Shown piece after piece: positions 1-64,000 of a stretch of 64,000 nucleotides of DNA; position 1 is the first letter of the stretch; each line of letters begins with the position of its first letter. The notes below the pieces were generated by a model. The model saw only the letters and a program-made list of their open reading frames with translations. It did no database searches and was not told where the DNA came from. This DNA comes from Streptomyces sp. NBC_01429 (GTDB taxonomy: Bacteria > Actinomycetota > Actinomycetes > Streptomycetales > Streptomycetaceae): positions 1,488,001 through 1,552,000 of the forward strand of contig NZ_CP109599.1 in assembly GCF_036231945.1 (NCBI RefSeq). Reading direction: 5' to 3'. The translations under genes and the position numbers were made by a program.

Positions 1-772
1 CGCCGCTCGGCGGGGAGTTGAGGGAGGCCGAGTCGCCGCCCCGGGTGTCGCGCAGCGGCGGTGCGAGGTCCTTGCGCAGGCCGTGGGCCACATCGATGCG
101 GAAACCGTCCACGCCCAGGTCGAGCCAGAAGCGCAGGGTGCGCTCGAAGTCGGCGATGACGTCCGGGTTCTCCCAGTTCAGGTCGGGCTGTTCGGCGGCG
201 AAGATGTGCATGTACCACTGGCCGTCGGGGACCCGGGTCCAGGCCGCGCCGCCGAACTTCGACTGCCAGTCGGCGGGCGGCCGCGCGCCGTCGGGGCCGG
301 TGCCGTCCCGGAAGACGTACCGGTCGCGGGCCGCCGAGCCGGGGTCCGCCGCCAGGGCCTCGGCGAACCAGGGGTGCTGGTCGGAGGTGTGGTTCGGCAC
401 GATGTCGACGATGGTGCGCAGCCCGAGCGCGCGCGCCCGGCCGAGCAGGACCCGGAAGTCGTCCAGGGTGCCGTGCCGGGGATCGACGTCCCGGTGGTCG
501 GCGACGTCGTACCCGCCGTCGGCGAGCGGGGAGCGGTAGAACGGCGTGAGCCAGATCGCGTCCGCGCCCAGTTCCGCGACATGGCCGAGCCGGTCGGCGA
601 TGCCGCGCAGGTCGCCCATTCCGTCGCCGTCCGCGTCGGCGAAGCTGGGGACGTACACCTGGTAGACGACCGACTCGCGCCACCAGTCGCCGGGGCCACC
701 GCTCCCGTCGCCGCCGCCACTGCCACTGCCACTGTCGTTGCCGTCACCGTTGACGCTGCCGTGCTGAGTCAC
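1..772 (-). CDS. GH13 alpha-glucosidase / alpha-amylase-family hydrolase, C-terminus outside window
   Basis: N-terminal 257 residues of a cytoplasmic GH13 enzyme that hydrolyses alpha-glucosidic bonds in malto- or isomalto-oligosaccharides. After a Gly/Ser/Asp-rich N-terminal stretch (residues about 5-28) the catalytic barrel starts at DWWRESVVYQVY. Conserved region I (DIVPNH, residues 123-128) and region II with the nucleophile context DGFRIDVAH (about 222-230) are present. The gene runs off the left edge, so region III, region IV and the C-terminal beta domain are not visible. The start is GTG at 772, preceded by a GAGAGG ribosome binding site 6-7 nt upstream. Trehalose synthase or oligo-1,6-glucosidase cannot be excluded without the missing part. 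Confidence 0.88.
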   Translation of the reverse strand, partial: MTQHGSVNGDGNDSGSGSGGGDGSGGPGDWWRESVVYQVYVPSFADADGDGMGDLRGIADRLGHVAELGADAIWLTPFYRSPLADGGYDVADHRDVDPRHGTLDDFRVLLGRARALGLRTIVDIVPNHTSDQHPWFAEALAADPGSAARDRYVFRDGTGPDGARPPADWQSKFGGAAWTRVPDGQWYMHIFAAEQPDLNWENPDVIADFERTLRFWLDLGVDGFRIDVAHGLRKDLAPPLRDTRGGDSASLNSPPSG

Positions 773-861
773 TGATACCTCTCGTGCCGGGATGAGCATC
801 AGCGGAACTCTAGTGGCGCGGTCCGATCATCATCCGACCGGACGGGGCAGGTCCGGCGGCC

Positions 862-891
862 GGGCCAGGCCCCCGGACCGGGGCCTGGCCC
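862..891 (-). terminator. Perfect 12-bp hairpin, likely terminator
   Basis: GGGCCAGGCCCC and its exact complement are separated by 6 nt (arms 862-873 and 880-891). It lies 13 nt beyond the stop codon of the minus-strand DUF1232-like gene. There is no T-tract, as is common for Streptomyces terminators. Confidence 0.7.
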
Positions 892-903
892 CCAGTCCGG
901 GGC

Positions 904-1221
904 CTAGGGCCGCGGCCCGTGCTTGAGCTTGCCCAGCTGGGCCGCGGCGTAGGGCAGTTTGCCCTCGGCCGAGCGCATGGAGCGCAGCGCCAGCAGCAGG
1001 ACGCCGATGTCGTCGATGTACACGGGGTCGGGCAGCACGTCGAACGGCAGGATCAGATAGGCGATGGCCGCCCAGAACACCCAGCGGTTCTCGACCGGGA
1101 CCCCGGCCTTGCGCAGGGCGCTCCGGGTCCTGACGAGCCGGACGGTCAGGGTGATCGCGGCGCCCAGAGTGACTGCCACCAGCAGGGCGCCTACGACGAC
1201 GATGATCTGGAGGTCGCTCAC
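904..1221 (-). CDS. Small DUF1232 (YkvA-like) membrane protein
   Basis: A 105-aa protein of unknown biochemical function. An N-terminal transmembrane helix (about residues 5-28) is followed by a short basic linker and a second hydrophobic region containing LILPFDVLPDPVYIDDIGVLLLALR. The PxDxxPD.xxxxGxxDD-like pattern within it is the signature of DUF1232/YkvA proteins. The start is GTG at 1221, preceded by AAGGAGGAGAG. It ends before a strong hairpin, so it is probably monocistronic. The membrane location is clear; the role is not known. Confidence 0.8.
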   Translation of the reverse strand: MSDLQIIVVVGALLVAVTLGAAITLTVRLVRTRSALRKAGVPVENRWVFWAAIAYLILPFDVLPDPVYIDDIGVLLLALRSMRSAEGKLPYAAAQLGKLKHGPRP

Positions 1222-1318
1222 GCGCTCTCCTCCTTGGGGCTTGGAGGGCTCCGCACGCCGGGTCGGCCGTGCCGCTTCCGCTTACGGTTACCCCCGTACG
1301 GGCCCCTCAGCGGAGCCG

Positions 1319-1558
1319 TCACCCCGTCGGCGCGCCTTTCCCGGCCGCGCGCCGGTCCCGGGCGCCGAAGACCTTGGTGATCCGGCCGTCGGTCAGGACC
1401 GCCACCGTGCCGCAGCGGCAGACGCAGTACTCCACCATCCCCTCCGACGTCGTGTGACAGGACAGCAGGGACCAGCTGGACTCGTCCGCCGCCCCGACCC
1501 TGTCGCACACCGCGCACCGGTCGTCGCTCGCACATACGTCACTGCCGCAACTACGCAT
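1319..1558 (-). CDS. Cys-rich 79-aa hypothetical protein
   Basis: A small soluble protein with eight cysteines in the first two thirds, arranged as CxxxxC, CAVC and later CVCRC. This suggests metal binding or a zinc-ribbon-like fold. Similar short Cys-rich proteins occur in other Streptomyces, but I do not recognise a function. It is divergently transcribed from the CGNR zinc-finger regulator, 61 bp away. Coding is supported by high GC at third positions and by cysteine spacing unlike an antisense artefact. The ATG at 1558 lacks an obvious ribosome binding site and may be leaderless. Confidence 0.6.
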   Translation of the reverse strand: MRSCGSDVCASDDRCAVCDRVGAADESSWSLLSCHTTSEGMVEYCVCRCGTVAVLTDGRITKVFGARDRRAAGKGAPTG

Positions 1559-1607
1559 ACGATCAGGTTGACGTCATCACCTAGAGACGTTCAACCATTA
1601 CATTCGA

Positions 1608-1613
1608 TACGTT
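1608..1613 (+). promoter_or_regulatory. Possible leaderless -10 element (TACGTT)
   Basis: TACGTT fits the TANNNT pattern and ends 6 nt before the ATG of the CGNR gene, which has no ribosome binding site. This spacing would start the transcript at or next to the A of ATG. No good -35 element is visible, so support is moderate. Confidence 0.4.
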
Positions 1614-1619
1614 GGCGGT

Positions 1620-2144
1620 ATGCGCTTCAATCACTACGGTGGCGAGGCCGCGCTCCTCGCCGCCGATCTGTCGAACGCGCCCGGGCCGTTCACCCCGGAG
1701 GGGCTGGAGCCGCTGCTGATCGCGCGCGGTATCGTCCGCCACTCGCTGTCCGCCGCCGAGGCCGCCGCCGTCGAGGTCTGGAGCCGGCGGCTGGCCCCCT
1801 GCTTCGGCCCGCAGGAGCTGGAGGAGCGCCGCGACCGGGTCAACGGCCTGCTGGCCGACGCCGCCAGCAGGCCGTACATCACGACGCACGACGGCCACGG
1901 CCCGCATCTGCACTACGCGGACCCCGCGCTGGGGGCGGTCGCGCACATCCGCGCCGCCTCGGCGGCCGGGCTCGCGTACGTCGTCTGCTTCGCCAGCCAC
2001 ACCAGGCTCGGCCGGTGTGCCCGTACCGCGTGCGCCCTGGCCTTCGTGGACACCTCGCGCAACGGCAAGCGCGTCTACTGCTCGGTGCGGTGCGCCAACA
2101 ACGACGCCGTCACCCGCCACCGGCGGCGCACCGCACCGGACTGA
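1620..2144 (+). CDS. CGNR zinc finger (ABATE-domain) putative regulator
   Basis: A 174-aa protein with an N-terminal helical ABATE domain (DUF1470) and a C-terminal CGNR-type zinc finger. The finger spans about residues 130-165 and has CARTAC followed by KRVYCSVRCANNDAVTRHR; the family's canonical CGNR is CANN here. The family is thought to bind DNA as stress-linked transcription regulators. The zinc-binding cysteines are intact. The gene is divergent from the Cys-rich 79-aa gene, and its ATG sits 6 nt after a TANNNT element, suggesting a leaderless message. Confidence 0.85.
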   Translation: MRFNHYGGEAALLAADLSNAPGPFTPEGLEPLLIARGIVRHSLSAAEAAAVEVWSRRLAPCFGPQELEERRDRVNGLLADAASRPYITTHDGHGPHLHYADPALGAVAHIRAASAAGLAYVVCFASHTRLGRCARTACALAFVDTSRNGKRVYCSVRCANNDAVTRHRRRTAPD

Positions 2145-2293
2145 CAGGGCCCCCGGACCGACAAGCCCCCGTCGGCCGCCGCCCGGCCCGGCGCCGTCCA
2201 GCACCTTCCACACCCCTCCGACCAGTCGGTATGTTGCCCGGGAGCCGGATCTCAGCGGGCCCACCGGGTCCGACCGGGGTGAGGGAGGGGTCC

Positions 2294-3463
2294 ATGACAC
2301 GACTCGTACCGCGGATCGAGGGGGAGTGCGCCGAACGGTTCGCCGCCGTACGCGCCACGTTCGAGCGGAACTTCCGGGAGCACGACGAACTCGGCGCCGC
2401 CGTGGCCGTGACCGTGGGCGGCGAGACGGTGGTCGACCTGTGGGGCGGCTGGGCCGACGCCGCGCGCACCAGACCCTGGCAGCGGGACACCGTGGTCAAT
2501 GTGTGGTCCACGACCAAGGGGGCGACGGCCCTGTGCGCGCACCTGCTGATCGACCGCGGGCTCCTCGACCCGGACGCGCCGGTCGCCGCGTACTGGCCGG
2601 AGTTCGCGGCGGCGGGCAAGGAGGGCGTGCGCGTACGGGAGTTGCTCGCGCACCGCGCGGGGCTGGCCGGGCTGCGCGAGCCGCACACGGTCGAGCAGCT
2701 CTACGACTGGGAGCTGACCACGTCGCGGCTCGCCGCCATGGAGCCCTGGTGGGAGCCCGGCACCCGGTCCGGCTACCACCCGATCACCTACGGCTTCCTG
2801 GTCGGTGAGGTGGTCCGGCGCATCACCGGTCTGCCGCCCGGCGCGTTTCTGCGCCAGGAGGTGACGGAACCGCTCGCCATCGACTTCACCATCGGACTGC
2901 CGGAGAAGGAGGCCCACCGCGCCGCCGAGCTGGTGCCGCCCGTCACCCCGCCCTCGGACGCCGGGACAGCCGCCCTGTCGGCCCAGGCGCCGCCCGTGGC
3001 ACTGGCGGCCATGACCAATCCCGTGCTCACCCCCGATATCGCCAACAGCGCCGCGTGGCGGGCCGCCGAGATCCCGGCCGCGAACGGCCACGGCACGGCC
3101 CGCGCGGTCGCCGCGCTGTACGGGATCTTCGCCGGGCGCGGCCGGTACGGCGAGCACCGCGTGCTCTCGGCGGAGACCGTGGAGCGGGTGCGGGAGGGCC
3201 AGGGCCGCGGCCGGGACCTGGTGCTGGGTCCCGGCTTCGCGCACGAGACGGAGGCGGGTCTCGGGCTCTGGCTGAGCGGCGAGAACCGTTCGTACGGGCC
3301 CAATCCGAGGGCGTTCGGGCACGATGGCGCCGGCGGTTCCTGCGGGCTGGCCGACCCGGAGGCGGGCGTCAGCCTGGGGTACGTCATGAACCGGATGGGG
3401 TCGAGGATCGCGGACGATCCGCGCCGGACGGCGCTGACCGACGCGGTGTACGGCGCGCTGTAG
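2294..3463 (+). CDS. Serine hydrolase, class C beta-lactamase / EstB-like esterase family
   Basis: A 389-aa penicillin-binding-protein-fold hydrolase. The SxxK nucleophile motif is STTK (VWSTTKGATA, about residues 71-74), and the Tyr motif is in SGYHPITYGFLVGEVV (about 160). The third motif region is GHDGAGGSCG, with HDG replacing the classical KTG, as in esterase-type members. There is no signal peptide, so it is cytoplasmic and more likely an esterase than a secreted beta-lactamase. The start chosen is ATG 2294 after GAGGGAGGGG. The open frame extends far upstream, but that part is not protein-like and overlaps the CGNR gene. Confidence 0.87.
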   Translation: MTRLVPRIEGECAERFAAVRATFERNFREHDELGAAVAVTVGGETVVDLWGGWADAARTRPWQRDTVVNVWSTTKGATALCAHLLIDRGLLDPDAPVAAYWPEFAAAGKEGVRVRELLAHRAGLAGLREPHTVEQLYDWELTTSRLAAMEPWWEPGTRSGYHPITYGFLVGEVVRRITGLPPGAFLRQEVTEPLAIDFTIGLPEKEAHRAAELVPPVTPPSDAGTAALSAQAPPVALAAMTNPVLTPDIANSAAWRAAEIPAANGHGTARAVAALYGIFAGRGRYGEHRVLSAETVERVREGQGRGRDLVLGPGFAHETEAGLGLWLSGENRSYGPNPRAFGHDGAGGSCGLADPEAGVSLGYVMNRMGSRIADDPRRTALTDAVYGAL

Positions 3464-3504
3464 CGGCCTGGCCCGGCGCGCGCCGACAGCGGCGCCCCTC
3501 CCCC

Positions 3505-3520
3505 ACCGGCGCGCGCCGGT
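3505..3520 (+). terminator. 16-bp perfect palindrome after the serine hydrolase
   Basis: ACCGGCGCGCGCCGGT is self-complementary and lies 42 bp after the hydrolase stop. A second, weaker hairpin (GGGGGCG at 3612-3618 with CGCCCCC at 3633-3639) follows. Either could end transcription. Confidence 0.5.
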
Positions 3521-4187
3521 CCCTCCCCGGCACTCCAGCGGCACTCCCCCGGCACACCTCGCACAGCACACGCCACACAGGCCACGCAAGAGCGCCCCTC
3601 CGGTCGAATCCGGGGGCGACGTGGCGTCAATCCGCCCCCTCCCCTGCTCCGTTACGGCGATATTCAGCCATGATCAACACGAGCGCATTTCGGGGTTACC
3701 TCGCACATGCGGACGAGTGTCGCGCGTAGACCTGGGACCCATCACCCACCCTTCACCGGATATCGAACTCACTGCGTCATACACCCAGCACGCACCGTGG
3801 CGCATACGGATACGCGGCGCCCTCGCCAGGTGGCCGGATGACGTCAGCGGGCAATTCCCATGCTGAGCGGGTGTTCTGACACTCCCTCACCCGGCCTCTC
3901 CCCCGCCGCCCGAGGCCGCGCGGATCGCGCCCGCGGGATCACCGGCGAGGCCGACACGCCCGGGCCCCGCGGCGGTTCCGGGCAGCGATTCGCCCCGGAA
4001 TCGGGGCCGTACGGGTCGCCCGGGGAGACCGGTCCAGAAGTGAACCTTGCCCGGAGGTCAAACGAAGTCAACGATTCAGTCATGCATTGACAGGTTCACG
4101 GTCAAAAACCTGACCGCGGACGGTCGCGCCTCTGTGGCCCGCTCACCCAAACGGGCCGCGTGTTTCCCCCACCCAATGGAGGATGTT
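3521..4187. other. Long intergenic region, no convincing gene
   Basis: About 670 bp between the hydrolase and the secreted protease. Only short frames without ribosome binding sites or protein-like composition are present. Local AT content is higher around 3650-3800 and 4040-4115, as expected for promoters. The only distinct elements seen are the weak hairpin near 3612-3639 and the protease promoter candidate near 4087-4115. Confidence 0.6.
4087..4115 (+). promoter_or_regulatory. Candidate streptogrisin promoter / operator region
   Basis: A perfect -35 hexamer TTGACA occupies 4087-4092. It overlaps two nested inverted repeats, CAGGTT/AACCTG (4091-4096, 4107-4112) and GGTCA/TGACC (4100-4104, 4111-4115). 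No good -10 is seen at 17-18 bp, so either an activator is needed or the real promoter lies nearby. Confidence 0.35.
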
Positions 4188-5105
4188 GTGACCTTCAAGC
4201 GCTTCTCCCCCCTCGGCTCGGTCTCCAGACGCGTACGGCTCCTCGCCGTCACCTCCGGTCTGGTCACCGCTGTCGCGCTTGCGGCCCCCAGCGCCGTCGC
4301 CCAGCCCGCACCGGCAGCGCTCCCGTCCGCCGCCGCCCTGGCGACGGCCAGCGCCGCCGTCCAGGACACGGACATCGCCGGCACGGCCTGGTACACGGAC
4401 AAGGCCACCGGCAAGGTCGTCGTCACCGTCGACAGCACCGTCACGGACGCCGAGATCGCCACGATCAAGAGCACGGTGGCCGACACCGAGGCGGGTCTGA
4501 CGATCAAGCACACCGAGGGGCAGTTCAGTGAGCTGATCGCGGGCGGCCAGGCCATCTACACCGGTGGCAGCCGCTGTTCCCTCGGCTTCAACGTGCGCAG
4601 CGGCTCCACGTACTACGCGCTGACCGCCGGGCACTGCACCAACGCGGGCGCCACCTGGTACACCAACTCGTCGAGTACCGCGCTGCTCGGCTCCCGCGTC
4701 GGTTCCAGCTTCCCGGGCAACGACTACGGCCTGATCCAGCACAGCAGCTCGGCCAACTCCGAGGGCCGGGTCTACCTGTACAACGGCTCGTACCAGACCA
4801 TCACCTCGGCCGCCAACCCCAGCGTCGGGCAGACCGTCCGGCGCAGCGGCTCGACCACCGGCGTCCACAGCGGCACGGTCACCGGTCTCAACGCCACCGT
4901 GAACTACGGCAGCGGCAACATCGTCACCGGCCTGATCCAGACCAACGTCTGCGCCGAGCCCGGTGACAGCGGCGGCTCGCTGTTCAACGGCACCGTCGCG
5001 TACGGCCTGACCTCGGGCGGCAGCGGCAACTGCACCTCCGGCGGCACCACGTTCTTCCAGCCGGTCGTCGCGGCCCTGAACGCGTACGGCGTCAGCCTGG
5101 CCTGA
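4188..5105 (+). CDS. Secreted streptogrisin-B-like serine protease preproprotein (S1E)
   Basis: A 305-aa extracellular chymotrypsin-fold protease. A signal peptide ([25 protein letters not shown]) is followed by an alpha-lytic-protease-type propeptide. The mature enzyme should start near IAGGQAIY. The catalytic triad is His in TAGHC, Asp in NDYGL and Ser in EPGDSGGS. Paired cysteines match streptogrisins A/B (RCSLGF with TAGHC; NVCAEP with GNCTSG). The start is GTG 4188 with GGAGG five nt upstream. It stands alone with a long upstream region and a terminator behind it, as usual for developmentally regulated Streptomyces proteases. It probably degrades external protein. Confidence 0.95.
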
Positions 5106-5123
5106 CCCGCCTCTCGCTCCACC

Positions 5124-5154
5124 GGCGGGCCGCGCACCTGGTGCGCGGCCCGCC
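5124..5154 (+). terminator. Strong hairpin terminator after the protease
   Basis: Arms GGCGGGCCGCGCACC and its exact complement (15 nt each, 5124-5138 and 5140-5154) flank a single central T. A functional 11-12-bp stem would form with a small loop. It lies 18 bp after the protease stop codon. Confidence 0.8.
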
Positions 5155-5243
5155 GCGCGTGTGTGCGCACCCGCGATCACGACCGGCGGTGACGTCCGAT
5201 TCGTTCAAGACCGGGCCCGGCGCCGCTGCCTACGGTGGGGCAC

Positions 5244-5672
5244 ATGACCGACACCTCACCGACCGGCTCCCCGGCACCCACCACCCCGCGCTTCGACGCG
5301 ATCGGCCTGGTCGTCTCCGACATGGCCGCCTCGCTCGCCTTCTACCGGCTGCTCGGCCTGGACGTCCCGGCGGACGCGGACGCGGCGCCGCACGCCGAGG
5401 CGGTGCTGCCCGGCGGGCTGCGCGTCCTGTTCGACACCGAGGAGACCGTACGGTCGTACGATCCCGGCTGGACCAGGCCGCAGGGCGGCGGCCGGGTCGG
5501 CCTCGCCTTCCTGTGCGGAGCACCCGCCGAGGTGGACGCCACCCACGCCTCGCTGGTCGCGGCCGGATACCGGAGCGGCATCGAGCCGTGGGACGCCGTC
5601 TGGGGGCAGCGTTACGCGGTGGTCCTGGACCCGGACGGCTGCGAGGTCTCCCTCTTCGCCAGCGCCGCGTAA
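5244..5672 (+). CDS. VOC / glyoxalase-family protein
   Basis: A 142-aa single-module vicinal-oxygen-chelate protein. The N-terminal strand and helix read [23 protein letters not shown], and the C-terminal strand is [17 protein letters not shown]. Such proteins are metal-dependent lyases, dioxygenases or antibiotic-binding proteins; the substrate is not predictable. The start is ATG 5244, with TACGGT ending 7 nt before it (possible leaderless message). Its last 61 bp overlap the 3' end of the convergent AraC-type gene. Confidence 0.82.
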
Positions 5673-6352
5673 CCGCCGAGGGTCAGTCCGGCCAGCTCAC
5701 GCACCTCCCGCGCGAGGTGCGCCTGGTCGGCGCAGCCCGCGCCGAGCGCGGCCTCGGCGTACGGCACGCCGCGCCGTACGAGGGCCAGCGCGCGCTGGAG
5801 CCGCAGGACCCGGGCCAGCGTCTTGGGCCCGTAGCCGAAGGCGTCCAAGGCGCGGCGGTGCAGCTGGCGGGGGCTCAGGCCGACGGCGTCGGCGGTCGCT
5901 GCGACCGTACGGCCCGCGTCGAGCGCGCCGACGACCGCGCGCGGCAGCGGATCGGGCGGCCCGGCCCCGGCGGCCAGGCCGAGGGCGACATCCTCCAGGA
6001 CGGCCGCCGGGTCGGGGGCCGCGGCCAGCCGCGCGGTGAGCCGGCCCACCTCGGCCGGGGACCACAGATCGGCCGTCTCCACCCGCAGGTCGCGCAGTTC
6101 GCGCGCCGGAACGCCGAGCAGCGCGGGCGCGGTCCCGGGCGCGAAGCGCACTCCGGCGCAGTAGCGCGTGCTCGGTCCCCGCGGGATGTGCGCGCGGGTG
6201 TCGGGCCCGGCGACCAGGAGCCGGCCGCCGGTCCAGAGCAGATCCATGCAGCCGTCGGGAAGGACGGGGTACGGGTCGGAGCGGTCGCCGGGCGTGCCGG
6301 TACGGGTCCACACGACCGCGCCGTCCAGTCGTGCCGCCCGTTCCTCGTACAT
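5612..6352 (-). CDS. AraC-family transcriptional regulator
   Basis: A 246-aa DNA-binding protein. The N-terminal DUF6597-like sensing region contains [23 protein letters not shown]. The C-terminal helix-turn-helix pair (about residues 150-235) includes [33 protein letters not shown] and [24 protein letters not shown], typical AraC HTH sequences. The start is ATG 6352 after TTGAGGG. It converges on and overlaps the VOC gene tail to tail by 61 bp, which argues for co-evolved or antisense-coupled expression. Target genes are unknown. Confidence 0.88.
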
Positions 6353-6390
6353 GCCCTCAAGGCTACGCGCGGCGCGCCGGCCGCGGCGCG

Positions 6391-7527
6391 CTACGGTGCG
6401 TCGCGGTGGTCGCGGCCCGTGATGCGGGACTTCACGTCGTCCGGCGGCAGGAACCGGGACCAGCGCTCGGGGAACTCCGAGGGCATGTCCGGATCGGTGA
6501 CGTCGTCGTCCTGCGGGCCGTCCGGGGCGTCGTCCGAGAAGGACACGCGGGCCACCGTCTCCGCCGCCTGGGCCGCGCGCTGCCGGTCGTTGGCGGCGCG
6601 CGCCGCCGCGGTGGCGACCGACGGCCAGACCCGGTCGATGGCGGCGTTGACGGCGGCGCCCACCAGGACGGCGAAGGCGGAGACGCCTATCCACAGCAGC
6701 ACCGCGATGGGCGCGGCGAGGGAGCCGTAGATGGTGGGGCCCTCGACGGTGCTGGTGAGATAGATCCGCAGCAGGAAGCTGCCGAGCACCCACATGCCCA
6801 GGGCGACCAGCGCGCCGGGCACGTCCTCGACCCAGGGCGAGCGGGCCGGTACGGACACGTGGTAGAGGGTGGTGAGGAAGGCGATGGACAGCAGGATCAC
6901 CACCGGCCAGTACAGGACGCTGACGACCTCCGTGCCCCACGGGATCAGCTCCACGACCCGGTCGGGGCCGACCACCGCCAGCGGCAGGACCACGGCGCCG
7001 ATCAGGAGCGCCACGATGTAGAGCAGGAAGGCGAGGAGCCGGGTGGCGACGATGCCGCGCTGCCCGTCGAGCCCGTACATCACCGTGATGGTGTCGACGA
7101 AGACGTTGACCGCGCGGGAGCCCGACCACAGGGCGATGGCGAAGCCGAGCGAGATCACATCGGGCCGGCCGCCCTCGGTGATGTCGTCGAGCAGCGGTTT
7201 GGCGATCTGGTTGACGCCCCGGTCGGAGAGCACCGTGCCGACGGCGGCGAGGATGTTCCTCTCGAAGGAGGCGACCGTGGCGGTGCTGGTCCAGTCGTCC
7301 ACGTAGCCGAGGAGACCGATCAGTCCGAGCAGCAGCGGCGGGAGCGAGAGCAGCGTGAAGAACGCCGCCTCCGCCGCCAGTCCCAGGATGCGGTACTCGA
7401 CGCACGAGTTGACCGTGTCCTTGAGCAGCAGCCAGGCCATCTTCCGTTTCGAGACGTTGCGGTAGAGGACTCTGGCCCGGTGGAGTCGACCCGCTGGCCG
7501 CTCGGGTGTTTCTTTTGCTGCCTGCAC
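6391..7527 (-). CDS. YihY/BrkB-family inner membrane protein
   Basis: A 378-aa polytopic membrane protein with six predicted helices between about residues 45 and 300. It has the family features [16 protein letters not shown] and [15 protein letters not shown]. The C-terminal tail is acidic and soluble. The family was once called ribonuclease BN by mistake; its real function is unknown. The start GTG 7527 lies within TAAGGAGGTG, so the ribosome binding site overlaps the start; ATG 7440 is an alternative without a good site. Its start codon is only 17 bp from that of the divergent aidB-like gene. Confidence 0.88.
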
Positions 7528-7532
7528 CTCCT

Positions 7533-7538
7533 TACCGT
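7533..7538 (+). promoter_or_regulatory. Leaderless -10 element (TACCGT) for the AidB-like gene
   Basis: TACCGT fits TANNNT and ends 6 nt before ATG 7545, giving a transcript that starts at the ATG. The whole promoter must lie inside the first codons of the divergent BrkB gene, since the start codons are 17 bp apart. Confidence 0.5.
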
Positions 7539-7544
7539 ATCGGC

Positions 7545-9179
7545 ATGGCAGCCAGCACCCACACAGTGACCAACCAGGTACCTCCGCTGGTCGGATACGA
7601 CGTTTTCGGTACGGACCGGGCCCTCGCCGAGGGTGTGGAGCGGCACAGCGCGCCCGGGCTGCTCGACGCGACCCGGGCGGAGCTGACCGGGCTCGGCCGC
7701 GCCGCCGGCTCCTTCGAGGTACAGGAGTGGGGCAGGCGGGCCAATGAGCACCCGCCGGTCCTGCGCACCCACGACCGCTACGGGAACCGGATCGACGAGG
7801 TCGAGTTCCATCCCGACTGGCACCGGCTGCTCGACCGGGCGGTCGGCGCCGGGCTGACCGACGCGTGGGGCAGGCCCGACGGCCATCTGCGGCGCGCGGC
7901 CGGTTTCTTCGTGTGGACGCAGGCGGAGGCCGGGAACGGCTGCCCGCTGTCGATGACGCACGCCGCGGTGCCCGCGCTGCGCGCCGATCCGGCGCTGGCG
8001 GCGCGGTGGGAGCCGAGACTGACCTCCCACCGGTACGAGCCGGGGCTGCGGCCGGCGGCCGGGAAGGCCGGCGCGCTGTTCGGGATGGGGATGACGGAGA
8101 AGCAGGGCGGCAGTGACGTACGGGCCAACACGACGGCCGCCAGGCCGCTGGACGCGGCGGGCGAGTACCTGCTGACCGGGCACAAGTGGTTCTGTTCCGC
8201 GCCGATGTGCGACGGATTCCTGGTGCTGGCGCAGGCCCCGGGCGGTCTGACGTGTTTCCTCGTGCCGCGCGTGCTGGCGGACGGGACGCGCAACGTCTTC
8301 CGGCTCCAGCGGCTCAAGGACAAGCTGGGCAACCGTTCCAACGCCTCCGCCGAGGTCGAGTTCGAGGACACCTGGGCGCGCCGGGTCGGCGAGGAGGGCC
8401 GCGGGGTGCGCACCATCATCGAGATGGTGGCCGCCACCCGGCTCGACTGTGTGCTGGGGTCGGCCGCGCTGATGCGGCAGTCGGTGGCACAGGCGGTGCA
8501 CCACGCCACCTACCGGGGCGCGTTCGGCGGGGAGCTGATCGACAAGCCGCTGATGCGCAACGTGCTGGCGGATCTGGCGCTGGAGTCGGAGGCGGCGACG
8601 ACGCTGGCGCTGCGGCTCGCGGCGGCCTACGACGCGGACACCGAGCAGGACCGGGCGTTTCTGCGGCTCGCGGTGCCCGCCGCCAAGTACTGGGTGACCA
8701 AGCGGTGCACGCCGGTGACCGCCGAGGCCCTGGAGTGTCTGGGCGGCAACGGGTACGTGGAGGAGTCCGGCATGCCGAGGCTGCTGCGCGAGTCGCCGCT
8801 CAATTCGATCTGGGAGGGCTCGGGCAATGTGCAGGCCCTGGACGTCCTGCGGGCGCTCCAGCGGGAGCCGGCGGCGCTGAACGCCTTCCTCCAGGAGGTC
8901 GGCGCGGCGCGCGGCGCCGATCACCGGCTGGACGGCGCGATCAAGGGGCTGCTGACCGAGCTGGCCGATCTGAGCGGCATCGAGGCGCGGGCCAGACGGC
9001 TGGTGGAGCGGATCGCGCTGGTGCTCCAGGGGTCGCTGCTGGTGCGCTGGGCGCCGCCGGAGGTGGCGGACGCGTTCTGTGCCTCCCGGCTCGGCCGGGA
9101 CTGGGGTACGGCCTTCGGCACGCTGCCCCACACGCTCGATCTGGCGTCGGTCGTGGACCGGGCGCGGCCCGTCGGCTGA
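7545..9179 (+). CDS. AidB-like acyl-CoA dehydrogenase-family flavoprotein
   Basis: A 544-aa protein, the size of E. coli AidB (541 aa). It shares the N-terminal extension (TNQVPPLVGYDVF) and the hallmark GMGMTEKQGGSDVRANTT, followed by GHKWFCSAPMCD. The C-terminal region LGGNGYVEESGMPRLLRESPLNSIWEGSGNVQALD carries the acyl-CoA dehydrogenase FAD and catalytic features. AidB is a flavin-binding protein of the adaptive response to alkylating agents that also binds DNA; the native substrate is unknown. The start at ATG 7545 is leaderless-like. The gene ends at a strong terminator and is monocistronic. Confidence 0.9.
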   Translation: MAASTHTVTNQVPPLVGYDVFGTDRALAEGVERHSAPGLLDATRAELTGLGRAAGSFEVQEWGRRANEHPPVLRTHDRYGNRIDEVEFHPDWHRLLDRAVGAGLTDAWGRPDGHLRRAAGFFVWTQAEAGNGCPLSMTHAAVPALRADPALAARWEPRLTSHRYEPGLRPAAGKAGALFGMGMTEKQGGSDVRANTTAARPLDAAGEYLLTGHKWFCSAPMCDGFLVLAQAPGGLTCFLVPRVLADGTRNVFRLQRLKDKLGNRSNASAEVEFEDTWARRVGEEGRGVRTIIEMVAATRLDCVLGSAALMRQSVAQAVHHATYRGAFGGELIDKPLMRNVLADLALESEAATTLALRLAAAYDADTEQDRAFLRLAVPAAKYWVTKRCTPVTAEALECLGGNGYVEESGMPRLLRESPLNSIWEGSGNVQALDVLRALQREPAALNAFLQEVGAARGADHRLDGAIKGLLTELADLSGIEARARRLVERIALVLQGSLLVRWAPPEVADAFCASRLGRDWGTAFGTLPHTLDLASVVDRARPVG

Positions 9180-9220
9180 GACGTCCGCGGCCCCGCCCGT
9201 GCCGAGGGCCGGAGGTGGCC

Positions 9221-9254
9221 AGGGGTGGCGCCGCGCCGACACGGCGCCACCCCT
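9221..9254 (+). terminator. 13-bp hairpin terminator after the AidB-like gene
   Basis: AGGGGTGGCGCCG and its exact complement enclose an 8-nt loop (arms 9221-9233 and 9242-9254), 41 bp after the stop codon. Confidence 0.82.
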
Positions 9255-9353
9255 GACTCACAGTCACTTTCAGGCACCGGCCTGCCGTTTACCAGAGTTG
9301 CAGGCCGTTGCAGGAGAACCGTTACCGCACCGCTGATTCACAGGGGAACCCCG

Positions 9354-10667
9354 ATGAAGGACACACCGCTGAAGAATCCTCCGCTCGACCTGACCACGCT
9401 CATGGCCATGGACCACGCGCAGGCCGGCCGGCTGCTCCACCAGGTGCACAGCGCCGCCCTCGCGGGCGAGCGGCCGCCGGTGGCGCCGCGGCCGTTGATC
9501 GAGGCGTCCTGGCAGCGCATGCTGCGCCTGGGGCTCGACCCCGGCCGGCCGACCGGCGGCGACACGGTGCTGGAGCCGGACGAGCTGGAGCACCGGCGCC
9601 GTACCTCCTCGCTCGGTGAGGCGTTACACATGATCAGCGAGTCCCTCGGCGGGATCATCGACGCGTCGCTCCAGATCATGGTGGTCAGCGACGGCGAGGG
9701 CCGGGTGCTGTGGCGTGAGGGGAACCTCGGCGTGCTGCGCCGGGCCAGCGGTATCCGGCTGGAGGAGGGGGCCGCCTGGTCCGAGCAGACCACCGGGACC
9801 AATGCCATCGGTACGGCGCTGGTGACGCGCCGGCCGGTACGGGTGCACTCCGCCGAGCACTTCGCGCACGCGCTGCACTCCTGGACCTGCGCGGCGGCCC
9901 CCGTCCACGATCCGCGCGACGGCCGGCTGCTGGGCGTGATCGATGTGAGCGGGCCCGCGCGCGGCTTCCATCCGACGACCCTGGCGCTGGTCAGCTCGGT
10001 CGCCAGGATCGCCGAGAGCGAGATGCGCGAGCGGCACGGGCGGGCCCTGGACCGGCTCCGTTCGGTGGCCTCGCCGATCATGTGCCGGCTGGGCGGGCGC
10101 GCCCTCGCCGTCGACACGCACGGCTGGACGGCGGCGGTCACGGGGATGGCGCCGGTGGACCGGCTGCCGCTGCCGAAGTCGTTCCGGGCGGGCCGGGTCT
10201 GGCAGCCGTCGCTGGGCATGTGCACGGTCGAGCCGCTGCCCGGCGGCTGGCTGATACAGGTGCACGACGATCCGGGGCAGCCGCCGAGCGAGCCCGCCAG
10301 CCGGGTCGTGCTGGACCTCAGCCGCCCCCGGCGCTGGTCGGTGGCCGTGTCCGGTTCCGCGGGCAGCTGGACCCAGGAGCTGACCCCGCGCCACGCCGAG
10401 CTGCTCTATGTGCTGGCCGTGCACCGGGACGGCCGCAGCGCGGCGCAGCTGGCCGCCGACGTCTTCGGCGATCCGACCCGTACGGTGACGGTCCGGGCCG
10501 AGATGTCGCGGGTGCGGCGCCATCTGTCGGGTGTGCTGGCGCACCGTCCCTACCGCTTCAGCGAGGAGGTCGAGGTGGAGGTGGTCGGCCCGGACGACCC
10601 GGCCCTGCTGCTGCCCCACTCGACGGCCCCGGCGGTGCTGAGCGCGCGGCAGCCGCCGTACCCATGA
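9354..10667 (+). CDS. GAF-domain transcriptional regulator
   Basis: A 437-aa cytoplasmic sensor-regulator. It starts with the AcoR/DhaR-like segment RPLIEASWQRMLRLGLDP (about residues 45-62). A GAF domain follows, spanning about 90-220 and containing GAAWSEQTTGTNAIGTAL, the signature of this group. The C-terminal third (LTPRHAELLYVLAVH and RTVTVRAEMSRVRRHL) is helical and consistent with a winged-helix output. There is no sigma-54 AAA domain, unlike AcoR. In Streptomyces such genes often control alcohol or aldehyde metabolism, but no such neighbour is seen here. The start is ATG 9354 after AGGGGA. Confidence 0.85.
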   Translation: MKDTPLKNPPLDLTTLMAMDHAQAGRLLHQVHSAALAGERPPVAPRPLIEASWQRMLRLGLDPGRPTGGDTVLEPDELEHRRRTSSLGEALHMISESLGGIIDASLQIMVVSDGEGRVLWREGNLGVLRRASGIRLEEGAAWSEQTTGTNAIGTALVTRRPVRVHSAEHFAHALHSWTCAAAPVHDPRDGRLLGVIDVSGPARGFHPTTLALVSSVARIAESEMRERHGRALDRLRSVASPIMCRLGGRALAVDTHGWTAAVTGMAPVDRLPLPKSFRAGRVWQPSLGMCTVEPLPGGWLIQVHDDPGQPPSEPASRVVLDLSRPRRWSVAVSGSAGSWTQELTPRHAELLYVLAVHRDGRSAAQLAADVFGDPTRTVTVRAEMSRVRRHLSGVLAHRPYRFSEEVEVEVVGPDDPALLLPHSTAPAVLSARQPPYP

Positions 10668-10769
10668 CGACGGGGCGGCCGGCGGCCGTCACCGGCGGGG
10701 GCCGCGGGACGCCGGGTCCGTCGCGTACCGGCTTGGAGCGCGGAGCGGACACGTGTTCTCCTGACCCGC

Positions 10770-11315
10770 ATGAGCATCACCGTGACCACGTGGTCCCTGG
10801 AGCAGACCTCCCCCGCCGATCTGCGGCCCGCCGCGACGGTGCCGGACGAGGTGCGGATCGTACGGGCCGAGGTGCCCTCGCCGGAGTTCAGCCGGTTCCT
10901 GTACGCGTCGGTGGGCGCCGACGTGAGCTGGACGGACCGGAACGCGCTGACGCGGGAGCAGTGGCGCCAGGCGCTGGAGCGGCCGGGCGTCGAGACCTGG
11001 GTGGCGTACGAGAGGGGCACGCCGGCCGGGTATCTGGAGCTAACGGCGCAGCCGGGCGCCACGGTCGAGATCGTCTACTTCGGCCTGCTGCCCGCCTTCC
11101 GCGGCCGGCGCATCGGCGGTCATCTGCTGTCGTACGGCGCGGCCCGCGCCTGGGACCTGGCCGAGCGCTGGCCGGGTCTCACCCCGACCAAGCGGGTCTG
11201 GCTGCACACTTGCTCCAAGGACGGCCCGCACGCCATGGACAACTATCTGCGCCGGGGATTCCGGCTCTTCGACACCAGGACCGAGCCGGAGACCGACTGG
11301 GGAGCGCGGCCCTAA
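10770..11315 (+). CDS. GNAT-family N-acetyltransferase
   Basis: A 181-aa acetyltransferase. The acetyl-CoA binding motif A is LLPAFRGRRIGGHLL (about residues 109-123), preceded by the strand VEIVYFG. The C-terminal part MDNYLRRGFRLFDTRTE is motif B-like. The substrate is unknown; it could be a small molecule or a protein N-terminus. It is a stand-alone gene between the GAF regulator and the sulfur operon. The start ATG 10770 has only weak ribosome-binding complementarity. Confidence 0.85.
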   Translation: MSITVTTWSLEQTSPADLRPAATVPDEVRIVRAEVPSPEFSRFLYASVGADVSWTDRNALTREQWRQALERPGVETWVAYERGTPAGYLELTAQPGATVEIVYFGLLPAFRGRRIGGHLLSYGAARAWDLAERWPGLTPTKRVWLHTCSKDGPHAMDNYLRRGFRLFDTRTEPETDWGARP

Positions 11316-11367
11316 ACCCCAGCCTGCCGTGACGGACACCACAACGTCCCACCAACTGAGACGATCG

Positions 11368-11394
11368 AGTCCACATGCTGGAAGGTAGTGGACT
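11368..11394 (+). promoter_or_regulatory. Inverted repeat upstream of the sulfur operon
   Basis: AGTCCAC (11368-11374) and GTGGACT (11388-11394) are exact complements 13 nt apart, 31 bp before the leader peptide gene. It could be a regulator site for the cysteine operon; no binding protein is assigned. Confidence 0.4.
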
Positions 11395-11424
11395 GCCCCG
11401 AGATCTGCGTGACACGCTTCCGTC

Positions 11425-11508
11425 ATGTCCAGAGCTGGAATTGCCTTGGTGAGTCGGCGCCACGTCGACCTCGGCCGTATGTCCAGCGCCATCTGTCCGG
11501 CGGGCTGA
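11425..11508 (+). CDS. 27-aa cysteine-operon leader peptide
   Basis: The peptide reads MSRAGIALVSRRHVDLGR followed by MSSAICPAG. This matches the short leader peptide repeatedly found upstream of sulfur-assimilation genes in Streptomyces, with its single Cys near the C-terminus (ICP). It ends 118 bp before sirA. By analogy with cysteine-responsive attenuation in actinobacteria, ribosome pausing at the Cys codon when cysteinyl-tRNA is scarce would favour expression of the downstream operon. The role is inferred; the sequence resemblance is strong. Confidence 0.8.
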   Translation: MSRAGIALVSRRHVDLGRMSSAICPAG

Positions 11509-11626
11509 GAGTCCCAGCGCCCCCGCGATTCCCCGTCCCACCTGTCCCTGCCGCGCACTGTCGCGCCCTCGCGCGCGTGTGCGGTTCAGAGCCGCCCTCC
11601 TGCATGTCTCGAAGGACGTATTCGTC

Positions 11627-13324
11627 ATGGCCGCCACCCCGGAAAAGCCGTCCACCCCCACGCCCCGCCGCAAGGTGAGCCGTCACCGCGGCGAGGGCCA
11701 GTGGGCCGTGGGTCACTTCACTCCGCTCAACGGCAACGAGCAGTTCAAGAAGGACGACGACGGTCTCAACGTCCGGGCACGGATCGAGACGGTCTACTCC
11801 AAGGCGGGGTTCGACTCGATCGACCCCAACGATCTGCGCGGCCGGATGCGCTGGTGGGGGCTGTACACCCAGCGCAAGCCCGGGATCGACGGCGGCAAGA
11901 CCGCGATCCTTGAGCCGGAGGAGCTGGACGACGAGTACTTCATGCTGCGGGTACGGATCGACGGCGGGCGGCTGACCACCGAGCAGCTGCGCGTCATCGG
12001 CGAGATCTCGCAGGAGTTCGCGCGCGGCACGGCGGACATCACCGACCGGCAGAACGTCCAGTACCACTGGATCCGGATCGAGGACGTGCCGGAGATCTGG
12101 CGGCGCCTCGAAGAGGTCGGGCTCTCCACCACCGAGGCGTGCGGCGACACGCCCCGGGTGATCCTCGGCTCGCCCGTCGCGGGCATCGCCGAGGACGAGA
12201 TCATCGACGGCACCCCCGCCGTGGACGAGATCTACCGCCGGATCGTCGGCAACCCCGACTTCTCGAACCTGCCGCGCAAGTTCAAGTCGGCCATCTCGGG
12301 ATCGCCCTCGCTGGACGTGGCGCACGAGATCAACGACATCGCGTTCGTCGGGGTGAACCACCCCGAGCACGGCCCCGGCTTCGACCTGTGGGTCGGCGGC
12401 GGGCTCTCCACCAACCCCAAGATCGGCCAGCGGCTCGGCGCGTGGGTGCCGCTGGACGAGATCCCGGACGTCTACACCGGTGTGATCTCGATCTTCCGCG
12501 ACTACGGCTACCGCAGGCTGCGCACCCGCGCCCGGCTGAAGTTCCTGCTCGCCGACTGGGGTCCGGAGAAGTTCCGCCGGATCCTGGAGGACGAGTACCT
12601 GGAGCGCAAGCTGATCGACGGGCCCGCCCCCGAGCAGCCCGTACACCGCTGGCGCGACCACGTCGGGGTGCACCGGCAGCGGGACGGGCGCTACTACGTC
12701 GGCTTCGCGCCGCGCGTCGGCCGGGTGGACGGCACCACGCTGACGAAGATCGCCGAGCTGGCGCACGCGCACGGCTCGGGGCGGCTGCGCACCACCGCCG
12801 AGCAGAAGATGATCGTCCTCGATGTGACCGAGGACCGGATCGACTCGCTCGTGGCCGGTCTCGAAGCGCTGGACCTGCGGGTCAACCCGTCGCCGTTCCG
12901 GCGCGGCACCATGGCCTGCACCGGCATCGAGTTCTGCAAGCTGGCCATCGTGGAGACCAAGCGGCGCGGCGCCACGCTCATCGACGAACTGGAGCGCCGC
13001 ATCCCGGAGTTCGACGAGCCGATCACCATCAACCTCAACGGCTGCCCCAACGCCTGCGCCCGGATCCAGACGGCGGACATCGGTCTCAAGGGCCAGCTGA
13101 TGCTGGACAAGGACGGCAACCAGGTCGAGGGCTTCCAGGTGCACCTGGGCGGCGCGCTCGGTCTTGAGGCCGGATTCGGCCGCAAGGTCCGCGGGCTCAA
13201 GGTCACCTCCGAGGAGCTGCCCGACTACGTCGAGCGCGTGCTCGGCCGCTTCCAGAAGGAGCGCGAGGACGGCGAGCGCTTCGCCACCTGGGCGGCGCGC
13301 GCCGGCGAAGAGGCACTGTCATGA
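11627..13324 (+). CDS. sirA: Ferredoxin-dependent sulfite (nitrite/sulfite) reductase
   Basis: A 565-aa cytoplasmic enzyme that reduces sulfite to sulfide with six electrons from ferredoxin. Two nitrite/sulfite reductase half-domains are each followed by the 4Fe-4S/siroheme domain. The four iron-sulfur and siroheme cysteines are in ACTGIEFC (about residues 430 and 436) and NGCPNAC (about 471 and 475). Start ATG 11627 has GAAGGA upstream. It heads an operon of tightly coupled genes (4-nt overlap with the next gene) encoding sulfate activation and APS reduction, which identifies it as sulfite rather than nitrite reductase. Confidence 0.95.
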   Translation: MAATPEKPSTPTPRRKVSRHRGEGQWAVGHFTPLNGNEQFKKDDDGLNVRARIETVYSKAGFDSIDPNDLRGRMRWWGLYTQRKPGIDGGKTAILEPEELDDEYFMLRVRIDGGRLTTEQLRVIGEISQEFARGTADITDRQNVQYHWIRIEDVPEIWRRLEEVGLSTTEACGDTPRVILGSPVAGIAEDEIIDGTPAVDEIYRRIVGNPDFSNLPRKFKSAISGSPSLDVAHEINDIAFVGVNHPEHGPGFDLWVGGGLSTNPKIGQRLGAWVPLDEIPDVYTGVISIFRDYGYRRLRTRARLKFLLADWGPEKFRRILEDEYLERKLIDGPAPEQPVHRWRDHVGVHRQRDGRYYVGFAPRVGRVDGTTLTKIAELAHAHGSGRLRTTAEQKMIVLDVTEDRIDSLVAGLEALDLRVNPSPFRRGTMACTGIEFCKLAIVETKRRGATLIDELERRIPEFDEPITINLNGCPNACARIQTADIGLKGQLMLDKDGNQVEGFQVHLGGALGLEAGFGRKVRGLKVTSEELPDYVERVLGRFQKEREDGERFATWAARAGEEALS

Positions 13325-13497
13325 GCGAGCGCGCCGCACCCTTCTACTGCCCGTACTGCGGCGACGAGGACCTGCGTCCCAACGAGCAGGGTCACGGCGC
13401 CTGGGAATGCGCGGCATGCAATCGCGCATTCCAGTTGAAGTTCCTCGGGTTGCTGACCCGGGGGCTCCAGCGGAGTGACGGAGGGGAAGAGATATGA
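13321..13497 (+). CDS. 58-aa zinc-ribbon protein of the sulfur operon
   Basis: A small protein with two CxxC knuckles, CPYC at residues 10-13 and CAAC at 30-33, typical of a zinc ribbon. It overlaps sirA by 4 nt (ATGA) and cysH by 4 nt, so it is translationally coupled to both. Orthologues occupy the same place in other Streptomyces sulfur operons. Its function is not established. A role in metal or iron-sulfur delivery, or as an adaptor for the reductases, is plausible but unproven. Confidence 0.85.
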   Translation: MSERAAPFYCPYCGDEDLRPNEQGHGAWECAACNRAFQLKFLGLLTRGLQRSDGGEEI

Positions 13498-14192
13498 CGG
13501 CACTGACGGAGACCGACGATCCCAGGGCACTCGCCGAGCGCGCCGGCCGCGAGCTGGAGGACGCCACGGCGCCGGAGATCCTCACCTGGGCGACGGACAC
13601 CTTCGGCGCGAGGTTCTGCGTCACCTCCTCGATGGAGGACGCGGTGGTCGCCCACCTCGCCTCCCGGGTACGCCCCGGTGTCGACGTGGTCTTCCTCGAC
13701 ACCGGCTACCACTTCCCCGAGACCATCGGCACCCGGGACGCCGTCGACGCCGTGATGGACGTCAACGTCATCACGCTGACGCCGACGCGCACCGTCGCCG
13801 AGCAGGACGCCGAGCACGGCCCGAAGCTGCACGACCGCGACCCCGACCTGTGCTGCGCCCTGCGCAAGCTCCAGCCCCTCGAAACGGGGCTGAGCGGCTA
13901 CGACGCCTGGGCCACCGGGCTGCGCCGCGACGAGTCCCCGACCCGGGCCGGCACCCCCGTGGTCGGCTGGGACGCGAAGCGCCGCAAGGTCAAGGTCTCG
14001 CCGATCGCCCGCTGGACCCAGGACGACGTGGACGCCTACGTCGCCGAGCACGGCGTGCTCACCAACCCGCTGCTGACGGACGGTTACGCCTCGGTGGGCT
14101 GCGCTCCCTGCACCCGCCGGGTCCTGGCGGGCGAGGACGCGCGCGCCGGCCGCTGGGCCGGCCGGACCAAGACGGAATGCGGGCTGCATTGA
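13494..14192 (+). CDS. cysH: Adenylylsulfate (APS/PAPS) reductase
   Basis: A 232-aa thioredoxin-dependent reductase releasing sulfite from activated sulfate. The PP-loop region includes FCVTSSMEDAVVAHL, followed by FLDTGYHFPETIGTRD. The iron-sulfur cysteines C120-C121 and C203/C206 (SVGCAPCTR) are all present, marking the 4Fe-4S type that can use APS. The catalytic Cys is C229 in the C-terminal ECGLH. It overlaps both neighbours by 4 nt or less. Presence of cysC next to an APS-type reductase is common in this genus. Confidence 0.95.
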   Translation: MTALTETDDPRALAERAGRELEDATAPEILTWATDTFGARFCVTSSMEDAVVAHLASRVRPGVDVVFLDTGYHFPETIGTRDAVDAVMDVNVITLTPTRTVAEQDAEHGPKLHDRDPDLCCALRKLQPLETGLSGYDAWATGLRRDESPTRAGTPVVGWDAKRRKVKVSPIARWTQDDVDAYVAEHGVLTNPLLTDGYASVGCAPCTRRVLAGEDARAGRWAGRTKTECGLH

Positions 14193-14761
14193 TGACGGAC
14201 CATCAGGAGGAATCCTTGAACGTGGCGGAGCAGGGCGCCACCGTCTGGCTCACCGGTCTGCCCAGCGCCGGCAAGACGACCATCGCGACCGCGCTGGCCG
14301 ACCGGCTCCGTGCCGAGGGCCACCGCGTCGAGGTGCTCGACGGCGACGAGATCCGGGAGTTCCTCTCCGCGGGCCTCGGCTTCAGCCGCGAGGACCGGCT
14401 CACCAACGTGACGCGGATCGGCTTCGTCGCCGAGCTGCTCGCCTCGAACGGCGTCAAGGCGCTGGTCCCGGTGATCGCCCCGTACGCGGACAGCCGCGAA
14501 GCCGTGCGCAAGCACCACGAGACCGCCGCCACCCGGTATCTGGAAGTCCATGTGGCCACACCGGTCGAGGTGTGCTCGGTACGCGATGTGAAGGGGCTGT
14601 ACGCCAAGCATGCGGCCGGTGAACTCTCCGGGCTGACCGGGGTCGACGACCCCTACGAGGCGCCGGAGAGGCCCGATCTGCGGATCGAGTCGCACACCCA
14701 GTCCGTGCAGGAGTCCGCCGGCGCGCTTCACGCGCTGCTCACCGAGAGGGGTCTCGCGTGA
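14192..14761 (+). CDS. cysC: Adenylylsulfate kinase
   Basis: A cytoplasmic kinase phosphorylating APS to PAPS. P-loop GLPSAGKTT follows the first strand, then the family signatures DGDEIREFLSAGLGFSREDR and APYADSREAVR. ATG 14192 overlaps the cysH stop (189 aa). However, AGGAGG at 14205-14210 sits five nt before TTG 14216 and 11 nt before GTG 14222, both in frame, and the P-loop domain begins only at about residue 16. A shorter protein is therefore quite possible. It overlaps cysD by 4 nt. Confidence 0.93.
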   Translation: MTDHQEESLNVAEQGATVWLTGLPSAGKTTIATALADRLRAEGHRVEVLDGDEIREFLSAGLGFSREDRLTNVTRIGFVAELLASNGVKALVPVIAPYADSREAVRKHHETAATRYLEVHVATPVEVCSVRDVKGLYAKHAAGELSGLTGVDDPYEAPERPDLRIESHTQSVQESAGALHALLTERGLA

Positions 14762-15696
14762 CCACCACCGTCGCAGCCGTCACCGAGGGCACGAGCGCCC
14801 CGTACGCGCTGAGCCACCTGGACTCGCTGGAGTCGGAGGCCGTGCACATCTTCCGCGAGGTGGCGGGCGAGTTCGAGCGGCCGGTGATCCTCTTCTCCGG
14901 CGGCAAGGACTCCATCGTCATGCTGCATCTGGCGCTCAAGGCGTTCGCGCCCGCGCCGGTGCCGTTCACCCTGCTGCACGTGGACACCGGCCACAACTTC
15001 CCCGAGGTGCTGGAGTACCGCGACCGCACGGTGGAGCGGCACGGACTGCGGCTGCACGTCGCCTCCGTACAGGAGTACATCGACGCCGGGAAGCTGCGCG
15101 AGCGGCCCGACGGCACGCGCAACCCGCTCCAGACCGTGCCGCTGACCGAGAAGATCCAGGCCGAGCGGTTCGACGCGGTCTTCGGCGGCGGGCGGCGCGA
15201 CGAGGAGAAGGCGCGCGCCAAGGAGCGGGTGTTCTCGCTGCGGGACGAGTTCTCCCAGTGGGACCCGCGCCGCCAGCGGCCCGAACTGTGGCAGCTCTAC
15301 AACGGCCGGCACGCCCCCGGCGAACACGTCCGCGTCTTCCCGCTCTCCAACTGGACCGAGCTGGACGTGTGGCAGTACATCGCCCGCGAGGGGATCGAGC
15401 TGCCGGAGATCTACTTCGCCCATGAGCGCGAGGTGTTCAGCCGCAGCGGCATGTGGCTGACCGCCGGTGACTGGGGCGGCCCCAAGGACGGCGAGAGCGT
15501 CGAGACGCGCCTGGTGCGCTACCGCACGGTCGGCGACATGTCCTGCACGGGGGCCGTCGACTCCGACGCCACCACCCTCGACGCGGTGATCACCGAGATC
15601 GCCGCCTCCCGGCTCACCGAGCGCGGCGCGACCCGCGCCGACGACAAGATGTCCGAGGCCGCGATGGAAGACCGCAAACGCGAAGGGTACTTCTAG
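14758..15696 (+). CDS. cysD: Sulfate adenylyltransferase subunit 2
   Basis: A 312-aa catalytic subunit of ATP sulfurylase, forming APS from sulfate and ATP. The PP-loop is VILFSGGKDSIVMLHLA, followed by LLHVDTGHNFPEVLEYRD. Downstream are FGGGRRDEEKARAKERVFS and LSNWTELDVWQYI, all standard for CysD. GTG 14758 overlaps the cysC stop (GTGA). The product pairs with CysN, encoded 3 nt downstream. Confidence 0.96.
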   Translation: MTTTVAAVTEGTSAPYALSHLDSLESEAVHIFREVAGEFERPVILFSGGKDSIVMLHLALKAFAPAPVPFTLLHVDTGHNFPEVLEYRDRTVERHGLRLHVASVQEYIDAGKLRERPDGTRNPLQTVPLTEKIQAERFDAVFGGGRRDEEKARAKERVFSLRDEFSQWDPRRQRPELWQLYNGRHAPGEHVRVFPLSNWTELDVWQYIAREGIELPEIYFAHEREVFSRSGMWLTAGDWGGPKDGESVETRLVRYRTVGDMSCTGAVDSDATTLDAVITEIAASRLTERGATRADDKMSEAAMEDRKREGYF

Positions 15697-15698
15697 CC

Positions 15699-17057
15699 AT
15701 GCCGAGCACTCACACGGACGACGCCACGCGGCTCGCCGAGCCCACCCTGCTGCGCTTCGCCACCGCGGGCTCGGTGGACGACGGGAAGTCCACCCTGGTG
15801 GGCCGGCTGCTGCACGACTCGAAGTCGGTCCTCACCGACCAGCTCGAAGCCGTCGAGCGCGCCTCGCTGAGCCGCGGCCAGGAGGCACCCGACCTGGCGC
15901 TGCTCACGGACGGGCTGCGGGCCGAGCGCGAGCAGGGCATCACCATCGACGTCGCCTACCGCTACTTCGCCACGCCCCGGCGGCGGTTCATCCTCGCCGA
16001 CACCCCGGGCCATGTGCAGTACACCCGCAACATGGTGACGGGCGCCTCCACCGCGGAGCTGGCCGTCGTGCTCGTGGACGCCCGCAACGGAGTGGTGGAG
16101 CAGACCCGCCGCCATGCCGCCGTCGCCGCCCTGCTGCGCGTCCCGCATGTCGTCCTCGCCGTCAACAAGATGGACCTGGTGGAGTACGCGGAGCCGGTGT
16201 TCGCCGCCATCGCGAAGGAGTTCACCGCGTACGCGGCCTCCCTCGGCGTGCCGGAGATCACCGCGATCCCGATCTCCGCACTCGCCGGGGACAACGTCGT
16301 GGAGCCCTCCGCGCACATGGACTGGTACGGCGGCCCCACCGTCCTCGAACACCTGGAGACGGTCCCGGTCAGCCACGACCTGGCCACCTGCCACGCCCGG
16401 CTGCCCGTGCAGTACGTCATCCGGCCGCAGAGCGCCGAACACCCCGACTACCGGGGGTACGCGGGCCAGATCGCGGCCGGTGCGTTCCGGGTCGGCGAGG
16501 AGGTGACCGTACTGCCCTCCGGCCGTACGTCGAAGGTCGCCGGGATCGACCTGCTGGGCAAGGCCGTGGACACGGCCTGGACCCCGCAGTCCGTGACGCT
16601 GCTCCTCGACGACGACATCGACATCTCGCGCGGCGACCTGATCGTGCCCTCCGGGGACGCGCCCACGACCAGCCAGGACATCGAGGCGACCGTCTGCCAC
16701 GTCGCGGACCAGCCGCTGAACGTGGGCCAGCGGGTGCTGCTCAAGCACACCACCCGTACGGTCAAGGCGATCGTCAAGGACATCCCGTCCCGGCTCACCC
16801 TGGACGACCTGTCCCAGCACCCGGCCCCCGGGAAGCTCGTCGCCAATGACATCGGCCGCGTGGTGGTCCGTACGGCGGAGCCGCTCGCGCTCGACGCGTA
16901 CGCCGACTCGCGCCGTACCGGATCGTTCCTGCTCATCGACCCCGCCGACGGCACCACGCTGACCGCAGGCATGGCGGGCGCGGCCTTCTCGGACTCCGCG
17001 GCCCCGGCCGAGGAGCCGGCCGCTCCGGCCGACGACGACCAGGGCTGGGACTTCTGA
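15699..17057 (+). CDS. cysN: Sulfate adenylyltransferase subunit 1 (GTPase)
   Basis: A 452-aa EF-Tu-like GTPase subunit of ATP sulfurylase; GTP hydrolysis drives APS synthesis by CysD. G1 is GSVDDGKSTL (about residues 24-33), G3 is DTPGH and G4 is NKMD. Beta-barrel domains 2 and 3 follow, then an Ala/Glu/Pro-rich tail. It lacks any fused APS kinase domain, consistent with the separate cysC. It is the last gene of the tightly overlapping part of the sulfur operon; a 261-bp gap separates it from the transporter genes. Confidence 0.96.
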   Translation: MPSTHTDDATRLAEPTLLRFATAGSVDDGKSTLVGRLLHDSKSVLTDQLEAVERASLSRGQEAPDLALLTDGLRAEREQGITIDVAYRYFATPRRRFILADTPGHVQYTRNMVTGASTAELAVVLVDARNGVVEQTRRHAAVAALLRVPHVVLAVNKMDLVEYAEPVFAAIAKEFTAYAASLGVPEITAIPISALAGDNVVEPSAHMDWYGGPTVLEHLETVPVSHDLATCHARLPVQYVIRPQSAEHPDYRGYAGQIAAGAFRVGEEVTVLPSGRTSKVAGIDLLGKAVDTAWTPQSVTLLLDDDIDISRGDLIVPSGDAPTTSQDIEATVCHVADQPLNVGQRVLLKHTTRTVKAIVKDIPSRLTLDDLSQHPAPGKLVANDIGRVVVRTAEPLALDAYADSRRTGSFLLIDPADGTTLTAGMAGAAFSDSAAPAEEPAAPADDDQGWDF

Positions 17058-17318
17058 TGTCCTCGGCCGTGTACGACATGTACGGCACGTTCGCGAAGGA
17101 GGGCGGCCGGGTGGGCAGCGGCGCCCTCGGCGCGGGAACGGGCGGGGTGGCGCGATGTGCGCGATGACGTACGCGCACCGCTCGCGCGCCAGCACGCACC
17201 ACCAGCCCCACCCGTACCACCCGCTCGACGACAGTCGTCGAAGATCTGCCGCTCTCCCGGCCACGCCCCCGTATCCGTTCAGGGCGTGAGCACCGGGCCA
17301 ACGAGAGGAACCCCTCCC
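17058..17318 (+). other. Gap between cysN and the transporter genes
   Basis: Two short frames (starting at 17058 and 17155) have no ribosome binding site and no recognisable product. No strong terminator hairpin was found, so readthrough from cysN into the transporter is possible. A separate promoter may also lie here. Confidence 0.5.
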
Positions 17319-18434
17319 GTGCCTGCCTCCCGCACCACCACCCGCCGCCGCGTGGCCGCCGTCGCCGCCCTGCCCCTGCTCGCCGTCGTGCTCTCCTCCT
17401 GCGGCTACGGCTCCGAGAAGACGGCCTCCAGCGAGGCGACCGGAGTGGCGACGGGCGCGAAGAAGACCGACGGGCTCGACACCGTCCGTATCGGCTACTT
17501 CCCCAACCTCACCCACGCCACCGCCCTGGTCGGGGTCCAGAAGGGCCTGTTCCAGAAGGAGCTGGGCGGGACGAAGGTGGTCGGCTCGACCTTCAACGCG
17601 GGCCCGTCCGAGATAGAGGCGCTCAACGCGGGCAGCATCGACATCGGCTTCATAGGCCCCTCCCCCTCGATCAACGGCTTCACCCAGACCGGCGGCAAGA
17701 GCCTGCGCATCATCGGCGGCTCCGCGTCGGGCGGGGTGAAGCTGGTGGTCAACCCGAAGAAGATCAGGACCCTGGACGACGTCAAGGGCAAGAAGATCGC
17801 CACCCCGCAGCTCGGCAACACCCAGGACGTGGCGTTCCTCAACTGGATCGCGGAGAAGGGCTGGAAGGTCGACGCCCAGTCCGGCAAGGGCGATGTCTCC
17901 GTCGTCCGCACGGACAACAAGATCACCCCGGACGCCTACAAGTCCGGCTCCATCGACGGCGCCTGGGTGCCGGAGCCGACCGCGTCCAAGCTGGTCGCCG
18001 AGGGCGCCAAGGAGATCCTGGACGAGGCGACGCTGTGGCCCGACAAGAAGTTCGTGATCACGAACATCATCGTGTCGCAGAAGTTCCTCAAGGAGCACCC
18101 CGCCGCCGTCGAGGCCGTCCTGCGCGGCTCGGTGAAGACGAACGCCTGGATCAACTCCCACGAGGACGAGGCGAAGGCCAGCGCCAACAAGGCCCTGGAG
18201 GGCCTCTCCGGCAAGGCGCTGCCCGCCGATGTGCTGGACCCGGCCTGGAAGTCGCTGCGGTTCACCGACGACCCGCTGGCCGCCACGCTCCGGGCCGAGG
18301 CCGACCACGCCGTGGCGGCGGGTCTGCTCAAGAAGCCGGACCTGGACGGGATCTACGACCTGAAGCCCCTGAACAAGGTCCTCAAGGCCGCCGGGGAGCC
18401 CGAGGTCTCCGACGCCGGACTCGGCGTCAAGTGA
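17319..18434 (+). CDS. ssuA: Sulfonate-type ABC transporter substrate-binding lipoprotein
   Basis: A 371-aa extracytoplasmic lipoprotein of the SsuA/TauA/NMT1 type. The signal peptide RRRVAAVAALPLLAVVLSSC carries a lipobox with lipidated Cys28. The binding domain has VRIGYFPNLTHATALVGVQKG and the family segments AGPSEIEALNAGSIDIGFIG and DGAWVPEPTASKL. The GTG 17319 start has GAGAGG upstream; an earlier GTG 17286 is possible. With the ATPase and permease downstream and sulfur genes upstream, it likely captures aliphatic sulfonates or sulfate esters. Confidence 0.9.
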   Translation: MPASRTTTRRRVAAVAALPLLAVVLSSCGYGSEKTASSEATGVATGAKKTDGLDTVRIGYFPNLTHATALVGVQKGLFQKELGGTKVVGSTFNAGPSEIEALNAGSIDIGFIGPSPSINGFTQTGGKSLRIIGGSASGGVKLVVNPKKIRTLDDVKGKKIATPQLGNTQDVAFLNWIAEKGWKVDAQSGKGDVSVVRTDNKITPDAYKSGSIDGAWVPEPTASKLVAEGAKEILDEATLWPDKKFVITNIIVSQKFLKEHPAAVEAVLRGSVKTNAWINSHEDEAKASANKALEGLSGKALPADVLDPAWKSLRFTDDPLAATLRAEADHAVAAGLLKKPDLDGIYDLKPLNKVLKAAGEPEVSDAGLGVK

Positions 18435-18501
18435 CCCGTATTTCCCCGCCCGAGCCCCTGTTCCCGTAGCCCTCAGCCCCCGTTCCCAGGAGGTGACGAC
18501 C

Positions 18502-19293
18502 GTGGCATCGATCCTCGCCAAGCCCGCCGAGTCCACGCCCGCGGTGGACCACGCCGCCCGCATCGCGCACGTCTCGAAGTCGTTCGCGACACCGGACGGA
18601 CAACAGCTCGTCCTGGACGACATCACCCTCGATGTCGCGCCGGGCGAGTTCGTCACCCTCCTGGGAGCCTCGGGCTGCGGCAAGTCCACCCTGCTCAATC
18701 TGGTCGCCGGCCTCGACCGGCCGTCCGCCGGGTCCATCGACACCCCGGGCGGCCGGCCCGCCCTGATGTTCCAGGAACACGCGCTGTTCCCGTGGCTGAC
18801 CGCGGGCAAGAACATCGAACTGGCCCTGCGGCTGCGCGGGGTGCCCAAGCAGGAGCGGCGCGGCGAGGCGGAGCGGCTGCTCGGTCTCGTGCGGCTGGAG
18901 GGCGCGTACGGCAAGCGGGTGCACGAGCTGTCGGGCGGGATGCGGCAGCGGGTGGCGCTGGCCCGCGCGCTCGCCCAGGACAGCAGTCTGCTGCTGATGG
19001 ACGAGCCCTTCGCGGCGCTCGACGCCATCACCAGAGACGTGCTGCACGACGAACTGACCCGGATCTGGCGCGAGACGCGGCTGTCGGTGCTGTTCGTGAC
19101 GCACAACGTGCGGGAGGCGGTACGGCTCGCCGAGCGCGTCGTCCTGCTGTCGTCGCGGCCCGGCCGGGTCGCCCGCGAGTGGCGGGTGGACATCCCTCAG
19201 CCGCGCCGTATCGAGGACCCCGCGGTCGCGGAGCTGTCCGTCGAGATCACCGAAGAACTGCGTGGGGAGATCCGCCGCCATGGCCAGCACTGA
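18502..19293 (+). CDS. ssuB: Sulfonate-type ABC transporter ATP-binding protein
   Basis: A 263-aa ATPase energising import. Walker A is GASGCGKST (about residues 55-63), the Q-loop is MFQEHALFPWLT, the signature is LSGGMRQR, Walker B is LLLMDEPFAALD and the switch His is FVTHN. The start was set to GTG 18502, eight nt after AGGAGG; GTG 18493 overlaps that site and is less likely. It overlaps the permease gene by 14 nt. Confidence 0.92.
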   Translation: MASILAKPAESTPAVDHAARIAHVSKSFATPDGQQLVLDDITLDVAPGEFVTLLGASGCGKSTLLNLVAGLDRPSAGSIDTPGGRPALMFQEHALFPWLTAGKNIELALRLRGVPKQERRGEAERLLGLVRLEGAYGKRVHELSGGMRQRVALARALAQDSSLLLMDEPFAALDAITRDVLHDELTRIWRETRLSVLFVTHNVREAVRLAERVVLLSSRPGRVAREWRVDIPQPRRIEDPAVAELSVEITEELRGEIRRHGQH

Positions 19294-20233
19294 GACGACG
19301 GCGCCGAAGGCCCAGGGGCCGGACGGCTCCGCGCCCGGCGACTCCCGCACCGAACAGGCCGAACAGGCCGCTTCCCCCGGCGACATGGCCGGTCTGGAGG
19401 CCGGACTCGACGCGCTGAACACCGTCCAGACCCGGCGTACACCGCTGCGCCAGACCCTCACCCAGAAGGTCCTGCCGCCGGTCGTCGCCGTCGCGCTGGT
19501 GCTGGTGGTGTGGCAGGTCCTCGTCTGGGCGAAGGTCACCGACGACTACAAACTGCCGTCACCGGGCGCGGTGTGGGGCGAGTTGTCCGACGCCTGGGCC
19601 CAGGGCACCCTGCTCGGCTACATCTGGACCAGTGTCTCGCGCGGGCTGCTTGGCTTTTTGCTGGCGCTGGTGATCGGCACCCCGCTCGGACTGCTGGTCG
19701 CCCGGGTGAAGTTCGTCCGCGCGGCCATCGGCCCGATCCTGTCCGGACTCCAGTCGCTGCCGTCGGTGGCGTGGGTGCCGCCGGCCGTGATCTGGCTCGG
19801 GCTGAACGACTCCATGATGTACGCGGTCATCCTGCTCGGCGCGGTCCCCTCGATCGCCAACGGGCTGGTGTCCGGCGTCGATCAGGTGCCGCCGCTCTTC
19901 CTGCGGGCCGGCCGCACGCTCGGCGCCACCGGGCTGCGCGGGACCTGGCTCATCGTCATGCCGGCCGCCCTGCCCGGCTATCTGGCCGGTCTCAAGCAGG
20001 GCTGGGCGTTCTCCTGGCGGTCGCTGATGGCGGCCGAGATCATCGCGTCCTCGCCCGATCTGGGCGTCGGGCTCGGCCAGTTGCTGGAGAACGGCCGCAC
20101 GAACAGCAGCATGTCGATGGTGTTCCTCGCCATATTCCTGATCCTGATCGTCGGCATCGCCATCGACCTGCTGATCTTCAGCCCGCTGGAGCGACGGGTG
20201 CTGCGCGGTCGCGGTCTGCTGGCGAGGAGCTGA
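19280..20233 (+). CDS. ssuC: Sulfonate-type ABC transporter permease
   Basis: A 317-aa membrane protein with a Gln/Glu/Ala-rich cytoplasmic N-terminus (about 55 residues) and six helices. The EAA-type coupling loop is seen near AGRTLGATGLRGTWLIVMPAALPGYLAGLKQGWAFSW. The NitT/SsuC family pattern VIGTPLGLLVAR is present. It forms the channel with SsuB and receives substrate from the SsuA lipoprotein. The ATG at 19280 lies inside the end of ssuB, implying coupled translation. Confidence 0.92.
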   Translation: MASTETTAPKAQGPDGSAPGDSRTEQAEQAASPGDMAGLEAGLDALNTVQTRRTPLRQTLTQKVLPPVVAVALVLVVWQVLVWAKVTDDYKLPSPGAVWGELSDAWAQGTLLGYIWTSVSRGLLGFLLALVIGTPLGLLVARVKFVRAAIGPILSGLQSLPSVAWVPPAVIWLGLNDSMMYAVILLGAVPSIANGLVSGVDQVPPLFLRAGRTLGATGLRGTWLIVMPAALPGYLAGLKQGWAFSWRSLMAAEIIASSPDLGVGLGQLLENGRTNSSMSMVFLAIFLILIVGIAIDLLIFSPLERRVLRGRGLLARS

Positions 20234-20238
20234 TCGCG

Positions 20239-21084
20239 ATGCGCCTGTACGTACCCCGGCCGGTGTCCGAGCCGGTTCCGCCGGACGCCGCGCCGCCGGT
20301 GCTGCTCGTCATCGCCCACGGCAGCCGCGACCCGAGGCACGCCGCGACCGTGCAGGCCCTGACCGGCCGGCTGCGCGCGCTGCGCCCCGGACTGCGGGTG
20401 GAGGCCGCCTTCCTGGACTTCAACACCCCCTCGACGCATGGACAGTTGGACCGGCTGGCGGCGGATGACGTACGGGACGTGGTGGCCCTGCCGCTGCTGC
20501 TGACCCGGGCCTTCCACGCCAAGTCCGACATCCCGGCCGTCCTGCGCGAGGCTGCGCACCGCCACCCGCGGCTGCGGATCCGGCAGGCCGGGGTGCTCGG
20601 CCCGGCGCCGCTGCTGACCGAGGCGCTGGAGCGACGGCTGTTCGAGGCCGGGCTCACGCCCGGCGACCGGAGCTCGACCGGGGTCGTCCTGGCCTCGGCG
20701 GGCTCGTCGGACCCGGAGGCGATCGCGGTGATCGCCGGCTTCGCGCGGGAGTGGCGGCACAGCGGTTGGTGCGCCGTGCGGCCCGCGTTCGCCTCCGCGT
20801 CCCTGCCCCGCACCGAGGACGTGGTGCGGGAGCTGCGGGCGGCCCCCGGGGTACGGCGGGTCGCCGTCGCCCCGTACGTCATCGCCCCCGGGCGGCTGCC
20901 CGACCGGATCGCGGACGGCGCCCGCGCGGGCGGCGCGGACGTCCTGGCCGAGGTGCTGGGCGCGGCGCCGGAGCTGGCACGGCTGCTGCTGCGGCGGTAC
21001 GAGGCGGCGGTGGCCGAGGAGCGGCCGCCTCGCGCGCGGTGGCACACGGCGAAGTGGCACGGAGCGCTGGCGCGGCCCGCGTAG
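20239..21084 (+). CDS. Sirohydrochlorin chelatase-like protein (CbiX family)
   Basis: A 281-aa protein with two CbiX half-domains. The first begins LLVIAHGSRDPRH (metal/active-site His) with LPLLLTRAFHAKSDIP, and the second begins GVVLASAGSSDPEA. It inserts iron (or cobalt) into sirohydrochlorin. Sitting 5 bp after ssuC at the end of the sulfur block, it most likely makes siroheme for SirA, so the operon supplies its own reductase cofactor. Start ATG 20239 has GAGGAG upstream. Confidence 0.88.
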   Translation: MRLYVPRPVSEPVPPDAAPPVLLVIAHGSRDPRHAATVQALTGRLRALRPGLRVEAAFLDFNTPSTHGQLDRLAADDVRDVVALPLLLTRAFHAKSDIPAVLREAAHRHPRLRIRQAGVLGPAPLLTEALERRLFEAGLTPGDRSSTGVVLASAGSSDPEAIAVIAGFAREWRHSGWCAVRPAFASASLPRTEDVVRELRAAPGVRRVAVAPYVIAPGRLPDRIADGARAGGADVLAEVLGAAPELARLLLRRYEAAVAEERPPRARWHTAKWHGALARPA

Positions 21085-21101
21085 CCCGGGATCCGTTCCC
21101 G

Positions 21102-21509
21102 CTATTCGTCCAGGCGCCGCAGCAGCGCGTCCGGCATGACGTCCGCCTCGGTGAGCGGCGGCCCGAACTCGTAGTCGTGGCGGCCCACATGGCCCAGCGG
21201 CAGACTGCACGCCTCTTCCGACACGGCGCCCGCGAGGAACTTGGCGGGGCAGGGGTCCAGGCGCAGCAGTTCGCGCTCAGGACCGTACTCGTTGCCCCTC
21301 GGCCACCGGGCCCACATGACCCAGGGCGCCGTCGTCTCCGTACCGCCCACGCACTGCGCGATCACATGGTGCAGCCCCTCGTGGCCCTCCTCCAGCGCGC
21401 ACCACAGCGCGCGCTCGGGGGCGAACCCGCCCTCCAGCTTGTCGAGCACGGCCATCTCCGCATCGAGGAAGAGGATCCGTGCCGGACACGACACCCGACG
21501 AATCGACAT
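21102..21509 (-). CDS. Hypothetical 135-aa protein
   Basis: I do not recognise a family. The protein has five cysteines (CPARILFL, WCALEEG, AQCVGG, DPCPAKF, EEACSL) and alternates CxLxxGHxGxHxx-like segments: CALEEGHEGLHHVIAQC and CSLPLGHVGRHDYEFG. The repeated C-x4-GH-x-G-x-H pattern suggests two related metal-binding units. The start is ATG 21509 with GGAGGTGACAGGCA upstream, a good ribosome binding site. It converges on the chelatase gene. Confidence 0.7.
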   Translation of the reverse strand: MSIRRVSCPARILFLDAEMAVLDKLEGGFAPERALWCALEEGHEGLHHVIAQCVGGTETTAPWVMWARWPRGNEYGPERELLRLDPCPAKFLAGAVSEEACSLPLGHVGRHDYEFGPPLTEADVMPDALLRRLDE

Positions 21510-21637
21510 TGCCTGTCACCTCCGAGCAGCCAGTGTCGCGCCGCGGCGGGGACGCGGACAGCCCGTGGGGGGGAGCTTCACCCCAAGGAGCGGTGGCGGG
21601 CCGGACGTTCCAGGGCGTGTCCGGGGCTCCTGCCGCC

Positions 21638-22645
21638 CTAGACGGCGTCGATGAGGGCGGTCAGTTCGGCGACGGTCAGGGAACCGGCGGCGCGGCGCTC
21701 CCGGGCGAAGGCGTCGGCGATGCGCTGGAGGGTGTCGTTGACCGGGGTCGGGACACCGTGGAGGCGGCCGAGCAGGGCGATCTCGCCGTTCAGATAGTCC
21801 GCCTCGATCGTGCCCGTACCCCGGCTGAGGCTCTGCCAGGACGAGCCGCCGCCGCGCGGCCCACCGGCGGTGGGCGCGAAGGAGACCAGGTCGCCCCGGG
21901 CCGCGGCCTGCTCCTCCCGGCTCGCGAAGGCGATCCCGGCGGCGTCGAGCACGGCGGTACCCTCCGCGTACACGCGGTCGACGAGGTCGCGGGAATCCTC
22001 GCCGAGCAGGCCGGTGACGGCCTCGATCGCGTTGACGAGGTTGGACAGCAGCTTGGCGTACTTCCAGCGCATCACGTCCGGGGCGAGCGGGGCGAGCAGC
22101 CGGGCCTTCTCCAGGCTCGCGGCGAGGGCCCGCGCCGTCCCGTCGTCGCCCGAGGGGTAGCGGCCGAGGTGGAGCATGCCGGTGTACGGGGCGCACTGCG
22201 CCACGACCTCGCCCGGCTCGACATGGGTCGCGGGCAGCCAGACGCACATGCCGTAGACCCGGCGGAAGCGCCGCAGCGCGAGCCGCTCGCCCTCGACCCC
22301 GTTCTGCGCGCAGACCAGCGGCAGCACCTCCCCGGCCGTGGCGCCCGCAGGACCGGCGCCCGCCACCGGCCGCGCCGACCACGCGTCCAGCGCCGCCACG
22401 CTGTCCTGGATCTTCACCGCGAGCAACAGGACGTCGTCCGGGCGCAGTTCGAGCGCTTCGGGCCGGTCGACCACCGGCACCCGGTGGACGCGGGTGCCGT
22501 CGGGGGTGGTGAGTGTGAGGCCGTGCTCGCGCAGCGCCTCGTAGTGCGCGCCGCGCGCGACGAGCACCACGTCCTGCCCCGCCTCCGCGAGCCGTCCGCC
22601 GATGGCGCCGCCGACCGCTCCGGCCCCGATGATGACGTGGCGCAT
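21638..22645 (-). CDS. 2-dehydropantoate 2-reductase (ketopantoate reductase family)
   Basis: A 335-aa NADPH-dependent reductase. The N-terminal Rossmann motif is IGAGAVGGAIGGRLAEAG. The family segments CAQNGVEGERLALR and MRWKYAKLLSNLVNAIEAV contain the catalytic Lys, followed by the ApbA/PanE C-terminal helical domain. The canonical reaction gives pantoate for coenzyme A. Many actinomycete paralogues have other substrates, and no pantothenate genes are nearby, so panE is not assigned. The start ATG 22645 follows GGAG. Confidence 0.85.
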   Translation of the reverse strand: MRHVIIGAGAVGGAIGGRLAEAGQDVVLVARGAHYEALREHGLTLTTPDGTRVHRVPVVDRPEALELRPDDVLLLAVKIQDSVAALDAWSARPVAGAGPAGATAGEVLPLVCAQNGVEGERLALRRFRRVYGMCVWLPATHVEPGEVVAQCAPYTGMLHLGRYPSGDDGTARALAASLEKARLLAPLAPDVMRWKYAKLLSNLVNAIEAVTGLLGEDSRDLVDRVYAEGTAVLDAAGIAFASREEQAAARGDLVSFAPTAGGPRGGGSSWQSLSRGTGTIEADYLNGEIALLGRLHGVPTPVNDTLQRIADAFARERRAAGSLTVAELTALIDAV

Positions 22646-22779
22646 CCTGACTCCGCTCGGATGGGGCCGCGGGGCAGTGGCGCGGCTGGGTGGCGTGGCG
22701 ACCGTTCCAGTCTCCTTCGTCCGCTGGAACGGATCAAGCCCCTCCCCCCCCGCCCCCTCGGGGGAAGGCTCCGGGCTTC

Positions 22780-24582
22780 CTACCAGGGGCCCGCGGCGGC
22801 CCGCAGGGTCAGTCCGACGCCGACGAGCAGGACGAGCGTGGAGGTGATGACCGGCCCGATCCTGGCCCACCGGCGCAGCCCGGCCCAGCGGGATCCGGTG
22901 GTGGCGGCGCGTGCGGTGCGGTCGAGGCGGTCGCGCAGCCGGACGAGGAGGAGCCCGGCGAGGGTGAGGGTGGCGGCCATGCCCAGTCCGTACCCGACGA
23001 CCAGCAGCACGCCGAAGGCGGTCCTGCCGAGGGCGACGGCTCCCAGCAGGACGACGAGGGCGGAGGGGCTGGGCACGAGCCCGCCCGCGATGCCCATGCC
23101 GATCAGCCCGCCCCGGGTCACGCCGGGGGCCTTGTGGTGGGTGTGGGGTGCGTGGGTGTGGGGTGCGTGGGTGTGGGAGTGGGGCGCGTGGGCACGGGGC
23201 GCGTGGGTGTGCTCGTCCGTGAGGACGGCGAGGGCCGAGCCGTCCGCCGCGGGCACGGTGGCGGCGCCGGGCCGGCGGCGGCCGGGCAGCAGGTTCCTCG
23301 GCTCGCTCCGGGGGCGGGGGGCGTGAGGGTGGTGGTCGTGCCCGTGGTCGTGCCCGTGGTCGTGCCCGTGGTCGTGCCCGTGGTCGTGCCCGTGGTCGTG
23401 CCCGTGGTCGTGCCCGTGGTCGTGCCCGTGGTCGTGCCCGTGGTCGTGTCCGTGAGCATGGTCGTGATCATGCCCATGTCCGTGTCCGTGACCGTGACCA
23501 TGGCTGTGGCCGTGCGTGGGCCGGTTGCGTACCGCCCCGTACAGCAGCCACAGTCCGATGCCGGTCACCAGCAGCCCACTGGCCAGCCCCAGCCAGGTCA
23601 GCACCGTCTCGCCCGCGAGCGTGGTCGCGACCGGCAGCAGGAGCCCCAGGACCAGCACCCCGGCGGTGTGCGTGAGCGTGACCGTGGCGCCGACGGTGAC
23701 CGCGTCCCTGGGCGTGCCTCGCCGGCCGGCGAGGTACGCCGCCATGATGGTCTTCCCGTGGCCGGGCAGCACGGCGTGCGAGGCACCGAGGACGACGGCG
23801 AGGAGCAGCGCCAGCAGCCCTACGGGGACGGTCAGTTCACGGCTGCCGACCAATGAGTCGAAGACCCCCGAGACCCGGTCCAGGACGGTGGCGAACGGCC
23901 CGGTGCCCGGCAGGGCGGCCGACGCCTCCGGGGCCCCGGCGCCCCCGCCGGGCGCGGTGCGCACCGCGGCGGAGCGCTGGTCGAGGGGGTCGGCCAGCGG
24001 GTCCGTGGGGTAGTGGCGCAGTGCGTCGGTGGCCGAACGGGCGGGTACGTCGGAGTCGGTGAGGGTGACCCCTTCGCCGCGTGCGGTGATCTCCTGCCAG
24101 CCGATACGGCGGCTGTCGTATCCGGTGCGCACGGTGATGCGTGACGGGCGGCGCAGGTCAGCCGCCGAGGTGAGGCCGCAGGTCAGCCGGCTCGTGGTGA
24201 GCCCGGCCTCGCCCGGGTGGTAGGTGAACGCGCTGCTCGTCGCGGTCCACTCCAGCCGCCGGCCCGCCACCTCCACCCGTAGCAGCCCCGCCGCCGTGGC
24301 GCACTCCTCGCCGGCGTGGGTACGGGCCTCGGCCGCGTCGACCGTCCCGTCGGCGTCACGGTCGACGCGTACCCGCTCCTGCGCGGCGGCGATCTCGGCG
24401 CGGTCGACGACGAGGGTGGCGTCGACACCGTCTTGACGCAACGTCAGTCCGGTGTGGAAGTTGACGGTGAAGTTGCCCAGGGGGTGGGCCGAGGCCGTCG
24501 GCGCGGCGACGGCGGAGGCGGTGGCGGCGATCGCCGTGAGGCCGCACACCGCGACGGCGCGGAAGAGGGGGCGGAGGTTCAT
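22780..24582 (-). CDS. NicO-type nickel/cobalt transporter with giant His-rich loop
   Basis: A 600-aa membrane protein. A signal peptide (to about residue 32) is followed by an extracytoplasmic domain beginning HPLGNFTVNFHTGL, with an EF-hand-like DRDADGTVDAAEA. A NicO/UreH-like membrane domain with HAVLPGHGKTIMAAYL follows. Between its two halves lies a loop of about 130 residues with alternating His/Asp/Gly and a second His/Thr/Ala/Pro segment. Such loops bind Ni, Co or Zn. It could be an exporter (RcnA-like) or importer; direction cannot be told from sequence. ATG 24582 overlaps the TPR gene stop by 4 nt, so the two are co-translated. Confidence 0.9.
   Translation of the reverse strand: MNLRPLFRAVAVCGLTAIAATASAVAAPTASAHPLGNFTVNFHTGLTLRQDGVDATLVVDRAEIAAAQERVRVDRDADGTVDAAEARTHAGEECATAAGLLRVEVAGRRLEWTATSSAFTYHPGEAGLTTSRLTCGLTSAADLRRPSRITVRTGYDSRRIGWQEITARGEGVTLTDSDVPARSATDALRHYPTDPLADPLDQRSAAVRTAPGGGAGAPEASAALPGTGPFATVLDRVSGVFDSLVGSRELTVPVGLLALLLAVVLGASHAVLPGHGKTIMAAYLAGRRGTPRDAVTVGATVTLTHTAGVLVLGLLLPVATTLAGETVLTWLGLASGLLVTGIGLWLLYGAVRNRPTHGHSHGHGHGHGHGHDHDHAHGHDHGHDHGHDHGHDHGHDHGHDHGHDHGHDHGHDHGHDHHPHAPRPRSEPRNLLPGRRRPGAATVPAADGSALAVLTDEHTHAPRAHAPHSHTHAPHTHAPHTHHKAPGVTRGGLIGMGIAGGLVPSPSALVVLLGAVALGRTAFGVLLVVGYGLGMAATLTLAGLLLVRLRDRLDRTARAATTGSRWAGLRRWARIGPVITSTLVLLVGVGLTLRAAAGPW
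23341..23448 (-). repeat. Nine exact 12-bp tandem repeats inside the transporter gene
   Basis: The unit is CCCGTGGTCGTG on the plus strand, encoding His-Asp-His-Gly on the minus strand. Nine identical copies are flanked by degenerate ones on both sides. The perfect identity points to recent expansion by slippage, so copy number probably varies between strains. Confidence 0.97.
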
Positions 24583-26009
24583 GTGTCGGTGTCGATTCGC
24601 TGGAGCGCGGACCGCGCGGCGGATGCGTGCAGGGGGTGGAAGTGCGGATCGATGGCGAGGGCCGTCTCCAGGTCCCGGCGGGCCGCCGCCGGGTCGCCGA
24701 GGGCTCGTTCGATCATCGCCCGGTGATAGTGGGAGAGCGCGCCGCGTGTGCCGAGCGCCAGCGCCCGGTCGGCGTACGGCAGCGCCCGCGCGTCCTGTCC
24801 CGCGCGGTGCAACGCCCAGGCGTACGCGTCCTGTACGGCGATGAAGGGCCGGTTCGCGACGGCGGCGCGGCCCAGGCGGACGGCGCGTCGCGGGTCGCCG
24901 TGGTCGGCCTCGAAGAGGATGGCGTCCACATCGGGCACGGCCTTCGCCGCCGCGCGCAACCGGTCCTGGGCGCGCAGGACTTCGTACTGTTCCTCGGCCA
25001 GGTCCGCCCGCCCCAGCGACTGCTGGAGTTCGCCGAGACCCAGGACGTACTGCGGCAGCGGGGTGACGGCGACCGCCGCCGTGTAGTCCGCGACGGCCCG
25101 GCCGCTGTCACCGAGCGCCCCGTGGGCACGGGCGCGCGCCTCCAGCAGCTGCGGGTCGCGCGGAGCGGTCCGCAGCCCCTGCCCCGCCTCGCGCAGCGCG
25201 GTGCGCGGATCGCCCGACTCCTGGGCCAGGGTGGCGAGATGGGCACGGGTGAACGCCTTGTCCCCCGGCGTCGACGCGTCGTCCAGCGCGCGTTTCATCA
25301 GCGCTCTCGCGCGCGGGACATCGCCGCGCAGCTCCCAGGTGTACGAGGCGCGGGCCAGCGAGGAGGTGTCGGGACGCAGGTCGGTCATGCGCTGGACGTC
25401 CCGGTACGAGGCTTCGTACCGGCCGAGTTGGGTGTGCGCGTCGGCGAGCACACCGTACGCCGCGGATCCCGAAGGGTTGGTGGTGACGGCCCTGCGGCCC
25501 CAGTCCAGGGCCCCGGCGAAGTCGTGCCGGGCTGCGGCCAGGGCGCCGAGGCCCGTCTGGGCGGCGTAGTTGTCCGCGGGCTGGACCTTCAGAGAGGTCC
25601 GCAGCGCCGATTCCGCCTTCACGTAAGTGGCGGGATCGGCCGTGGTGCGCGCCTGTTGTACGTAGGCCATGCCCAACGAGGCCCAGCCGGGGGCGTCTTC
25701 GGGCAGCCGACGCAGCCGCTCGCGCATCGCCTCCGGCGACCCGCTCCGCGCTCCGGCCGTCACCGTGTCCGCCGGGCCGCCGTCGGCACCGGTACCGGAG
25801 CCCGCCGGGGTCAGCCCGACCGCGCCGGCGGCGAAGAGCGTCGCGCCGAGGGCCAGGGTCACCGCCGTACCGCGCAGCCGTCCGCGGCCCCGGCCGACGC
25901 CCCGCTCACCGGGCGGCGGAGGCGATACCGGCGAAGGGGAAGGGGGATGAGGAGGGACCTGGGACGGGGAGTGGGAGTGGGAGTGGGAGTGGGGATGCGG
26001 CTGAGGCAC
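24579..26009 (-). CDS. Membrane-anchored TPR protein with His-rich N-terminus
   Basis: A 476-aa protein. The N-terminus (residues 1-30) is rich in His, Ser and Pro with an HSHSHSHS run, a likely metal-binding tail. A transmembrane helix lies at about 47-68. The remainder is a chain of TPR helical pairs (for example ASLGMAYVQQARTT, AAYGVLADAHTQLGRYEASYRDV, RAMIERALGDPAAARRDLETALAIDP), probably outside the membrane. GTG 26009 has AGGAGG five nt upstream. It is the first gene of a two-gene operon with the Ni/Co transporter and may be an assembly or regulatory partner. Confidence 0.85.
   Translation of the reverse strand: MPQPHPHSHSHSHSPSQVPPHPPSPSPVSPPPPGERGVGRGRGRLRGTAVTLALGATLFAAGAVGLTPAGSGTGADGGPADTVTAGARSGSPEAMRERLRRLPEDAPGWASLGMAYVQQARTTADPATYVKAESALRTSLKVQPADNYAAQTGLGALAAARHDFAGALDWGRRAVTTNPSGSAAYGVLADAHTQLGRYEASYRDVQRMTDLRPDTSSLARASYTWELRGDVPRARALMKRALDDASTPGDKAFTRAHLATLAQESGDPRTALREAGQGLRTAPRDPQLLEARARAHGALGDSGRAVADYTAAVAVTPLPQYVLGLGELQQSLGRADLAEEQYEVLRAQDRLRAAAKAVPDVDAILFEADHGDPRRAVRLGRAAVANRPFIAVQDAYAWALHRAGQDARALPYADRALALGTRGALSHYHRAMIERALGDPAAARRDLETALAIDPHFHPLHASAARSALQRIDTDT
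25969..25992 (-). repeat. Four GAGTGG hexanucleotide repeats
   Basis: Four exact 6-bp units encode the His-Ser run at the N-terminus of the TPR protein. It is a second His-coding microsatellite in the same operon. Confidence 0.9.
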
Positions 26010-26090
26010 GGTCCTCCTCGGCTTGCGGCTGCGTGCGGGCTACGGGCTGCGGGTGCGGTACGCGGCTTCTCCGGCCGCACGGATGGGGTG

Positions 26091-26128
26091 GGCCGGGCGG
26101 GGCCCCGGGAGAAGGGCCCAGCCCGGCC
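26091..26128 (-). terminator. Strong hairpin after the DUF4331 gene
   Basis: GGCCGGGC-N-GGGCCC pairs with GGGCCC-N-GCCCGGCC around an 8-nt loop: 8 and 6 bp separated by one mismatch. It lies 16 bp beyond the DUF4331 stop. It separates that gene from the TPR/transporter operon, which must then have its own promoter. Confidence 0.8.
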
Positions 26129-26143
26129 TGTCGTTCCGCCGTG

Positions 26144-27712
26144 TCAGACCTTGGCGGCCCGGCGGCGCCAGACGCGGAACCCGCCGGTGCCCAGCAGCAG
26201 CGCGCCCAGGCCACCGATCGCGACGGCGTTGTCCGGGTGCAGCACGGAGGACCGCTTCGCCCCGGTGCTCGGCGAGTTCACGGCCTTGGTGTGCGGCAGC
26301 GCCAGGTACGGGAACCGGGCCCCGAACGGAAGGTCGTTGGCGTTGACCTTGTCACCGGCCGCCAGCGCCGGGACGAGCTTGCCGGTCTGCGCAGCGCCCT
26401 CGACCGCCTGGAGGGAGATGTCGATGACGTCGTCCGTCAGCCGGCGGCCGTTGGGGAAGCCGGCCAGGTCGCCGGCGAGCACGCCGAGCCGCTGCGGCTT
26501 CGCCGTGGGTGCGACGGCCATGTTGAGCCGCAGCTCCTCGGCCGGGACCAACTGTCCCGGGTTCGCGTCCTTGTTGAGGCTGTGCGCGTTCAGGTCGGCC
26601 TGGATCGGCCCGCACGCCTTGCAGATGCCGGTCAGATAGATCTCCGCGAGATCGTCGCGCGGCGTCTTCGGCGCGGGGATCCCGTACACCTTCTGGATCA
26701 GCTTGGGCAGGATCGGGTCGTAGACCTTGTCGACGACCGGCTGCACCGTGCGGTCCTGGTCCGGCGAGATCGAGTTGAAGGCGTCCTTGTACTTGAGCGG
26801 CACGACCACCTCGTTCACCAGCGGGTTGCCCAGCCGGGAGACCTGCCGCCAGCCCCCGTCGGTGTCCTTGGCGCGGCTGTCGGTGACGTTCACGCCCCGG
26901 CGCTCGGTGGTGGACCAGATGCCGACGACCGGGTTGCGGCCCGGGTTGCCGCGCAGGGCCAGGTCCTTCTTGGGGATCTGGAGGGCGACGGAGTTCACGT
27001 TGTAGCCGGCCAGGGTGTCCTGGCCGACCTCGCTGAGGTTGCCGCCGTAGAGCAGGTCGAAGACGCGCAGATCGGCGAAGAACGGGTCGTCGGCCTGGCC
27101 GGCGAACGCCTTCGCGCCACCGGGCGCGTTACGCACGGCCTGGTCGCGCAGGGACGCGTAGTCCGGCATCGAGGCGGGGCCGACCCGGGAGGGGGCGACC
27201 GGCGCGTCGTGCAGCAGGGTGCGGGTGCGCCCGTGGTCGGTCACCGTCAGGTCGTACACCTGCCGGAAGTTGAGGTTGGGGTCGTTGAGCGTACGGACGG
27301 GGCCCGTGTTGTAGAGGAACTGGTTCGCGTCGTCGCGGACGATATTGCGGAAGCGCCAGGTGTAGGTGACGTCCGGGCGCCCGTCCCCGGTGTTGTCGAT
27401 CTTGATGTGGTAGCGGGCGTCGTCGGCGAACGCGTAGAAGTTCGGGCCGCCGTTGGGCTCCTCGAAGGGAATCCAGTTGGCGACGAGCGTCACCGTGTCG
27501 GAGCGGTCCGGGCTGGTGAAGGCGTACACGTCGGTGTTGTCGGCCCGGGGGTCCCCGGCGATCAGGGGAGCCTCGCGGTGGCTGGAGGCGGCGCTGACGC
27601 CCGGGGCCAGGGTCAGCGCGCCGAGCCCGGTGGCCAGCGCGCCCGCACCCAGGACCAGCAGGGAATGGTCGAGAGCACGGCGCGTACGAGGCCGTGCCGA
27701 AGGAGTCTTCAT
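26144..27712 (-). CDS. Secreted DUF4331 protein with C-terminal membrane anchor
   Basis: A 522-aa extracytoplasmic protein. The twin-hydrophobic signal region (SLLVLGAGALATGLGALTLAPGVSA) is followed by the DUF4331 hallmark SSHREAPLIAGDPRADNTDVYAF. CKACG, a Cys pair, occurs near residue 377. The C-terminus has SPSTG, then about 15 residues, a hydrophobic helix (NAVAIGGLGALLLGTGGF) and RRR. This is the layout of a sortase signal with a non-canonical motif. The function of DUF4331 is unknown. The start is ATG 27712 after GAGAGGAA. The sortase gene is next upstream. Confidence 0.88.
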   Translation of the reverse strand: MKTPSARPRTRRALDHSLLVLGAGALATGLGALTLAPGVSAASSHREAPLIAGDPRADNTDVYAFTSPDRSDTVTLVANWIPFEEPNGGPNFYAFADDARYHIKIDNTGDGRPDVTYTWRFRNIVRDDANQFLYNTGPVRTLNDPNLNFRQVYDLTVTDHGRTRTLLHDAPVAPSRVGPASMPDYASLRDQAVRNAPGGAKAFAGQADDPFFADLRVFDLLYGGNLSEVGQDTLAGYNVNSVALQIPKKDLALRGNPGRNPVVGIWSTTERRGVNVTDSRAKDTDGGWRQVSRLGNPLVNEVVVPLKYKDAFNSISPDQDRTVQPVVDKVYDPILPKLIQKVYGIPAPKTPRDDLAEIYLTGICKACGPIQADLNAHSLNKDANPGQLVPAEELRLNMAVAPTAKPQRLGVLAGDLAGFPNGRRLTDDVIDISLQAVEGAAQTGKLVPALAAGDKVNANDLPFGARFPYLALPHTKAVNSPSTGAKRSSVLHPDNAVAIGGLGALLLGTGGFRVWRRRAAKV

Positions 27713-28196
27713 GGGGTTCCTCTCGCTGCGAAGCCACCCGGCCCGCGTACCGTCCTGCCGCACGCGGGCGCGAGGGAATTCAGATGGGGGAGGTGTGATG
27801 CATCGACCCAGCGGGCAGGACATCGAAACGTGTCCGGGCGGCTTCCACGAAGGTCAGGGCACCTTCGCAGGTCGGCTGTCACCGCGCACCGGAAATCGAT
27901 GCGCAGAACGCAGAGAACCACGAAGAGCGGGCGGTACACGCCGACAGGGCGCGGCCGTGGCGTGCCATCGCGCGGCGCGATCGCGAACAACCGCAGGTGA
28001 AGCGGGTGGTACGGGCACCACAGGGGCGCGGAAAACCCCTCGCGACACGGGCCGGACGACTGGGCCGATCGATACCACCGCGACCCTATTGCATATCAGT
28101 CGCAATAAGCCGACGAGGTGGAGCGGTATCGGCGCGCGCGAAATTCGCGCGGACGCAGGATCGATTCTCCGTAAAGCCCGGGAATATCCGGGGGAT
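27713..28196. other. Intergenic region upstream of DUF4331
   Basis: 484 bp without a convincing gene. It has locally lower GC and holds a Fur-family-like palindrome (28087-28107). A second palindrome, CGCGCGAA-A-TTCGCGCG (28135-28151), lies 45 bp after the sortase stop and may help to end that transcript. Confidence 0.6.
28087..28107. promoter_or_regulatory. Candidate Fur-family (Nur-like) operator
   Basis: TATTGC and GCAATA form the ends of a 21-bp inverted repeat. Its core TTGCAT-N5-TCGCAA resembles the Streptomyces Nur (nickel-responsive) box consensus TTGCAA-N5-TTGCAA at 10 of 12 positions. It lies about 375 bp upstream of DUF4331, in the same block as the Ni/Co transporter. Confidence 0.4.
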
Positions 28197-28868
28197 TCAC
28201 TTCTCCGGTGTCCGGTGCCGCTCCGTCGCGGCGGTGGCGTAGACGACGACGTTGTCGCGGTAGGTCCGCGCCGCGCGGTCCCAGCCGGTGCAGGTGATCA
28301 TGCGCAGGCCGGCGGAGGCGGTGGGGGCGTAGACGCTGTCGGGGAACCGGTCCTTGGGGTAGACGGCGACGGCGGCGACGGTGAACCGGGCGGTGCTGCC
28401 GTCGGCGCGGCGGACCGTGACCGCCATGCCGGGGGTGACGGCGCCGAGTCCGTAGAACGCGGCGGGGCCGTCGGCCGAGTCGACATGTCCGGCGAGGACG
28501 GCGGTGCCGCGCTCCCCCGGGGTGACCGACGACGCGAGCCAGCTCGCCCGCGCGGGATCGGCGGGCAGCGGCAGCTCGCCCCGGCCGGTCGTGCGGACCG
28601 GCTGGAGGCGCGCGGCGAGGCGCGCCTCGGGGATGGCGACCTCGACCGGTACGGAACGGGGCATGCCCGGCGGCTCGGCCTGTCCCGGACGGTCCGCCGG
28701 GGTCCGGGGCGGTACGGTCCCCGCGACCGCGGCCCGGGGCGGCGGGGGCGTCTGATCGGCGACGGCCACGCCGATCGCCACGCTTCCGGCGAGCGCGCAC
28801 AGGGCGGCCACCGCGGTCCAGAGCGTGCGGCGGCCGTCCCGGCGGGCCCGGTGCGGGCCCTGCTTCAT
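28197..28868 (-). CDS. Class E/F-type sortase
   Basis: A 223-aa membrane-anchored transpeptidase that attaches surface proteins to the cell wall. An N-terminal helix (LWTAVAALCALAGSVAIGVAVA) is followed by a Pro-rich linker and the catalytic domain. The active-site His is in LAGHVDS, the Cys in MITCTGWD and the Arg in RTYRDNVVVY. The start is ATG 28868 after GGGGAGA, 23 bp after the preceding gene. It is flanked by two secreted proteins with C-terminal anchors, its likely substrates. Confidence 0.88.
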   Translation of the reverse strand: MKQGPHRARRDGRRTLWTAVAALCALAGSVAIGVAVADQTPPPPRAAVAGTVPPRTPADRPGQAEPPGMPRSVPVEVAIPEARLAARLQPVRTTGRGELPLPADPARASWLASSVTPGERGTAVLAGHVDSADGPAAFYGLGAVTPGMAVTVRRADGSTARFTVAAVAVYPKDRFPDSVYAPTASAGLRMITCTGWDRAARTYRDNVVVYATAATERHRTPEK

Positions 28869-28891
28869 CGTGTCGTCTCCCCGTGTCGCCG

Positions 28892-29959
28892 TCAGTTCCG
28901 GTGGGCGGTGTTCTGCCGGCGCCGGAGCACCAGGGCGCCCGCGGCTCCGGCGAGCAGCGTGCCGCCCGCGCCGAGCAGCACGGGGTGCTGAAGGCCCTGG
29001 GTGCTGCCCGCCCCGGCGGCGACCCCGCCCTTCGGCATGCCGTCCCGGGAAGCCCGCGGGGTGTCGGCGGCCTTGGGCGCGTCCGCGTGGTCGGAGGCGC
29101 TGTTCTCGGCGGCGGTGCTGTTCTCGGCGGCAGCGTCGTCGGAGGCGCTGTTCTCGGGGACACCGTCGTCGGTCGCGCCGTCCTGGTTCGTTCCGGGAAG
29201 GGTCTGGAACCAGAGGAAGACATTGGTGTCGATGGGCCGGGTGACCCCCGAGTGGGGGTCGGCGGCCAGCTTGGTCACCGTGGCGAGGTCCTTGCCCGCC
29301 CGGATCTTGGCGTAGGAGTCGGGGTCGCTGACCGCGACGACCTTGACGGGCCACCACTCGGGCCGGTCCTTGTTGCGGTCGGCGATGATGTGGTCGTGCC
29401 CCGGGAGCATGGTGTTCCTCAGCTTCGCGGCCGGTGTCTTGAGCGCGGCGGAGAGAGCCGAGAGGTCGATGCTGGTGGGGTGGTCCACACACGGCTCGTT
29501 CGCGGGGCACTGGAGCGCGGCCGGGCCCGGCGAGAACAGCGGGACCGGGATGTAGAGCGGGTCGGTGAACCGCTCCGAAGTGGTCCCGGGCGGCACGCGG
29601 TTGGCCTTCGTACCGGCTTCGCACTTGCTGGCCGCCCCGGAGGGGACGGACGGATCGCAGTAGAAGTTCTGGGTGTACAGGAACGTGACCGTCCTGCCCT
29701 CGTACCAGCCGTCGGTGACGCCGATGTTGCGGCACAGGGCCTGCGGCCGCCCCGACGAGCACGCGTTCTTGAGCGGCTGGACGGTACGGTCGCCGGTCGG
29801 CGCGGGACCGAAGCCGAAGTCGGGGCCGCTGCCCGCGGCGCCCGCGCCGTCGGCGACGGCGAGACCGGCCGTACCGGCCGTGCCGACGGCGGCGAGGGCA
29901 AGACTGAAGACACAGGCGGCCATGCGGACCGGACGGCGCCTGCCGGATATCTCGCTCAT
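28892..29959 (-). CDS. Secreted protein with C-terminal anchor, probable sortase partner
   Basis: A 355-aa protein of unrecognised family. A signal peptide ends near LAVADG. The exported domain has paired cysteines (NACSSGRPQALCRN, YCDPS...SKCEAG, LQCPANEPCVDH). It is followed by an Ala/Ser/Asp/Glu-rich low-complexity stalk with repeated AAENS and SASD units. The C-terminus has MPKGG, about 15 residues, a hydrophobic helix and RRR, resembling a sorting signal without LPXTG. It is the first gene of a two-gene operon with the sortase. The start is ATG 29959 with AGGAA. Confidence 0.75.
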   Translation of the reverse strand: MSEISGRRRPVRMAACVFSLALAAVGTAGTAGLAVADGAGAAGSGPDFGFGPAPTGDRTVQPLKNACSSGRPQALCRNIGVTDGWYEGRTVTFLYTQNFYCDPSVPSGAASKCEAGTKANRVPPGTTSERFTDPLYIPVPLFSPGPAALQCPANEPCVDHPTSIDLSALSAALKTPAAKLRNTMLPGHDHIIADRNKDRPEWWPVKVVAVSDPDSYAKIRAGKDLATVTKLAADPHSGVTRPIDTNVFLWFQTLPGTNQDGATDDGVPENSASDDAAAENSTAAENSASDHADAPKAADTPRASRDGMPKGGVAAGAGSTQGLQHPVLLGAGGTLLAGAAGALVLRRRQNTAHRN

Positions 29960-30139
29960 TTCCTGGGATCCTTTCGGACGCCCGCGACCGGGACGGGGCA
30001 TCTCCGCCGTACGGTGCTCGGGCAGCAGGCCGCACGTCGGGAAAGAGGGGCGGCGTTCTGCACCCATCGTGACGCGCGGCGACGAACGTTGCCTCACAGT
30101 GATGGGCGAGACGGGTGAGGGGCCGTCGGCGCGAAGGGA

Positions 30140-30145
30140 TACGAT
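30140..30145 (+). promoter_or_regulatory. Leaderless -10 element (TACGAT) for the ABC ATPase
   Basis: TACGAT ends 7 nt before ATG 30153, and no ribosome binding site is present. The -35 region is weak. Confidence 0.45.
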
Positions 30146-30152
30146 CCGATTC

Positions 30153-30980
30153 ATGACCATGGTGGTGCGCGCGGACGAGGTCGATTTCGTACGCGAGGGA
30201 AAACTGCTCCTGGACTCGATCTCCCTGACGGTGCGGGCCGGGGAACACTGGGCGCTGCTCGGTGCCAACGGCGCGGGCAAGAGCACCCTGCTCGGGATGG
30301 TGGGCGCGGTCACGCACCCCACCCGCGGCACGGTGGAGATCCTGGGCGAGGCGCTCGGCCGGGTCGATCTGCGTGAACTGCGCGCCCTGCTCGGCCATGT
30401 CAATCCGCGCCATCCGCTGCGTTCGCCGCTGCGGGTCCGCGATGTCGTCCTGACCGGGCTGACGAACTCCGTCGAGCCGCTGCCGCGTTGGTCGCCGCCG
30501 GCGCGGGAGCGCGAGCGGGCCGAGGAGCTGCTGGCCATGCTGGGCATGGCGGGCAAGGAGGAGGCGCGCTGGCCGACGCTCTCGCAGGGCGAGCGCGGCC
30601 GTACGCTCATCGCGCGCGCCCTGATGCCCCGGCCCCGGCTGCTGCTGCTCGACGAGCCGGCCACCGGTCTCGACCTCGCCGCCCGCGAGCAGCTGCTGAG
30701 CAGCCTGGACACGATGCGCCTGGAACACCCCGAGCTGGCGACCGTGCTGGTCACCCACCACCTGGAGGAGCTGCCCGCCTCCACCACCCACGCGATGCTG
30801 CTGCGGGCGGGCCAGTGCGTGGGCTCGGGCCCGGCCGACGACGTCCTCACCACGGACCGGGTCAGCAAGTGCTTCGACCATCCGGTACGGATCTCCCGCA
30901 CCGACGGCCGCTGGACGGCGCGGGCGGAACGGGTCGCCCCGGCGACGGCGGGCCCGGGTCCGGGTCCCGCACCGGTCTAG
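30153..30980 (+). CDS. Stand-alone ABC-type ATPase
   Basis: A 275-aa ATP-binding protein with Walker A GANGAGKST, signature LSQGERGR, Walker B LLLLDEPATGLD and switch His TVLVTHHLEE. It resembles ModF/YlmA-type or iron-chelate ATPases, with no permease next to it. The signature is LSQGE instead of LSGGQ, as in YlmA-like proteins. Its stop codon abuts that of the DUF1697 gene with no base between. The role is unknown: it may serve a transporter encoded elsewhere or act in translation or stress. Confidence 0.85.
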   Translation: MTMVVRADEVDFVREGKLLLDSISLTVRAGEHWALLGANGAGKSTLLGMVGAVTHPTRGTVEILGEALGRVDLRELRALLGHVNPRHPLRSPLRVRDVVLTGLTNSVEPLPRWSPPARERERAEELLAMLGMAGKEEARWPTLSQGERGRTLIARALMPRPRLLLLDEPATGLDLAAREQLLSSLDTMRLEHPELATVLVTHHLEELPASTTHAMLLRAGQCVGSGPADDVLTTDRVSKCFDHPVRISRTDGRWTARAERVAPATAGPGPGPAPV

Positions 30981-31535
30981 TCAGGACCGGTCGCCGGTCA
31001 TCTCCACGAGCTTGACGACGGTGTTCCAGTTGCGGCTGGTGGCCGTGACCCCCTTGAACAGGGCCGGTCGCGACAGGGCCTGGCCCAGCTTGGAGCGGCC
31101 GAGCCCGTCGGGGGCGTACAGATACAGCACCCGGTCGCCCAGCCGGAACTCCTCGGGCAGATACACCGCCGGGTCGATGGACGCGAATCTCTCCGGGCCC
31201 ACGCCCCCGGAGAGAAACGTACAGTGGAGCTGCCTGCCCTCCAGCGTGGCGGCGGGGAAGGGACAGGCGTCCGCCACCGCCCGCAGATACGCGGCGTTCC
31301 GCACGAGGCAGTCGACACCGAACCCGAACCGCGCCTCGACGGCGCGCTCCAGAGCGACGGCGAGGGCGGTCTCGTCGTCCGACGAGCTGCTGAAGACGGC
31401 ATTGCCGCTCTGGAGGTGGGTACGGACCTCACCGTGCCCCAGCTCCGACAGCAGCGCGCGGAGGTCCGCCATCGGCACCGGTCTGTGCCCGCTCACATTG
31501 ATCCCGCGCAGGAGCGCCGCGTACGTCGTGGTCAT
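30981..31535 (-). CDS. DUF1697 protein
   Basis: A 184-aa soluble protein with the DUF1697 start YAALLRGINVSGHRPVPMADLRALL, then the segments VRTHLQSGNAVFSS and YAPDGLGRSKLGQAL. The family is widespread in actinobacteria and has no known biochemical activity. It converges exactly on the ABC ATPase gene (30980/30981). It has its own start at ATG 31535 and is separated by 37 bp from the glycosyltransferase gene upstream, possibly in one transcript. Confidence 0.87.
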   Translation of the reverse strand: MTTTYAALLRGINVSGHRPVPMADLRALLSELGHGEVRTHLQSGNAVFSSSSDDETALAVALERAVEARFGFGVDCLVRNAAYLRAVADACPFPAATLEGRQLHCTFLSGGVGPERFASIDPAVYLPEEFRLGDRVLYLYAPDGLGRSKLGQALSRPALFKGVTATSRNWNTVVKLVEMTGDRS

Positions 31536-31572
31536 GGCCCCACGATAGGGCGGGGGTCCGACACCGGAGCCG

Positions 31573-32778
31573 TCATGCCCTCGGCAGCTCCGCCTCGATC
31601 AGGTCCGCCGCCCGGTGGGTGCCTCCCTCGGCCGCCATCTCCCGGCCGATCTCCTCCAGCCTGCGCGCCACTTCGGGGTCGGAGTCCAGGGCGAGCACCG
31701 CCTCGCGCAGCGCCTCGGGCGTGACCGCCTCCGTGTCGATCCGGCGGGCGACACCGAGCGAGACCAGCATGTCGGCGTTGCCGAACTGGTCGACGGCCTG
31801 GGGTACGGCGACCATGGGCGTGGCCGTCGCCAGCCCCTCCTGGCTGCCGCCCGCGCCCGCGTGGGTGATGAACGCGTCCGCCTGCTTGAGCACGGAGAGC
31901 TGCGGCACCCAGCGGTGCACCTCGACGTTGGGCGGTACGTCACCGAGCGCGGCCTCTTCCACATGTGCGCCGATCTGGAGCACGACGTGCCAGCCCGGCA
32001 GATTCCCGAAGCCCTCGACGCAGGCCCGGTAGAAGTCCGGCTGCTTGGTGAAGGACGAGCCGAGCGAGACCAGCAGCACCTTCTCGGCCCCGGCGGGCCG
32101 CTGCCAGTGCCCCTGGGCGGTGCGGTCGCCCTGACAGGCGCCGACGAAGGTGAAGACGGAGGTGTCCACCCGGTCGGCCTTGTACTGGAGCACCTTGGGG
32201 ATCAGCACGATGGACCGGTCCGGCCGGGCGGACAGCAGGTCGGGATCCGTGTGGCCCATGTCGTTGTCCTGGAGCCAGCGGGTGAAACGCGCCCGGTAGG
32301 CCCGGCCGCGTTCGGACGACTCCAGCTCGGCGAGCATCGGCTCGGCCACCTCCTCCCGGTACCCCTCCCACCCGACCATGTGCGTGGAGACCTGGAAGAA
32401 CGGCACCCCCCAGCGGTGCGCGAGGACCGGCGCCGGAAAGGACGTGGTGTCGCCGATGACCAGATCGGGCTCGTCGCCCTCGAACGCCGCCGCGAGCTGC
32501 GGCAGCGCCCGCATCGCGTCGGTGAGGAACGGCTCGACGTTGTCGATCAGCTCCGTCCCCCAGGCTTCGGGGTCGTCGTCGGGCGAGGGCAGGACGGTGG
32601 AGTAGATCACCGGCTCGGCGCCGGTCTCGGCGATCTTCTCGGCGAAGACGGCGGGGATCGCGTAGCTGACGCGGTGGCCACGGGCCACCAGCTCCCTGAT
32701 GACTTCGAGGCTCGGGTTCACATGGCCGTGCGCGGCGATGGAGAACATGGCGATATGGGAACGCTTCGTTGCGGTCAT
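31573..32778 (-). CDS. OleD/MgtA-family macrolide glycosyltransferase
   Basis: A 401-aa GT-B glycosyltransferase that transfers glucose from UDP-glucose to macrolides or other aglycones. Similarity to OleD is visible along the whole chain: [19 protein letters not shown] with the catalytic-type His, AYAIP, and [21 protein letters not shown]. The donor site [20 protein letters not shown] and the end [12 protein letters not shown] also match. It probably gives intrinsic macrolide resistance by inactivation, as Mgt does in S. lividans. The start is ATG 32778 with no ribosome binding site but a well-placed promoter, so it is probably leaderless. No antibiotic cluster is seen nearby. Confidence 0.93.
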
Positions 32779-32784
32779 GACGCG

Positions 32785-32814
32785 ACCGTAAGCGAGACGA
32801 GACGTCTCGTGCAA
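32785..32814 (-). promoter_or_regulatory. Leaderless promoter with palindromic operator for the glycosyltransferase
   Basis: Reading on the minus strand, TTGCAC (32814-32809), an 18-bp spacer, TACGGT (32790-32785) and 6 nt precede ATG 32778. The perfect 14-bp palindrome ACGAGACGTCTCGT (32797-32810) fills the spacer and overlaps the -35. Its layout suits a TetR-type repressor, but no such gene is adjacent. Confidence 0.7.
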
Positions 32815-32953
32815 TGTGATTTCCGGGCCTCCGGCTCCCCCGGGCCCCCGTCCGGGCCCCCGCCGCCCCGGCCCTCACTCCCCACGCGGACCGCGCCCGG
32901 CCCGGATGCGAGACTTTGGCCCATCGGAACCACCTGACGTGAGTGAGCCATCG

Positions 32954-33820
32954 ATGGACGAGGTGCGGGCGCGGGAGATCCTGGCCGGGGCCGGACTGCC
33001 GCACGACGCGGAGCTGCTGGCCCTGGGCGAGAACGCGGTGTTCGGGACGGCCGGGCTGGTCGTCAAGGTCGGCCGGGACGCCACGGCCCACACCGAGCTG
33101 CTCGACCGGGCCCGGCGCGAGGTCGCCCTCGCGTCCTGGCTCGCGGAGTCGGGCATTCCGGCCGTACGGGCCGCCGAGCCCGAGGCCCGTTCGGTGCGGG
33201 GGCACCCGGTGACCCTCTGGCACCGGCTGCCGCCCGCCGTACGGCCGGCCGGGCCCGCCGATCTGGCGTCGCTGCTGCGGCTGGTGCACGCGCTGCCCGC
33301 GCCCGGCTCCTTCACGCTCCCCCGCCGGGAGCTGCTGGGCGGCGTCGAGCGCTGGCTGCGCATCGCGGGCGACGCGATCGACCCGGCCGACGCCGACTAC
33401 CTGCGGGGCCGCAGGGACGGCTTCGCCGAGGCCGCGGCCACCCTCGTACCCCGGCTGCCGACCGGCCCGATCCACGGCGACGCGCTGCCGCGCAACGTCC
33501 ATGTCGGCCCGGACGGACCGGTCCTGGTGGACCTGGAGACCTTTTCCGCCGACTTCCGCGAGCACGACCTGGTGGTCATGGCGCTCTCCCGGGACCGGTA
33601 CGGTCTGCCCGCCGAGGCGTACGCGTCCTTCACCGAGGTCTACGGCTGGGACGTCCGCGAGTGGTCCGGCTGTCCGGTGCTGCGCGGCGCGCGGGAGACG
33701 GCCAGCTGCGCCTGGGTCGCCCAGCACGCCCCGGCCAATCCGAAGGCGCTGGACGAGTTCCGGCGGCGGGTCGCCTCGCTGCGCCAGGACGACCCCGAGG
33801 TCCGCTGGTACCCCTTCTGA
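32954..33820 (+). CDS. Aminoglycoside phosphotransferase (APH)-fold kinase
   Basis: A 288-aa protein with the APH/choline kinase fold. The nucleotide-binding strands contain GENAVF and LVVKVGRD. The catalytic loop is IHGDALPRNV and the metal-binding Asp is in VLVDLETFS. The family phosphorylates aminoglycosides, choline, homoserine or other small molecules; the substrate is unknown here. The start at ATG 32954 was chosen; GTG 32939 is in frame and possible. It ends before a hairpin with a T-tract. Confidence 0.85.
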   Translation: MDEVRAREILAGAGLPHDAELLALGENAVFGTAGLVVKVGRDATAHTELLDRARREVALASWLAESGIPAVRAAEPEARSVRGHPVTLWHRLPPAVRPAGPADLASLLRLVHALPAPGSFTLPRRELLGGVERWLRIAGDAIDPADADYLRGRRDGFAEAAATLVPRLPTGPIHGDALPRNVHVGPDGPVLVDLETFSADFREHDLVVMALSRDRYGLPAEAYASFTEVYGWDVREWSGCPVLRGARETASCAWVAQHAPANPKALDEFRRRVASLRQDDPEVRWYPF

Positions 33821-33856
33821 ACCACGCGTACATCGCCCGAACACGGCCAACGAGTG

Positions 33857-33885
33857 GGCGGTTCATGCCGGAGTGCCGCCTTTTT
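33857..33885 (+). terminator. Hairpin followed by five T residues
   Basis: GGCGG (33857-33861) pairs with CCGCC (33876-33880) and is followed at once by TTTTT, 37 bp after the phosphotransferase stop. T-tracts are rare in this window. The stem is short. Confidence 0.5.
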
Positions 33886-33989
33886 CATTCTTTCTGATGA
33901 AAGCTCGGCCTTCCTCACGAACCCGAATTCCGCAGCCCGCATAGTGACGGCACAACGCCCCTCCCTGGCCTGACAAGAGGTGAGAGACC

Positions 33990-34559
33990 ATGCGCGCAGA
34001 AGCGGTCAACCGGGTCAAGCTCGTGTTCACCCTGTTCGACGCCGATGGCAACGGCTTCCTGGAATCCGACGACTTCGATCTGATGAGCAGCCGGGTCGCC
34101 GCGGCCGTACCCGGCGCCGAGGAGGCCCGGAAGCAGGCGATGCGGGCCGGCTTCACCCGCTACTGGACCACGCTGCTCAGCGAACTCGACGCCAACCGGG
34201 ACGGCCGGATCAGCTACGAGGAGTACCAGGCGTGCGTCCTGAGCCCCGAGCGCTTCGACGAGGCGGTCGGCGAGTTCGCGGCCGGCTTCGCGCGCCTCGG
34301 CGACCTGGACGGCAGCGGTACCGTCACCCGCCCGGTGTTCATCGGCATGATGCGGGGCGTCGGCTTCGGCCTGCCGAACATCCACGCCCTCTTCGACGCC
34401 TTCGAGCCCGACGACGCCGACCGGGTCGGGGTGGACATCTGGGAGGCCGAGATCAAGAACTACTACGCCCCCGGCAAGGGCGGCATCCCGGCCGATCTGC
34501 TGGCGGAGCCGGCGACGGGCCAGGCCCTCACCCCGCCCGCCGCCCCCAGGCCGTCATGA
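33990..34559 (+). CDS. EF-hand calcium-binding protein (calerythrin-like)
   Basis: A 189-aa soluble protein with four EF-hand loops: DADGNGFLESDD (17-28), DANRDGRISYEE (67-78), DLDGSGTVTRPV (105-116) and DDADRVGVDIWE (141-152). Loops 1 and 2 have full calcium ligands. Loop 3 lacks the position-12 Glu, and loop 4 is partly degenerate. The spacing matches calerythrin and the Streptomyces Cab proteins, thought to buffer calcium or sense it during development. The start is ATG 33990 after AGAGGTGAGAG. Its last 32 bp overlap the convergent methyltransferase gene. Confidence 0.93.
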   Translation: MRAEAVNRVKLVFTLFDADGNGFLESDDFDLMSSRVAAAVPGAEEARKQAMRAGFTRYWTTLLSELDANRDGRISYEEYQACVLSPERFDEAVGEFAAGFARLGDLDGSGTVTRPVFIGMMRGVGFGLPNIHALFDAFEPDDADRVGVDIWEAEIKNYYAPGKGGIPADLLAEPATGQALTPPAAPRPS

Positions 34560-35361
34560 CGGTCAGGGCCAGGTCGTGGAAGCCCGGCGACGCCAACTCC
34601 TCGTAGGCCGCCTCGAAGTCCTCGTGGCACACCTCCCCGTGCGCCACCATCGCCGCGCGGGACCGCTCCAGGTTCATCCGCCACCAGAGGGCCTCCGTGC
34701 CGCCGCCGTGGACCACCTGGATCCGCGCGTCCAGCCCGACGCCGGTCAGACCGGCCCGTCGCAGCGGCTCGGGCAGGGTGCGGGCCCAGCCGGTGTCCGA
34801 GCCGATCGACCGTTCCAGATGGGCGCGGAAGTCCCGCATCACCTTCCGGTAGGCCGGATGCGGCGACTCCATCACGCTGAAGGACGCCGGCTCCTCCAGC
34901 ACCAGCACCCCGCCGGGCCGCAGCCAGCGGACCAGCCGGGCCACCGCCCGGTCCGGGGCCGCCTGGTGGATCACCACGTACCGGGTGTGCACCAGGTCGA
35001 ACGACTCCGGCGGGAAGTCGTCGGCGCACAGGTCGTGCCGCAGCACGCGCACGCCCAGCTCCCCCAGCTCGTCCAGGAAGCGGGTGTCCAGGTCGGTGAC
35101 CGTCACCCGCGCTCCCCGGCCGGCCAGCCAGCGCGCCACCGACCCGCCCCCGCCGCCCACTTCCAGCACATCGGTCCCCGGCCCGGCCCCCAGCGCGGTC
35201 AGCCGCCGCCGGGTGTGCCCGTCGAGCAGCGACTCCAGCAGCGCCAGCCGCTGCCGCTCACCGTCGATCGCGTGGCTGAACAACCCCTCGCTGTACCGGT
35301 CCCGGGCCCGGGACTCCTCCTCGGGCGTACGGGGTGCGGCGTACGGAAGCTCTGCGGTCAT
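34528..35361 (-). CDS. SAM-dependent class I methyltransferase
   Basis: A 277-aa enzyme. Motif I is VLEVGGGGGSVARWL (SAM binding), followed by VTVTDLDTRFLDEL and SFDLVHTRYVVIHQ. Motif post-III is LRPGGVLVLEEPASF. Small-molecule methyltransferases of this type often act on secondary metabolites or quinones; the substrate is unknown. The start is ATG 35361 after CAGGAGA. It converges on the EF-hand gene with a 32-bp overlap. Confidence 0.87.
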   Translation of the reverse strand: MTAELPYAAPRTPEEESRARDRYSEGLFSHAIDGERQRLALLESLLDGHTRRRLTALGAGPGTDVLEVGGGGGSVARWLAGRGARVTVTDLDTRFLDELGELGVRVLRHDLCADDFPPESFDLVHTRYVVIHQAAPDRAVARLVRWLRPGGVLVLEEPASFSVMESPHPAYRKVMRDFRAHLERSIGSDTGWARTLPEPLRRAGLTGVGLDARIQVVHGGGTEALWWRMNLERSRAAMVAHGEVCHEDFEAAYEELASPGFHDLALTVMTAWGRRAG

Positions 35362-35537
35362 GAGACGGTCTCCTGTCGCGCGGACAGCGGCGGCGGCCCT
35401 GCCTGGGTCGTGCCACGGTGACAGAGAACCGAGGGCTCATGGGCACTTTTACGGAAGAAACCGCATAGGACCCGGAATCACCGGCCATAGCATGACGAAG
35501 CGTCGCCACCACCGCCGCACGGCAGCGGGTCCGGACG

Positions 35538-36254
35538 TCAGTGGCTGTACGGCACGACGGGCCAGGCGGCCTCGACGGTCGCCTCGGGGTTCGACGTGCG
35601 CCGGAGATAGCTCTGGAGTGACGCCGACTGCTCGGCCGCCGCACGCACCTGAAGCTCGTGCAGATCCGCCGCGGCCGCCGCGCCTATCCTCGCGTGCTTC
35701 ACACCCAGACTCCGCGCCGTGCGAGCCGCGGCCACCGCGTCGGCGACGGCGTCGTGCGCGTTGTCGAACGTCACGCCGTAGTGATCGCAGAGCGCCTGGA
35801 GATTGCGCCTGCCCTTGCGGTACCGGTCGACGTGCTTGTCCAGGACCAGCGGGTCGATGATGGGCGAGGGCTTGCCGCGCAGCCGCCCGGCCAGCGGCTC
35901 CACCCCGTAGCGCCGGCACTCGCGGTCCAGCAGCGAGAGGTCGTAGCGCGCGTTCATCACCACGAGCGGGGTGCCCGAGCGCAGCACCTCGGCGACCGCC
36001 GAGGTGATCTCCTCGACCGCGGGCGCGGCCGGCCTCCCGTGCCTGCGGGCGTGCTCCGTGGAGATGCCGTGGATCTCGGCCGCCTGCGCGGGGATCAGCA
36101 CCCCGGGATCGAGCAGCCAGGTCCGCTCGCTCCGCAGCCGGCCGTCCGCCTCCACGGCCACCAGCGCCGCCGTGACGATACGGTCGGACTCGATGTCGGT
36201 CCCTGTGGTCTCCAGATCGAAACCGACCAGCGGTTCACCGTGCCAGGTCATCAT
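35538..36254 (-). CDS. DEDDh 3'-5' exonuclease (DnaQ-like)
   Basis: A 238-aa exonuclease. Exo I is VGFDLETTGTD (Asp13, Glu15), Exo II is MNARYDLSLLDREC and Exo III is NAHDAVADAVAAAR, with the DEDDh His. Such enzymes trim or proofread DNA or degrade RNA; as a separate protein it may be an auxiliary epsilon-like subunit. Two start codons in tandem (36254, 36251) are possible. The gap to the next gene upstream is 106 bp with a weak hairpin. Confidence 0.9.
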   Translation of the reverse strand: MMTWHGEPLVGFDLETTGTDIESDRIVTAALVAVEADGRLRSERTWLLDPGVLIPAQAAEIHGISTEHARRHGRPAAPAVEEITSAVAEVLRSGTPLVVMNARYDLSLLDRECRRYGVEPLAGRLRGKPSPIIDPLVLDKHVDRYRKGRRNLQALCDHYGVTFDNAHDAVADAVAAARTARSLGVKHARIGAAAAADLHELQVRAAAEQSASLQSYLRRTSNPEATVEAAWPVVPYSH

Positions 36255-36360
36255 GGCCCTCCCTCATGCCGCGGTGGAGCTTCCCCCGTTGGACATTCAC
36301 CCTGCCACGCGGCACTGACAACGAGGCCGGCGCGGCGGCCGGCGGGCGACCCGGGGCCGG

Positions 36361-37590
36361 TCAGGAGACCGGCCGGGAGTCCGTCCAGACCGACTCGAAC
36401 TCCTCGCGATAGGTCTGGAAGAGTCCGTGTTCGGTGTCCTGCCCGGAACGCACCACCTCACGCCCGCCGCCCCGCAGGACCAGCACCGGCGCCTCCATGC
36501 CGCGCGCCCGGCGCAGATAGGACTGCACGACGGCCAGCCCGTCCGGGCCGTCGCCGTCGACCAGATAGGCGGTGAAGCGCGGGGTCTCGTCGAAGACATG
36601 GATCTCGAAGGCGCCCGGGTCGCGCAGTTTGGAGCGCACCCGCCGCATATGGAGGATGTTCATCTCCACCGAGCGGCTCAGCTCGCCCTTGCGCAGTCCC
36701 AGTTCGCGTTCGCGGCGCTTGACCGCGCTGCTGGCCGGGTTGAGGAAGACCAGCCGTATCCGGCAGCCGGACTCGGCGAGGCGGATCAGCCGGCGCCCGG
36801 AGAAGTTCTGCACGAGGAGGTTCAGCCCGATGCCGATGGCGTCGACACGCCGGGCGCCGCCGAAGAGGTCCTCGGCGGGGATCTGCCGTTGCAGCCTGAC
36901 CCGGTCGGAGTGCACGGAGACGACGTCCGCGTACCGGTCGCCGACCAGGTCCTCCACCGCGTCGACCCGCAGCCGCGCCGACGACGGCACCCCGCCGCCG
37001 CCCAGGATCTCCAGGAGCCGGGCCGAGGCCCGCTCCGCCTGGGCGAGGACCGTCTCGGAGAGCGCCCGGTTGCGGGAGACGACGTTCCGCGCGACCTCCA
37101 GCTCGTCGAGCGCCAGCTCCACGTCGCGGCGGTCGTCGAAGTAGGGCTCGAAGCAGGGCCAGTGCTGGACCATCAGCTCCCGCAGCTGCGGGAGGGTGAG
37201 GAAGCTCAGCACGTTGTCGTCGGCCGGGTCGAGGAGATAGCCCTTGCGCCGCGACACCTCCCGTACGGCGACGGCGCGCTGCACCCACTCCTGTCCGGCG
37301 GGCCCGGCGGCGGCGACCACCCACTCCTCGCCGTGCACCGGCTCGTAGATGGGCCGCAGGACCGCGGCGACGACCGCGCGCAGCCGCTGCTCCACCAGAT
37401 TCAGCCAGATATACGCCCGCCCGGCGCGTTGGGCGCGCGTACGGACCTCGCTCCAGGCGTCCGCGCCCCAGTCCAGTTCCGCCCCGATCTCCATCGGCCG
37501 TGCGAGGGAGACCGCTCCGGGCGGGATGTCGCCGGACTCCCCCGCGTGACCTGCGTCACCGGGCGGCAGCTCCAGCCCTCCCGAGCTCAC
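36361..37590 (-). CDS. SAV2148-family HEPN-domain protein
   Basis: A 409-aa protein matching the Streptomyces SAV2148 family. The N-terminal two thirds contain the HEPN-type helices (AYIWLNLVEQRLRAVVAAVL). The C-terminal third holds SGRRLIRLAESGCRIRLVFLNPAS, which is phospholipase D-like or DUF-like. HEPN proteins are often RNases in toxin or conflict systems, but the RxxxxH catalytic motif is not obvious here. The start is GTG 37590. It is divergent from glgX across 399 bp. Confidence 0.82.
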   Translation of the reverse strand: MSSGGLELPPGDAGHAGESGDIPPGAVSLARPMEIGAELDWGADAWSEVRTRAQRAGRAYIWLNLVEQRLRAVVAAVLRPIYEPVHGEEWVVAAAGPAGQEWVQRAVAVREVSRRKGYLLDPADDNVLSFLTLPQLRELMVQHWPCFEPYFDDRRDVELALDELEVARNVVSRNRALSETVLAQAERASARLLEILGGGGVPSSARLRVDAVEDLVGDRYADVVSVHSDRVRLQRQIPAEDLFGGARRVDAIGIGLNLLVQNFSGRRLIRLAESGCRIRLVFLNPASSAVKRRERELGLRKGELSRSVEMNILHMRRVRSKLRDPGAFEIHVFDETPRFTAYLVDGDGPDGLAVVQSYLRRARGMEAPVLVLRGGGREVVRSGQDTEHGLFQTYREEFESVWTDSRPVS

Positions 37591-37620
37591 CCGCGCACCT
37601 GCCTTCTCTCCCTATTCAAC

Positions 37621-37695
37621 GATCAAGGAAGGGTACTCCGCCGAGCGGAGACGGTGCAGCAGGATGCACCGTCTCCTTTCTCAACTCCCTTGATC
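37621..37695 (+). terminator. Nested hairpin structure in the glgX upstream region
   Basis: The inner stem GGAGACGGTGCA / TGCACCGTCTCC is a perfect 12 bp with loop GCAGGA (37647-37676), followed by TTTCT. The outer pair GATCAAGG (37621-37628) / CCTTGATC (37688-37695) encloses it. It looks like a plus-directed terminator, yet no plus-strand gene ends upstream. It may be an attenuator or the end of a small RNA. Confidence 0.55.
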
Positions 37696-37854
37696 ATGAG
37701 GCTTGTTCCTGGCGTCGAGTTGAGCCGTAGTGAGCTGATTCATAGGAATTGCGCCCGGTCCGCGCCGGGGCGCACGGGACGAGAGGACGCCCCAGAGGCC
37801 GCCGAGCCCGTCAACCCGGCCGGGCCGCACTGCGCCCGGCAGTGCGGCACACGC

Positions 37855-37880
37855 GGTTGACGCCCGGGGTTGACGCCCGG
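37855..37880 (+). repeat. Two tandem 13-bp repeats upstream of glgX
   Basis: GGTTGACGCCCGG occurs twice head to tail without a gap. Each copy contains TTGACG, a good -35 hexamer. Confidence 0.85.
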
Positions 37881-37889
37881 CGAGAAGCG

Positions 37890-37904
37890 CCGAGAACTTC
37901 TCGG
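37890..37904. promoter_or_regulatory. Palindrome upstream of glgX
   Basis: CCGAGAA-C-TTCTCGG is a perfect 7-bp inverted repeat with a single central base, 86 bp before glgX. A further hairpin CCCCGA-TT-TCGGGG lies at 37920-37933. It is a possible operator of a sugar-responsive regulator. Confidence 0.4.
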
Positions 37905-37989
37905 GGTCCTAGGAGGTTGCCCCGATTTCGGGGAAGATCTGGCTCAAGAAGCCCGCAGCACCCGGATCAGAAGTGGAAGAGTCATATCT

Positions 37990-40110
37990 ATGCAGGTCTG
38001 GCCGGGACAGACGTATCCCCTCGGCGCCACCTACGACGGCGCCGGCACCAACTTCGCGGTCTACTCAGAGGCCGCCCACCGAATCGAGTTGTGCCTTCTG
38101 CACGACGACGGTTCAGAAACGGCGGTGGAGCTGCGCGAGACGGACGCCTTCGTACGCCACGCCTATCTGCCGGGCATCATGCCGGGGCAGCGCTACGGCT
38201 TCCGGGTCCACGGGCCCTACGAGCCGGAGCGCGGACACCGCTGCAACTCCGCGAAACTGCTTCTCGATCCGTACGCACGTGCGATCAGCGGCAGCATCGA
38301 GTGGGGCGAGTCGGTGTACGGCTACCACTTCGGCAAGCCGGAGTCGCGCAATGACATGGACTCGGCTCCCCACATGATGTCCTCGGTCGTCGTGAACCCG
38401 TACTTCGACTGGGGCGACGACCGGCTGCCCCGTACGGACTACCACCGCACGGTGCTCTACGAGGCCCATGTGAAGGGCCTGACCATGCTCCACCCGGAGC
38501 TGCCCGAGGAGCTGCGCGGCACCTACGCGGGACTGGCCCATCCCGCGGTGATCGAACACCTGACGGAGCTGGGGGTGACGGCGCTGGAGCTGATGCCGGT
38601 GCACCAGTTCGTCAACGACCACCGGCTGGTGGACGCCGGGCTCGCCAATTACTGGGGCTACAACACCATCGGCTTCTTCGCCCCGCACAACGCCTACGCC
38701 TCCTGGGGCGACCGGGGCGAACAGGTCCTGGAGTTCAAGCAGGCCGTCCGGGCGCTGCACCGCGCCGGGATCGAGGTCATCCTCGATGTCGTCTACAACC
38801 ACACCGCCGAGGGCAACCACCTCGGCCCGACGCTCTCCTTCCGGGGCCTGGACAACGCGCAGTACTACCGGCTGGGCGAGAACCAGCGCTACTACACGGA
38901 CACCACGGGCACCGGGAACTCGCTGCTGATGCGCAGCCCGCACGTCCTCCAGCTGATCATGGACTCGCTGCGGTACTGGGTGACCGAGATGCACGTCGAC
39001 GGCTTCCGCTTCGACCTCGCGGCGACGCTGGCCCGCCAGTTCCACGAGGTGGACCGGCTGTCGTCCTTCTTCGACCTCGTCCAGCAGGACCCGGTGGTCA
39101 GCCAGGTGAAGCTGATCGCCGAGCCCTGGGACGTGGGCGAGGGCGGCTACCAGGTGGGGAACTTCCCACCGCTGTGGACCGAGTGGAACGGCAAGTACCG
39201 CGACACGGTGCGCGACCTGTGGCGCGGCGAGCCGAGGACGCTCGCGGAGTTCGCGTCCCGGCTGACCGGTTCGTCCGATCTGTACCAGGACGACGGGCGC
39301 CGGCCGCTGGCCTCCATCAACTTCACCACCTGCCACGACGGCTTCACCCTGCACGACCTCGTCTCGTACAACGACAAGCACAACGAGGCCAACGGCGAGA
39401 ACAACCGGGACGGCGAGAGCCACAACCGGTCCTGGAACTGCGGGGCCGAGGGCGAGAGCGACGATCCCGGGATCGTCGAGCTGCGCGAGCGCCAGATGCG
39501 GAACTTCATCGCGACGCTGATGCTCTCGCAGGGCGTGCCGATGCTCAGCCACGGGGACGAGTTCTCCCGCACCCAGGGCGGCAACAACAACGCGTACTGC
39601 CAGGACAACGAGGTCTCCTGGGTCCGCTGGCCGGAGAAGGGCGCCGAGACCGACGGCGGGATGCTGGCCTTCACCCAGGCGATGGTGTGGCTCCGGCGCG
39701 ACCATCCGGTCTTCCGGCGCAGGCGCTTCTTCCACGGGCGGCCGGTGGAGGGGACGCACGACGACCTGTCGGACATCTCGTGGTTCACGCCGGAGGGCGA
39801 GGAGATGACCCAGCAGGACTGGCAGGCGGCGCACGCCAAGGCCATGACGGTCTTCCTGAACGGTCACGCCATCTCGGAGCCGGGTCCGCGCGGCGAGCGG
39901 ATCTCGGACGACTCGTTCCTGCTGATGTTCAACGCGAGCGCCGAGGAGCTGGAGTTCGTGGTGCCGGTCAACCACGGGGAGCAGTGGCAGCTGATGGTGG
40001 ACACGGCCCGGCCGGAGGGCGTGGTCCCGGGGCAGGGCGAGAAGGTCGACGGGGGTGAGCGGCTCACGATGATCGGCCGCAGCATGACGGTGCTGATGCG
40101 GCCGGCGTAG
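37990..40110 (+). CDS. glgX: Glycogen debranching enzyme (GlgX/TreX type)
   Basis: A 706-aa GH13 isoamylase that hydrolyses alpha-1,6 branches of glycogen. The N-terminal CBM48 region (YPLGATYDGAGTNFAVYSEAA) is followed by the catalytic regions DVVYNHTAEG (I), DGFRFDLA (II), IAEPWD (III) and NFTTCHDGFT (IV). The C-terminus is the usual beta domain. With treY and treZ downstream it would supply linear maltodextrins for trehalose synthesis. The start is ATG 37990 after GGAAGAG. A GNAT gene and treY follow on the same strand. Confidence 0.95.
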   Translation: MQVWPGQTYPLGATYDGAGTNFAVYSEAAHRIELCLLHDDGSETAVELRETDAFVRHAYLPGIMPGQRYGFRVHGPYEPERGHRCNSAKLLLDPYARAISGSIEWGESVYGYHFGKPESRNDMDSAPHMMSSVVVNPYFDWGDDRLPRTDYHRTVLYEAHVKGLTMLHPELPEELRGTYAGLAHPAVIEHLTELGVTALELMPVHQFVNDHRLVDAGLANYWGYNTIGFFAPHNAYASWGDRGEQVLEFKQAVRALHRAGIEVILDVVYNHTAEGNHLGPTLSFRGLDNAQYYRLGENQRYYTDTTGTGNSLLMRSPHVLQLIMDSLRYWVTEMHVDGFRFDLAATLARQFHEVDRLSSFFDLVQQDPVVSQVKLIAEPWDVGEGGYQVGNFPPLWTEWNGKYRDTVRDLWRGEPRTLAEFASRLTGSSDLYQDDGRRPLASINFTTCHDGFTLHDLVSYNDKHNEANGENNRDGESHNRSWNCGAEGESDDPGIVELRERQMRNFIATLMLSQGVPMLSHGDEFSRTQGGNNNAYCQDNEVSWVRWPEKGAETDGGMLAFTQAMVWLRRDHPVFRRRRFFHGRPVEGTHDDLSDISWFTPEGEEMTQQDWQAAHAKAMTVFLNGHAISEPGPRGERISDDSFLLMFNASAEELEFVVPVNHGEQWQLMVDTARPEGVVPGQGEKVDGGERLTMIGRSMTVLMRPA

Positions 40111-40120
40111 GCGGTGCGGT

Positions 40121-40160
40121 GCGGCGGGGCGCGGGGCGGTGCGGCGGGGCGCGGGGCGGT
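40121..40160 (+). repeat. Two exact 20-bp tandem repeats after glgX
   Basis: The 20-bp G/C-rich unit at 40121-40140 is repeated exactly at 40141-40160, with a degenerate third copy after it. It is purely intergenic, between the glgX stop and the GNAT start. Confidence 0.85.
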
Positions 40161-40223
40161 GCGGCGCGGCGCGGGCCGGGAAAACCGGTTGCCGCGCCGC
40201 CCCGCCGGTGGTCCCGTGGCCTG

Positions 40224-41000
40224 ATGGATCCGAAGGAAGTGCTCGCCGCGTTCGACCGGCAGATGCGACGGGACGCCCCGGCGGAGGGCGCCGGCGCCCG
40301 GGTGGAGCGGGCCGGCGACGTCGTACGGCAGACCGGTGGCGCGCACGACTGGAACGGGGTCCTGTGGTCGGACCTGCGGGACGGCACGGCGGCGCGGGCC
40401 GTCGCCGAGCAGGTGGAGCACTTCTCCCCGCTCGGCGTCGGGTTCGAGTGGAAGCTCTACTCCCACGACCGGCCCGCCGCTCTCGCGCGCCATCTGCGGG
40501 CGGCCGGGTTCGTCCCCGGGCCCCCGGAGTCCCTGATGGTGGCGGAGAGCGCGGCGCAGACGGGCGGGGCCGGGCCGCCGGACGGCGTACGGCTGCTCCC
40601 GGTGACCGAAGCGGCGGGGGTGGATCTGCTGGCCGACGTCCATGAACTCGCCTTCGGCGAGGACGCCGGCGCGCTGCGCGAGCGGCTGAAGGACCGGCTC
40701 GCCCGGGCTCCCGAGACGCTGGCGGCGGTGGTCGTCCTGGCGGACGGCGTCCCCGTGAGCGCGTCCAGGATGGAGCTGGTGCCCGGCACCGACTTCGCCG
40801 GTCTGTGGGGCGGCGGCACCGTGCCGCGGTGGCGCGGCCGAGGGCTGTACCGGGCGCAGATCGCCCACCGGGCCCGGATCGCCGCCGCGCGCGGTTACCG
40901 CTTCCTCCAGGTGGACGCGGCGGAGACGAGCCGGCCCGTCCTCGACCGGCTCGGCTTCACGACGCTGAGCACGACCACGCCGTATGTGTACAAGCCATGA
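40224..41000 (+). CDS. GNAT-family acetyltransferase
   Basis: A 258-aa protein. The C-terminal half is a GNAT domain with GGGTVPRWRGRGLYRAQIAHRARIAAARGY (motif A) and PVLDRLGFTTLST. The N-terminal half is a degenerate GNAT-like or DUF region (HFSPLGVGFEWKLYSHDRPAALARHLRAAGFV). The substrate is unknown. It lies between glgX and treY, 55 bp before treY, and may share their transcript. The start at ATG 40224 lacks a strong ribosome binding site. Confidence 0.85.
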   Translation: MDPKEVLAAFDRQMRRDAPAEGAGARVERAGDVVRQTGGAHDWNGVLWSDLRDGTAARAVAEQVEHFSPLGVGFEWKLYSHDRPAALARHLRAAGFVPGPPESLMVAESAAQTGGAGPPDGVRLLPVTEAAGVDLLADVHELAFGEDAGALRERLKDRLARAPETLAAVVVLADGVPVSASRMELVPGTDFAGLWGGGTVPRWRGRGLYRAQIAHRARIAAARGYRFLQVDAAETSRPVLDRLGFTTLSTTTPYVYKP

Positions 41001-41055
41001 GCACACGGCCCACTCGTATGGCGCATCACCCGCTATCCGGGGTACGTACGACCGT

Positions 41056-43413
41056 ATGACTCCCACCGCGACCTATCGGCTGCAACTCCAGCCGGACTTC
41101 CCGTTCTCGTCCGCCGCGCGGGCGGTGCCCTATCTCGCCGCGCTCGGGGTCTCCCATCTGCATCTGTCGCCGGTCCTCGAAGCCGTGCCCGGTTCGGCGC
41201 ACGGCTACGACGTGGTCGACCACGGAGCCGTACGGGCGGAGCTGGGCGGCGAGGAGGGGCTGCGCGCCCTGGCGGGCCGGGCCCGCGAGTACGGGCTCGG
41301 GATCGTCCTGGACATCGTGCCCAACCACATGGCCGCCTCGCCCCGCCACAACAAGGCGCTGTGGGAGGTACTGCGCGAGGGGCCGGCCTCCCCCTACGCC
41401 CGCTGGTTCGACATCGACTGGGCCGCGGGCGGCGGCAAGGTGCTGCTGCCGGTGCTGCCGGGCCCGGTCGGGGACGAACTGGACGCGCTGCGGGTCGAGG
41501 ACGGCACGCTCCGCCACGGCGAGGAGCTGTGCTTCCCGCTCGCGCCCGGGACCGAGGACCTCCCGCTGCCCGAGCTGCTCGACGCCCAGCACTACCGGCT
41601 CGCCTGGTGGCGGCTGGCCCGTACGGAACTCAACTACCGGCGCTTCTTCACCATTTCCGAACTCATCGGGGTACGGGTGGAGGACCCGGAGGTCTTCGCC
41701 GCCACCCACGCCAAGATCCTCGAACTGGTACGGGACGGCGTGGTCGAGGGACTGCGCGTCGACCACCCGGACGGGCTCGCCGACCCGGAGGGCTATCTGC
41801 GCCGGCTGGGCGAGGCGACGGGCGGCTGCTGGACGGTCGTGGAGAAGGTCCTCGCCGACGACGAGGTGCTGCCCGCCGGGTGGCCGGTCGCCGGCACCAC
41901 CGGGTACGACGCGCTGCGCCATATCGACGGGGTGTTCACCGACCCGGCGGGCGCCGAGGCGCTGGAACGGCGCTACCGCGAGGTCGCGGCGCCGGTCGGG
42001 GACCGGGGCGGCTACTGGGCGGGGACCGTGCGCAGGGCCGCCTACAAGGTGGTCTTCCACGAGCTGGCGGCCGAGACCGCCGCCCTCGTCCGGACGGCGG
42101 AGCGCGTCTGCGCGGCGGACCCCGCGCTGCGCGACCACGCGCCCTGGGCGCTGCTCACGGCCGTCAGGGAGCTGCTCGTACGGGTGCCCGTCTACCGCCC
42201 GTACGCCGGCGCGGGCGGGCCCTGCCCGGAGGCGGCCGAGGCGGCGGTCTCCGAGGAGGCGGTCCGGCAGGCGAAGGCGGTGTTCGCGGTAGAGCGGGAG
42301 GCGGCGGCCGTGGACGTGGTGCGGGAGCTGGCGCTCGGCCGGCTCGGCTCGGGCCCCGACCACGTGGCGTTCTGCGCGCGCTTCGCGCAGACGGCGTCCG
42401 CGCTGCGCGCCAAGTCGGTGGAGGACACGGCGTTCTACCGGTACGTGCCGCTGCTCTCGGCCAACGAGGTGGGCGGGGACCCGGGGCACCCCTCGGTGTC
42501 GCCGGAGCGCTTCCACGCCTACTGCCTCCGGCTGGCGCGCGACTGGCCCGCCACCGGCACCGTACTGACCACGCACGACACCAAGCGCAGCGCGGACGTA
42601 CGGGCCGGGATCGCCGTCCTGTCGCAGTGCCCGGAGCGGTGGGACGAGCTGCTCGCCCAGGTGGCCGAGGAGCTGGCCACGACCGGGGCGCCTGCCCCCG
42701 ATCCGCAGGTGGCGTGGCAGGCGTGGCAGACGGCGGTGGGCTTCACCCCGGCCTCGGACGGCAGCCCGCCCGAGGGCGCCCGGATGGTGCCCGCGCTGCT
42801 GAAGTCCGTACGGGAGGCCGGGCTGCACACCAGCTGGACGGAGCCGGACCCGCTGTACGAGCGCGCCGTGACGGAGTTCGTCGAGACGGGCCCCGCCGGA
42901 CCGGCGCGGCGGACCGTCGCCGCGTTCAACCGGGCGCTCGCGCCGCACGTGCGGGCGGGCGCGCTCGGCGCGGCGCTGGTGCAGCTGACCATGCCGGGGG
43001 TGCCGGACCTCTACCAGGGCACGGAGCGCGAGTACGTCGCGCTGGTGGACCCGGACAACCGGCGGCCGTTCAGGACGGGCCCGCCGGACGACAGGACCGT
43101 GATCACGACGGCGGCGCTGCGGCTGCGCCGGGAACAGCCCGGCGTCTTCGGCGAGTCGGGCACGTACACCCCGCTGCACGCGGTGGGCCCGGCCGCCGCG
43201 CACTGCCTGGCCTTCGCGCGCACCGGCCGGGTGGTCACGGTGGTGACCCGGCTGCCGTACGGGCTGGAGCGGGCGGGCGGCTGGGGGGCGACCGAGCTGC
43301 CGCTGCCCGCGGGGCGGTGGCGCGAGGTGCTGACGGGGCGCGAGGTGTCGGGCGCGGTGCGGCTCGGGAAACTGCTGGCGGACTCCCCGGTGGCGCTGCT
43401 GACCGTGATCTGA
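41056..43413 (+). CDS. treY: Maltooligosyltrehalose synthase
   Basis: A 785-aa GH13 transglucosylase that turns the reducing end of maltodextrin into an alpha,alpha-1,1 trehalosyl group. It opens with TATYRLQLQPDFPFSSAARAVPYL, typical of TreY. Catalytic regions are DIVPNHMA (I), GLRVDHPDGLADP (II), VEKVLADDE (III) and LTTHDTKRSADVRA (IV). The product is cleaved by TreZ, encoded 2.4 kb downstream. The two genes are normally adjacent but are here separated by the LPMO and FHA genes. Confidence 0.96.
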   Translation: MTPTATYRLQLQPDFPFSSAARAVPYLAALGVSHLHLSPVLEAVPGSAHGYDVVDHGAVRAELGGEEGLRALAGRAREYGLGIVLDIVPNHMAASPRHNKALWEVLREGPASPYARWFDIDWAAGGGKVLLPVLPGPVGDELDALRVEDGTLRHGEELCFPLAPGTEDLPLPELLDAQHYRLAWWRLARTELNYRRFFTISELIGVRVEDPEVFAATHAKILELVRDGVVEGLRVDHPDGLADPEGYLRRLGEATGGCWTVVEKVLADDEVLPAGWPVAGTTGYDALRHIDGVFTDPAGAEALERRYREVAAPVGDRGGYWAGTVRRAAYKVVFHELAAETAALVRTAERVCAADPALRDHAPWALLTAVRELLVRVPVYRPYAGAGGPCPEAAEAAVSEEAVRQAKAVFAVEREAAAVDVVRELALGRLGSGPDHVAFCARFAQTASALRAKSVEDTAFYRYVPLLSANEVGGDPGHPSVSPERFHAYCLRLARDWPATGTVLTTHDTKRSADVRAGIAVLSQCPERWDELLAQVAEELATTGAPAPDPQVAWQAWQTAVGFTPASDGSPPEGARMVPALLKSVREAGLHTSWTEPDPLYERAVTEFVETGPAGPARRTVAAFNRALAPHVRAGALGAALVQLTMPGVPDLYQGTEREYVALVDPDNRRPFRTGPPDDRTVITTAALRLRREQPGVFGESGTYTPLHAVGPAAAHCLAFARTGRVVTVVTRLPYGLERAGGWGATELPLPAGRWREVLTGREVSGAVRLGKLLADSPVALLTVI

Positions 43414-43558
43414 GGCGGGGCGGCGGGCGCGTCGCGGGGCGCGGGAAAGCGACCCGGAAATCGGAGAGAGGCGCGGGGAGGGGCACGGGAAGGGGGCGCG
43501 GGAAGGGACGCGTTCGTACGGTCGGCAGAAAATCCGGACGGAAATCCGGACGGAGTCG

Positions 43559-43607
43559 TTTACAGAGTGGCCCAGCCGCGCTACGTTCCGAAATGGGAGC
43601 GCTCCCA
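43559..43607 (+). promoter_or_regulatory. Promoter plus CebR-type operator for the LPMO gene
   Basis: TTTACA (43559-43564), a 17-bp spacer and TACGTT (43582-43587) form a good housekeeping promoter. The perfect 14-bp palindrome TGGGAGCGCTCCCA (43594-43607), the known CebR box of Streptomyces, covers the expected start site. CebR should repress until cellobiose or cellotriose is present. Confidence 0.9.
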
Positions 43608-43712
43608 TGCACCCGATTGTCATGATCTCATCATCCTGATCACCGGCGGTCGCCCCCAAGCTCCTCGCCCGACGCACCCCGCACCGTCCGTCACGCCGAA
43701 GGGACTCGCGCG

Positions 43713-44780
43713 ATGAACCGCCGCCCCCCACTGTGGCTGTTACACCCCCGCAGAGCCGTACTCCTCGTCCTGCTCGCCGTCCTGCCCGCCCTCGCCCTGG
43801 TCATGACCGGCAGCGGGACCTCCGACGCCCACGGCACCCCCATGCAGCCCGCCAGCCGTACCTTCATGTGCTGGCGTGACGGCCTGACCAGCACCGGTGA
43901 GATCAAGCCCGTCAACCCCGCCTGCAAGGCCGCCGTCGCGGCGGGCGGCACGACCCCGCTCTACAACTGGTTCTCGGTCCTGCGCTCCGACGGCGCGGGG
44001 CGCACCAAGGGCTTCATCCCCGACGGCCAGCTGTGCAGCGGCGGCAACTCCACGTTCACCGGCTTCGACCTGGCCAGGAACGACTGGCCGCTGACCCATC
44101 TGACCTCGGGCGCGTCGCTGGACTTCTCGTACAACGCCTGGGCGGCGCACCCCGGCTGGTTCTACGTGTACATCACGAAGGACGGCTACGACCCCACCAA
44201 GACCTCCAGCTGGGACGACCTGGAGCCGCAGCCCTTCCTGACCGTCGACCACCCGCAGGTCACCGGCTCGGCCGGCACCGTCGAGGGCGCCTACAAGTGG
44301 ACGGGCGCCCTGCCCAGCGGCAAGAGCGGCCGGCACCTCATCTACATGGTGTGGCAGCGCTCGGACAGCAATGAGACCTTCTACAGCTGCTCCGACGTCG
44401 TGTTCGACGGCGGCAAGGGCGAGGTGACGGGTGTCGGCGAGGCGGGCACCCCGACCGACCCGCCCACCGACCCGACGGCGACCTGCACCGCCACCAGGGC
44501 GACCACCAACTCGTGGTCGGGCGGCTACCAGGCCGAGGTCACGGTGAAGAACACCAGCCCCAACCCGATCCTCGGCTGGATGGTCGAGTTCACCCTGCCG
44601 GGCGGCCAGAAGGTCGACAGCCTCTGGAACGGCAGCGCCACCTACGGCGGGCAGGAGGTCATGGTCCACAACGTCGACTGGAACGGCTCGCTGGCGGCCG
44701 GTGCCTCCACCACCTTCAGCTATGTCGTCACGGGAGGACCGCCGGACACCGCCACCGCCCCGCCCTGCTCGGTCCACTGA
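43713..44780 (+). CDS. Secreted AA10 lytic polysaccharide monooxygenase with CBM2
   Basis: A 355-aa copper enzyme that oxidatively cleaves crystalline polysaccharide. The signal peptide ends at SDA, so the mature protein begins with His40 of HGTPMQPASRTF, the first ligand of the copper histidine brace; the second is in AWAAHPGWF. FVYSC-like Cys pairs and SDSNETFYSCSDVVFDGG match the CelS2 clade, which acts on cellulose. A TDPPTDPT linker leads to a C-terminal cellulose-binding CBM2 (SGGYQAEVTVKNTSPNPILGW). The CebR box upstream supports a cellulose role. Confidence 0.95.
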   Translation: MNRRPPLWLLHPRRAVLLVLLAVLPALALVMTGSGTSDAHGTPMQPASRTFMCWRDGLTSTGEIKPVNPACKAAVAAGGTTPLYNWFSVLRSDGAGRTKGFIPDGQLCSGGNSTFTGFDLARNDWPLTHLTSGASLDFSYNAWAAHPGWFYVYITKDGYDPTKTSSWDDLEPQPFLTVDHPQVTGSAGTVEGAYKWTGALPSGKSGRHLIYMVWQRSDSNETFYSCSDVVFDGGKGEVTGVGEAGTPTDPPTDPTATCTATRATTNSWSGGYQAEVTVKNTSPNPILGWMVEFTLPGGQKVDSLWNGSATYGGQEVMVHNVDWNGSLAAGASTTFSYVVTGGPPDTATAPPCSVH

Positions 44781-44897
44781 CCCTCCGAGCCCAGGGACCC
44801 TCCGACCCCGGGGACCAGCGTCCCGGCCGGCCCGCCGGTCCACCGACCGGTGGCCGGTCCCCGACTCCGGCCCGGCCCCCACCGGACGCCGGAAACA

Positions 44898-44962
44898 CCC
44901 GGCCCGCCGTCTTGACCCCCCACCCTGTGACGGCGGGCCGGGGCCCCGGTCCGCCGGGGCCC
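44898..44962. terminator. Two strong hairpins between convergent genes
   Basis: CCCGGCCCGCCGTC pairs with its complement over 14 bp (44898-44911, 44929-44942). A second stem GGGCCCCGG / CCGGGGCCC (44941-44962) follows directly. It can end both the LPMO and the FHA transcripts. Confidence 0.8.
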
Positions 44963-45010
44963 GCCCCGGACCGGAGCCGCGCGGCGGCCCCACGCGGGGC
45001 GCGGCCGGGC

Positions 45011-45559
45011 TCAGTTCGTGGCGAGGCGGAAGCTCATCTGCCCGAAGCCGACCATGTCGCCGTCCCGCACCACGGCCGTCGTCGTCACGCGGCGGCCGTT
45101 GACCGTCGTGCCGTTGGTGGAGCCGAGGTCGCGCAGGATCCACAGGCCGCCCTGCATGCTCAGCTCGGCGTGCAGCCGGGAGACCGTGTCGTGGCTGAGC
45201 CGTAGTCCGTTCAGCGGATCGCGGCCTATGCGCAGCGGGTACGGGCCCGGCTGGGGCAGCAGCAGCTTCGGGAGCTTCTCGGCCTGCCAGGCCCGGCGCA
45301 GCCGCTGCGAGAACGCCGATACGCCGCCGACCGCGCCGAACAGCCGCCGCGCCCAGGGGGCTTCGTGCTCCAGGTCCGCGGTGAGCGGCCGCAACTGCTC
45401 GACCCTGCGGGCGGCCAGCGCCAGATCCATCCGGCGCAGGAAGGTGTCGTGCGACAGCTTGCCCTGGGCCGCACCCTCTCTGAGCACCGCGAGGACACGG
45501 TCCCGCTCGGCGTCGGAGAGCCGCGCGGGGGACGTGTGGGACTCGAAGGAGGACGTCAC
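45011..45559 (-). CDS. DUF1707 and FHA domain protein
   Basis: A 182-aa cytoplasmic protein. The N-terminal DUF1707 (RLSDAERDRVLAVLREGAAQGKLSHDTFLRRMDLAL) is followed by a linker and a C-terminal FHA domain: PLRIGRDPLNGLRLSHDTVSRLHAEL, then LRDLGSTNGTTVNGRRV. FHA domains bind phosphothreonine, so this is an adaptor for a Ser/Thr kinase, perhaps one encoded elsewhere in the genome. The GTG 45559 start follows GAAGGACAATC on the minus strand. It is divergent from treZ. Confidence 0.93.
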   Translation of the reverse strand: MTSSFESHTSPARLSDAERDRVLAVLREGAAQGKLSHDTFLRRMDLALAARRVEQLRPLTADLEHEAPWARRLFGAVGGVSAFSQRLRRAWQAEKLPKLLLPQPGPYPLRIGRDPLNGLRLSHDTVSRLHAELSMQGGLWILRDLGSTNGTTVNGRRVTTTAVVRDGDMVGFGQMSFRLATN

Positions 45560-45778
45560 AGACGTGATTGTCCTTCCGAAGGACGTGAGGTGTCCAGACG
45601 GGCCGTCATTCCCGCCCGCCCCCGTCGCCCGGCCCCGGCCACGCCCCGGCCGTCCGGCGGGGTCCGGTGAGCGCGGCCACCCGATTCGCCGCGATCACCG
45701 GGCCCCGGGCCGTCACTCTTGTCACCATGGGAGATGACGGGGGACGGCAGGACCGGCGACGACGAGGGGGAACCGCTC

Positions 45779-47563
45779 GTGCAGTTCGAGGTGTGGGCGC
45801 CGCAGGCGCGGGACCGGGTCGTACTCCAGCTCATGGACGCGGAGCGGGAGGCCGCCGGCGGGAGCGCCGGCGGCCGGCCCATGCGCCCCGACCCCGAGCG
45901 CCCCGGCTGGTGGACGGCCGAGGTGCCGGACGCCGCCGACGGCACCCGGTACGCCTTCGCGCTCGACGGCGGTCCCCCGCTGCCCGACCCGCGCTCCCGC
46001 CGCCAGCCGCAGGGGCCGGACGGACCGAGCGCCGTCGTGGACCAGAACGCGTACGAGTGGCGCGTCCCGTGGCCGGGGCGCGGGCTGCCCGGCGCCGTCC
46101 TGTACGAGCTGCACATCGGCACCTTCACCCGTGAGGGCACCTTCGACGCGGCGGCGGAGCACCTCGCGGAGCTGGCCGGGCTGGGGATCACGCATGTCGA
46201 GCTGATGCCGGTGTGCCCGTTCCCCGGCACCCACGGATGGGGGTACGAGGGGGTGTCGCCGTGGGCGGTCCACGAGCCGTACGGCGGCCCGGCGGGGCTC
46301 AAGCGCTTTGTCGACACGGCGCACGGGCTCGGCCTGGGCGTGGTGCTCGACGTGGTCCACAACCACCTGGGCCCGTCCGGCAACCATCTGCCGCGCTTCG
46401 GCCCGTACTTCACCGACACGCACCACACCCCGTGGGGCGCCGCCGTCAATCTCGACGCGCCCGGCTCGGACGAGGTGCGCGCCTACCTGCTGGACAGCGC
46501 GCTGGCCTGGCTGCGGGACTTCCGCCTCGACGGGCTGCGGCTCGACGCCGTGCACGCCCTGGCGGACGGGCGCGCGCTGACCTTCCTGGAGGAGCTGTCG
46601 GCGGCGGTCGACTCGCTGAGCGCCGATCTGGGGCGTCCGCTCTTCCTGATCGCCGAGTCCGACCTCGGCGACCCCCGTACGACCACACCACGCGCGCAGG
46701 GCGGCCTCGGGCTGCACGCGCAGTGGAACGACGACTTCCACCACGCCCTGCACACCGTCCTCACCGGCGAATCCCAGGGCTACTACGCCGACTTCGCCCG
46801 CGAGCCGCTGGCCGCGCTCGCCAAGACCCTCACCCGGGTCTTCTTCCACGACGGTACGTATTCGAGCTTCCGGGGCCGGACGCACGGCCGGCCCGTCGAC
46901 CGTACGAGCACCCCCGCGCACCGCTTCCTCGGCTACGCCCAGACGCACGACCAGATCGGCAACCGCGCGCTCGGCGACCGGCTCCCGGCCACGCTCTCCC
47001 CGGGGCTGCTCGCCTGCGCCGCCACGCTCGTCCTGACCGGGCCCTGCACCCCGATGCTGTTCATGGGCGAGGAGTGGGGCGCGAGAACGCCCTGGCAGTT
47101 CTTCACCGACCACACCGATCCGGAGCTGGCCGAGGCCGTACGCAACGGCAGACGGCGGGAGTTCGCTTCGCACGGCTGGGCGGCCGAGGACATCCCCGAC
47201 CCGCAGGACCCCCGGACCCGCGAGCGCTCCTGCCTGGACCGTTCCGAGCGGGCCCGGGAGCCGCACGCGCGCCTGCTGGCCTGGTACGGCGAGCTGATCG
47301 CGCTGCGCCACGCGCAGCCGGACCTCTCCGACCCGGACCTGGCGGCGGTGCGGGTGGCGTACGACGAGGTGGCGCGCTGGCTGACCTACCGCAGGGGCGA
47401 TCTGCGGGTCGCGGTGAACCTCTCGGCGCGGGCGGTGGAGATCCCGGTGGGCGGTGCCGGCGGGCGGGTCCGGGTACTGGCCTCGTGGGACCGCCAGGAA
47501 CCGGCCGGGGACGGCGTCCTGCGGCTGCCGCCGGAGTCGTGCGTGGTGCTGGCCGACGGGTGA
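45779..47563 (+). CDS. treZ: Maltooligosyltrehalose trehalohydrolase
   Basis: A 594-aa GH13 hydrolase releasing trehalose from maltooligosyltrehalose made by TreY. It begins VQFEVWAPQARDRVVLQL (CBM48-like). Catalytic regions are DVVHNHLGPSGN (I), DGLRLDAVHAL (II), LIAESDL (III) and QTHDQIGNRA (IV). GTG 45779 was chosen because GAGGGGG lies eight nt upstream and family proteins start at this point. ATG 45734 and TTG 45719 are in frame but poorer. Confidence 0.94.
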   Translation: MQFEVWAPQARDRVVLQLMDAEREAAGGSAGGRPMRPDPERPGWWTAEVPDAADGTRYAFALDGGPPLPDPRSRRQPQGPDGPSAVVDQNAYEWRVPWPGRGLPGAVLYELHIGTFTREGTFDAAAEHLAELAGLGITHVELMPVCPFPGTHGWGYEGVSPWAVHEPYGGPAGLKRFVDTAHGLGLGVVLDVVHNHLGPSGNHLPRFGPYFTDTHHTPWGAAVNLDAPGSDEVRAYLLDSALAWLRDFRLDGLRLDAVHALADGRALTFLEELSAAVDSLSADLGRPLFLIAESDLGDPRTTTPRAQGGLGLHAQWNDDFHHALHTVLTGESQGYYADFAREPLAALAKTLTRVFFHDGTYSSFRGRTHGRPVDRTSTPAHRFLGYAQTHDQIGNRALGDRLPATLSPGLLACAATLVLTGPCTPMLFMGEEWGARTPWQFFTDHTDPELAEAVRNGRRREFASHGWAAEDIPDPQDPRTRERSCLDRSERAREPHARLLAWYGELIALRHAQPDLSDPDLAAVRVAYDEVARWLTYRRGDLRVAVNLSARAVEIPVGGAGGRVRVLASWDRQEPAGDGVLRLPPESCVVLADG

Positions 47564-47615
47564 CCCCCGTACCGCCCCGGCCGGTCGGCATGCCGCTTCG
47601 TCAACCGGCCCTCGT

Positions 47616-47641
47616 GCGGGACCTATTCCGGGAGGTCCCGC
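47616..47641. terminator. Hairpin between convergent treZ and a hypothetical gene
   Basis: GCGGGACCT / AGGTCCCGC form a 9-bp stem with an 8-nt loop. It overlaps the stop codon of the minus-strand gene. Confidence 0.6.
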
Positions 47642-48573
47642 GCGCTCAGCCGCTCCAGCAGCTCGTGGAAGTCGTCCCCGACGACGATCCGCAGCCCGTC
47701 GCCGTCCCGCGCGCTGAGCTGGGTGAGGGTGCCGCCGCGCCACCAGTAGACGTACGGGCTGATCGCCCCCGGCGTGTCCTCGTACCCCGAGGCGGCGAAC
47801 GACGCCAGCGCGTTCAGGGACGGGACGACGGTGGTGTCCCTGATGACGTGGAAGGCGAGCTGATGCCGGAAGGGCATCGCGACGAGGGCGCCCTCCGGCG
47901 GGATCCACTGCCCCGTGACGTCCCGTACGACCGACTCCAGGGCCAGCACCCGGCTCGCCGTGTAGAAGGAGTCGCCGAGGATCACCTCGTAGCGCATGCC
48001 GTCGGCGTCCTTGACCGTCTCGCGGCCCTCCACCGGCAGCTCACGGAGGTTCTCCAGCGCGCGCTGCCGCAGCCGCCGTATCTCGCCGAGCGGCTCCAGC
48101 GCCTCGTCGGTGAGCATCATGACGCTCTCGGGAAGGTCGAGGGCGAGCACCTCGTACAGCCCGGGGGCGACCGAGCGCGCGTATCCGAAGGACTGCGGGT
48201 CGAGGCTGTCCTCGCCGATCACCCGGGGGTAGAGCTGGGCGCGGATCTGTTCGGGCGGCAGGGTGTCCAGGGCGGAGGGGCCGTCCATCGTGCGCAGCAC
48301 CATGCCCGCGTGCCGGCGGGCGAGGTCGCCCCAGACCCGCGGCCCGCGCTCGTCGTTGTGGCAGACCGCCGCGAGATTGCCCAGACCGAACCGGCGGCCG
48401 GAGCTGTCCGTCACCATGTCCGCGTAGAGCGTGACCTCCAGGCCGTGTTCCGCGAACGCCTCGCGGACCTGGCCGCGGAAGAGGGCGGCCTCGTCGACCG
48501 AGAAGAAGGAGAACGCGGGGTCCCGGGGCGTGTCGCGCCCGTCGCGCTTCGGCCCTCGCCGGAACAGCCCCAC
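47623..48573 (-). CDS. DUF1444-like hypothetical protein
   Basis: A 316-aa soluble protein with no recognised catalytic motif. It resembles DUF1444-type proteins (FRGQVREAFAEHGLEVTLYADMV, LGNLAAVCHNDER, ALDLPESVMMLTDEAL, ILGDSFYTASRVLALESVV). The start was set to GTG 48573, where GGAGG lies seven nt upstream. The open frame continues to 48696, but that extension is not protein-like. It is divergent from the VOC gene. The function is unknown. Confidence 0.78.
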   Translation of the reverse strand: MGLFRRGPKRDGRDTPRDPAFSFFSVDEAALFRGQVREAFAEHGLEVTLYADMVTDSSGRRFGLGNLAAVCHNDERGPRVWGDLARRHAGMVLRTMDGPSALDTLPPEQIRAQLYPRVIGEDSLDPQSFGYARSVAPGLYEVLALDLPESVMMLTDEALEPLGEIRRLRQRALENLRELPVEGRETVKDADGMRYEVILGDSFYTASRVLALESVVRDVTGQWIPPEGALVAMPFRHQLAFHVIRDTTVVPSLNALASFAASGYEDTPGAISPYVYWWRGGTLTQLSARDGDGLRIVVGDDFHELLERLSARDLPE

Positions 48574-48677
48574 ACCATCGCCTCCGCCCGTGTCCGTCGT
48601 GTCCGTTTCGCGCGCTCGCCGCGCGAGGCTCCCCGTGATCGCCCCCACCTCGATGCTAGCGCCCCGCCGGGCCATGC

Positions 48678-48707
48678 TTGCGACCTGACAAGTCATACGT
48701 ATAACGT
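48678..48707 (+). promoter_or_regulatory. Leaderless promoter of the VOC gene
   Basis: TTGCGA (48678-48683), an 18-bp spacer and TAACGT (48702-48707) lie 7 nt before ATG 48715, which has no ribosome binding site. ATACGTAT in the spacer is a short palindrome. Confidence 0.5.
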
Positions 48708-48714
48708 ACTTCTC

Positions 48715-49170
48715 ATGTCACATATCGCCCTGGTCACTCTTGTCGTGGACGACTACGACAAGGCCATCGCCTTCTACACGCACGCGCTCGGCTTCGAGCT
48801 GGTCGAGGACACCGACCGGGGCAACGGCTCCCGCTGGGTCGTGGTCCGCCCGCGACCGGCCGCCGGCCCCGCGAGCCCGGCCGACGCATCCACGGACTCT
48901 GCCGCCGCCCCCGGGGTCCCGGCCCCCGACCGCTCGTCCGGCCTGCTGCTCGCCCGCGCGGGCGATGACGCCCAGCGCGCGAGCGTCGGCGCGCAGACCG
49001 GCGGCCGGGTCGGCTTCTTCCTGCACACCGAGGACTTCGCCCGCGACCACGCCCGCATGCTGGCCGCCGGTGTCCGCTTCCTGGAGGAGCCCCGCCACGA
49101 GCAGTACGGCACGGTCGCGGTCTTCGAGGACCTCTACGGCAACCGCTGGGACCTGCTCCAGCCCGCATAG
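48715..49170 (+). CDS. VOC / glyoxalase-family protein
   Basis: A 151-aa single-domain VOC protein. The N-terminus is HIALVTLVVDDYDKAIAFYTHALGFELVEDT, and the C-terminal strand FEDLYGNRWDLLQ carries a metal-site-like residue pattern. A variable Ala/Pro/Asp-rich insertion sits in the middle (about residues 48-75). The activity is unknown; candidates are glyoxalase, bleomycin-type resistance or dioxygenase. Its message appears leaderless. It lies just upstream of the GTPase cluster but is separated by 173 bp with a small hairpin. Confidence 0.85.
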   Translation: MSHIALVTLVVDDYDKAIAFYTHALGFELVEDTDRGNGSRWVVVRPRPAAGPASPADASTDSAAAPGVPAPDRSSGLLLARAGDDAQRASVGAQTGGRVGFFLHTEDFARDHARMLAAGVRFLEEPRHEQYGTVAVFEDLYGNRWDLLQPA

Positions 49171-49250
49171 GGCATATCGCACCCCCAGGGCCCGTCGCCG
49201 TGTCCCGTCCTTGTCACAGAAGTCCCGTCCGGCCGGGCCGAAAGGCCGGA

Positions 49251-49310
49251 ATGCCCAAAAAGCTGTCGCGAGCGGTGAAAGATGCGGTAGAAGATCTGCT
49301 GGGACGGTGA
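49251..49310 (+). CDS. Possible 19-aa peptide upstream of the GTPase cluster
   Basis: ATG 49251 opens a frame encoding MPKKLSRAVKDAVEDLLGR, a short amphipathic helix. It ends 33 bp before the first cluster gene. The codons are less G/C-biased than those of its neighbours and only AAAGG lies upstream. It could be a leader or regulatory peptide, or chance in an AT-richer promoter region. Confidence 0.3.
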   Translation: MPKKLSRAVKDAVEDLLGR

Positions 49311-49343
49311 CGCAGAGCTGAACAGGGGCTACGGGGGCGCACG

Positions 49344-51572
49344 GTGGGGCTGGAGTTCGGGTATCACCTCGGCCTGCCCTCCGCCCTGCCCGGACTCCCG
49401 CTCGCTCCCCTCGTCCCCGGCTACCGCGAACTCCTCGACCGGCAGCGCGCCTTGGGGCTGCGGCACCTGGGCGAGGCGCTCGTCGCGCGCGGCGGGAGGC
49501 TGCGCGTGCTCGACGGCGTGTATCTGCCGCGCGCGCCGCGCGGCTGGCGGCGGCTGGACGGCGACACGCTGCGGCGGCTCCAGGGGAGCGGCTCCGGCGA
49601 CGGGGCGCTGCTGCGCCGGTTGGAGACGCTGCACGACCGGGATCCGCAGGCCCTGCGGCGCGTGCTGCTCTACCAGTTGACCGAGCTGTTGCAGGACGAT
49701 CCGGACGGTGCGCGGGCGGAGACCGCCGTCGCGCTCGGTGTCGATCCGGACGAGGCGGCGGCGCTCGTGTACGCGGCTCGGGCGCGGCGGCGGCTGAACC
49801 GGGATCAGCGCGGCGCGGCGGAGGGGCTGGAGGACGCCTGGCGGGACGGGCGGCTGCGCGGCGCCGTACGGCTGGCCGCGCTGCTGCCCGCCGACGGTGG
49901 ACAGGACCCGCCGCTGGCCCGGCGGTTGCGACGGATCGCCGCGCGCGAGCGCGAGACGGCGCAGGTCCTCGACCGGGCGCGGCTGCTGGACGGCGCCGGC
50001 GACACGGAGGGCGCCGGCGAGCACTATCTGCGCGCGGTCCGGCTGGCGTCCGACAGCGGACGGGCGCTGCGCGGGCTCGTCGGGGCGCATCTGCCCGCCG
50101 AGGGCGCGCCGGAGCGGCTGACCGCGCGACTGGCCCCGGACGCGGTGGAGTTGTCCTGGGACACTGCGCTCGCCCAGCGGGTCCCGGACTCCTGGCGGGT
50201 CATCAGGCTCACCTGTACGCCCGGCCGTTCCCCGATCGTCGCCGGGATCCCGGCGAGGGGGACCACCCGGGCCGGTTCGGCGCGCGACGCGAGTCCGCCG
50301 TTCGGGAGCGAAGTCCGGTACGCGGTGCTCCCGTTGCGCGGCGGGAGGGCGGACGCGCCGCCGCTGGTGTCGGCGCCGCTGCGCGTCATGCCCGAGGTGA
50401 CCGGACTGGTCCTCACCGACGGCCCCGAACGCCTCGAAGCGGCCTGGCACGAGCCGCCCCGGGCCGCCGGGGTCACCGTGACGCTGACGGATTCCGAGGG
50501 CCGGGAGGTCGACGCCGGGACGCCGTCCGCCGGGTTCACCGCGCGCGGGCTGGCGCCGGGCGCATACCGGGTACGGATCCGCTGCCACTACCGCGCCGGG
50601 AACGGCCGGGACGTCGCGTCGCCGGGCGTCGAGGCGTCCGGCACCGTCCGCGTGTGGCCGCGGCCGGTGCTCGCCCTCACCGCCGAACCGCACGGCGGCG
50701 GGGTGCGGTTCGGCTGGACCGGCGGCGCGGGCGCCACCGTGCGCCTGGTGGAGTGGACCGGCGCGCCACCGGCGCCCGGTACGGAGCTGCCGGCCGTGTC
50801 CGCGGCCTCCCCCGCGCCGCTGGACTGGCCGCGCACGGGCGAGGTGTCCTTCCCGCCGCCCGGCACCACCACCCGGGTGGTGGCCCTGGCGGTGCTCGGC
50901 GACCGCGCGGTGGCGGGTCCCGACGTCCTCGTCGATGCGCCGCACCCGGTCACCGGGCTGACCGTCGAGCGCACCGACGAGGGGCTCGCGCGGATCGGCC
51001 TCGACTGGCCCGACGGGGCCGGGCAGGTGACGGTGGCCGTGACGCAGGACGGGCGGCACGCCGAACACCGGGTGACCCGCAGCGTGTTCGTGCGCGAGGG
51101 GCTGTACGTGCCCGTGGCGCGCTCCGGGGCCCGGGTCGCCGCGACCCCCGTGACGACCGTCCCGGACGCGGTCGTCGTCCCGCTGGGCCGGGCCGAGACC
51201 GTGCTGCCGTCCGAGGTGATCGTGGCGTACGGCATCATCCCGGGGCCGCGCCGTCCGCTGCGCAGGAAGCCAGCCACCGTCCGGGTCACGCTCCGCGCGC
51301 CGGACGACGAACCGGCTTCCGGGCTGCCCGAGTTCGTACTGGTCGCCCGTTCGGGCGACAGCCGTTCACCGGTCCGGCCGCGCGATCCGGGCGACGGTAC
51401 GGTCGTGCTGCGGCTCAGTGGTGCGGAGCTGCGGCGCGCGGGTACGGTCGAGCGCGCGCTCCAGCCGGCCGGCTGCCCGCCCCCGTACGCCCTGCGCGGT
51501 TTCCTGCTCGGCGGCCGGGCGGCCTCCGTACGTCTCCAAGAACCCTCCCCCGCTCACCTGGTGGTTCGCTGA
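49344..51572 (+). CDS. Large Fn3-like multi-domain protein of the GTPase cluster
   Basis: A 742-aa cytoplasmic protein without signal peptide. The N-terminal third (1-260) is helical and Arg/Leu/Ala-rich (RALGLRHLGEALVARGGRLR, ALLRRLETLHDRDP, AAALVYAARARRRLNRDQRGAA), with LDGAGDTEGAGEHYLRAVRLA resembling a degenerate TPR. The rest contains about four fibronectin-III-like beta-sandwich units, for example LTARLAPDAVELSWDTA and FTARGLAPGAYRVRIRC. It is probably a scaffold for the GTPases. The stop is 1 bp before the next start, so it is the first gene of the operon. The start is GTG 49344; the exact family is uncertain. Confidence 0.82.
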   Translation: MGLEFGYHLGLPSALPGLPLAPLVPGYRELLDRQRALGLRHLGEALVARGGRLRVLDGVYLPRAPRGWRRLDGDTLRRLQGSGSGDGALLRRLETLHDRDPQALRRVLLYQLTELLQDDPDGARAETAVALGVDPDEAAALVYAARARRRLNRDQRGAAEGLEDAWRDGRLRGAVRLAALLPADGGQDPPLARRLRRIAARERETAQVLDRARLLDGAGDTEGAGEHYLRAVRLASDSGRALRGLVGAHLPAEGAPERLTARLAPDAVELSWDTALAQRVPDSWRVIRLTCTPGRSPIVAGIPARGTTRAGSARDASPPFGSEVRYAVLPLRGGRADAPPLVSAPLRVMPEVTGLVLTDGPERLEAAWHEPPRAAGVTVTLTDSEGREVDAGTPSAGFTARGLAPGAYRVRIRCHYRAGNGRDVASPGVEASGTVRVWPRPVLALTAEPHGGGVRFGWTGGAGATVRLVEWTGAPPAPGTELPAVSAASPAPLDWPRTGEVSFPPPGTTTRVVALAVLGDRAVAGPDVLVDAPHPVTGLTVERTDEGLARIGLDWPDGAGQVTVAVTQDGRHAEHRVTRSVFVREGLYVPVARSGARVAATPVTTVPDAVVVPLGRAETVLPSEVIVAYGIIPGPRRPLRRKPATVRVTLRAPDDEPASGLPEFVLVARSGDSRSPVRPRDPGDGTVVLRLSGAELRRAGTVERALQPAGCPPPYALRGFLLGGRAASVRLQEPSPAHLVVR

Positions 51573-51573
51573 C

Positions 51574-52848
51574 ATGACGAGCGTCATCTGTCCCTACTGC
51601 TTCGACCGCGCTCCGGCCGCGCGGCTGCCCTACCGCTGTCTGATGACGGCGACGGGCGTCCGGGGCGGCACGCCCTGCGCGGCCGAACGCGACGATGTCT
51701 GGGGTGAGTTCATGGGGCCGAGCGTGCCTCCCGCGCTCCGGATGAGAGGGCCGGTCTTCACGCCCGGACGGGGGCGCGCCGGACTGGGCGCGCTCGGGGC
51801 GCTCACCGGGCCGCGCGGCGGATCGCGCGCGGCGTGCCCCGGCTGCGGGGTGTCCACCCCGGTGCGGGTCTGCCGGAGCTGCCACAGCGACCTGCCCAGC
51901 GACTACTGCGACCAGGACAGCCGCATCATCGCGCTGGTCGGCGCCAAGGCGTCCGGCAAGAGCACCTATGTGTCGGTGCTGGTGAACGAGGTGCGCAACC
52001 GGGTGGGGCGCGCGTTCGACGCGTCGCTCGCCGCGATGGGCAGCGACACCCAGCGCCGGGACCGGGAGATGGCGGAGGACCTCTACGAGCGGCTGCGGCT
52101 GCCCGGGACCACCCGCCCGGCCGCCCTGGGCTTCAACGACCCGCTGCTGTACCGGCTGAGCCTGCCCCGCCGGGGGCGTCTCGGCGACGGCACCCGGCAC
52201 ACCGCGCTGGTGTTCTTCGACGCGGCGGGCGAGGACCTGAAGAGTTCCGAGGCCATGGACCGCTACACCCACTACCTCGGCGCGGCCGACGGCATCATCC
52301 TGCTCGTCGATCCGCTCCAACTCGGCGCCGTACGGGACCAGCTGGTGCCCGGTGAGGGCCCTCCCCCGCCCGCCGTCGAGACCCCGCCGCAGCAGATCGC
52401 GGCCGATCTCGCCGCGCAGCTGCGGGCGCACGGGCGGGGAGGTTCGCGCGGCCGGATCTCCACCCCGATGGCCGTCGCGATCAGCAAGTCGGACATGCTG
52501 CGGCCGCTGCTGGGCCCGCACTCCGCCGTCCTGCGCAACGCGCCGCACAGCGGGGGCGCGCTGGACGACGACGACCGGCTGGCCGCGCACGAGGAGCTGC
52601 GCTCGCTGATGGACGGCTGGGACTCCGGGGCGCTCTACCGGCAGTTGGAGCGCGACTTCGCCGAGCTGTCCCTCTTCGGGGTCTCCGCGCTCGGCTCGCC
52701 GCCGCCGTCCGACGCCCCGGCCGACGCGCCCACGTCGGGGCCCCGGCCGCTGCGGGTGGAGGACCCGCTGCTGTGGCTGCTCGGGCGGCGCGGTCTCATT
52801 CCCGTACAGAAGAACAGCACGTCGCGGAGTAAGGGAGCCGGCGCATGA
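51574..52848 (+). CDS. Zinc-ribbon TRAFAC-type GTPase, soluble (double-GTPase system)
   Basis: A 424-aa cytoplasmic NTPase. The N-terminal cysteine clusters are CPYC (6-9), C22/C35 and CPGC...CRSC (88-103), forming zinc ribbons. The P-loop is GAKASGKST (123-131), the G3-like motif is DAAGED (about 216) preceded by VFFD, and the G4-like motif is ISKSDM. The C-terminal tail is Pro/Ala-rich. This matches the GTPases found with GAP1-type proteins in NTP-dependent conflict systems. It overlaps the GAP1 gene by 4 nt. It probably acts as a switch read out by the neighbouring proteins; the target is unknown. Confidence 0.85.
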   Translation: MTSVICPYCFDRAPAARLPYRCLMTATGVRGGTPCAAERDDVWGEFMGPSVPPALRMRGPVFTPGRGRAGLGALGALTGPRGGSRAACPGCGVSTPVRVCRSCHSDLPSDYCDQDSRIIALVGAKASGKSTYVSVLVNEVRNRVGRAFDASLAAMGSDTQRRDREMAEDLYERLRLPGTTRPAALGFNDPLLYRLSLPRRGRLGDGTRHTALVFFDAAGEDLKSSEAMDRYTHYLGAADGIILLVDPLQLGAVRDQLVPGEGPPPPAVETPPQQIAADLAAQLRAHGRGGSRGRISTPMAVAISKSDMLRPLLGPHSAVLRNAPHSGGALDDDDRLAAHEELRSLMDGWDSGALYRQLERDFAELSLFGVSALGSPPPSDAPADAPTSGPRPLRVEDPLLWLLGRRGLIPVQKNSTSRSKGAGA

Positions 52849-55529
52849 GCCTGGCACAGCTGCACTACACCTCGGCCCCGCCGGGACCCGACGGGTCCGG
52901 CTTCCGCTTCACGGCGGTCACGCCCGGCGTCCCCGAGTCCCTGCTCAGAGAGGCCGAGCAGCTCATCGGGTACGAGCCGCCGCACGAGGCACCGCCGCGC
53001 CCGACGGCGGCCGAACTCGACCTGTTCCCCAAGGCGTTCAGCCACAGCGTGCTCTCCGACGGGAGCCGGCTGCTGGCCAGGACGGTGTACACGGGCGCCG
53101 ACTACAGCGGGCGCTGGGGGAACTTCCACGCCCATGCCGTCCACGTCCCGGCGGACACCCCGCTCTCCCCCGGCGTGCCTCCCATCAGCGCCTGGGACTC
53201 CCCGCAGTGGGCGGCCGGCACCCCCGAGGGCGGCAGTCCGGCGCCGCTGGCGGAGCTGCCGGTGGCGCGGAGCTTCGACCGGCGCGGGCTGGTGTCGTTC
53301 GCGGCCGGCCGCGCCGCGTGGCTCGCTGAGTTCTTCGCCGGTCTGCGCGAGCTGGTGCTGCGGGAGACGGCGCCGCAGATCGTCCTGGTGGAGCGGGACA
53401 GCGCCGATGTGGCGCGGTGGATCGCGCTGGCCAGTACGGTCCTGCCGCGCGCGAGCGCCCACCGGCTGACCTTCACCACGTACACGCGCCGCCCGCAGCT
53501 CGCCCGGCAGCAGATCGTCGGCGTGCTGCCGGACGACGCGCAGGGCCTGGACCGGCACGATCCGCGCTATCTGGTGCTCGACTGCGCCGGGGGCGGCGGC
53601 CCGGCCCGCGAGCCGCGCCCCGCGCACGGGACGGAGCGCCCGGCGCCGGACGCCTGGGCGCTGACCGCCGCGCGCGTCTGGCTGGGCAGGGCGCCCGAGC
53701 TGTTCGCCGAGGCGGCCGGGCTGCCGGGCGGCCGGTTCACGGCGGGGCCGCTGGCGGCGCTCGCGCTGTGCACGGGGATCAGCCCGGGGACGGACGGCCG
53801 GACGGAAGCGGCCCGCTGGGCGCGCGAGCCCGCGCACACGCACGCGCTGGACACCGAGCGGCTGCCCCGGTTCCTCGACGGGCTGTGTGCGCCCGCCGAG
53901 GACCGTACGCCCGCCGAGACGGCCGCCCTGGCCGGGCTGTTCGCGGCCCTCGACGGCCGGGCTCCGATGGCAGCGACCGCGCCGCTCGGGGCTCTCGTAC
54001 TGACCGAGGCGGTCCGTACGCCGGACGCCGGGATCGACCTGGGCGCACTGCGCCCCGCCTCGCTGCCCGGCGATCTCAGGCGCCGCCTGGCGGCCGAGCT
54101 GGCCGACGAGCTGCGCGACGGCGTCGCCGGTGCGGCGGCCGACGACGGGCCGCCCACCACCCGCGCGGTGGAGCTGCTGCGGGTCGCCGAGCCGCTCGGC
54201 GTGGACTGCGCGGATCTGCTGCCGGGGCTCGCGCGCCGGCTGTCCCAGGCGCTGATCACCGACCCCGAGCGCGCCTACACGCCCGGGGTGGCGGCCGCGC
54301 TGGAGGACCACTTCGATCTGCGCAGCGCGCTGCTCAGCGCGCTCGACGCGCTGGCCGCCGCCGATCCCCCGGCCGCCGTCCGGCTGCTCGGGCTCGTCCC
54401 GCTCTCGCCGCAGGGGGTGCAGACGCTGCCGCATCTGCGGATGTGCGCGCGGATGTCCGCGCCCGGGACGCCGGTGGGTGCCCCGGCCGGGGGCGCGGTG
54501 GGTGGCACGCCCGGGGGCCCGGTGGGTGCCGCGCCCGGGGGCGCCGGCCGCTTCCCCCCGCTCGGCGACGACCGGGTCACCGCGCTCAACGAGGTGCTGC
54601 GCGCCTCCGGCGTCTCCCCGTTCGCCGACCCGCTCGTCCTGCGCACCGCCGTCCGGCTGGTGTGGGACGGCGGGGCGCCGACCGCCGGTGAGGCGCGGCT
54701 GCTGCTCGCCGAGACCGGCTCCGACGCGCACCGCGCGGCGGGCACCTGGAGCGCCCTGGTGGGGGCCGCGCTCGACGGGCCGGGGGACACGGCCCGGGAG
54801 CCGTCCGCCGACCGCCGCGGCGACGCGTCCGCCGCCGCCTCGCAGGCCCTCGCGCGCTACCGCGCCGACGCCCCGGATCTCGCCCACGACCTGCTGCGCT
54901 GCTTCCCGCGCGAGCTGGAGGCGCGGCAGCGCGGCGCCCTGCTGCTCCTCGAATTCGCCGGAAAGCTGGTGGCCGGCACGGCGGACACCGGCTGGACGGA
55001 GCGGGCGCTGTCGCTGCGCGCCGTCGCGGAGCCGGTGGAACCGGCCGTACTGGACACGGCGTTCGGGGTCCTTGCCCGGGGTCTGCTCTCCGAGGAACGG
55101 CCCGACGGCGAGCTGTACGCCCTGGTCCACTGCGGCGATCCGGAGCTGATCGCCGCGTACGACCGGGCGGCCCGCGAGGAGCGGGTGCGCGAGCGGCTGC
55201 GCACCGTACCCGCGTACGCCGCGGACTGTTTCACCGCGTGGTCCTCGCTGCCCGGCGCCAACCGGGCCTGGGACGAGACGCGTACGGGCCTGCTCGACAA
55301 GGTGCTGCGGCCCGTGGTGCGCGCGCTGCCCGCCGAGGACACCGACGCGGTCGAGCGGTGTCTGCGGCGTACGGCGAGCAGCAGGGCCGAGGAGTTCCGT
55401 ACCTGGAACCGGCCGGGCGCCCTGGGCCGGCTCGGTCTGCGCTTCGGCGGCCGGGGCCGCCGGCCCGTCCAGGACGGGCCGCGCGTCGGCGGGGTGGAGC
55501 CGCCGCGTGAGGACGGCGGCCGGCCGTGA
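52845..55529 (+). CDS. GTPase-associated protein 1 (GAP1)-type protein
   Basis: An 894-aa cytoplasmic protein. The N-terminal domain ([29 protein letters not shown], then [12 protein letters not shown] and [21 protein letters not shown]) is the GAP1-N2 type. Middle and C-terminal helical domains follow (GAP1-M, GAP1-C). A low-complexity Gly/Ala/Pro/Val linker at about 543-566 separates them. Proteins of this family occur only beside the two zinc-ribbon GTPases and are predicted to regulate or read them. It overlaps both neighbours by 4 nt (ATGA and GTGA), a strict operon. No enzymatic motif is visible. Confidence 0.83.
54472..54543 (+). repeat. Three 24-bp tandem repeats in the GAP1 gene
   Basis: Three imperfect units each begin CGGTGGGTG and encode eight residues of the type VGxxxGGx. 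They form a flexible linker between domains. The similarity between copies suggests recent duplication. Confidence 0.85.
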
Positions 55530-57130
55530 TCTTCCCGCTGCTGGCCGCCGTCTGGCTGGGCACCCTCCTCCTGCGGCTGACCGTGGGGGCGGCCGTGCTG
55601 CTCTGCGTGGGCTACACGTTCTGGCACTTCCTCGGCCTCTCCCTCACGTCCGCGGTGCGGGTCCTCGGCCCGCGGCGGGCCGGGGTGCCCGATCCGCGCA
55701 TCCCCCGGTTCGGCGCGGGCGAGACGGCCCACCGGGCCTACTGGTCGCGGCAGATGTGGCTGGACGGCCGGTCCGCCGCCGACGGCGCGCTGGGCGCGCT
55801 GCGGCACCGGCTGGTGGCGTGGTGGTTCGGCCGTACGGTACGCAATCTCCTCGGCGGCCGCAGGCCCGGCGGGTCGCGGGGCCGCAGCCCGCTGAACCGT
55901 ACGGTGCTGCGCCTGACCGCGCCCGCCGCCGCCCTGGGCGCGAGCGCTGGGGCGCTGCTGGCGGCGCTGCTCGTCTCGGCGGTGCTCGCCGTCCTCGCGC
56001 TGCTGCTCGGCGTGGTGTACGCCGCGGGCGCGGCGACGGCGCTCGCGCTGCGCCGCGCGGACGCGCTCGGGCTGCGGGCGCGCTCGGTCCGTATGAAGTG
56101 CCCCCACCCCGGCTGTTACCGGCCGTTCCCGCTGGCCGTGCACACCTGCCCGAACTGCGACACCGCCCACGCGGCGCTGCGGCCGGGGCGCTACGGCGCG
56201 CTGTGGCACACCTGCGGCTGCGGTCTGCGGCTCGCCACCACCGCGTTGGCGCGCCGGAGCCGTCTCACGATGCGCTGCCCGCACTGCGCCCAGGACCTGC
56301 CCGGGGCCGTCGCCGGTACCCGCGTCGTGCACCTGCCCCTGGTCGGGGGTACGTCGGCGGGCAAGACGATGCTGCTGGCCGCGATGGTCGCCGGACTCCA
56401 GTCCTTCTCGCGCGGCGGCCCGTTGACCCTCGACTACGCCTCCACCACCGATCAGCGGAACACCGGATCCCTCAACCAGCAGCTGAACAGCACGGGTTGG
56501 GCGCTCAAGACCCAGGGCGGCCAGCCCCGGGCCCTGATGCTGTCCGTCGGCCGGGGCATGCGGCGCCGGCTGCTTTACCTGTACGACCCGATGGGCGAGT
56601 CGCTGCGCGACGCCGGTTCCGTACGGGAGCAGCATTACCTGGCCCACGCGGACGGGGTGATCCTGGTCGCCGACGTACTGGCCGAGCCGCAGGTGCGGCG
56701 GGCCCTGGACGACGTGGACAGGCTGCGCGCGGCGGGCGCCCGGCCCGCCGAGCAGGGGCCGTTGGACACGTACCAGCGGCTGACGGGTGAGCTGGCGGCC
56801 CTCACCGGACGGCGGCGGCGCCTTCCGGTGGCGGTCGTGATCACCAAGCGGGACACCCTGGACCGGCTGGAGAGCCTGCCCGTACCGCCGGACCAGGGGG
56901 CATCAGGCGAACCGGGCGCGCCCCTCGAAAGCTGGCTGACGGAGATCGGGCTGGGCGCGCTGGTGCGTGGTCTGCGGCACGACTTCGGGACCGTCCGCTA
57001 CTGGTCGGTGAGCGCGCACGCGGCCACCGGCGCCGGGGCGCTCGACAGCGAGCAGCGGCGGGCCGCCGCACCGGTCCTGTGGCTCCTGTCGCGCTCGGGA
57101 CTGCGCGTCGCGGCGGCGGCCGGGAAGTGA
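55526..57130 (+). CDS. Membrane-anchored zinc-ribbon GTPase (double-GTPase system)
   Basis: A 534-aa protein. One transmembrane segment lies at about 4-38 and a hydrophobic hairpin at about 130-176. Zinc ribbons follow: CPHPGC (192-197), CPNC (208-211), CGC (230-232) and CPHC (251-254). The GTPase domain then has P-loop GGTSAGKT (274-281), a G3-like DPMGES in LLYLYDPMGES and a G4-like VITKRDTL. It is related to the soluble GTPase upstream but tied to the membrane, so the pair could couple the cytoplasm to the envelope. The GTG start overlaps the GAP1 stop. Confidence 0.85.
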   Translation: MIFPLLAAVWLGTLLLRLTVGAAVLLCVGYTFWHFLGLSLTSAVRVLGPRRAGVPDPRIPRFGAGETAHRAYWSRQMWLDGRSAADGALGALRHRLVAWWFGRTVRNLLGGRRPGGSRGRSPLNRTVLRLTAPAAALGASAGALLAALLVSAVLAVLALLLGVVYAAGAATALALRRADALGLRARSVRMKCPHPGCYRPFPLAVHTCPNCDTAHAALRPGRYGALWHTCGCGLRLATTALARRSRLTMRCPHCAQDLPGAVAGTRVVHLPLVGGTSAGKTMLLAAMVAGLQSFSRGGPLTLDYASTTDQRNTGSLNQQLNSTGWALKTQGGQPRALMLSVGRGMRRRLLYLYDPMGESLRDAGSVREQHYLAHADGVILVADVLAEPQVRRALDDVDRLRAAGARPAEQGPLDTYQRLTGELAALTGRRRRLPVAVVITKRDTLDRLESLPVPPDQGASGEPGAPLESWLTEIGLGALVRGLRHDFGTVRYWSVSAHAATGAGALDSEQRRAAAPVLWLLSRSGLRVAAAAGK

Positions 57131-57182
57131 CCGGCCGGAGACGATCCGCGGGAAGGAGAGCGAAGAGAGATGACGGGGAAAG

Positions 57183-57329
57183 GTGGTCGAACACAGCATG
57201 CCGGTGGTGACTCCGCATGTCGTACGAGGGCGCAGGATGGTGCTCGGCCTGTTCATCGCCGCGCTGTTGATCACCGTCAGCACGCTGCTGGCGGTGACCC
57301 TCTGGCTCCTTTCGGGGCTGGTCGGTTGA
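57183..57329 (+). CDS. 48-aa single-pass membrane peptide in the GTPase operon
   Basis: A short frame between the second GTPase and the vWA gene. It encodes a basic N-terminus (VEHSMPVVTPHVVRGRR) and one transmembrane helix (MVLGLFIAALLITVSTLLAV), then TLWLLSGLVG. Third positions are about 85% G/C, as in real genes here. Start GTG 57183 has little room for a ribosome binding site; ATG 57198 or ATG 57222 are alternatives. An overlapping frame at 57170 has a better Shine-Dalgarno sequence but non-coding codon usage. It is possibly a regulator or anchor of the cluster. Confidence 0.6.
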   Translation: MVEHSMPVVTPHVVRGRRMVLGLFIAALLITVSTLLAVTLWLLSGLVG

Positions 57330-57386
57330 GCCCGCCACCGCGCGGAGAACCGGCGCCGGGACAGGAACCGAGCCTGATCCGCGCTT

Positions 57387-57422
57387 CGAACCGACATCCG
57401 AACCGACATCCCAACCGACAGC
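57387..57422 (+). repeat. Three 12-bp tandem repeats before the vWA gene
   Basis: CGAACCGACATC occurs twice exactly and a third time with two changes, in the 130-bp gap between the membrane peptide and the vWA gene. It is non-coding as far as can be seen, and lower in GC than its surroundings. Confidence 0.8.
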
Positions 57423-57459
57423 TGTACCGGAACCGAATCCGAAACGGGAGGACATGGGT

Positions 57460-58146
57460 GTGAGTGACATCCCCGGTGGGCCGATGGCGAACCGGCCGGT
57501 CCACTTCATCTGGCTGCTGGACTGCTCCTACTCCATGCAGGGCCAGAAGATCGGCCAGCTCAACTACGCGATCCGGGAGGCCGTCCCGGAGATGCGCTCG
57601 GTCGCGCACGACAACCCGGCGGCGCAGCTCCTGCTGCGTACGCTGACCTTCTCCACCACCGCCCAGTGGCACCACAAGGACCCCGTGCCGGTCGACGACT
57701 TCGTCTGGCAGGACGTGCCCGTGGACGGAGTCACCAATCTGGGTGAAGCGCTGCAACTGGTCGCGCTCGAACTCAGGTCGCCGCCGATGCCGCAGCGCGC
57801 CCTCAAGCCGGTGCTCGCGCTGGTCTCCGACGGGGTGCCCACCGACGACTGGCGGGCGGGCCTCAAGGCCGTCGACGCCACGCCGTGGGGAAAGAAGGCG
57901 GTCCGGGTGGCGATCGCCATCGGTGAGGACGCCGACCGGGACGTGCTGCGGGAGTTCCTCGGCAACCCCGAGCTCCAGCCGCTGGACGCCAACAGCCCCA
58001 AGCAGCTGGCCGCGGCGATCCGCTGGGCCTCGACGGCTGCGGTCAAGGCCGCCTCGCAGCCGGTGGCCGGCCTTCCCGACCCGCTGGTGAAGCAGCCGCC
58101 CTACGCCCCGCCGCAGCTGGACGACGACGATGACGACGTGTGGTGA
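57460..58146 (+). CDS. vWA-domain protein (TerY/YegL-like)
   Basis: A 228-aa metal-binding adhesion-type protein. The MIDAS motif is LLDCSYSMQ (Asp21, Ser23, Ser25), with the further metal ligands in DGVTNLGEAL and VSDGVPTDDW. The C-terminus is acidic (LDDDDDDVW). GTG 57460 was chosen because GGGAGG lies eight nt upstream; ATG 57454 is too close to that site. With the next two genes it forms a vWA / PP2C / kinase triad, as in TerY-P and YegL-YegK-YegI systems, where the vWA protein is the hub. Confidence 0.92.
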   Translation: MSDIPGGPMANRPVHFIWLLDCSYSMQGQKIGQLNYAIREAVPEMRSVAHDNPAAQLLLRTLTFSTTAQWHHKDPVPVDDFVWQDVPVDGVTNLGEALQLVALELRSPPMPQRALKPVLALVSDGVPTDDWRAGLKAVDATPWGKKAVRVAIAIGEDADRDVLREFLGNPELQPLDANSPKQLAAAIRWASTAAVKAASQPVAGLPDPLVKQPPYAPPQLDDDDDDVW

Positions 58147-59186
58147 ACGTGGTCGACGCACCGCGCTGGGAGACGCTCGCCGAGAGCGTCCAGGGCGTCA
58201 ACAAGCAGCGCAATCAGGACGCGTGCGTGGTGGACGGCACGGGCACCCTTGAGGAGCCGCTGGTGCTGGCGGTCGCGGACGGCCACGGCTCGGCCAAGCA
58301 CGCCCGCAGCGACATCGGGGCACAGCGCGCCACGGACCTGTTCGCCGCGCACGCGCGGGAGTTCGCGGCGCTCGCCAGGGCGGAGGGCTCGGCGGGGCCG
58401 CCCAGCCTGAGCCGGCTGATGCACTACGCCCGGCATGTGATGCCGCGCAGGCTGGTCGCGGCCTGGCAGCGGGAGATGCTGGGCCACTACGACCGGAACC
58501 CACCGCGCCCTGCACCCGGCTCCGTACCCCCGGCCCCCGGATCAACCCCGGGATCCGGTCAGCTGCCCGGATCCGGCTCCCGCCCCGGGCCCAGCGACGA
58601 GCAGCGACTGCTGCTGTACGGTACGACGCTGATCGGCGCCGTCCTGACGCCACGGCTGTTCGCGGCGTGGCAGCTCGGCGACGGCGAGCTGGCGGTGATC
58701 GAGTGCGACGGCCGGCCGGCACTGCCGCTGGCGCCCCTGGAGGCGGACCTCGGGGACGAGACGGAGTCGCTGTGCGGCCGGGACGCGTGGCGGCTGATGC
58801 GCGTGCACTGGGCGCCGATCGTCGACCCGGCCCGTACCCCGCGGCTCATCACGCTCTCCACGGACGGCCTGTCCAAGAGCTACGCCTCGGACGAGGGGTT
58901 CTCCCGGTTCGTGACCGGTCTGGACAGCAGGCTGGACGACGAGGGCACCGAGAGCGTACGGGCCGCGCTGCCCACGTGGCTGGCGAAGGCGGCGCGGCAC
59001 TCCGGCGACGACACCACGCTCGCGGCCGGGCGACGGCTGCCACCCGGACCCGCGCCGGCACCGTCGCGGCCCGGACCCGACCGGCACGACCCGCACGACC
59101 CGCACGACCCGCACGACCCGCACCACGGGAACGACACGCACGACACGCAGCACACGCACGACAGGGACAACGGGGAGAGACGATGA
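58143..59186 (+). CDS. PP2C-family protein phosphatase
   Basis: A 347-aa metal-dependent Ser/Thr phosphatase. Motifs are QRNQDAC (R23, D26), AVADGHGS (Asp46, Gly47), LITLSTDGLSKSY and HSGDDTTLAA, so all main metal ligands are present. A Pro/Gly/Ser-rich insertion lies at about 120-145, and the C-terminal tail has His-Asp-Pro repeats. It most likely removes phosphates placed by the kinase encoded next to it. It overlaps the vWA gene by 4 nt (GTGA) and the kinase gene by 4 nt. Confidence 0.93.
   Translation: MNVVDAPRWETLAESVQGVNKQRNQDACVVDGTGTLEEPLVLAVADGHGSAKHARSDIGAQRATDLFAAHAREFAALARAEGSAGPPSLSRLMHYARHVMPRRLVAAWQREMLGHYDRNPPRPAPGSVPPAPGSTPGSGQLPGSGSRPGPSDEQRLLLYGTTLIGAVLTPRLFAAWQLGDGELAVIECDGRPALPLAPLEADLGDETESLCGRDAWRLMRVHWAPIVDPARTPRLITLSTDGLSKSYASDEGFSRFVTGLDSRLDDEGTESVRAALPTWLAKAARHSGDDTTLAAGRRLPPGPAPAPSRPGPDRHDPHDPHDPHDPHHGNDTHDTQHTHDRDNGERR
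59084..59119 (+). repeat. Four 9-bp repeats encoding His-Asp-Pro
   Basis: GCACGACCC occurs four times in tandem near the 3' end of the phosphatase gene. It is an in-frame microsatellite that probably varies in length and adds a His-rich tail. Confidence 0.93.
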
Positions 59187-60511
59187 CCGGCATGCTCGAC
59201 AGCGGCACCCGCCTCACCGCCGACAACGGCGACGAGGTGGAGGTCACCCGGATGCTCGGCGCGGGGGGCCAGGGCGAGGTCTACCAGGTGACGACGGCGC
59301 GCGGCGACAAGGCGCTCAAGTGGTACTACCCGGCCTGCGCGACCCCCGAGCAGGAGGAGATCGTCCAGGACCTGGTGGACCGCGGCTTCGACGACGACCG
59401 GTTCCTGTGGCCGACGTCCTACGTCCGCGCGCCGCACGGGTTCGGGTATCTGATGGACATCCGTCCGGACCGCTACAAGGGTCTGCCGGCCCTGTTCCGG
59501 CGGCAGCTGCGGACCACGCCCCGCGCCCTGCTGGCGGCGTCGCTCTACACGGTGGAGGCGTACCAGGCGCTGCACTCGGAGGGGATCGCCTACCGCGACA
59601 TCTCCTGGGGCAACATCTTCTTCGACCCGGACACCGGCGAGGTCCTCGTCTGCGACAACGACAACGCGGTGGTGGAGGGGGACAGCAGCGGGATCTCCGG
59701 GACCATGGAGTTCATGGCGCCCGAGCTGGTCCGCGCGGACCGGGGCGCCAGGCCCGGCACCCAGACCGATCTGCACTCGCTCTCGGTCCTGCTGTTCATG
59801 CTCCTGATGAACCATCACCCGCTCAAGGGCAGGAACGAGTTGGCGATCCACTGCCTCGACGAGGCGGCGGAGCGGAGGCTGTACGGCAGGCAGCCCCTGT
59901 TCGTCTTCGACCCGGCGGACAACTCCAACGCGCCCGACCCCGTCGAGCAGTCCACGGTCCTGCACACCTGGGCCGCCGCGCCCCGGACCCTTCAGGACCT
60001 CTTCACGCACAACTTCACCACCGGGCTGCGCGATCCGGCCACGCGGGTACGGGAGTCGCAGTGGCGGGACGCGCTGCGGGCCGTGCTGGACTCGGTGGTC
60101 GACTGCGCGCACTGCGGGCGGCAGAACATGACGGAGCCCGAGGAGACGGACGCGGGGACCTGCTGGTCCTGCGCGGGGGCGCTGGTGCTGCCGCCGCGGC
60201 TGGTCATCACCACTCCGCCGCCGCGCACCGAACGCCACGTCCGGCTGCGCCGCACCGCCAAGCTGCACACCCACCATCTGGCGCCGGAGCCCGCGCGGCA
60301 CGACTACAGCGACGCCACGCTCGTCGCCGAGCTGACCGAACACCCCAGCAGGCCGGGCAGGTTCGGGCTGGCCAACCGCTCGGACACGGAGTGGACCGGG
60401 ACCCGCTCCGACGGGACGAGCCAGCGCATCGCGCCGGGCCAGACCGTACCGCTGCGCTCCGGTCTCGAACTCACGCTCGGCGGGGCGCAGGCCGTCGTAC
60501 GGGCGAAGTAG
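59183..60511 (+). CDS. Ser/Thr protein kinase with divergent active site (YegI/TerY-P type)
   Basis: A 442-aa kinase. The Gly-rich loop is GAGGQGEVY (26-34) and the ATP Lys is K46 in ALKWYY. The catalytic loop is YRDISWGN (D139, N144), so HRD is YRD. The magnesium Asp is D158, where DND replaces DFG. MAPEL is the APE motif. A zinc ribbon follows (C308, C311, C327, C330), then a beta-rich C-terminal domain of about 90 residues. Key residues remain, so it is probably active, though the altered DFG may change regulation. ATG 59183 overlaps the phosphatase stop. Confidence 0.92.
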   Translation: MTGMLDSGTRLTADNGDEVEVTRMLGAGGQGEVYQVTTARGDKALKWYYPACATPEQEEIVQDLVDRGFDDDRFLWPTSYVRAPHGFGYLMDIRPDRYKGLPALFRRQLRTTPRALLAASLYTVEAYQALHSEGIAYRDISWGNIFFDPDTGEVLVCDNDNAVVEGDSSGISGTMEFMAPELVRADRGARPGTQTDLHSLSVLLFMLLMNHHPLKGRNELAIHCLDEAAERRLYGRQPLFVFDPADNSNAPDPVEQSTVLHTWAAAPRTLQDLFTHNFTTGLRDPATRVRESQWRDALRAVLDSVVDCAHCGRQNMTEPEETDAGTCWSCAGALVLPPRLVITTPPPRTERHVRLRRTAKLHTHHLAPEPARHDYSDATLVAELTEHPSRPGRFGLANRSDTEWTGTRSDGTSQRIAPGQTVPLRSGLELTLGGAQAVVRAK

Positions 60512-60536
60512 CCCTCCTCACCGCCGCGTTGCCCGT

Positions 60537-60560
60537 GCCGGGCCGGAGTTCCGGCCCGGC
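60537..60560. terminator. Hairpin between the kinase and the convergent gene pair
   Basis: GCCGGGCCGGA and its complement form an 11-bp stem around two bases, 26 bp after the kinase stop. It can end transcription in both directions. Confidence 0.78.
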
Positions 60561-60595
60561 GCGGGACGGGGGCGGAGTCTCACAGGGGCGGAGTC

Positions 60596-60925
60596 TCACA
60601 GCCCGATCAGGCGGCCGATCTCCTGCGCGAGCGCCACGCCTCCGCTGCCGGCCGCGAGGCCCAGCGAGATCGTCTCCAGCGCCTGCCGCAGCCGTCCCTG
60701 GTCGGCCGGGCGGCCCTCCTCGTCGGCCCGTACCAGCTCGCCGCGCACCACCTCGGCCTGCGCGGCGAGCGCCGGGCTGTCCTCGGCGCGCAACTGCCGC
60801 ACCAGCTCGGCGGCGAGGCGTACGGCCTCGGCCGCGCTCGTGCCGTGGTGATGGACCTCGATCCTTCCCCCGTCGCCGAAGTTGCTCGGCCCCGAGATCT
60901 CGCCGTGGAAGTTGAAGGTGCTCAT
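60596..60925 (-). CDS. 109-aa helical protein with N-terminal GPSNFG motif
   Basis: A small protein without signal peptide. Residues 5-22 form a Gly/Asn-rich segment (NFHGEISGPSNFGDGGRI) closely matching the end of the 491-aa neighbour. The remainder is helical (SAAEAVRLAAELVRQLRAED, ALAAQAEVVRGELV) and ends in a Gly/Ala/Leu-rich amphipathic segment (ISLGLAAGSGGVALAQEIG) like those of membrane-acting or effector-associated modules. The start is ATG 60925 after AGGAG. It is second in a minus-strand operon. I infer an effector or adaptor that assembles through the shared motif. Confidence 0.8.
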   Translation of the reverse strand: MSTFNFHGEISGPSNFGDGGRIEVHHHGTSAAEAVRLAAELVRQLRAEDSPALAAQAEVVRGELVRADEEGRPADQGRLRQALETISLGLAAGSGGVALAQEIGRLIGL

Positions 60926-60992
60926 GGGACTCCTGATGGGTCGAAACCGGTCGGGCCGGTCGGGCTGATCGGGGCCGGTCGGAGGCTGTCGG

Positions 60993-62468
60993 TCACGGGC
61001 CGGCCGGCGCGCCCGCCGGCTGCTGGCCGGGCCCGTAGGCGATCTGGCCGTTGTTGCCGAAGTTGCTGGGGCCGGTGACATCGCCGGAGAAATTGTAGGT
61101 CTGGGCGTTGATGACCTGCTGGGCCTGGTCGAAGGAGCCGGTGTCGACGTGGTGGTCCTTGAGGAACTTCTCCGTCGCGATCAGGACGCCCTGCTGGAGC
61201 CGGTGCAGGAAGTCCTGGGAGTCCGTGCGCTCGGAGTGGCCGACGCCGTCCCACGACGACACCCACTCCCGCAGGCTGCTGACGGCTCCGTGGTCGTAGA
61301 CGGCATGGCGCTTGCCGATGTCCTTGCGCCACTTCTCCAGCTCGCGCCGCCGCCGGTTCTGCTCAGCGGTACGGCGGCGGCCCCGGCCCGCCGCGCCCCG
61401 CAGCGCGGGCCAGAACCGCCCGCTCGCGTACCGCACCAGGCTCCACCAGCGCTCGAAGCCGTCGATGGGCAGCGTGTCGACGCGGTAGTGGCGGCCGCCC
61501 ACCGGAGGGATCGCGTAGGCGGCGACCTCCCAGGACAGACTGGGGTGCTGGAGCCGGGCGCGCAGATGCATCGACACGATGATCCGGCCGCCCTCGCCGA
61601 TCCGCTCCAGACTCAGATAGGTCCGGGCGCCCGCGCCCGGCTGGACCAGGCCCGACTGCACCAGCTTCGGGGAGATCCTGGCGCGCGGCCTGCCGAGCGG
61701 ATCGGGCAGCAGATCGCCGCCGATGAGACGGACATGCGTACCCAGCACATAGAGCCGGTTCTGGGCCCGCAGCCCTTCGAGGCCCGCGATGTTCTCCATC
61801 TCACGGGCGATGTACGTATGCAGGTCGACCGCGTCGAAGGGCGTGATCGTCAGCTTGCCGCCGGCGGGGTCGGCGGCCGGGCGGCTGATGTCGATGGGCT
61901 GCCAGACCGACTCCTTGATCTTCGTCCCGCTGCCGACGAACGGGTTGGTGCGCTCGGCGGCGGCCGTGTACGGCACGACGTTGGCGCGCCTCAGCTCCCG
62001 CAGCCGGTCCTCCACCTCGCCCGCGACCGGCGTCGCGAGCTCCTCGGGCTTCGTCCCCGACCTGAACACCGCGAACGCGGCGTCCCGGGCCGCGCTCTCC
62101 TCGGCGTGGACGAGCCACCAGGCGGTGCCCAGGGCCGCCAGCAGCCCGGCGCAGCCCGCGCCCACCACGGTGGACGACCCGCCGGCCAGACCGTAGAGGG
62201 CGACGACGACAGCCCCCAGCGCCCCGGCGGACAGCCGGGCCAGCCGGCGGTCCCGGGTGTCGAAGCGCCGTACCGCCGCGGTCGCGTGGCGTACCAGCGC
62301 CAGCAGGTTGACGCCGAGCGGCAGGCCCACGGCGGTCATCCGGTCGGCCGTGAACTCCCTGTGCACGTGCCGGGCGAAGTCCTCGTCCAGATGCGCCGAG
62401 GCGCAGAGCCGCCGCGTCACCCCGTCCTTCTGATACTGCGGCAACGGTGGCAGCCTTCGGCTCGCCAT
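60993..62468 (-). CDS. 491-aa membrane protein with C-terminal GPSNFG motif
   Basis: An unrecognised protein. Two transmembrane helices lie at about 78-95 and 100-120. A large soluble region follows with segments such as VWQPIDISRPAADPAGGKLTI, THVRLIGGDLLPDP and RIIVSMHLRARLQHPSLSWEV. A basic stretch (GRGRRRTAEQNRRRRELEKW) then leads to a helical region. Residues 459-476 (NFSGDVTGPSNFGNNGQI) repeat the motif of the downstream 109-aa protein, with a short Gly/Pro/Ala tail behind. The start is ATG 62468 after GGGGAGGGTGA. It is probably the membrane partner or sensor of the pair. Confidence 0.8.
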   Translation of the reverse strand: MASRRLPPLPQYQKDGVTRRLCASAHLDEDFARHVHREFTADRMTAVGLPLGVNLLALVRHATAAVRRFDTRDRRLARLSAGALGAVVVALYGLAGGSSTVVGAGCAGLLAALGTAWWLVHAEESAARDAAFAVFRSGTKPEELATPVAGEVEDRLRELRRANVVPYTAAAERTNPFVGSGTKIKESVWQPIDISRPAADPAGGKLTITPFDAVDLHTYIAREMENIAGLEGLRAQNRLYVLGTHVRLIGGDLLPDPLGRPRARISPKLVQSGLVQPGAGARTYLSLERIGEGGRIIVSMHLRARLQHPSLSWEVAAYAIPPVGGRHYRVDTLPIDGFERWWSLVRYASGRFWPALRGAAGRGRRRTAEQNRRRRELEKWRKDIGKRHAVYDHGAVSSLREWVSSWDGVGHSERTDSQDFLHRLQQGVLIATEKFLKDHHVDTGSFDQAQQVINAQTYNFSGDVTGPSNFGNNGQIAYGPGQQPAGAPAGP

Positions 62469-62566
62469 TCACCCTCCCCAGGGGCTCGCGTGCGTCTGCA
62501 CGGAGAAACCCTAGGCAACAAGCACCGGTTCTGTCCCGGGGGTTGACGGCGCGTCCCCCGAACGGT

Positions 62567-62595
62567 GAGCGCCGGTCCGCACGGGACCGGCGCTC
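62567..62595 (-). terminator. 12-bp hairpin terminator after msrB
   Basis: GAGCGCCGGTCC pairs with its exact complement around a 5-nt loop, 45 bp past the msrB stop on the minus strand. Confidence 0.85.
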
Positions 62596-62639
62596 GTCGT
62601 CCGGGATCGTTCTCCGGCGGGCTGGGCCCGCCGCCGGGC

Positions 62640-63047
62640 TCAGCCCTCGTCCGGCGCCAGCCGCAGCGAGATGCTGTTGATGCAGTACCGCTGGTCCGTC
62701 GGGGTCGCGTAGCCCTCGCCCTCGAAGACGTGCCCCAGGTGGGAGCCGCAGCGGGCGCAGCGCACCTCGACCCGGCGCATGCCGTGGGAGTTGTCCTCGA
62801 TCAGCTCGACCGCGTCGGTGTCCTTCGGGTCGTAGAAGGACGGCCAGCCGCAGTGCGACTCGAACTTCGTGTCGGAGCGGAAGAGGTCCGCGCCGCACGC
62901 GCGGCAGGAGTAGACCCCGGTCGTCTTCGTGTCCGTGTACTCACCGACGAAGGCGGGCTCGGTGCCTGCCTTGCGGAGCACCTGGTACTCCGCGGGCGAC
63001 AGCTCCGCGCGCCACTGCTCGTCCGGCTTGTCGATGTCGTACGGCAT
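62640..63047 (-). CDS. msrB: Peptide-methionine (R)-S-oxide reductase
   Basis: A 135-aa repair enzyme reducing methionine-R-sulfoxide in proteins. The zinc cysteines are C48/C51 (YSCRACG) and C97/C100 (VRCARCG). The catalytic Cys is C122 in RYCINSISL, with active-site HLGHVF and the conserved FESHCGWPSFYDP. The start is ATG 63047 after AGGAG. It follows murC by 10 bp on the same strand, so both are probably on one transcript, ended by the hairpin downstream. Confidence 0.97.
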   Translation of the reverse strand: MPYDIDKPDEQWRAELSPAEYQVLRKAGTEPAFVGEYTDTKTTGVYSCRACGADLFRSDTKFESHCGWPSFYDPKDTDAVELIEDNSHGMRRVEVRCARCGSHLGHVFEGEGYATPTDQRYCINSISLRLAPDEG

Positions 63048-63057
63048 GTCGTTCTCC

Positions 63058-64000
63058 TCAGTCGGCCGGTCGGTCGGTCAGCCGGGCCAGGATGCGCGGA
63101 CCGAGGTCCGTCACATCGCCGGCGCCCATGGTGAGAACGAGATCACCGGGCCGTGCCATTCCCGCCACGGCGTCCGGGACCAGGTCCTTGTCGTGGACGG
63201 CCGTGACCTCGGCGCCCGCCGCCCGCGCCGCGTCGGTGATCAGCGCGCTGGTGACACCGGGGATCGGGTCCTCGCGGGCCGGGTAGATGTCGAGGACCAC
63301 CGAGGCGTCGGCGAGGGCGAGGGACTGGCCCATCTCCGCGGCCAGCTGCTGGGTGCGGGAGAACAGATGCGGCTGGAAGACCACGAGGAGCCGGGAGCCG
63401 GGGGCCGCCGCGGCGCGCATCGCCTCCAGGTCGGCGGTCATCTCGGTGGGGTGGTGCGCGTACGAGTCGATGACCTGGACGCCCGCCGCCTCGCCCTTGA
63501 GCTGGAGGCGGCGCTTGACGCCGGTGTACTTGCCGAGCGCGGAGGCCAGATTGTGCGCCGGGATGCCCAGCGCCACGCCCGCGGCGAGCGCGGCGACCGC
63601 GTTGTGGGCGTAGTGGCGGCCGGGGACCGAGACCGTGAAGGTGAGGAAACGGCCGTCGAGGACGACGGTGACCTCGCTGGTCAGACCGCGGGCGGTGACC
63701 TTGTGGACGCGTACGTCAGCGCCCTCGGACTCGCCGTACGTGACGACCTTGGGCGTGGACAGGGCGCGGACCCGCGCGGTCAGCTCGGCGGCGCCCGGCT
63801 GGTCGGCCGCGATCACCAGGGTGCCGCCGGGGACGACCTTGCCGACGAACGTCTCGAAGGACTCGTAGATCTCGTCCATCGACGCGTAGTTCGCGTGGTG
63901 GTCCAGCTCGACGTTGAGGACGATCGCGACCTCGGGGTCGTACTTCTGGAAGCTGCGGTCGCTCTCGTCCGCCTCCGCGACGAAGATCTCCCCGTCGCCG
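63058..64000 (-). CDS. murC: UDP-N-acetylmuramate--L-alanine ligase, N-terminus outside window
   Basis: The C-terminal 313 residues of MurC, which adds L-Ala to UDP-MurNAc in peptidoglycan synthesis in the cytoplasm. Seen are the central-domain segments EADESDRSF and LNVELDHHANYAS, then the C-terminal ligase domain with GVKRRLQLKGEA, DSYAHHPTEM and VVFQPHLFSRTQQLA. The frame is open to the right edge, so the N-terminal domain and the ATP-binding GTHGKT motif lie outside. It is followed closely by msrB. Confidence 0.96.
   Translation of the reverse strand, partial: GDGEIFVAEADESDRSFQKYDPEVAIVLNVELDHHANYASMDEIYESFETFVGKVVPGGTLVIAADQPGAAELTARVRALSTPKVVTYGESEGADVRVHKVTARGLTSEVTVVLDGRFLTFTVSVPGRHYAHNAVAALAAGVALGIPAHNLASALGKYTGVKRRLQLKGEAAGVQVIDSYAHHPTEMTADLEAMRAAAAPGSRLLVVFQPHLFSRTQQLAAEMGQSLALADASVVLDIYPAREDPIPGVTSALITDAARAAGAEVTAVHDKDLVPDAVAGMARPGDLVLTMGAGDVTDLGPRILARLTDRPAD

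Follow-up and report, generated by a model that had tools for sequence, protein, structure and literature searches.

The window analysed here, a stretch of 64,000 nucleotides of Streptomyces sp. NBC_01429 (contig NZ_CP109599.1), contains at 49344-60511 eight genes that all lie on the + strand, in the order given by the original prediction. The first (49344..51572, +) encodes an FN3-like protein of 742 residues, a predicted sensor or scaffold. Pfam makes no FN3 call in it; a profile of 12 orthologues matches FN3con structures at 1e-4 over one region (profile positions 350-425), and the protein shows the lowest conservation in the unit, with a mean identity of 48%. It is followed by DO-GTPase A (51574..52848, +), which carries CxxC zinc-ribbon motifs, by the 894-residue GAP1 (52845..55529, +), and by DO-GTPase B (55526..57130, +), which harbours CxxC motifs and N-terminal hydrophobic segments visible in its sequence. 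The DO-GTPase2 domain (PF19993) is recognised above cut-off in both GTPases, at 8.5e-10 in A and 7.4e-13 in B. The P-loop GxKxSGKST and the DAAGE motif of GTPase A are conserved across 44 rows, and the P-loop, DPMGE and TKRD of GTPase B across 47. GAP1 consists of the domains GAP1-N2, GAP1-M and GAP1-C (PF20013, PF20014 and PF20052; 3e-44, 7e-25 and 4e-163, respectively).

GTPase B is followed by a 43-residue single-transmembrane (TM) peptide (57198..57329, +), in which a VTPxxxRGRR motif precedes the TM segment. A membrane peptide had been predicted and is indeed encoded, though in another frame than the 97-residue ORF at 57170-57463. A similar peptide occurs at the same place in each of the 59 locus rows examined (49 distinct sequences), 40 of the 49 carrying [VMQT]-T-[PR]. 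Next come a vWA protein (57460..58146, +; start at 57454 or 57460), a PP2C phosphatase (58140..59186, +) and a Ser/Thr kinase (59183..60511, +). The vWA protein matches the Pfam VWA family at 3e-4, below its cut-off; its mean identity is 87%, its MIDAS residues are present and DCSySM is conserved. A phosphorylated VWA protein is named in the S. rimosus phosphoproteome study (PMC9600765), under a locus tag that could not be linked to the present system. The phosphatase matches PP2C_2 (PF13672) at 4e-27, and its metal-site motifs ADGHG, GDG, STDG and SGDDTT are conserved in 49 rows. In the kinase (PF00069, 1e-15), K46, R138-D139 and N144 are present, and DND stands in place of DFG. Its zinc ribbon is read from C-terminal CxxC pairs, the Pfam zf-LITAF-like match reaching only 0.054, and a further C-terminal region is present. 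Both enzymes keep their catalytic residues, the kinase being putatively active. PADLOC and NCBIfam searches returned nothing beyond generic kinase matches.

The genes are closely packed, with start codons corrected to 51574 for GTPase A and 59183 for the kinase. Overlaps of 4 nt, which the original prediction had placed at most junctions, are found at three of the seven (GTPase A/GAP1, GAP1/GTPase B and PP2C/kinase). At the remaining junctions, the vWA and PP2C genes overlap by 7 nt, 1 nt separates the FN3-like gene from GTPase A, and the peptide gene is flanked by gaps of 67 nt before and 124-130 nt after. Transcription of the whole unit as one message is plausible; a sigma-70 pattern scan, which says little in Streptomyces, detected no promoter-like site.

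The junction of a GTPase/GAP1 half with a vWA/PP2C/kinase half is real. It is not new, since the combination had already been predicted as the kinase theme, the third theme of GAP1-N2 neighbourhoods, by Kaur et al. 2020 (PMC7159879). Among 150 genomes of the genus, GAP1-C was found in 17 of the 18 that possess this kinase subfamily, the sole exception (G001) sitting on a 5.3-kb contig whose end falls within the unit. The linkage is thus tight from the side of the triad, and loose from that of GAP1: of 40 fetched GAP1 regions, 13 contain the full unit (the window being one more), 21 contain GAP1 with no detected GTPases or triad, and six have other forms. Rare linkage of the two halves, which the original prediction had named as refuting it, is thus contradicted when the triad is the starting point and partly borne out when GAP1 is. 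Conversely, the fetched 20 kb of two distant genomes (L142, L143) hold the triad and neither a GAP1 nor a DO-GTPase match, and in L120 and L138 a GAP1-like protein accompanies the triad, again with no DO-GTPase match, so that the GTPases are not obligatory partners of the triad. These cases bear on the proposal, made in the original prediction, that the GTPases and GAP1 are targets of the kinase and phosphatase, which would thereby gate GTP state at the membrane. The tight gene order with its partial overlaps, the conserved catalytic residues and the 17 kinases accompanied by GAP1-C all fit such gating. The existence of triads devoid of DO-GTPases does not, and the single-TM peptide, or a membrane protein encoded further downstream, would be equally good candidate substrates. 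We regard this proposal, in which the downstream proteins would be side components, as rather unlikely.

The conserved unit usually continues beyond the kinase gene to about 62468, a portion on the minus strand that the original prediction had missed. Two genes convergent with the unit are located there, and this accompanying pair is the new element of the locus. The first, MHB (60596..60925, -), encodes 109 residues with an N-terminal motif (FNFHGEISGPSNFGDGGRIEV) and a predicted four-helix bundle. The second, MTM (60993..62468, -; start at 62420 or 62468), codes for a predicted two-TM protein of 475 or 491 residues with a C-terminal motif (YNFSGDVTGPSNFGNNGQIAYG). In monomer models, MTM has a large domain besides two long predicted helices, in keeping with a two-TM architecture, and MHB is a four-helix bundle; most of both proteins is modelled with pLDDT above 80. 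The two motifs, short (about 25 residues) and Asn/Gly-rich, fall below 50. A strong TM helix is absent from MHB, whose most hydrophobic 19-residue stretch scores 1.34 in hydropathy.

Neither protein could be assigned to a known family or fold. Pfam gave no match above cut-off for MTM, including no NTPase match, and none for MHB, DUF5955 (PF19380) remaining unmatched at E 0.1. Solved structures yielded no sequence match to MTM at E 1. Foldseek comparisons of the MTM model reached a best E of 0.015, with none at or below 0.001, and a second structural look gave a best Z of 6.5 (4m9b, Bet v 1-type, rmsd 3.5, 115 aligned), which may mean only a common arrangement. For MHB, the best Foldseek E was 0.22 and the best Z 10.8 (1x8z, rmsd 2.0, 87 aligned), as is usual for helical bundles. 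When the window's own genome was searched with the MHB motif, only these two genes appeared below E 0.01. Searches of open-licence PMC literature found no description of the pair.

With regard to the association of the pair with the unit, a scan seeded with MTM found MHB, kinase, PP2C and vWA together in 48 of 56 loci, and a GAP1 match as well in 47 of these 48, the remaining one (L102) stopping at a contig edge. Carriers of the unit include non-pathogenic strains of S. cinnamoneus (L072) and S. rimosus (L075). The scan relied on peptide patterns taken from unit-linked MTMs and is biased towards such loci. In the 150 genus genomes, the kinase subfamily is present in 18, a close MTM in 16 and both in 15 (hypergeometric P 8e-17, shared descent not being corrected for); of the 40 genomes in which this survey yielded any MTM match, 24 contain distant relatives only. 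MTM lies beside the kinase in 17 of 22 genus genomes (the 18 plus four more). The other five are L057, where the locus is reduced, L069, L137 and L138 (distant assembly; L137 stops at a contig edge, yet no close MTM exists in its genome), and L139, a full unit that has kept MHB with a worn motif and has no MTM. It could be argued from these five loci, and from the position on the opposite strand, that MTM and MHB are chance neighbours carried along with a known system by shared position. Linkage in 48 of 56 loci and in 15 of 18 genomes speaks against this. Furthermore, the genes beyond MTM belong to many different families, from which we conclude that the pair moves with the unit. In L120, the pair even lies on the same strand, just upstream of the GAP1-like, vWA, PP2C and kinase genes, with 31 nt between MHB and the GAP1-like gene as called. 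Chance proximity is therefore very improbable.

The two end motifs vary between loci and match within a locus. After like pairs had been collapsed from 66 to 53 and one broken locus (L126) left out beforehand, the score was 75.7 for matched and 52.0 for mismatched combinations, a difference reached in 0 of 20,000 permutations. Among loci whose MTM bodies are less than 60% identical, the scores were 73.8 and 44.1, and the true partner was best in its row in 9 of 11 cases. Close relatives make best-in-row partners less frequent: 7 of 53, 15 of 44 and, among the stand-alone pairs described below, 5 of 11. In the 44 loci used for controls, the gain was 37% for motif against motif, versus 3% for the P-loops of GTPases A and B, 2% for their G domains, -1% for their zinc ribbons, 2% for MHB helices against the MTM region preceding the tail, and -3% for the MHB motif against that region. 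For the P-loops, the permutation count was also low (2 of 20,000), though the effect was only 3%. In a subset of eight loci, the G-domain control gained 5% and the motif 61%. Recent gene conversion was considered as a source of the match. Since shared residues use the same codon in 576 of 799 cases, only a small excess over the 539 expected, such conversion does not mainly account for it. Of 54 distinct MHB motifs, just 5 contain a strict RHIM-like core (GxxNx[IVLM]), as do 6 of 54 MTM tails, so that no kinship with RHIM or BASS3 is claimed.

Matching of this kind, read from sequences, shows by itself only co-evolution, which an ordinary docking interface would explain as well: through short beta-strand pairing or a shared beta-solenoid, MTM and MHB would form a stable complex devoid of polymerisation or templating. 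The inverted motif positions relative to BASS pairs also favour docking. However, the two segments are alike and not merely complementary, and like-with-like co-variation would fit homotypic stacking better; their short, Asn/Gly-rich nature and low pLDDT likewise count against a plain interface. Docking is possible, in our estimation, while falling well short of an even chance.

Pairs are also encountered apart from the unit (L119, L121, L122 and L164-L174), which implies that MTM and MHB can work alone. Such a two-gene module, with very different motifs, exists elsewhere in Streptomyces genomes, including that of the window. The motifs of related stand-alone pairs differ from those of the unit and match within the pair in 9 of 11, with scores of 57.9 for matched and 36.1 for mismatched combinations (0/20,000 permutations); the helix/pre-tail control gave 29.4 and 26.1, a gain of 13% computed with no permutation. 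Six divergent representatives, picked by hand, were all best in their row. The match is weak in L169 and L170 (scores 18 and 29), where the partner's start has probably been called too late. Three of the four stand-alone partners tested match DUF5955 (PF19380) at 1e-4 to 3e-6, one of them above cut-off. Among related MTMs, moreover, one bears an FHA domain and one adjoins a vWA gene.

MHB is in turn found with no MTM in L155-L162, and in the full unit of L139. Kept antidotes can persist in this way, and MHB might then be an inhibitor capping the MTM tail, the pair being toxin-antitoxin-like or kept silent instead of receptor plus executor. This would be in keeping with the small size and helical nature of MHB, whose gene directly follows that of a larger membrane protein. 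In these MTM-less MHB genes, as judged by eye, the helices are still alike and the motif looks shortened or worn; conservation of the motif therefore does not outlast MTM, which sits poorly with an antidote. We consider this role unlikely.

The likeliest reading of the locus as a whole is that of a kinase-theme GAP1-N2 DO-GTPase system with the MTM/MHB pair as its output, acting in homotypic, amyloid-like signalling devoid of an NLR, and we hold this reading to be evenly balanced between right and wrong. A cue would be sensed by the fast-evolving FN3-like protein, and both DO-GTPases together with GAP1 would form a switch near the membrane. The kinase and PP2C would set its threshold through reversible phosphorylation, assembled by the vWA protein and perhaps by the single-TM peptide. 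Released MTM tails would then cluster at the membrane and, through motif-motif contact, serve as templates on which the N-terminal motifs of MHB assemble in a beta-rich, amyloid-like form. Finally, clustered MHB bundles would perturb the membrane or bring growth to a halt in the hyphal compartment concerned. If the locus is read in this way, it is highly probable that the pair belongs to the system and that its motifs interact directly. That the last two steps are signalling of the amyloid type is nearly an even matter, and the complete order of steps is doubtful; amyloid formation, cell death and defence are putative attributes of the pair. We put forward, quite tentatively, a broader proposal of an NLR-free bacterial signalosome, amyloid-type or beta-solenoid, in which a membrane protein and a helical executor share a lineage-specific 'barcode' and convey the output when a GTPase/GAP1 switch passes its kinase/phosphatase threshold, the module also occurring alone elsewhere. 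In this proposal, GAP1 would be repeatedly solitary and selected, suggesting an antidote or decoy role against incoming copies of the system.

A review of amyloid signalling asks whether fungi and bacteria have signalling amyloids in NLR-independent pathways (PMC7889193). The locus represents a concrete, statistically supported candidate for such signalling, and its matching end motifs, of a length (about 25 residues) that can be synthesised, may represent a previously undescribed type of self-assembling signal. If the proposed mechanism is true, it would provide DO-GTPase/GAP1 systems, so far predictions, with an output open to testing, and would connect Ser/Thr phosphorylation with the formation of higher-order assemblies in multicellular bacteria.

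Among known systems, the vWA/PP2C/kinase triad presumably belongs to the TerY-P type, which is linked to tellurite-resistance (Ter) genes. It also resembles E. coli YegL-PphC-YegI, where vWA, PP2C and kinase are encoded in neighbouring genes (vWA-PP2C-kinase in the window). In pairwise comparison, the kinase matches YegI at 7e-5 and the vWA protein YegL at 1e-6, the value for PP2C and PphC (0.087) not being significant. Unlike in the present locus, no gene for GAP1, a GTPase or MTM/MHB is annotated in the E. coli region.

The kinase theme, as described in the text of Kaur et al. 2020 (PMC7159879), has the same parts as the locus, namely DO-GTPases, GAP1 N2/M/C, an FN3 protein, a zinc-ribbon kinase with a beta-rich domain (putative in the window), PP2C and vWA. 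It makes up about 10% of the neighbourhoods and is restricted to actinobacteria; multimeric assembly is proposed there as a general output of GAP1-N2 DO-GTPase systems, with a predicted role in biological conflict. As a difference, GAP1 is here often found with no DO-GTPase. That text names no MTM/MHB pair or single-TM peptide, which its figures and supplements could include, and the words 'amyloid' and 'RHIM' are absent from its main text. Section 33 of the same study describes EACC1, with one TM helix and a partner that is mostly a caspase, less often a cyclase. This two-gene, membrane-associated, actinobacterial system is similar in outline to MTM/MHB; identity was rejected, MTM having two predicted TM helices and a large domain, and its partner being a helical bundle.

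The BASS motifs of Bell/NLR pairs exemplify bacterial amyloid signalling (Dyrka et al. 2020, as cited in PMC8086366, PMC7889193 and PMC12261475). Like them, MTM and MHB are encoded by adjacent genes in filamentous actinobacteria, share a short, variable, pairwise-matched motif, and include a small helical partner. In BASS pairs, as these sources present them, the receptor is an NLR composed of an NTPase and repeats, whereas MTM is a predicted two-TM protein with no NLR; the motif occupies the N-terminus of the receptor and the C-terminus of the effector, an arrangement reversed in MTM/MHB. Unlike BASS pairs, moreover, MTM and MHB are tied to GTPases, a kinase and a phosphatase.

The eight same-strand genes originally predicted at 49344-60511 (+), encoding an FN3-like protein, DO-GTPase A, GAP1, DO-GTPase B, a TM peptide, vWA, PP2C and a kinase, are real. 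Pfam domains in this unit comprise DO-GTPase2 (twice), GAP1-N2/M/C, PP2C_2, Pkinase and a weak VWA; FN3 is absent from the Pfam matches of the first gene, and a profile of 12 of its orthologues matched FN3con structures at 1e-4. The claim that most of the genes overlap by 4 nt holds for three junctions; of the others, one overlaps by 7 nt, one leaves a 1-nt gap, and the two that flank the single-TM peptide of 43 residues (57198-57329, +) are gaps of 67 and 124-130 nt. Every one of the 59 locus rows examined has a similar small peptide between GTPase B and vWA; among the 49 distinct sequences, [VMQT]-T-[PR] occurs in 40 and a basic cluster, defined by a loose pattern, in 43. Conserved features (44 to 49 rows per protein) include the P-loops and DxxGE of both GTPases, the PP2C metal motifs, the vWA MIDAS, and the Lys, RD and Asn of the kinase, in which DND stands in place of DFG. 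The vWA/PP2C/kinase triad is of the TerY-P type. The window also encodes a 189-residue EF-hand protein (33990-34559; Pfam EF-hand, 2e-12) and, upstream of the unit at a distance of about 4 kb, a DUF1707-FHA protein (45011-45559, minus strand), a possible phosphothreonine reader.

In Kaur et al. 2020 (PMC7159879), the same assembly is the third theme of GAP1-N2 systems, with a kinase carrying a zinc ribbon and a beta-rich domain, PP2C and a stand-alone vWA; this kinase theme makes up about 10% of GAP1-N2 neighbourhoods, is confined to actinobacteria, and the role of GAP1-N2 systems in conflict is a prediction. In the open-licence PMC library searched, just two papers use the term DO-GTPase, and no experimental work on these systems was found. 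GAP1-C was found in 46 of 150 genus genomes (45 over the cut-off), including that of the window. The GAP1 survey drew 40 regions from 39 of them, leaving out the window's own and six with partial or weak matches (G010, G081, G112, G116, G119 and G121; the G081 region was examined later). The original prediction had joined the GAP1/GTPase and triad halves in one unit. Seen from the kinase subfamily (18/150 genus genomes), this linkage stands, GAP1-C being present in 17 of the 18, but only 13 of the 40 GAP1 regions hold the full unit. GAP1 occurs without detected GTPases or triad in 21, with divergent GTPases and no triad in three (L065, L066, L070), with MHB and MTM only (the pair described below) in L068, with FN3, vWA and kinase in L057, and, as a GAP1-like protein, with vWA, PP2C, kinase and FN3 in L069. 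The 18th kinase genome, G001, has MTM, MHB, kinase, PP2C and vWA as far as the contig end. Among 394 class genomes, nine carry the kinase subfamily; the two that lie outside the genus, L142 and L143, contain the triad of vWA, PP2C and kinase, with no GAP1 match in the 20 kb examined. In the former (L142:2586-10401), the triad lies among small proteins that are WXG100/ESX-like by eye. A related assembly of GAP1-like, vWA, PP2C, kinase and FN3, with no DO-GTPase match, was observed in L138 (5785-19866), L069 and L120, the first two with Hsp70 proteins (by eye); it combines two of the themes set out by Kaur et al.

Downstream of the unit and convergent with it lie MHB (60596-60925), a small predicted four-helix protein, and MTM (60993-62468), a predicted two-TM protein. 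Both are present in 13/13 full units of the GAP1 survey. GTDB contigs were also scanned with peptide patterns drawn from 14 MTMs; as 13 of these were unit-linked, the scan is biased toward that kind. Of its 56 loci, at least eight of which duplicate loci already sampled, 48 carry MHB, kinase, PP2C and vWA; the exceptions were MTM with GAP1 (L116), MTM with MHB alone (L119, L121, L122), MTM alone (L123), short matches (L124, L125), and a broken copy that retains fragments of kinase and FN3 (L126). Counted from the kinase, MTM adjoins it in 17 of 22 genus genomes (the 18 above plus G366, G458, G497 and G533 from the class set), the loci without it being L057, L069, L137, L138 and L139 (genome-wide for the first 18). 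L139 (9049-19803), with a full FN3/GTPase/GAP1/vWA/PP2C/kinase unit, an MHB with a worn motif and no MTM, is a natural test of the unit's action without the pair. In L120, the pair is same-strand, immediately ahead of GAP1-like, vWA, PP2C and kinase. AlphaFold2 models (51 rows for MHB, 54 for MTM) predict four helices for MHB (mean pLDDT 76.8; residues 1-27 below 50), and for MTM a pair of long, adjacent, hydrophobic helices at the N-terminus, taken to be a membrane hairpin, together with an alpha/beta domain and additional long helices (mean 86.6; residues 442-475 below 50). Searches by fold found no firm relative for either protein.

MHB begins, and MTM ends, with an Asn/Gly-rich motif of 20-25 residues, which varies among loci and agrees within a locus, as in NNFSGPTFGNFGDNG / NNFAGPTWGNFGNDG (L115), NFNGPVSGNAFGNDN / NFNGIVQGNAFGSQN (L106) and IGSVSGGQNQFGDHG / IGSVSGGQNQFGNQG (L105). 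By BLOSUM62 local alignment of MHB head against MTM tail, 53 distinct pairs scored 75.7 matched versus 52.0 mismatched (0/20,000 permutations). The true partner was best in row for only 7/53, since close relatives give similar scores (mismatched mean 75.1 for MTM bodies more than 90% identical). Representatives with bodies below 60% identity scored 73.8 versus 44.1 (best in row 9/11; 0/20,000). Across 44 loci, the motif excess was +37% (0/20,000; best in row 15/44), versus +3% for the P-loops of GTPases A and B (2/20,000), +2% for their G domains (312/20,000), -1% for zinc ribbons, +2% for MHB helices against the MTM pre-tail, and -3% for the MHB motif against the pre-tail. At eight divergent loci, it was +61% (0/20,000; best in row 5/8) versus +5% for G domains (1,033/20,000). 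Shared residues use the same codon in 576/799 cases versus 539 expected, and the match is therefore upheld mainly at the protein level.

The family extends beyond the unit, MTM relatives being found in 40/150 genus genomes (E 1e-15 or better; close type in 16) and MHB relatives in 28/150 (0.001 or better). We sampled 20 regions, 11 picked for MTM and nine for MHB. A small gene lies directly downstream of MTM in all 11 of the former and starts with a matching motif, far from that of the window, in nine, for instance IRFGNISGSGNRVGH / IRFRNISGNGNHVGH (L164) and IIGNQAIGTGA / YVGNQAVGRGA (L172); the match is weak in L169 and L170. One of the nine (L173:4619-6879, at ~5650 kb) belongs to the window's own genome, which thus carries a second, stand-alone pair of this type with another matching motif, GSVTGSIAAGPGAKATAT / AQVSGSALAAGRNASATA. 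All 11 pairs scored 57.9 matched versus 36.1 mismatched (0/20,000; best in row 5/11), and six divergent hand-picked ones 61.0 versus 31.7 (best in row 6/6), the true pairing alone among 720 attaining the matched score; the helices versus pre-tail control for stand-alone pairs gave 29.4 versus 26.1. DUF5955 matched three of four small partners searched, one over its cut-off; one MTM relative has an FHA domain and another adjoins a vWA gene. In eight of the nine MHB-chosen regions (L155-L162), MHB is solitary, its motif shortened or worn (by eye); in the ninth, L163, an MTM remnant accompanies an MHB match divided between two frames. Solitary MHBs mostly adjoin genes resembling window genes 20239-21084 and 21638-22645 (by eye), as if they were remnants of a unit lost from a second site ~40 kb from the present one.

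Mean pairwise identity among 13 units (the window's and 12 of the 13 fetched) is 87% for vWA, 76% for kinase, 75% for GTPase A, 59% for MTM and PP2C, 57% for GTPase B, 53% for GAP1, 52% for MHB and 48% for FN3, the last in line with a fast-evolving sensor. In a GAP1 tree of 49 rows (midpoint root purely for display, with some weak forks and some long branches), solitary or extra copies fall in at least four places, namely one large clade, L034 as sister to the window copy, one L071 copy, and L061/L063/L064. Values of dN/dS between solitary copies, 0.17-0.25 in eight comparisons, not all independent, and 0.46 for L061/L063, imply that these copies are maintained by selection. GAP1 is intact without nearby GTPases or triad in L031-L036, L038, L039, L041-L044, L046-L050, L052, L061, L063 and L064; many solitary-GAP1 regions also hold the msrB/murC or glyoxalase gene that neighbour the window's unit. 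Among the best 81 candidates per genome in 22 genomes searched for DO-GTPase2, G018 has the full unit, and the remaining 21 gave no match in 19, one over the cut-off and one under. Neighbours of the unit differ; beyond MTM lie msrB/murC (seven loci including the window) and several other families.

Most likely, MTM and MHB are part of the system, with motifs that bind like to like. MHB would then assemble in a templated manner upon clustered MTM tails, downstream of the GTPase/GAP1 switch and a kinase/PP2C threshold. By analogy with the BASS/Bell and RHIM systems, as described in PMC8086366, PMC12261475, PMC7889193, PMC7885112 and PMC9815663, such assembly would be the simplest mechanism for a putative amyloid-type output. 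Membership of BASS/NLR is ruled out, because the MTM/MHB pair, unlike those systems, has no NLR, and its motif order is inverted. The unit's triad is distantly related to YegL/PphC/YegI of E. coli.
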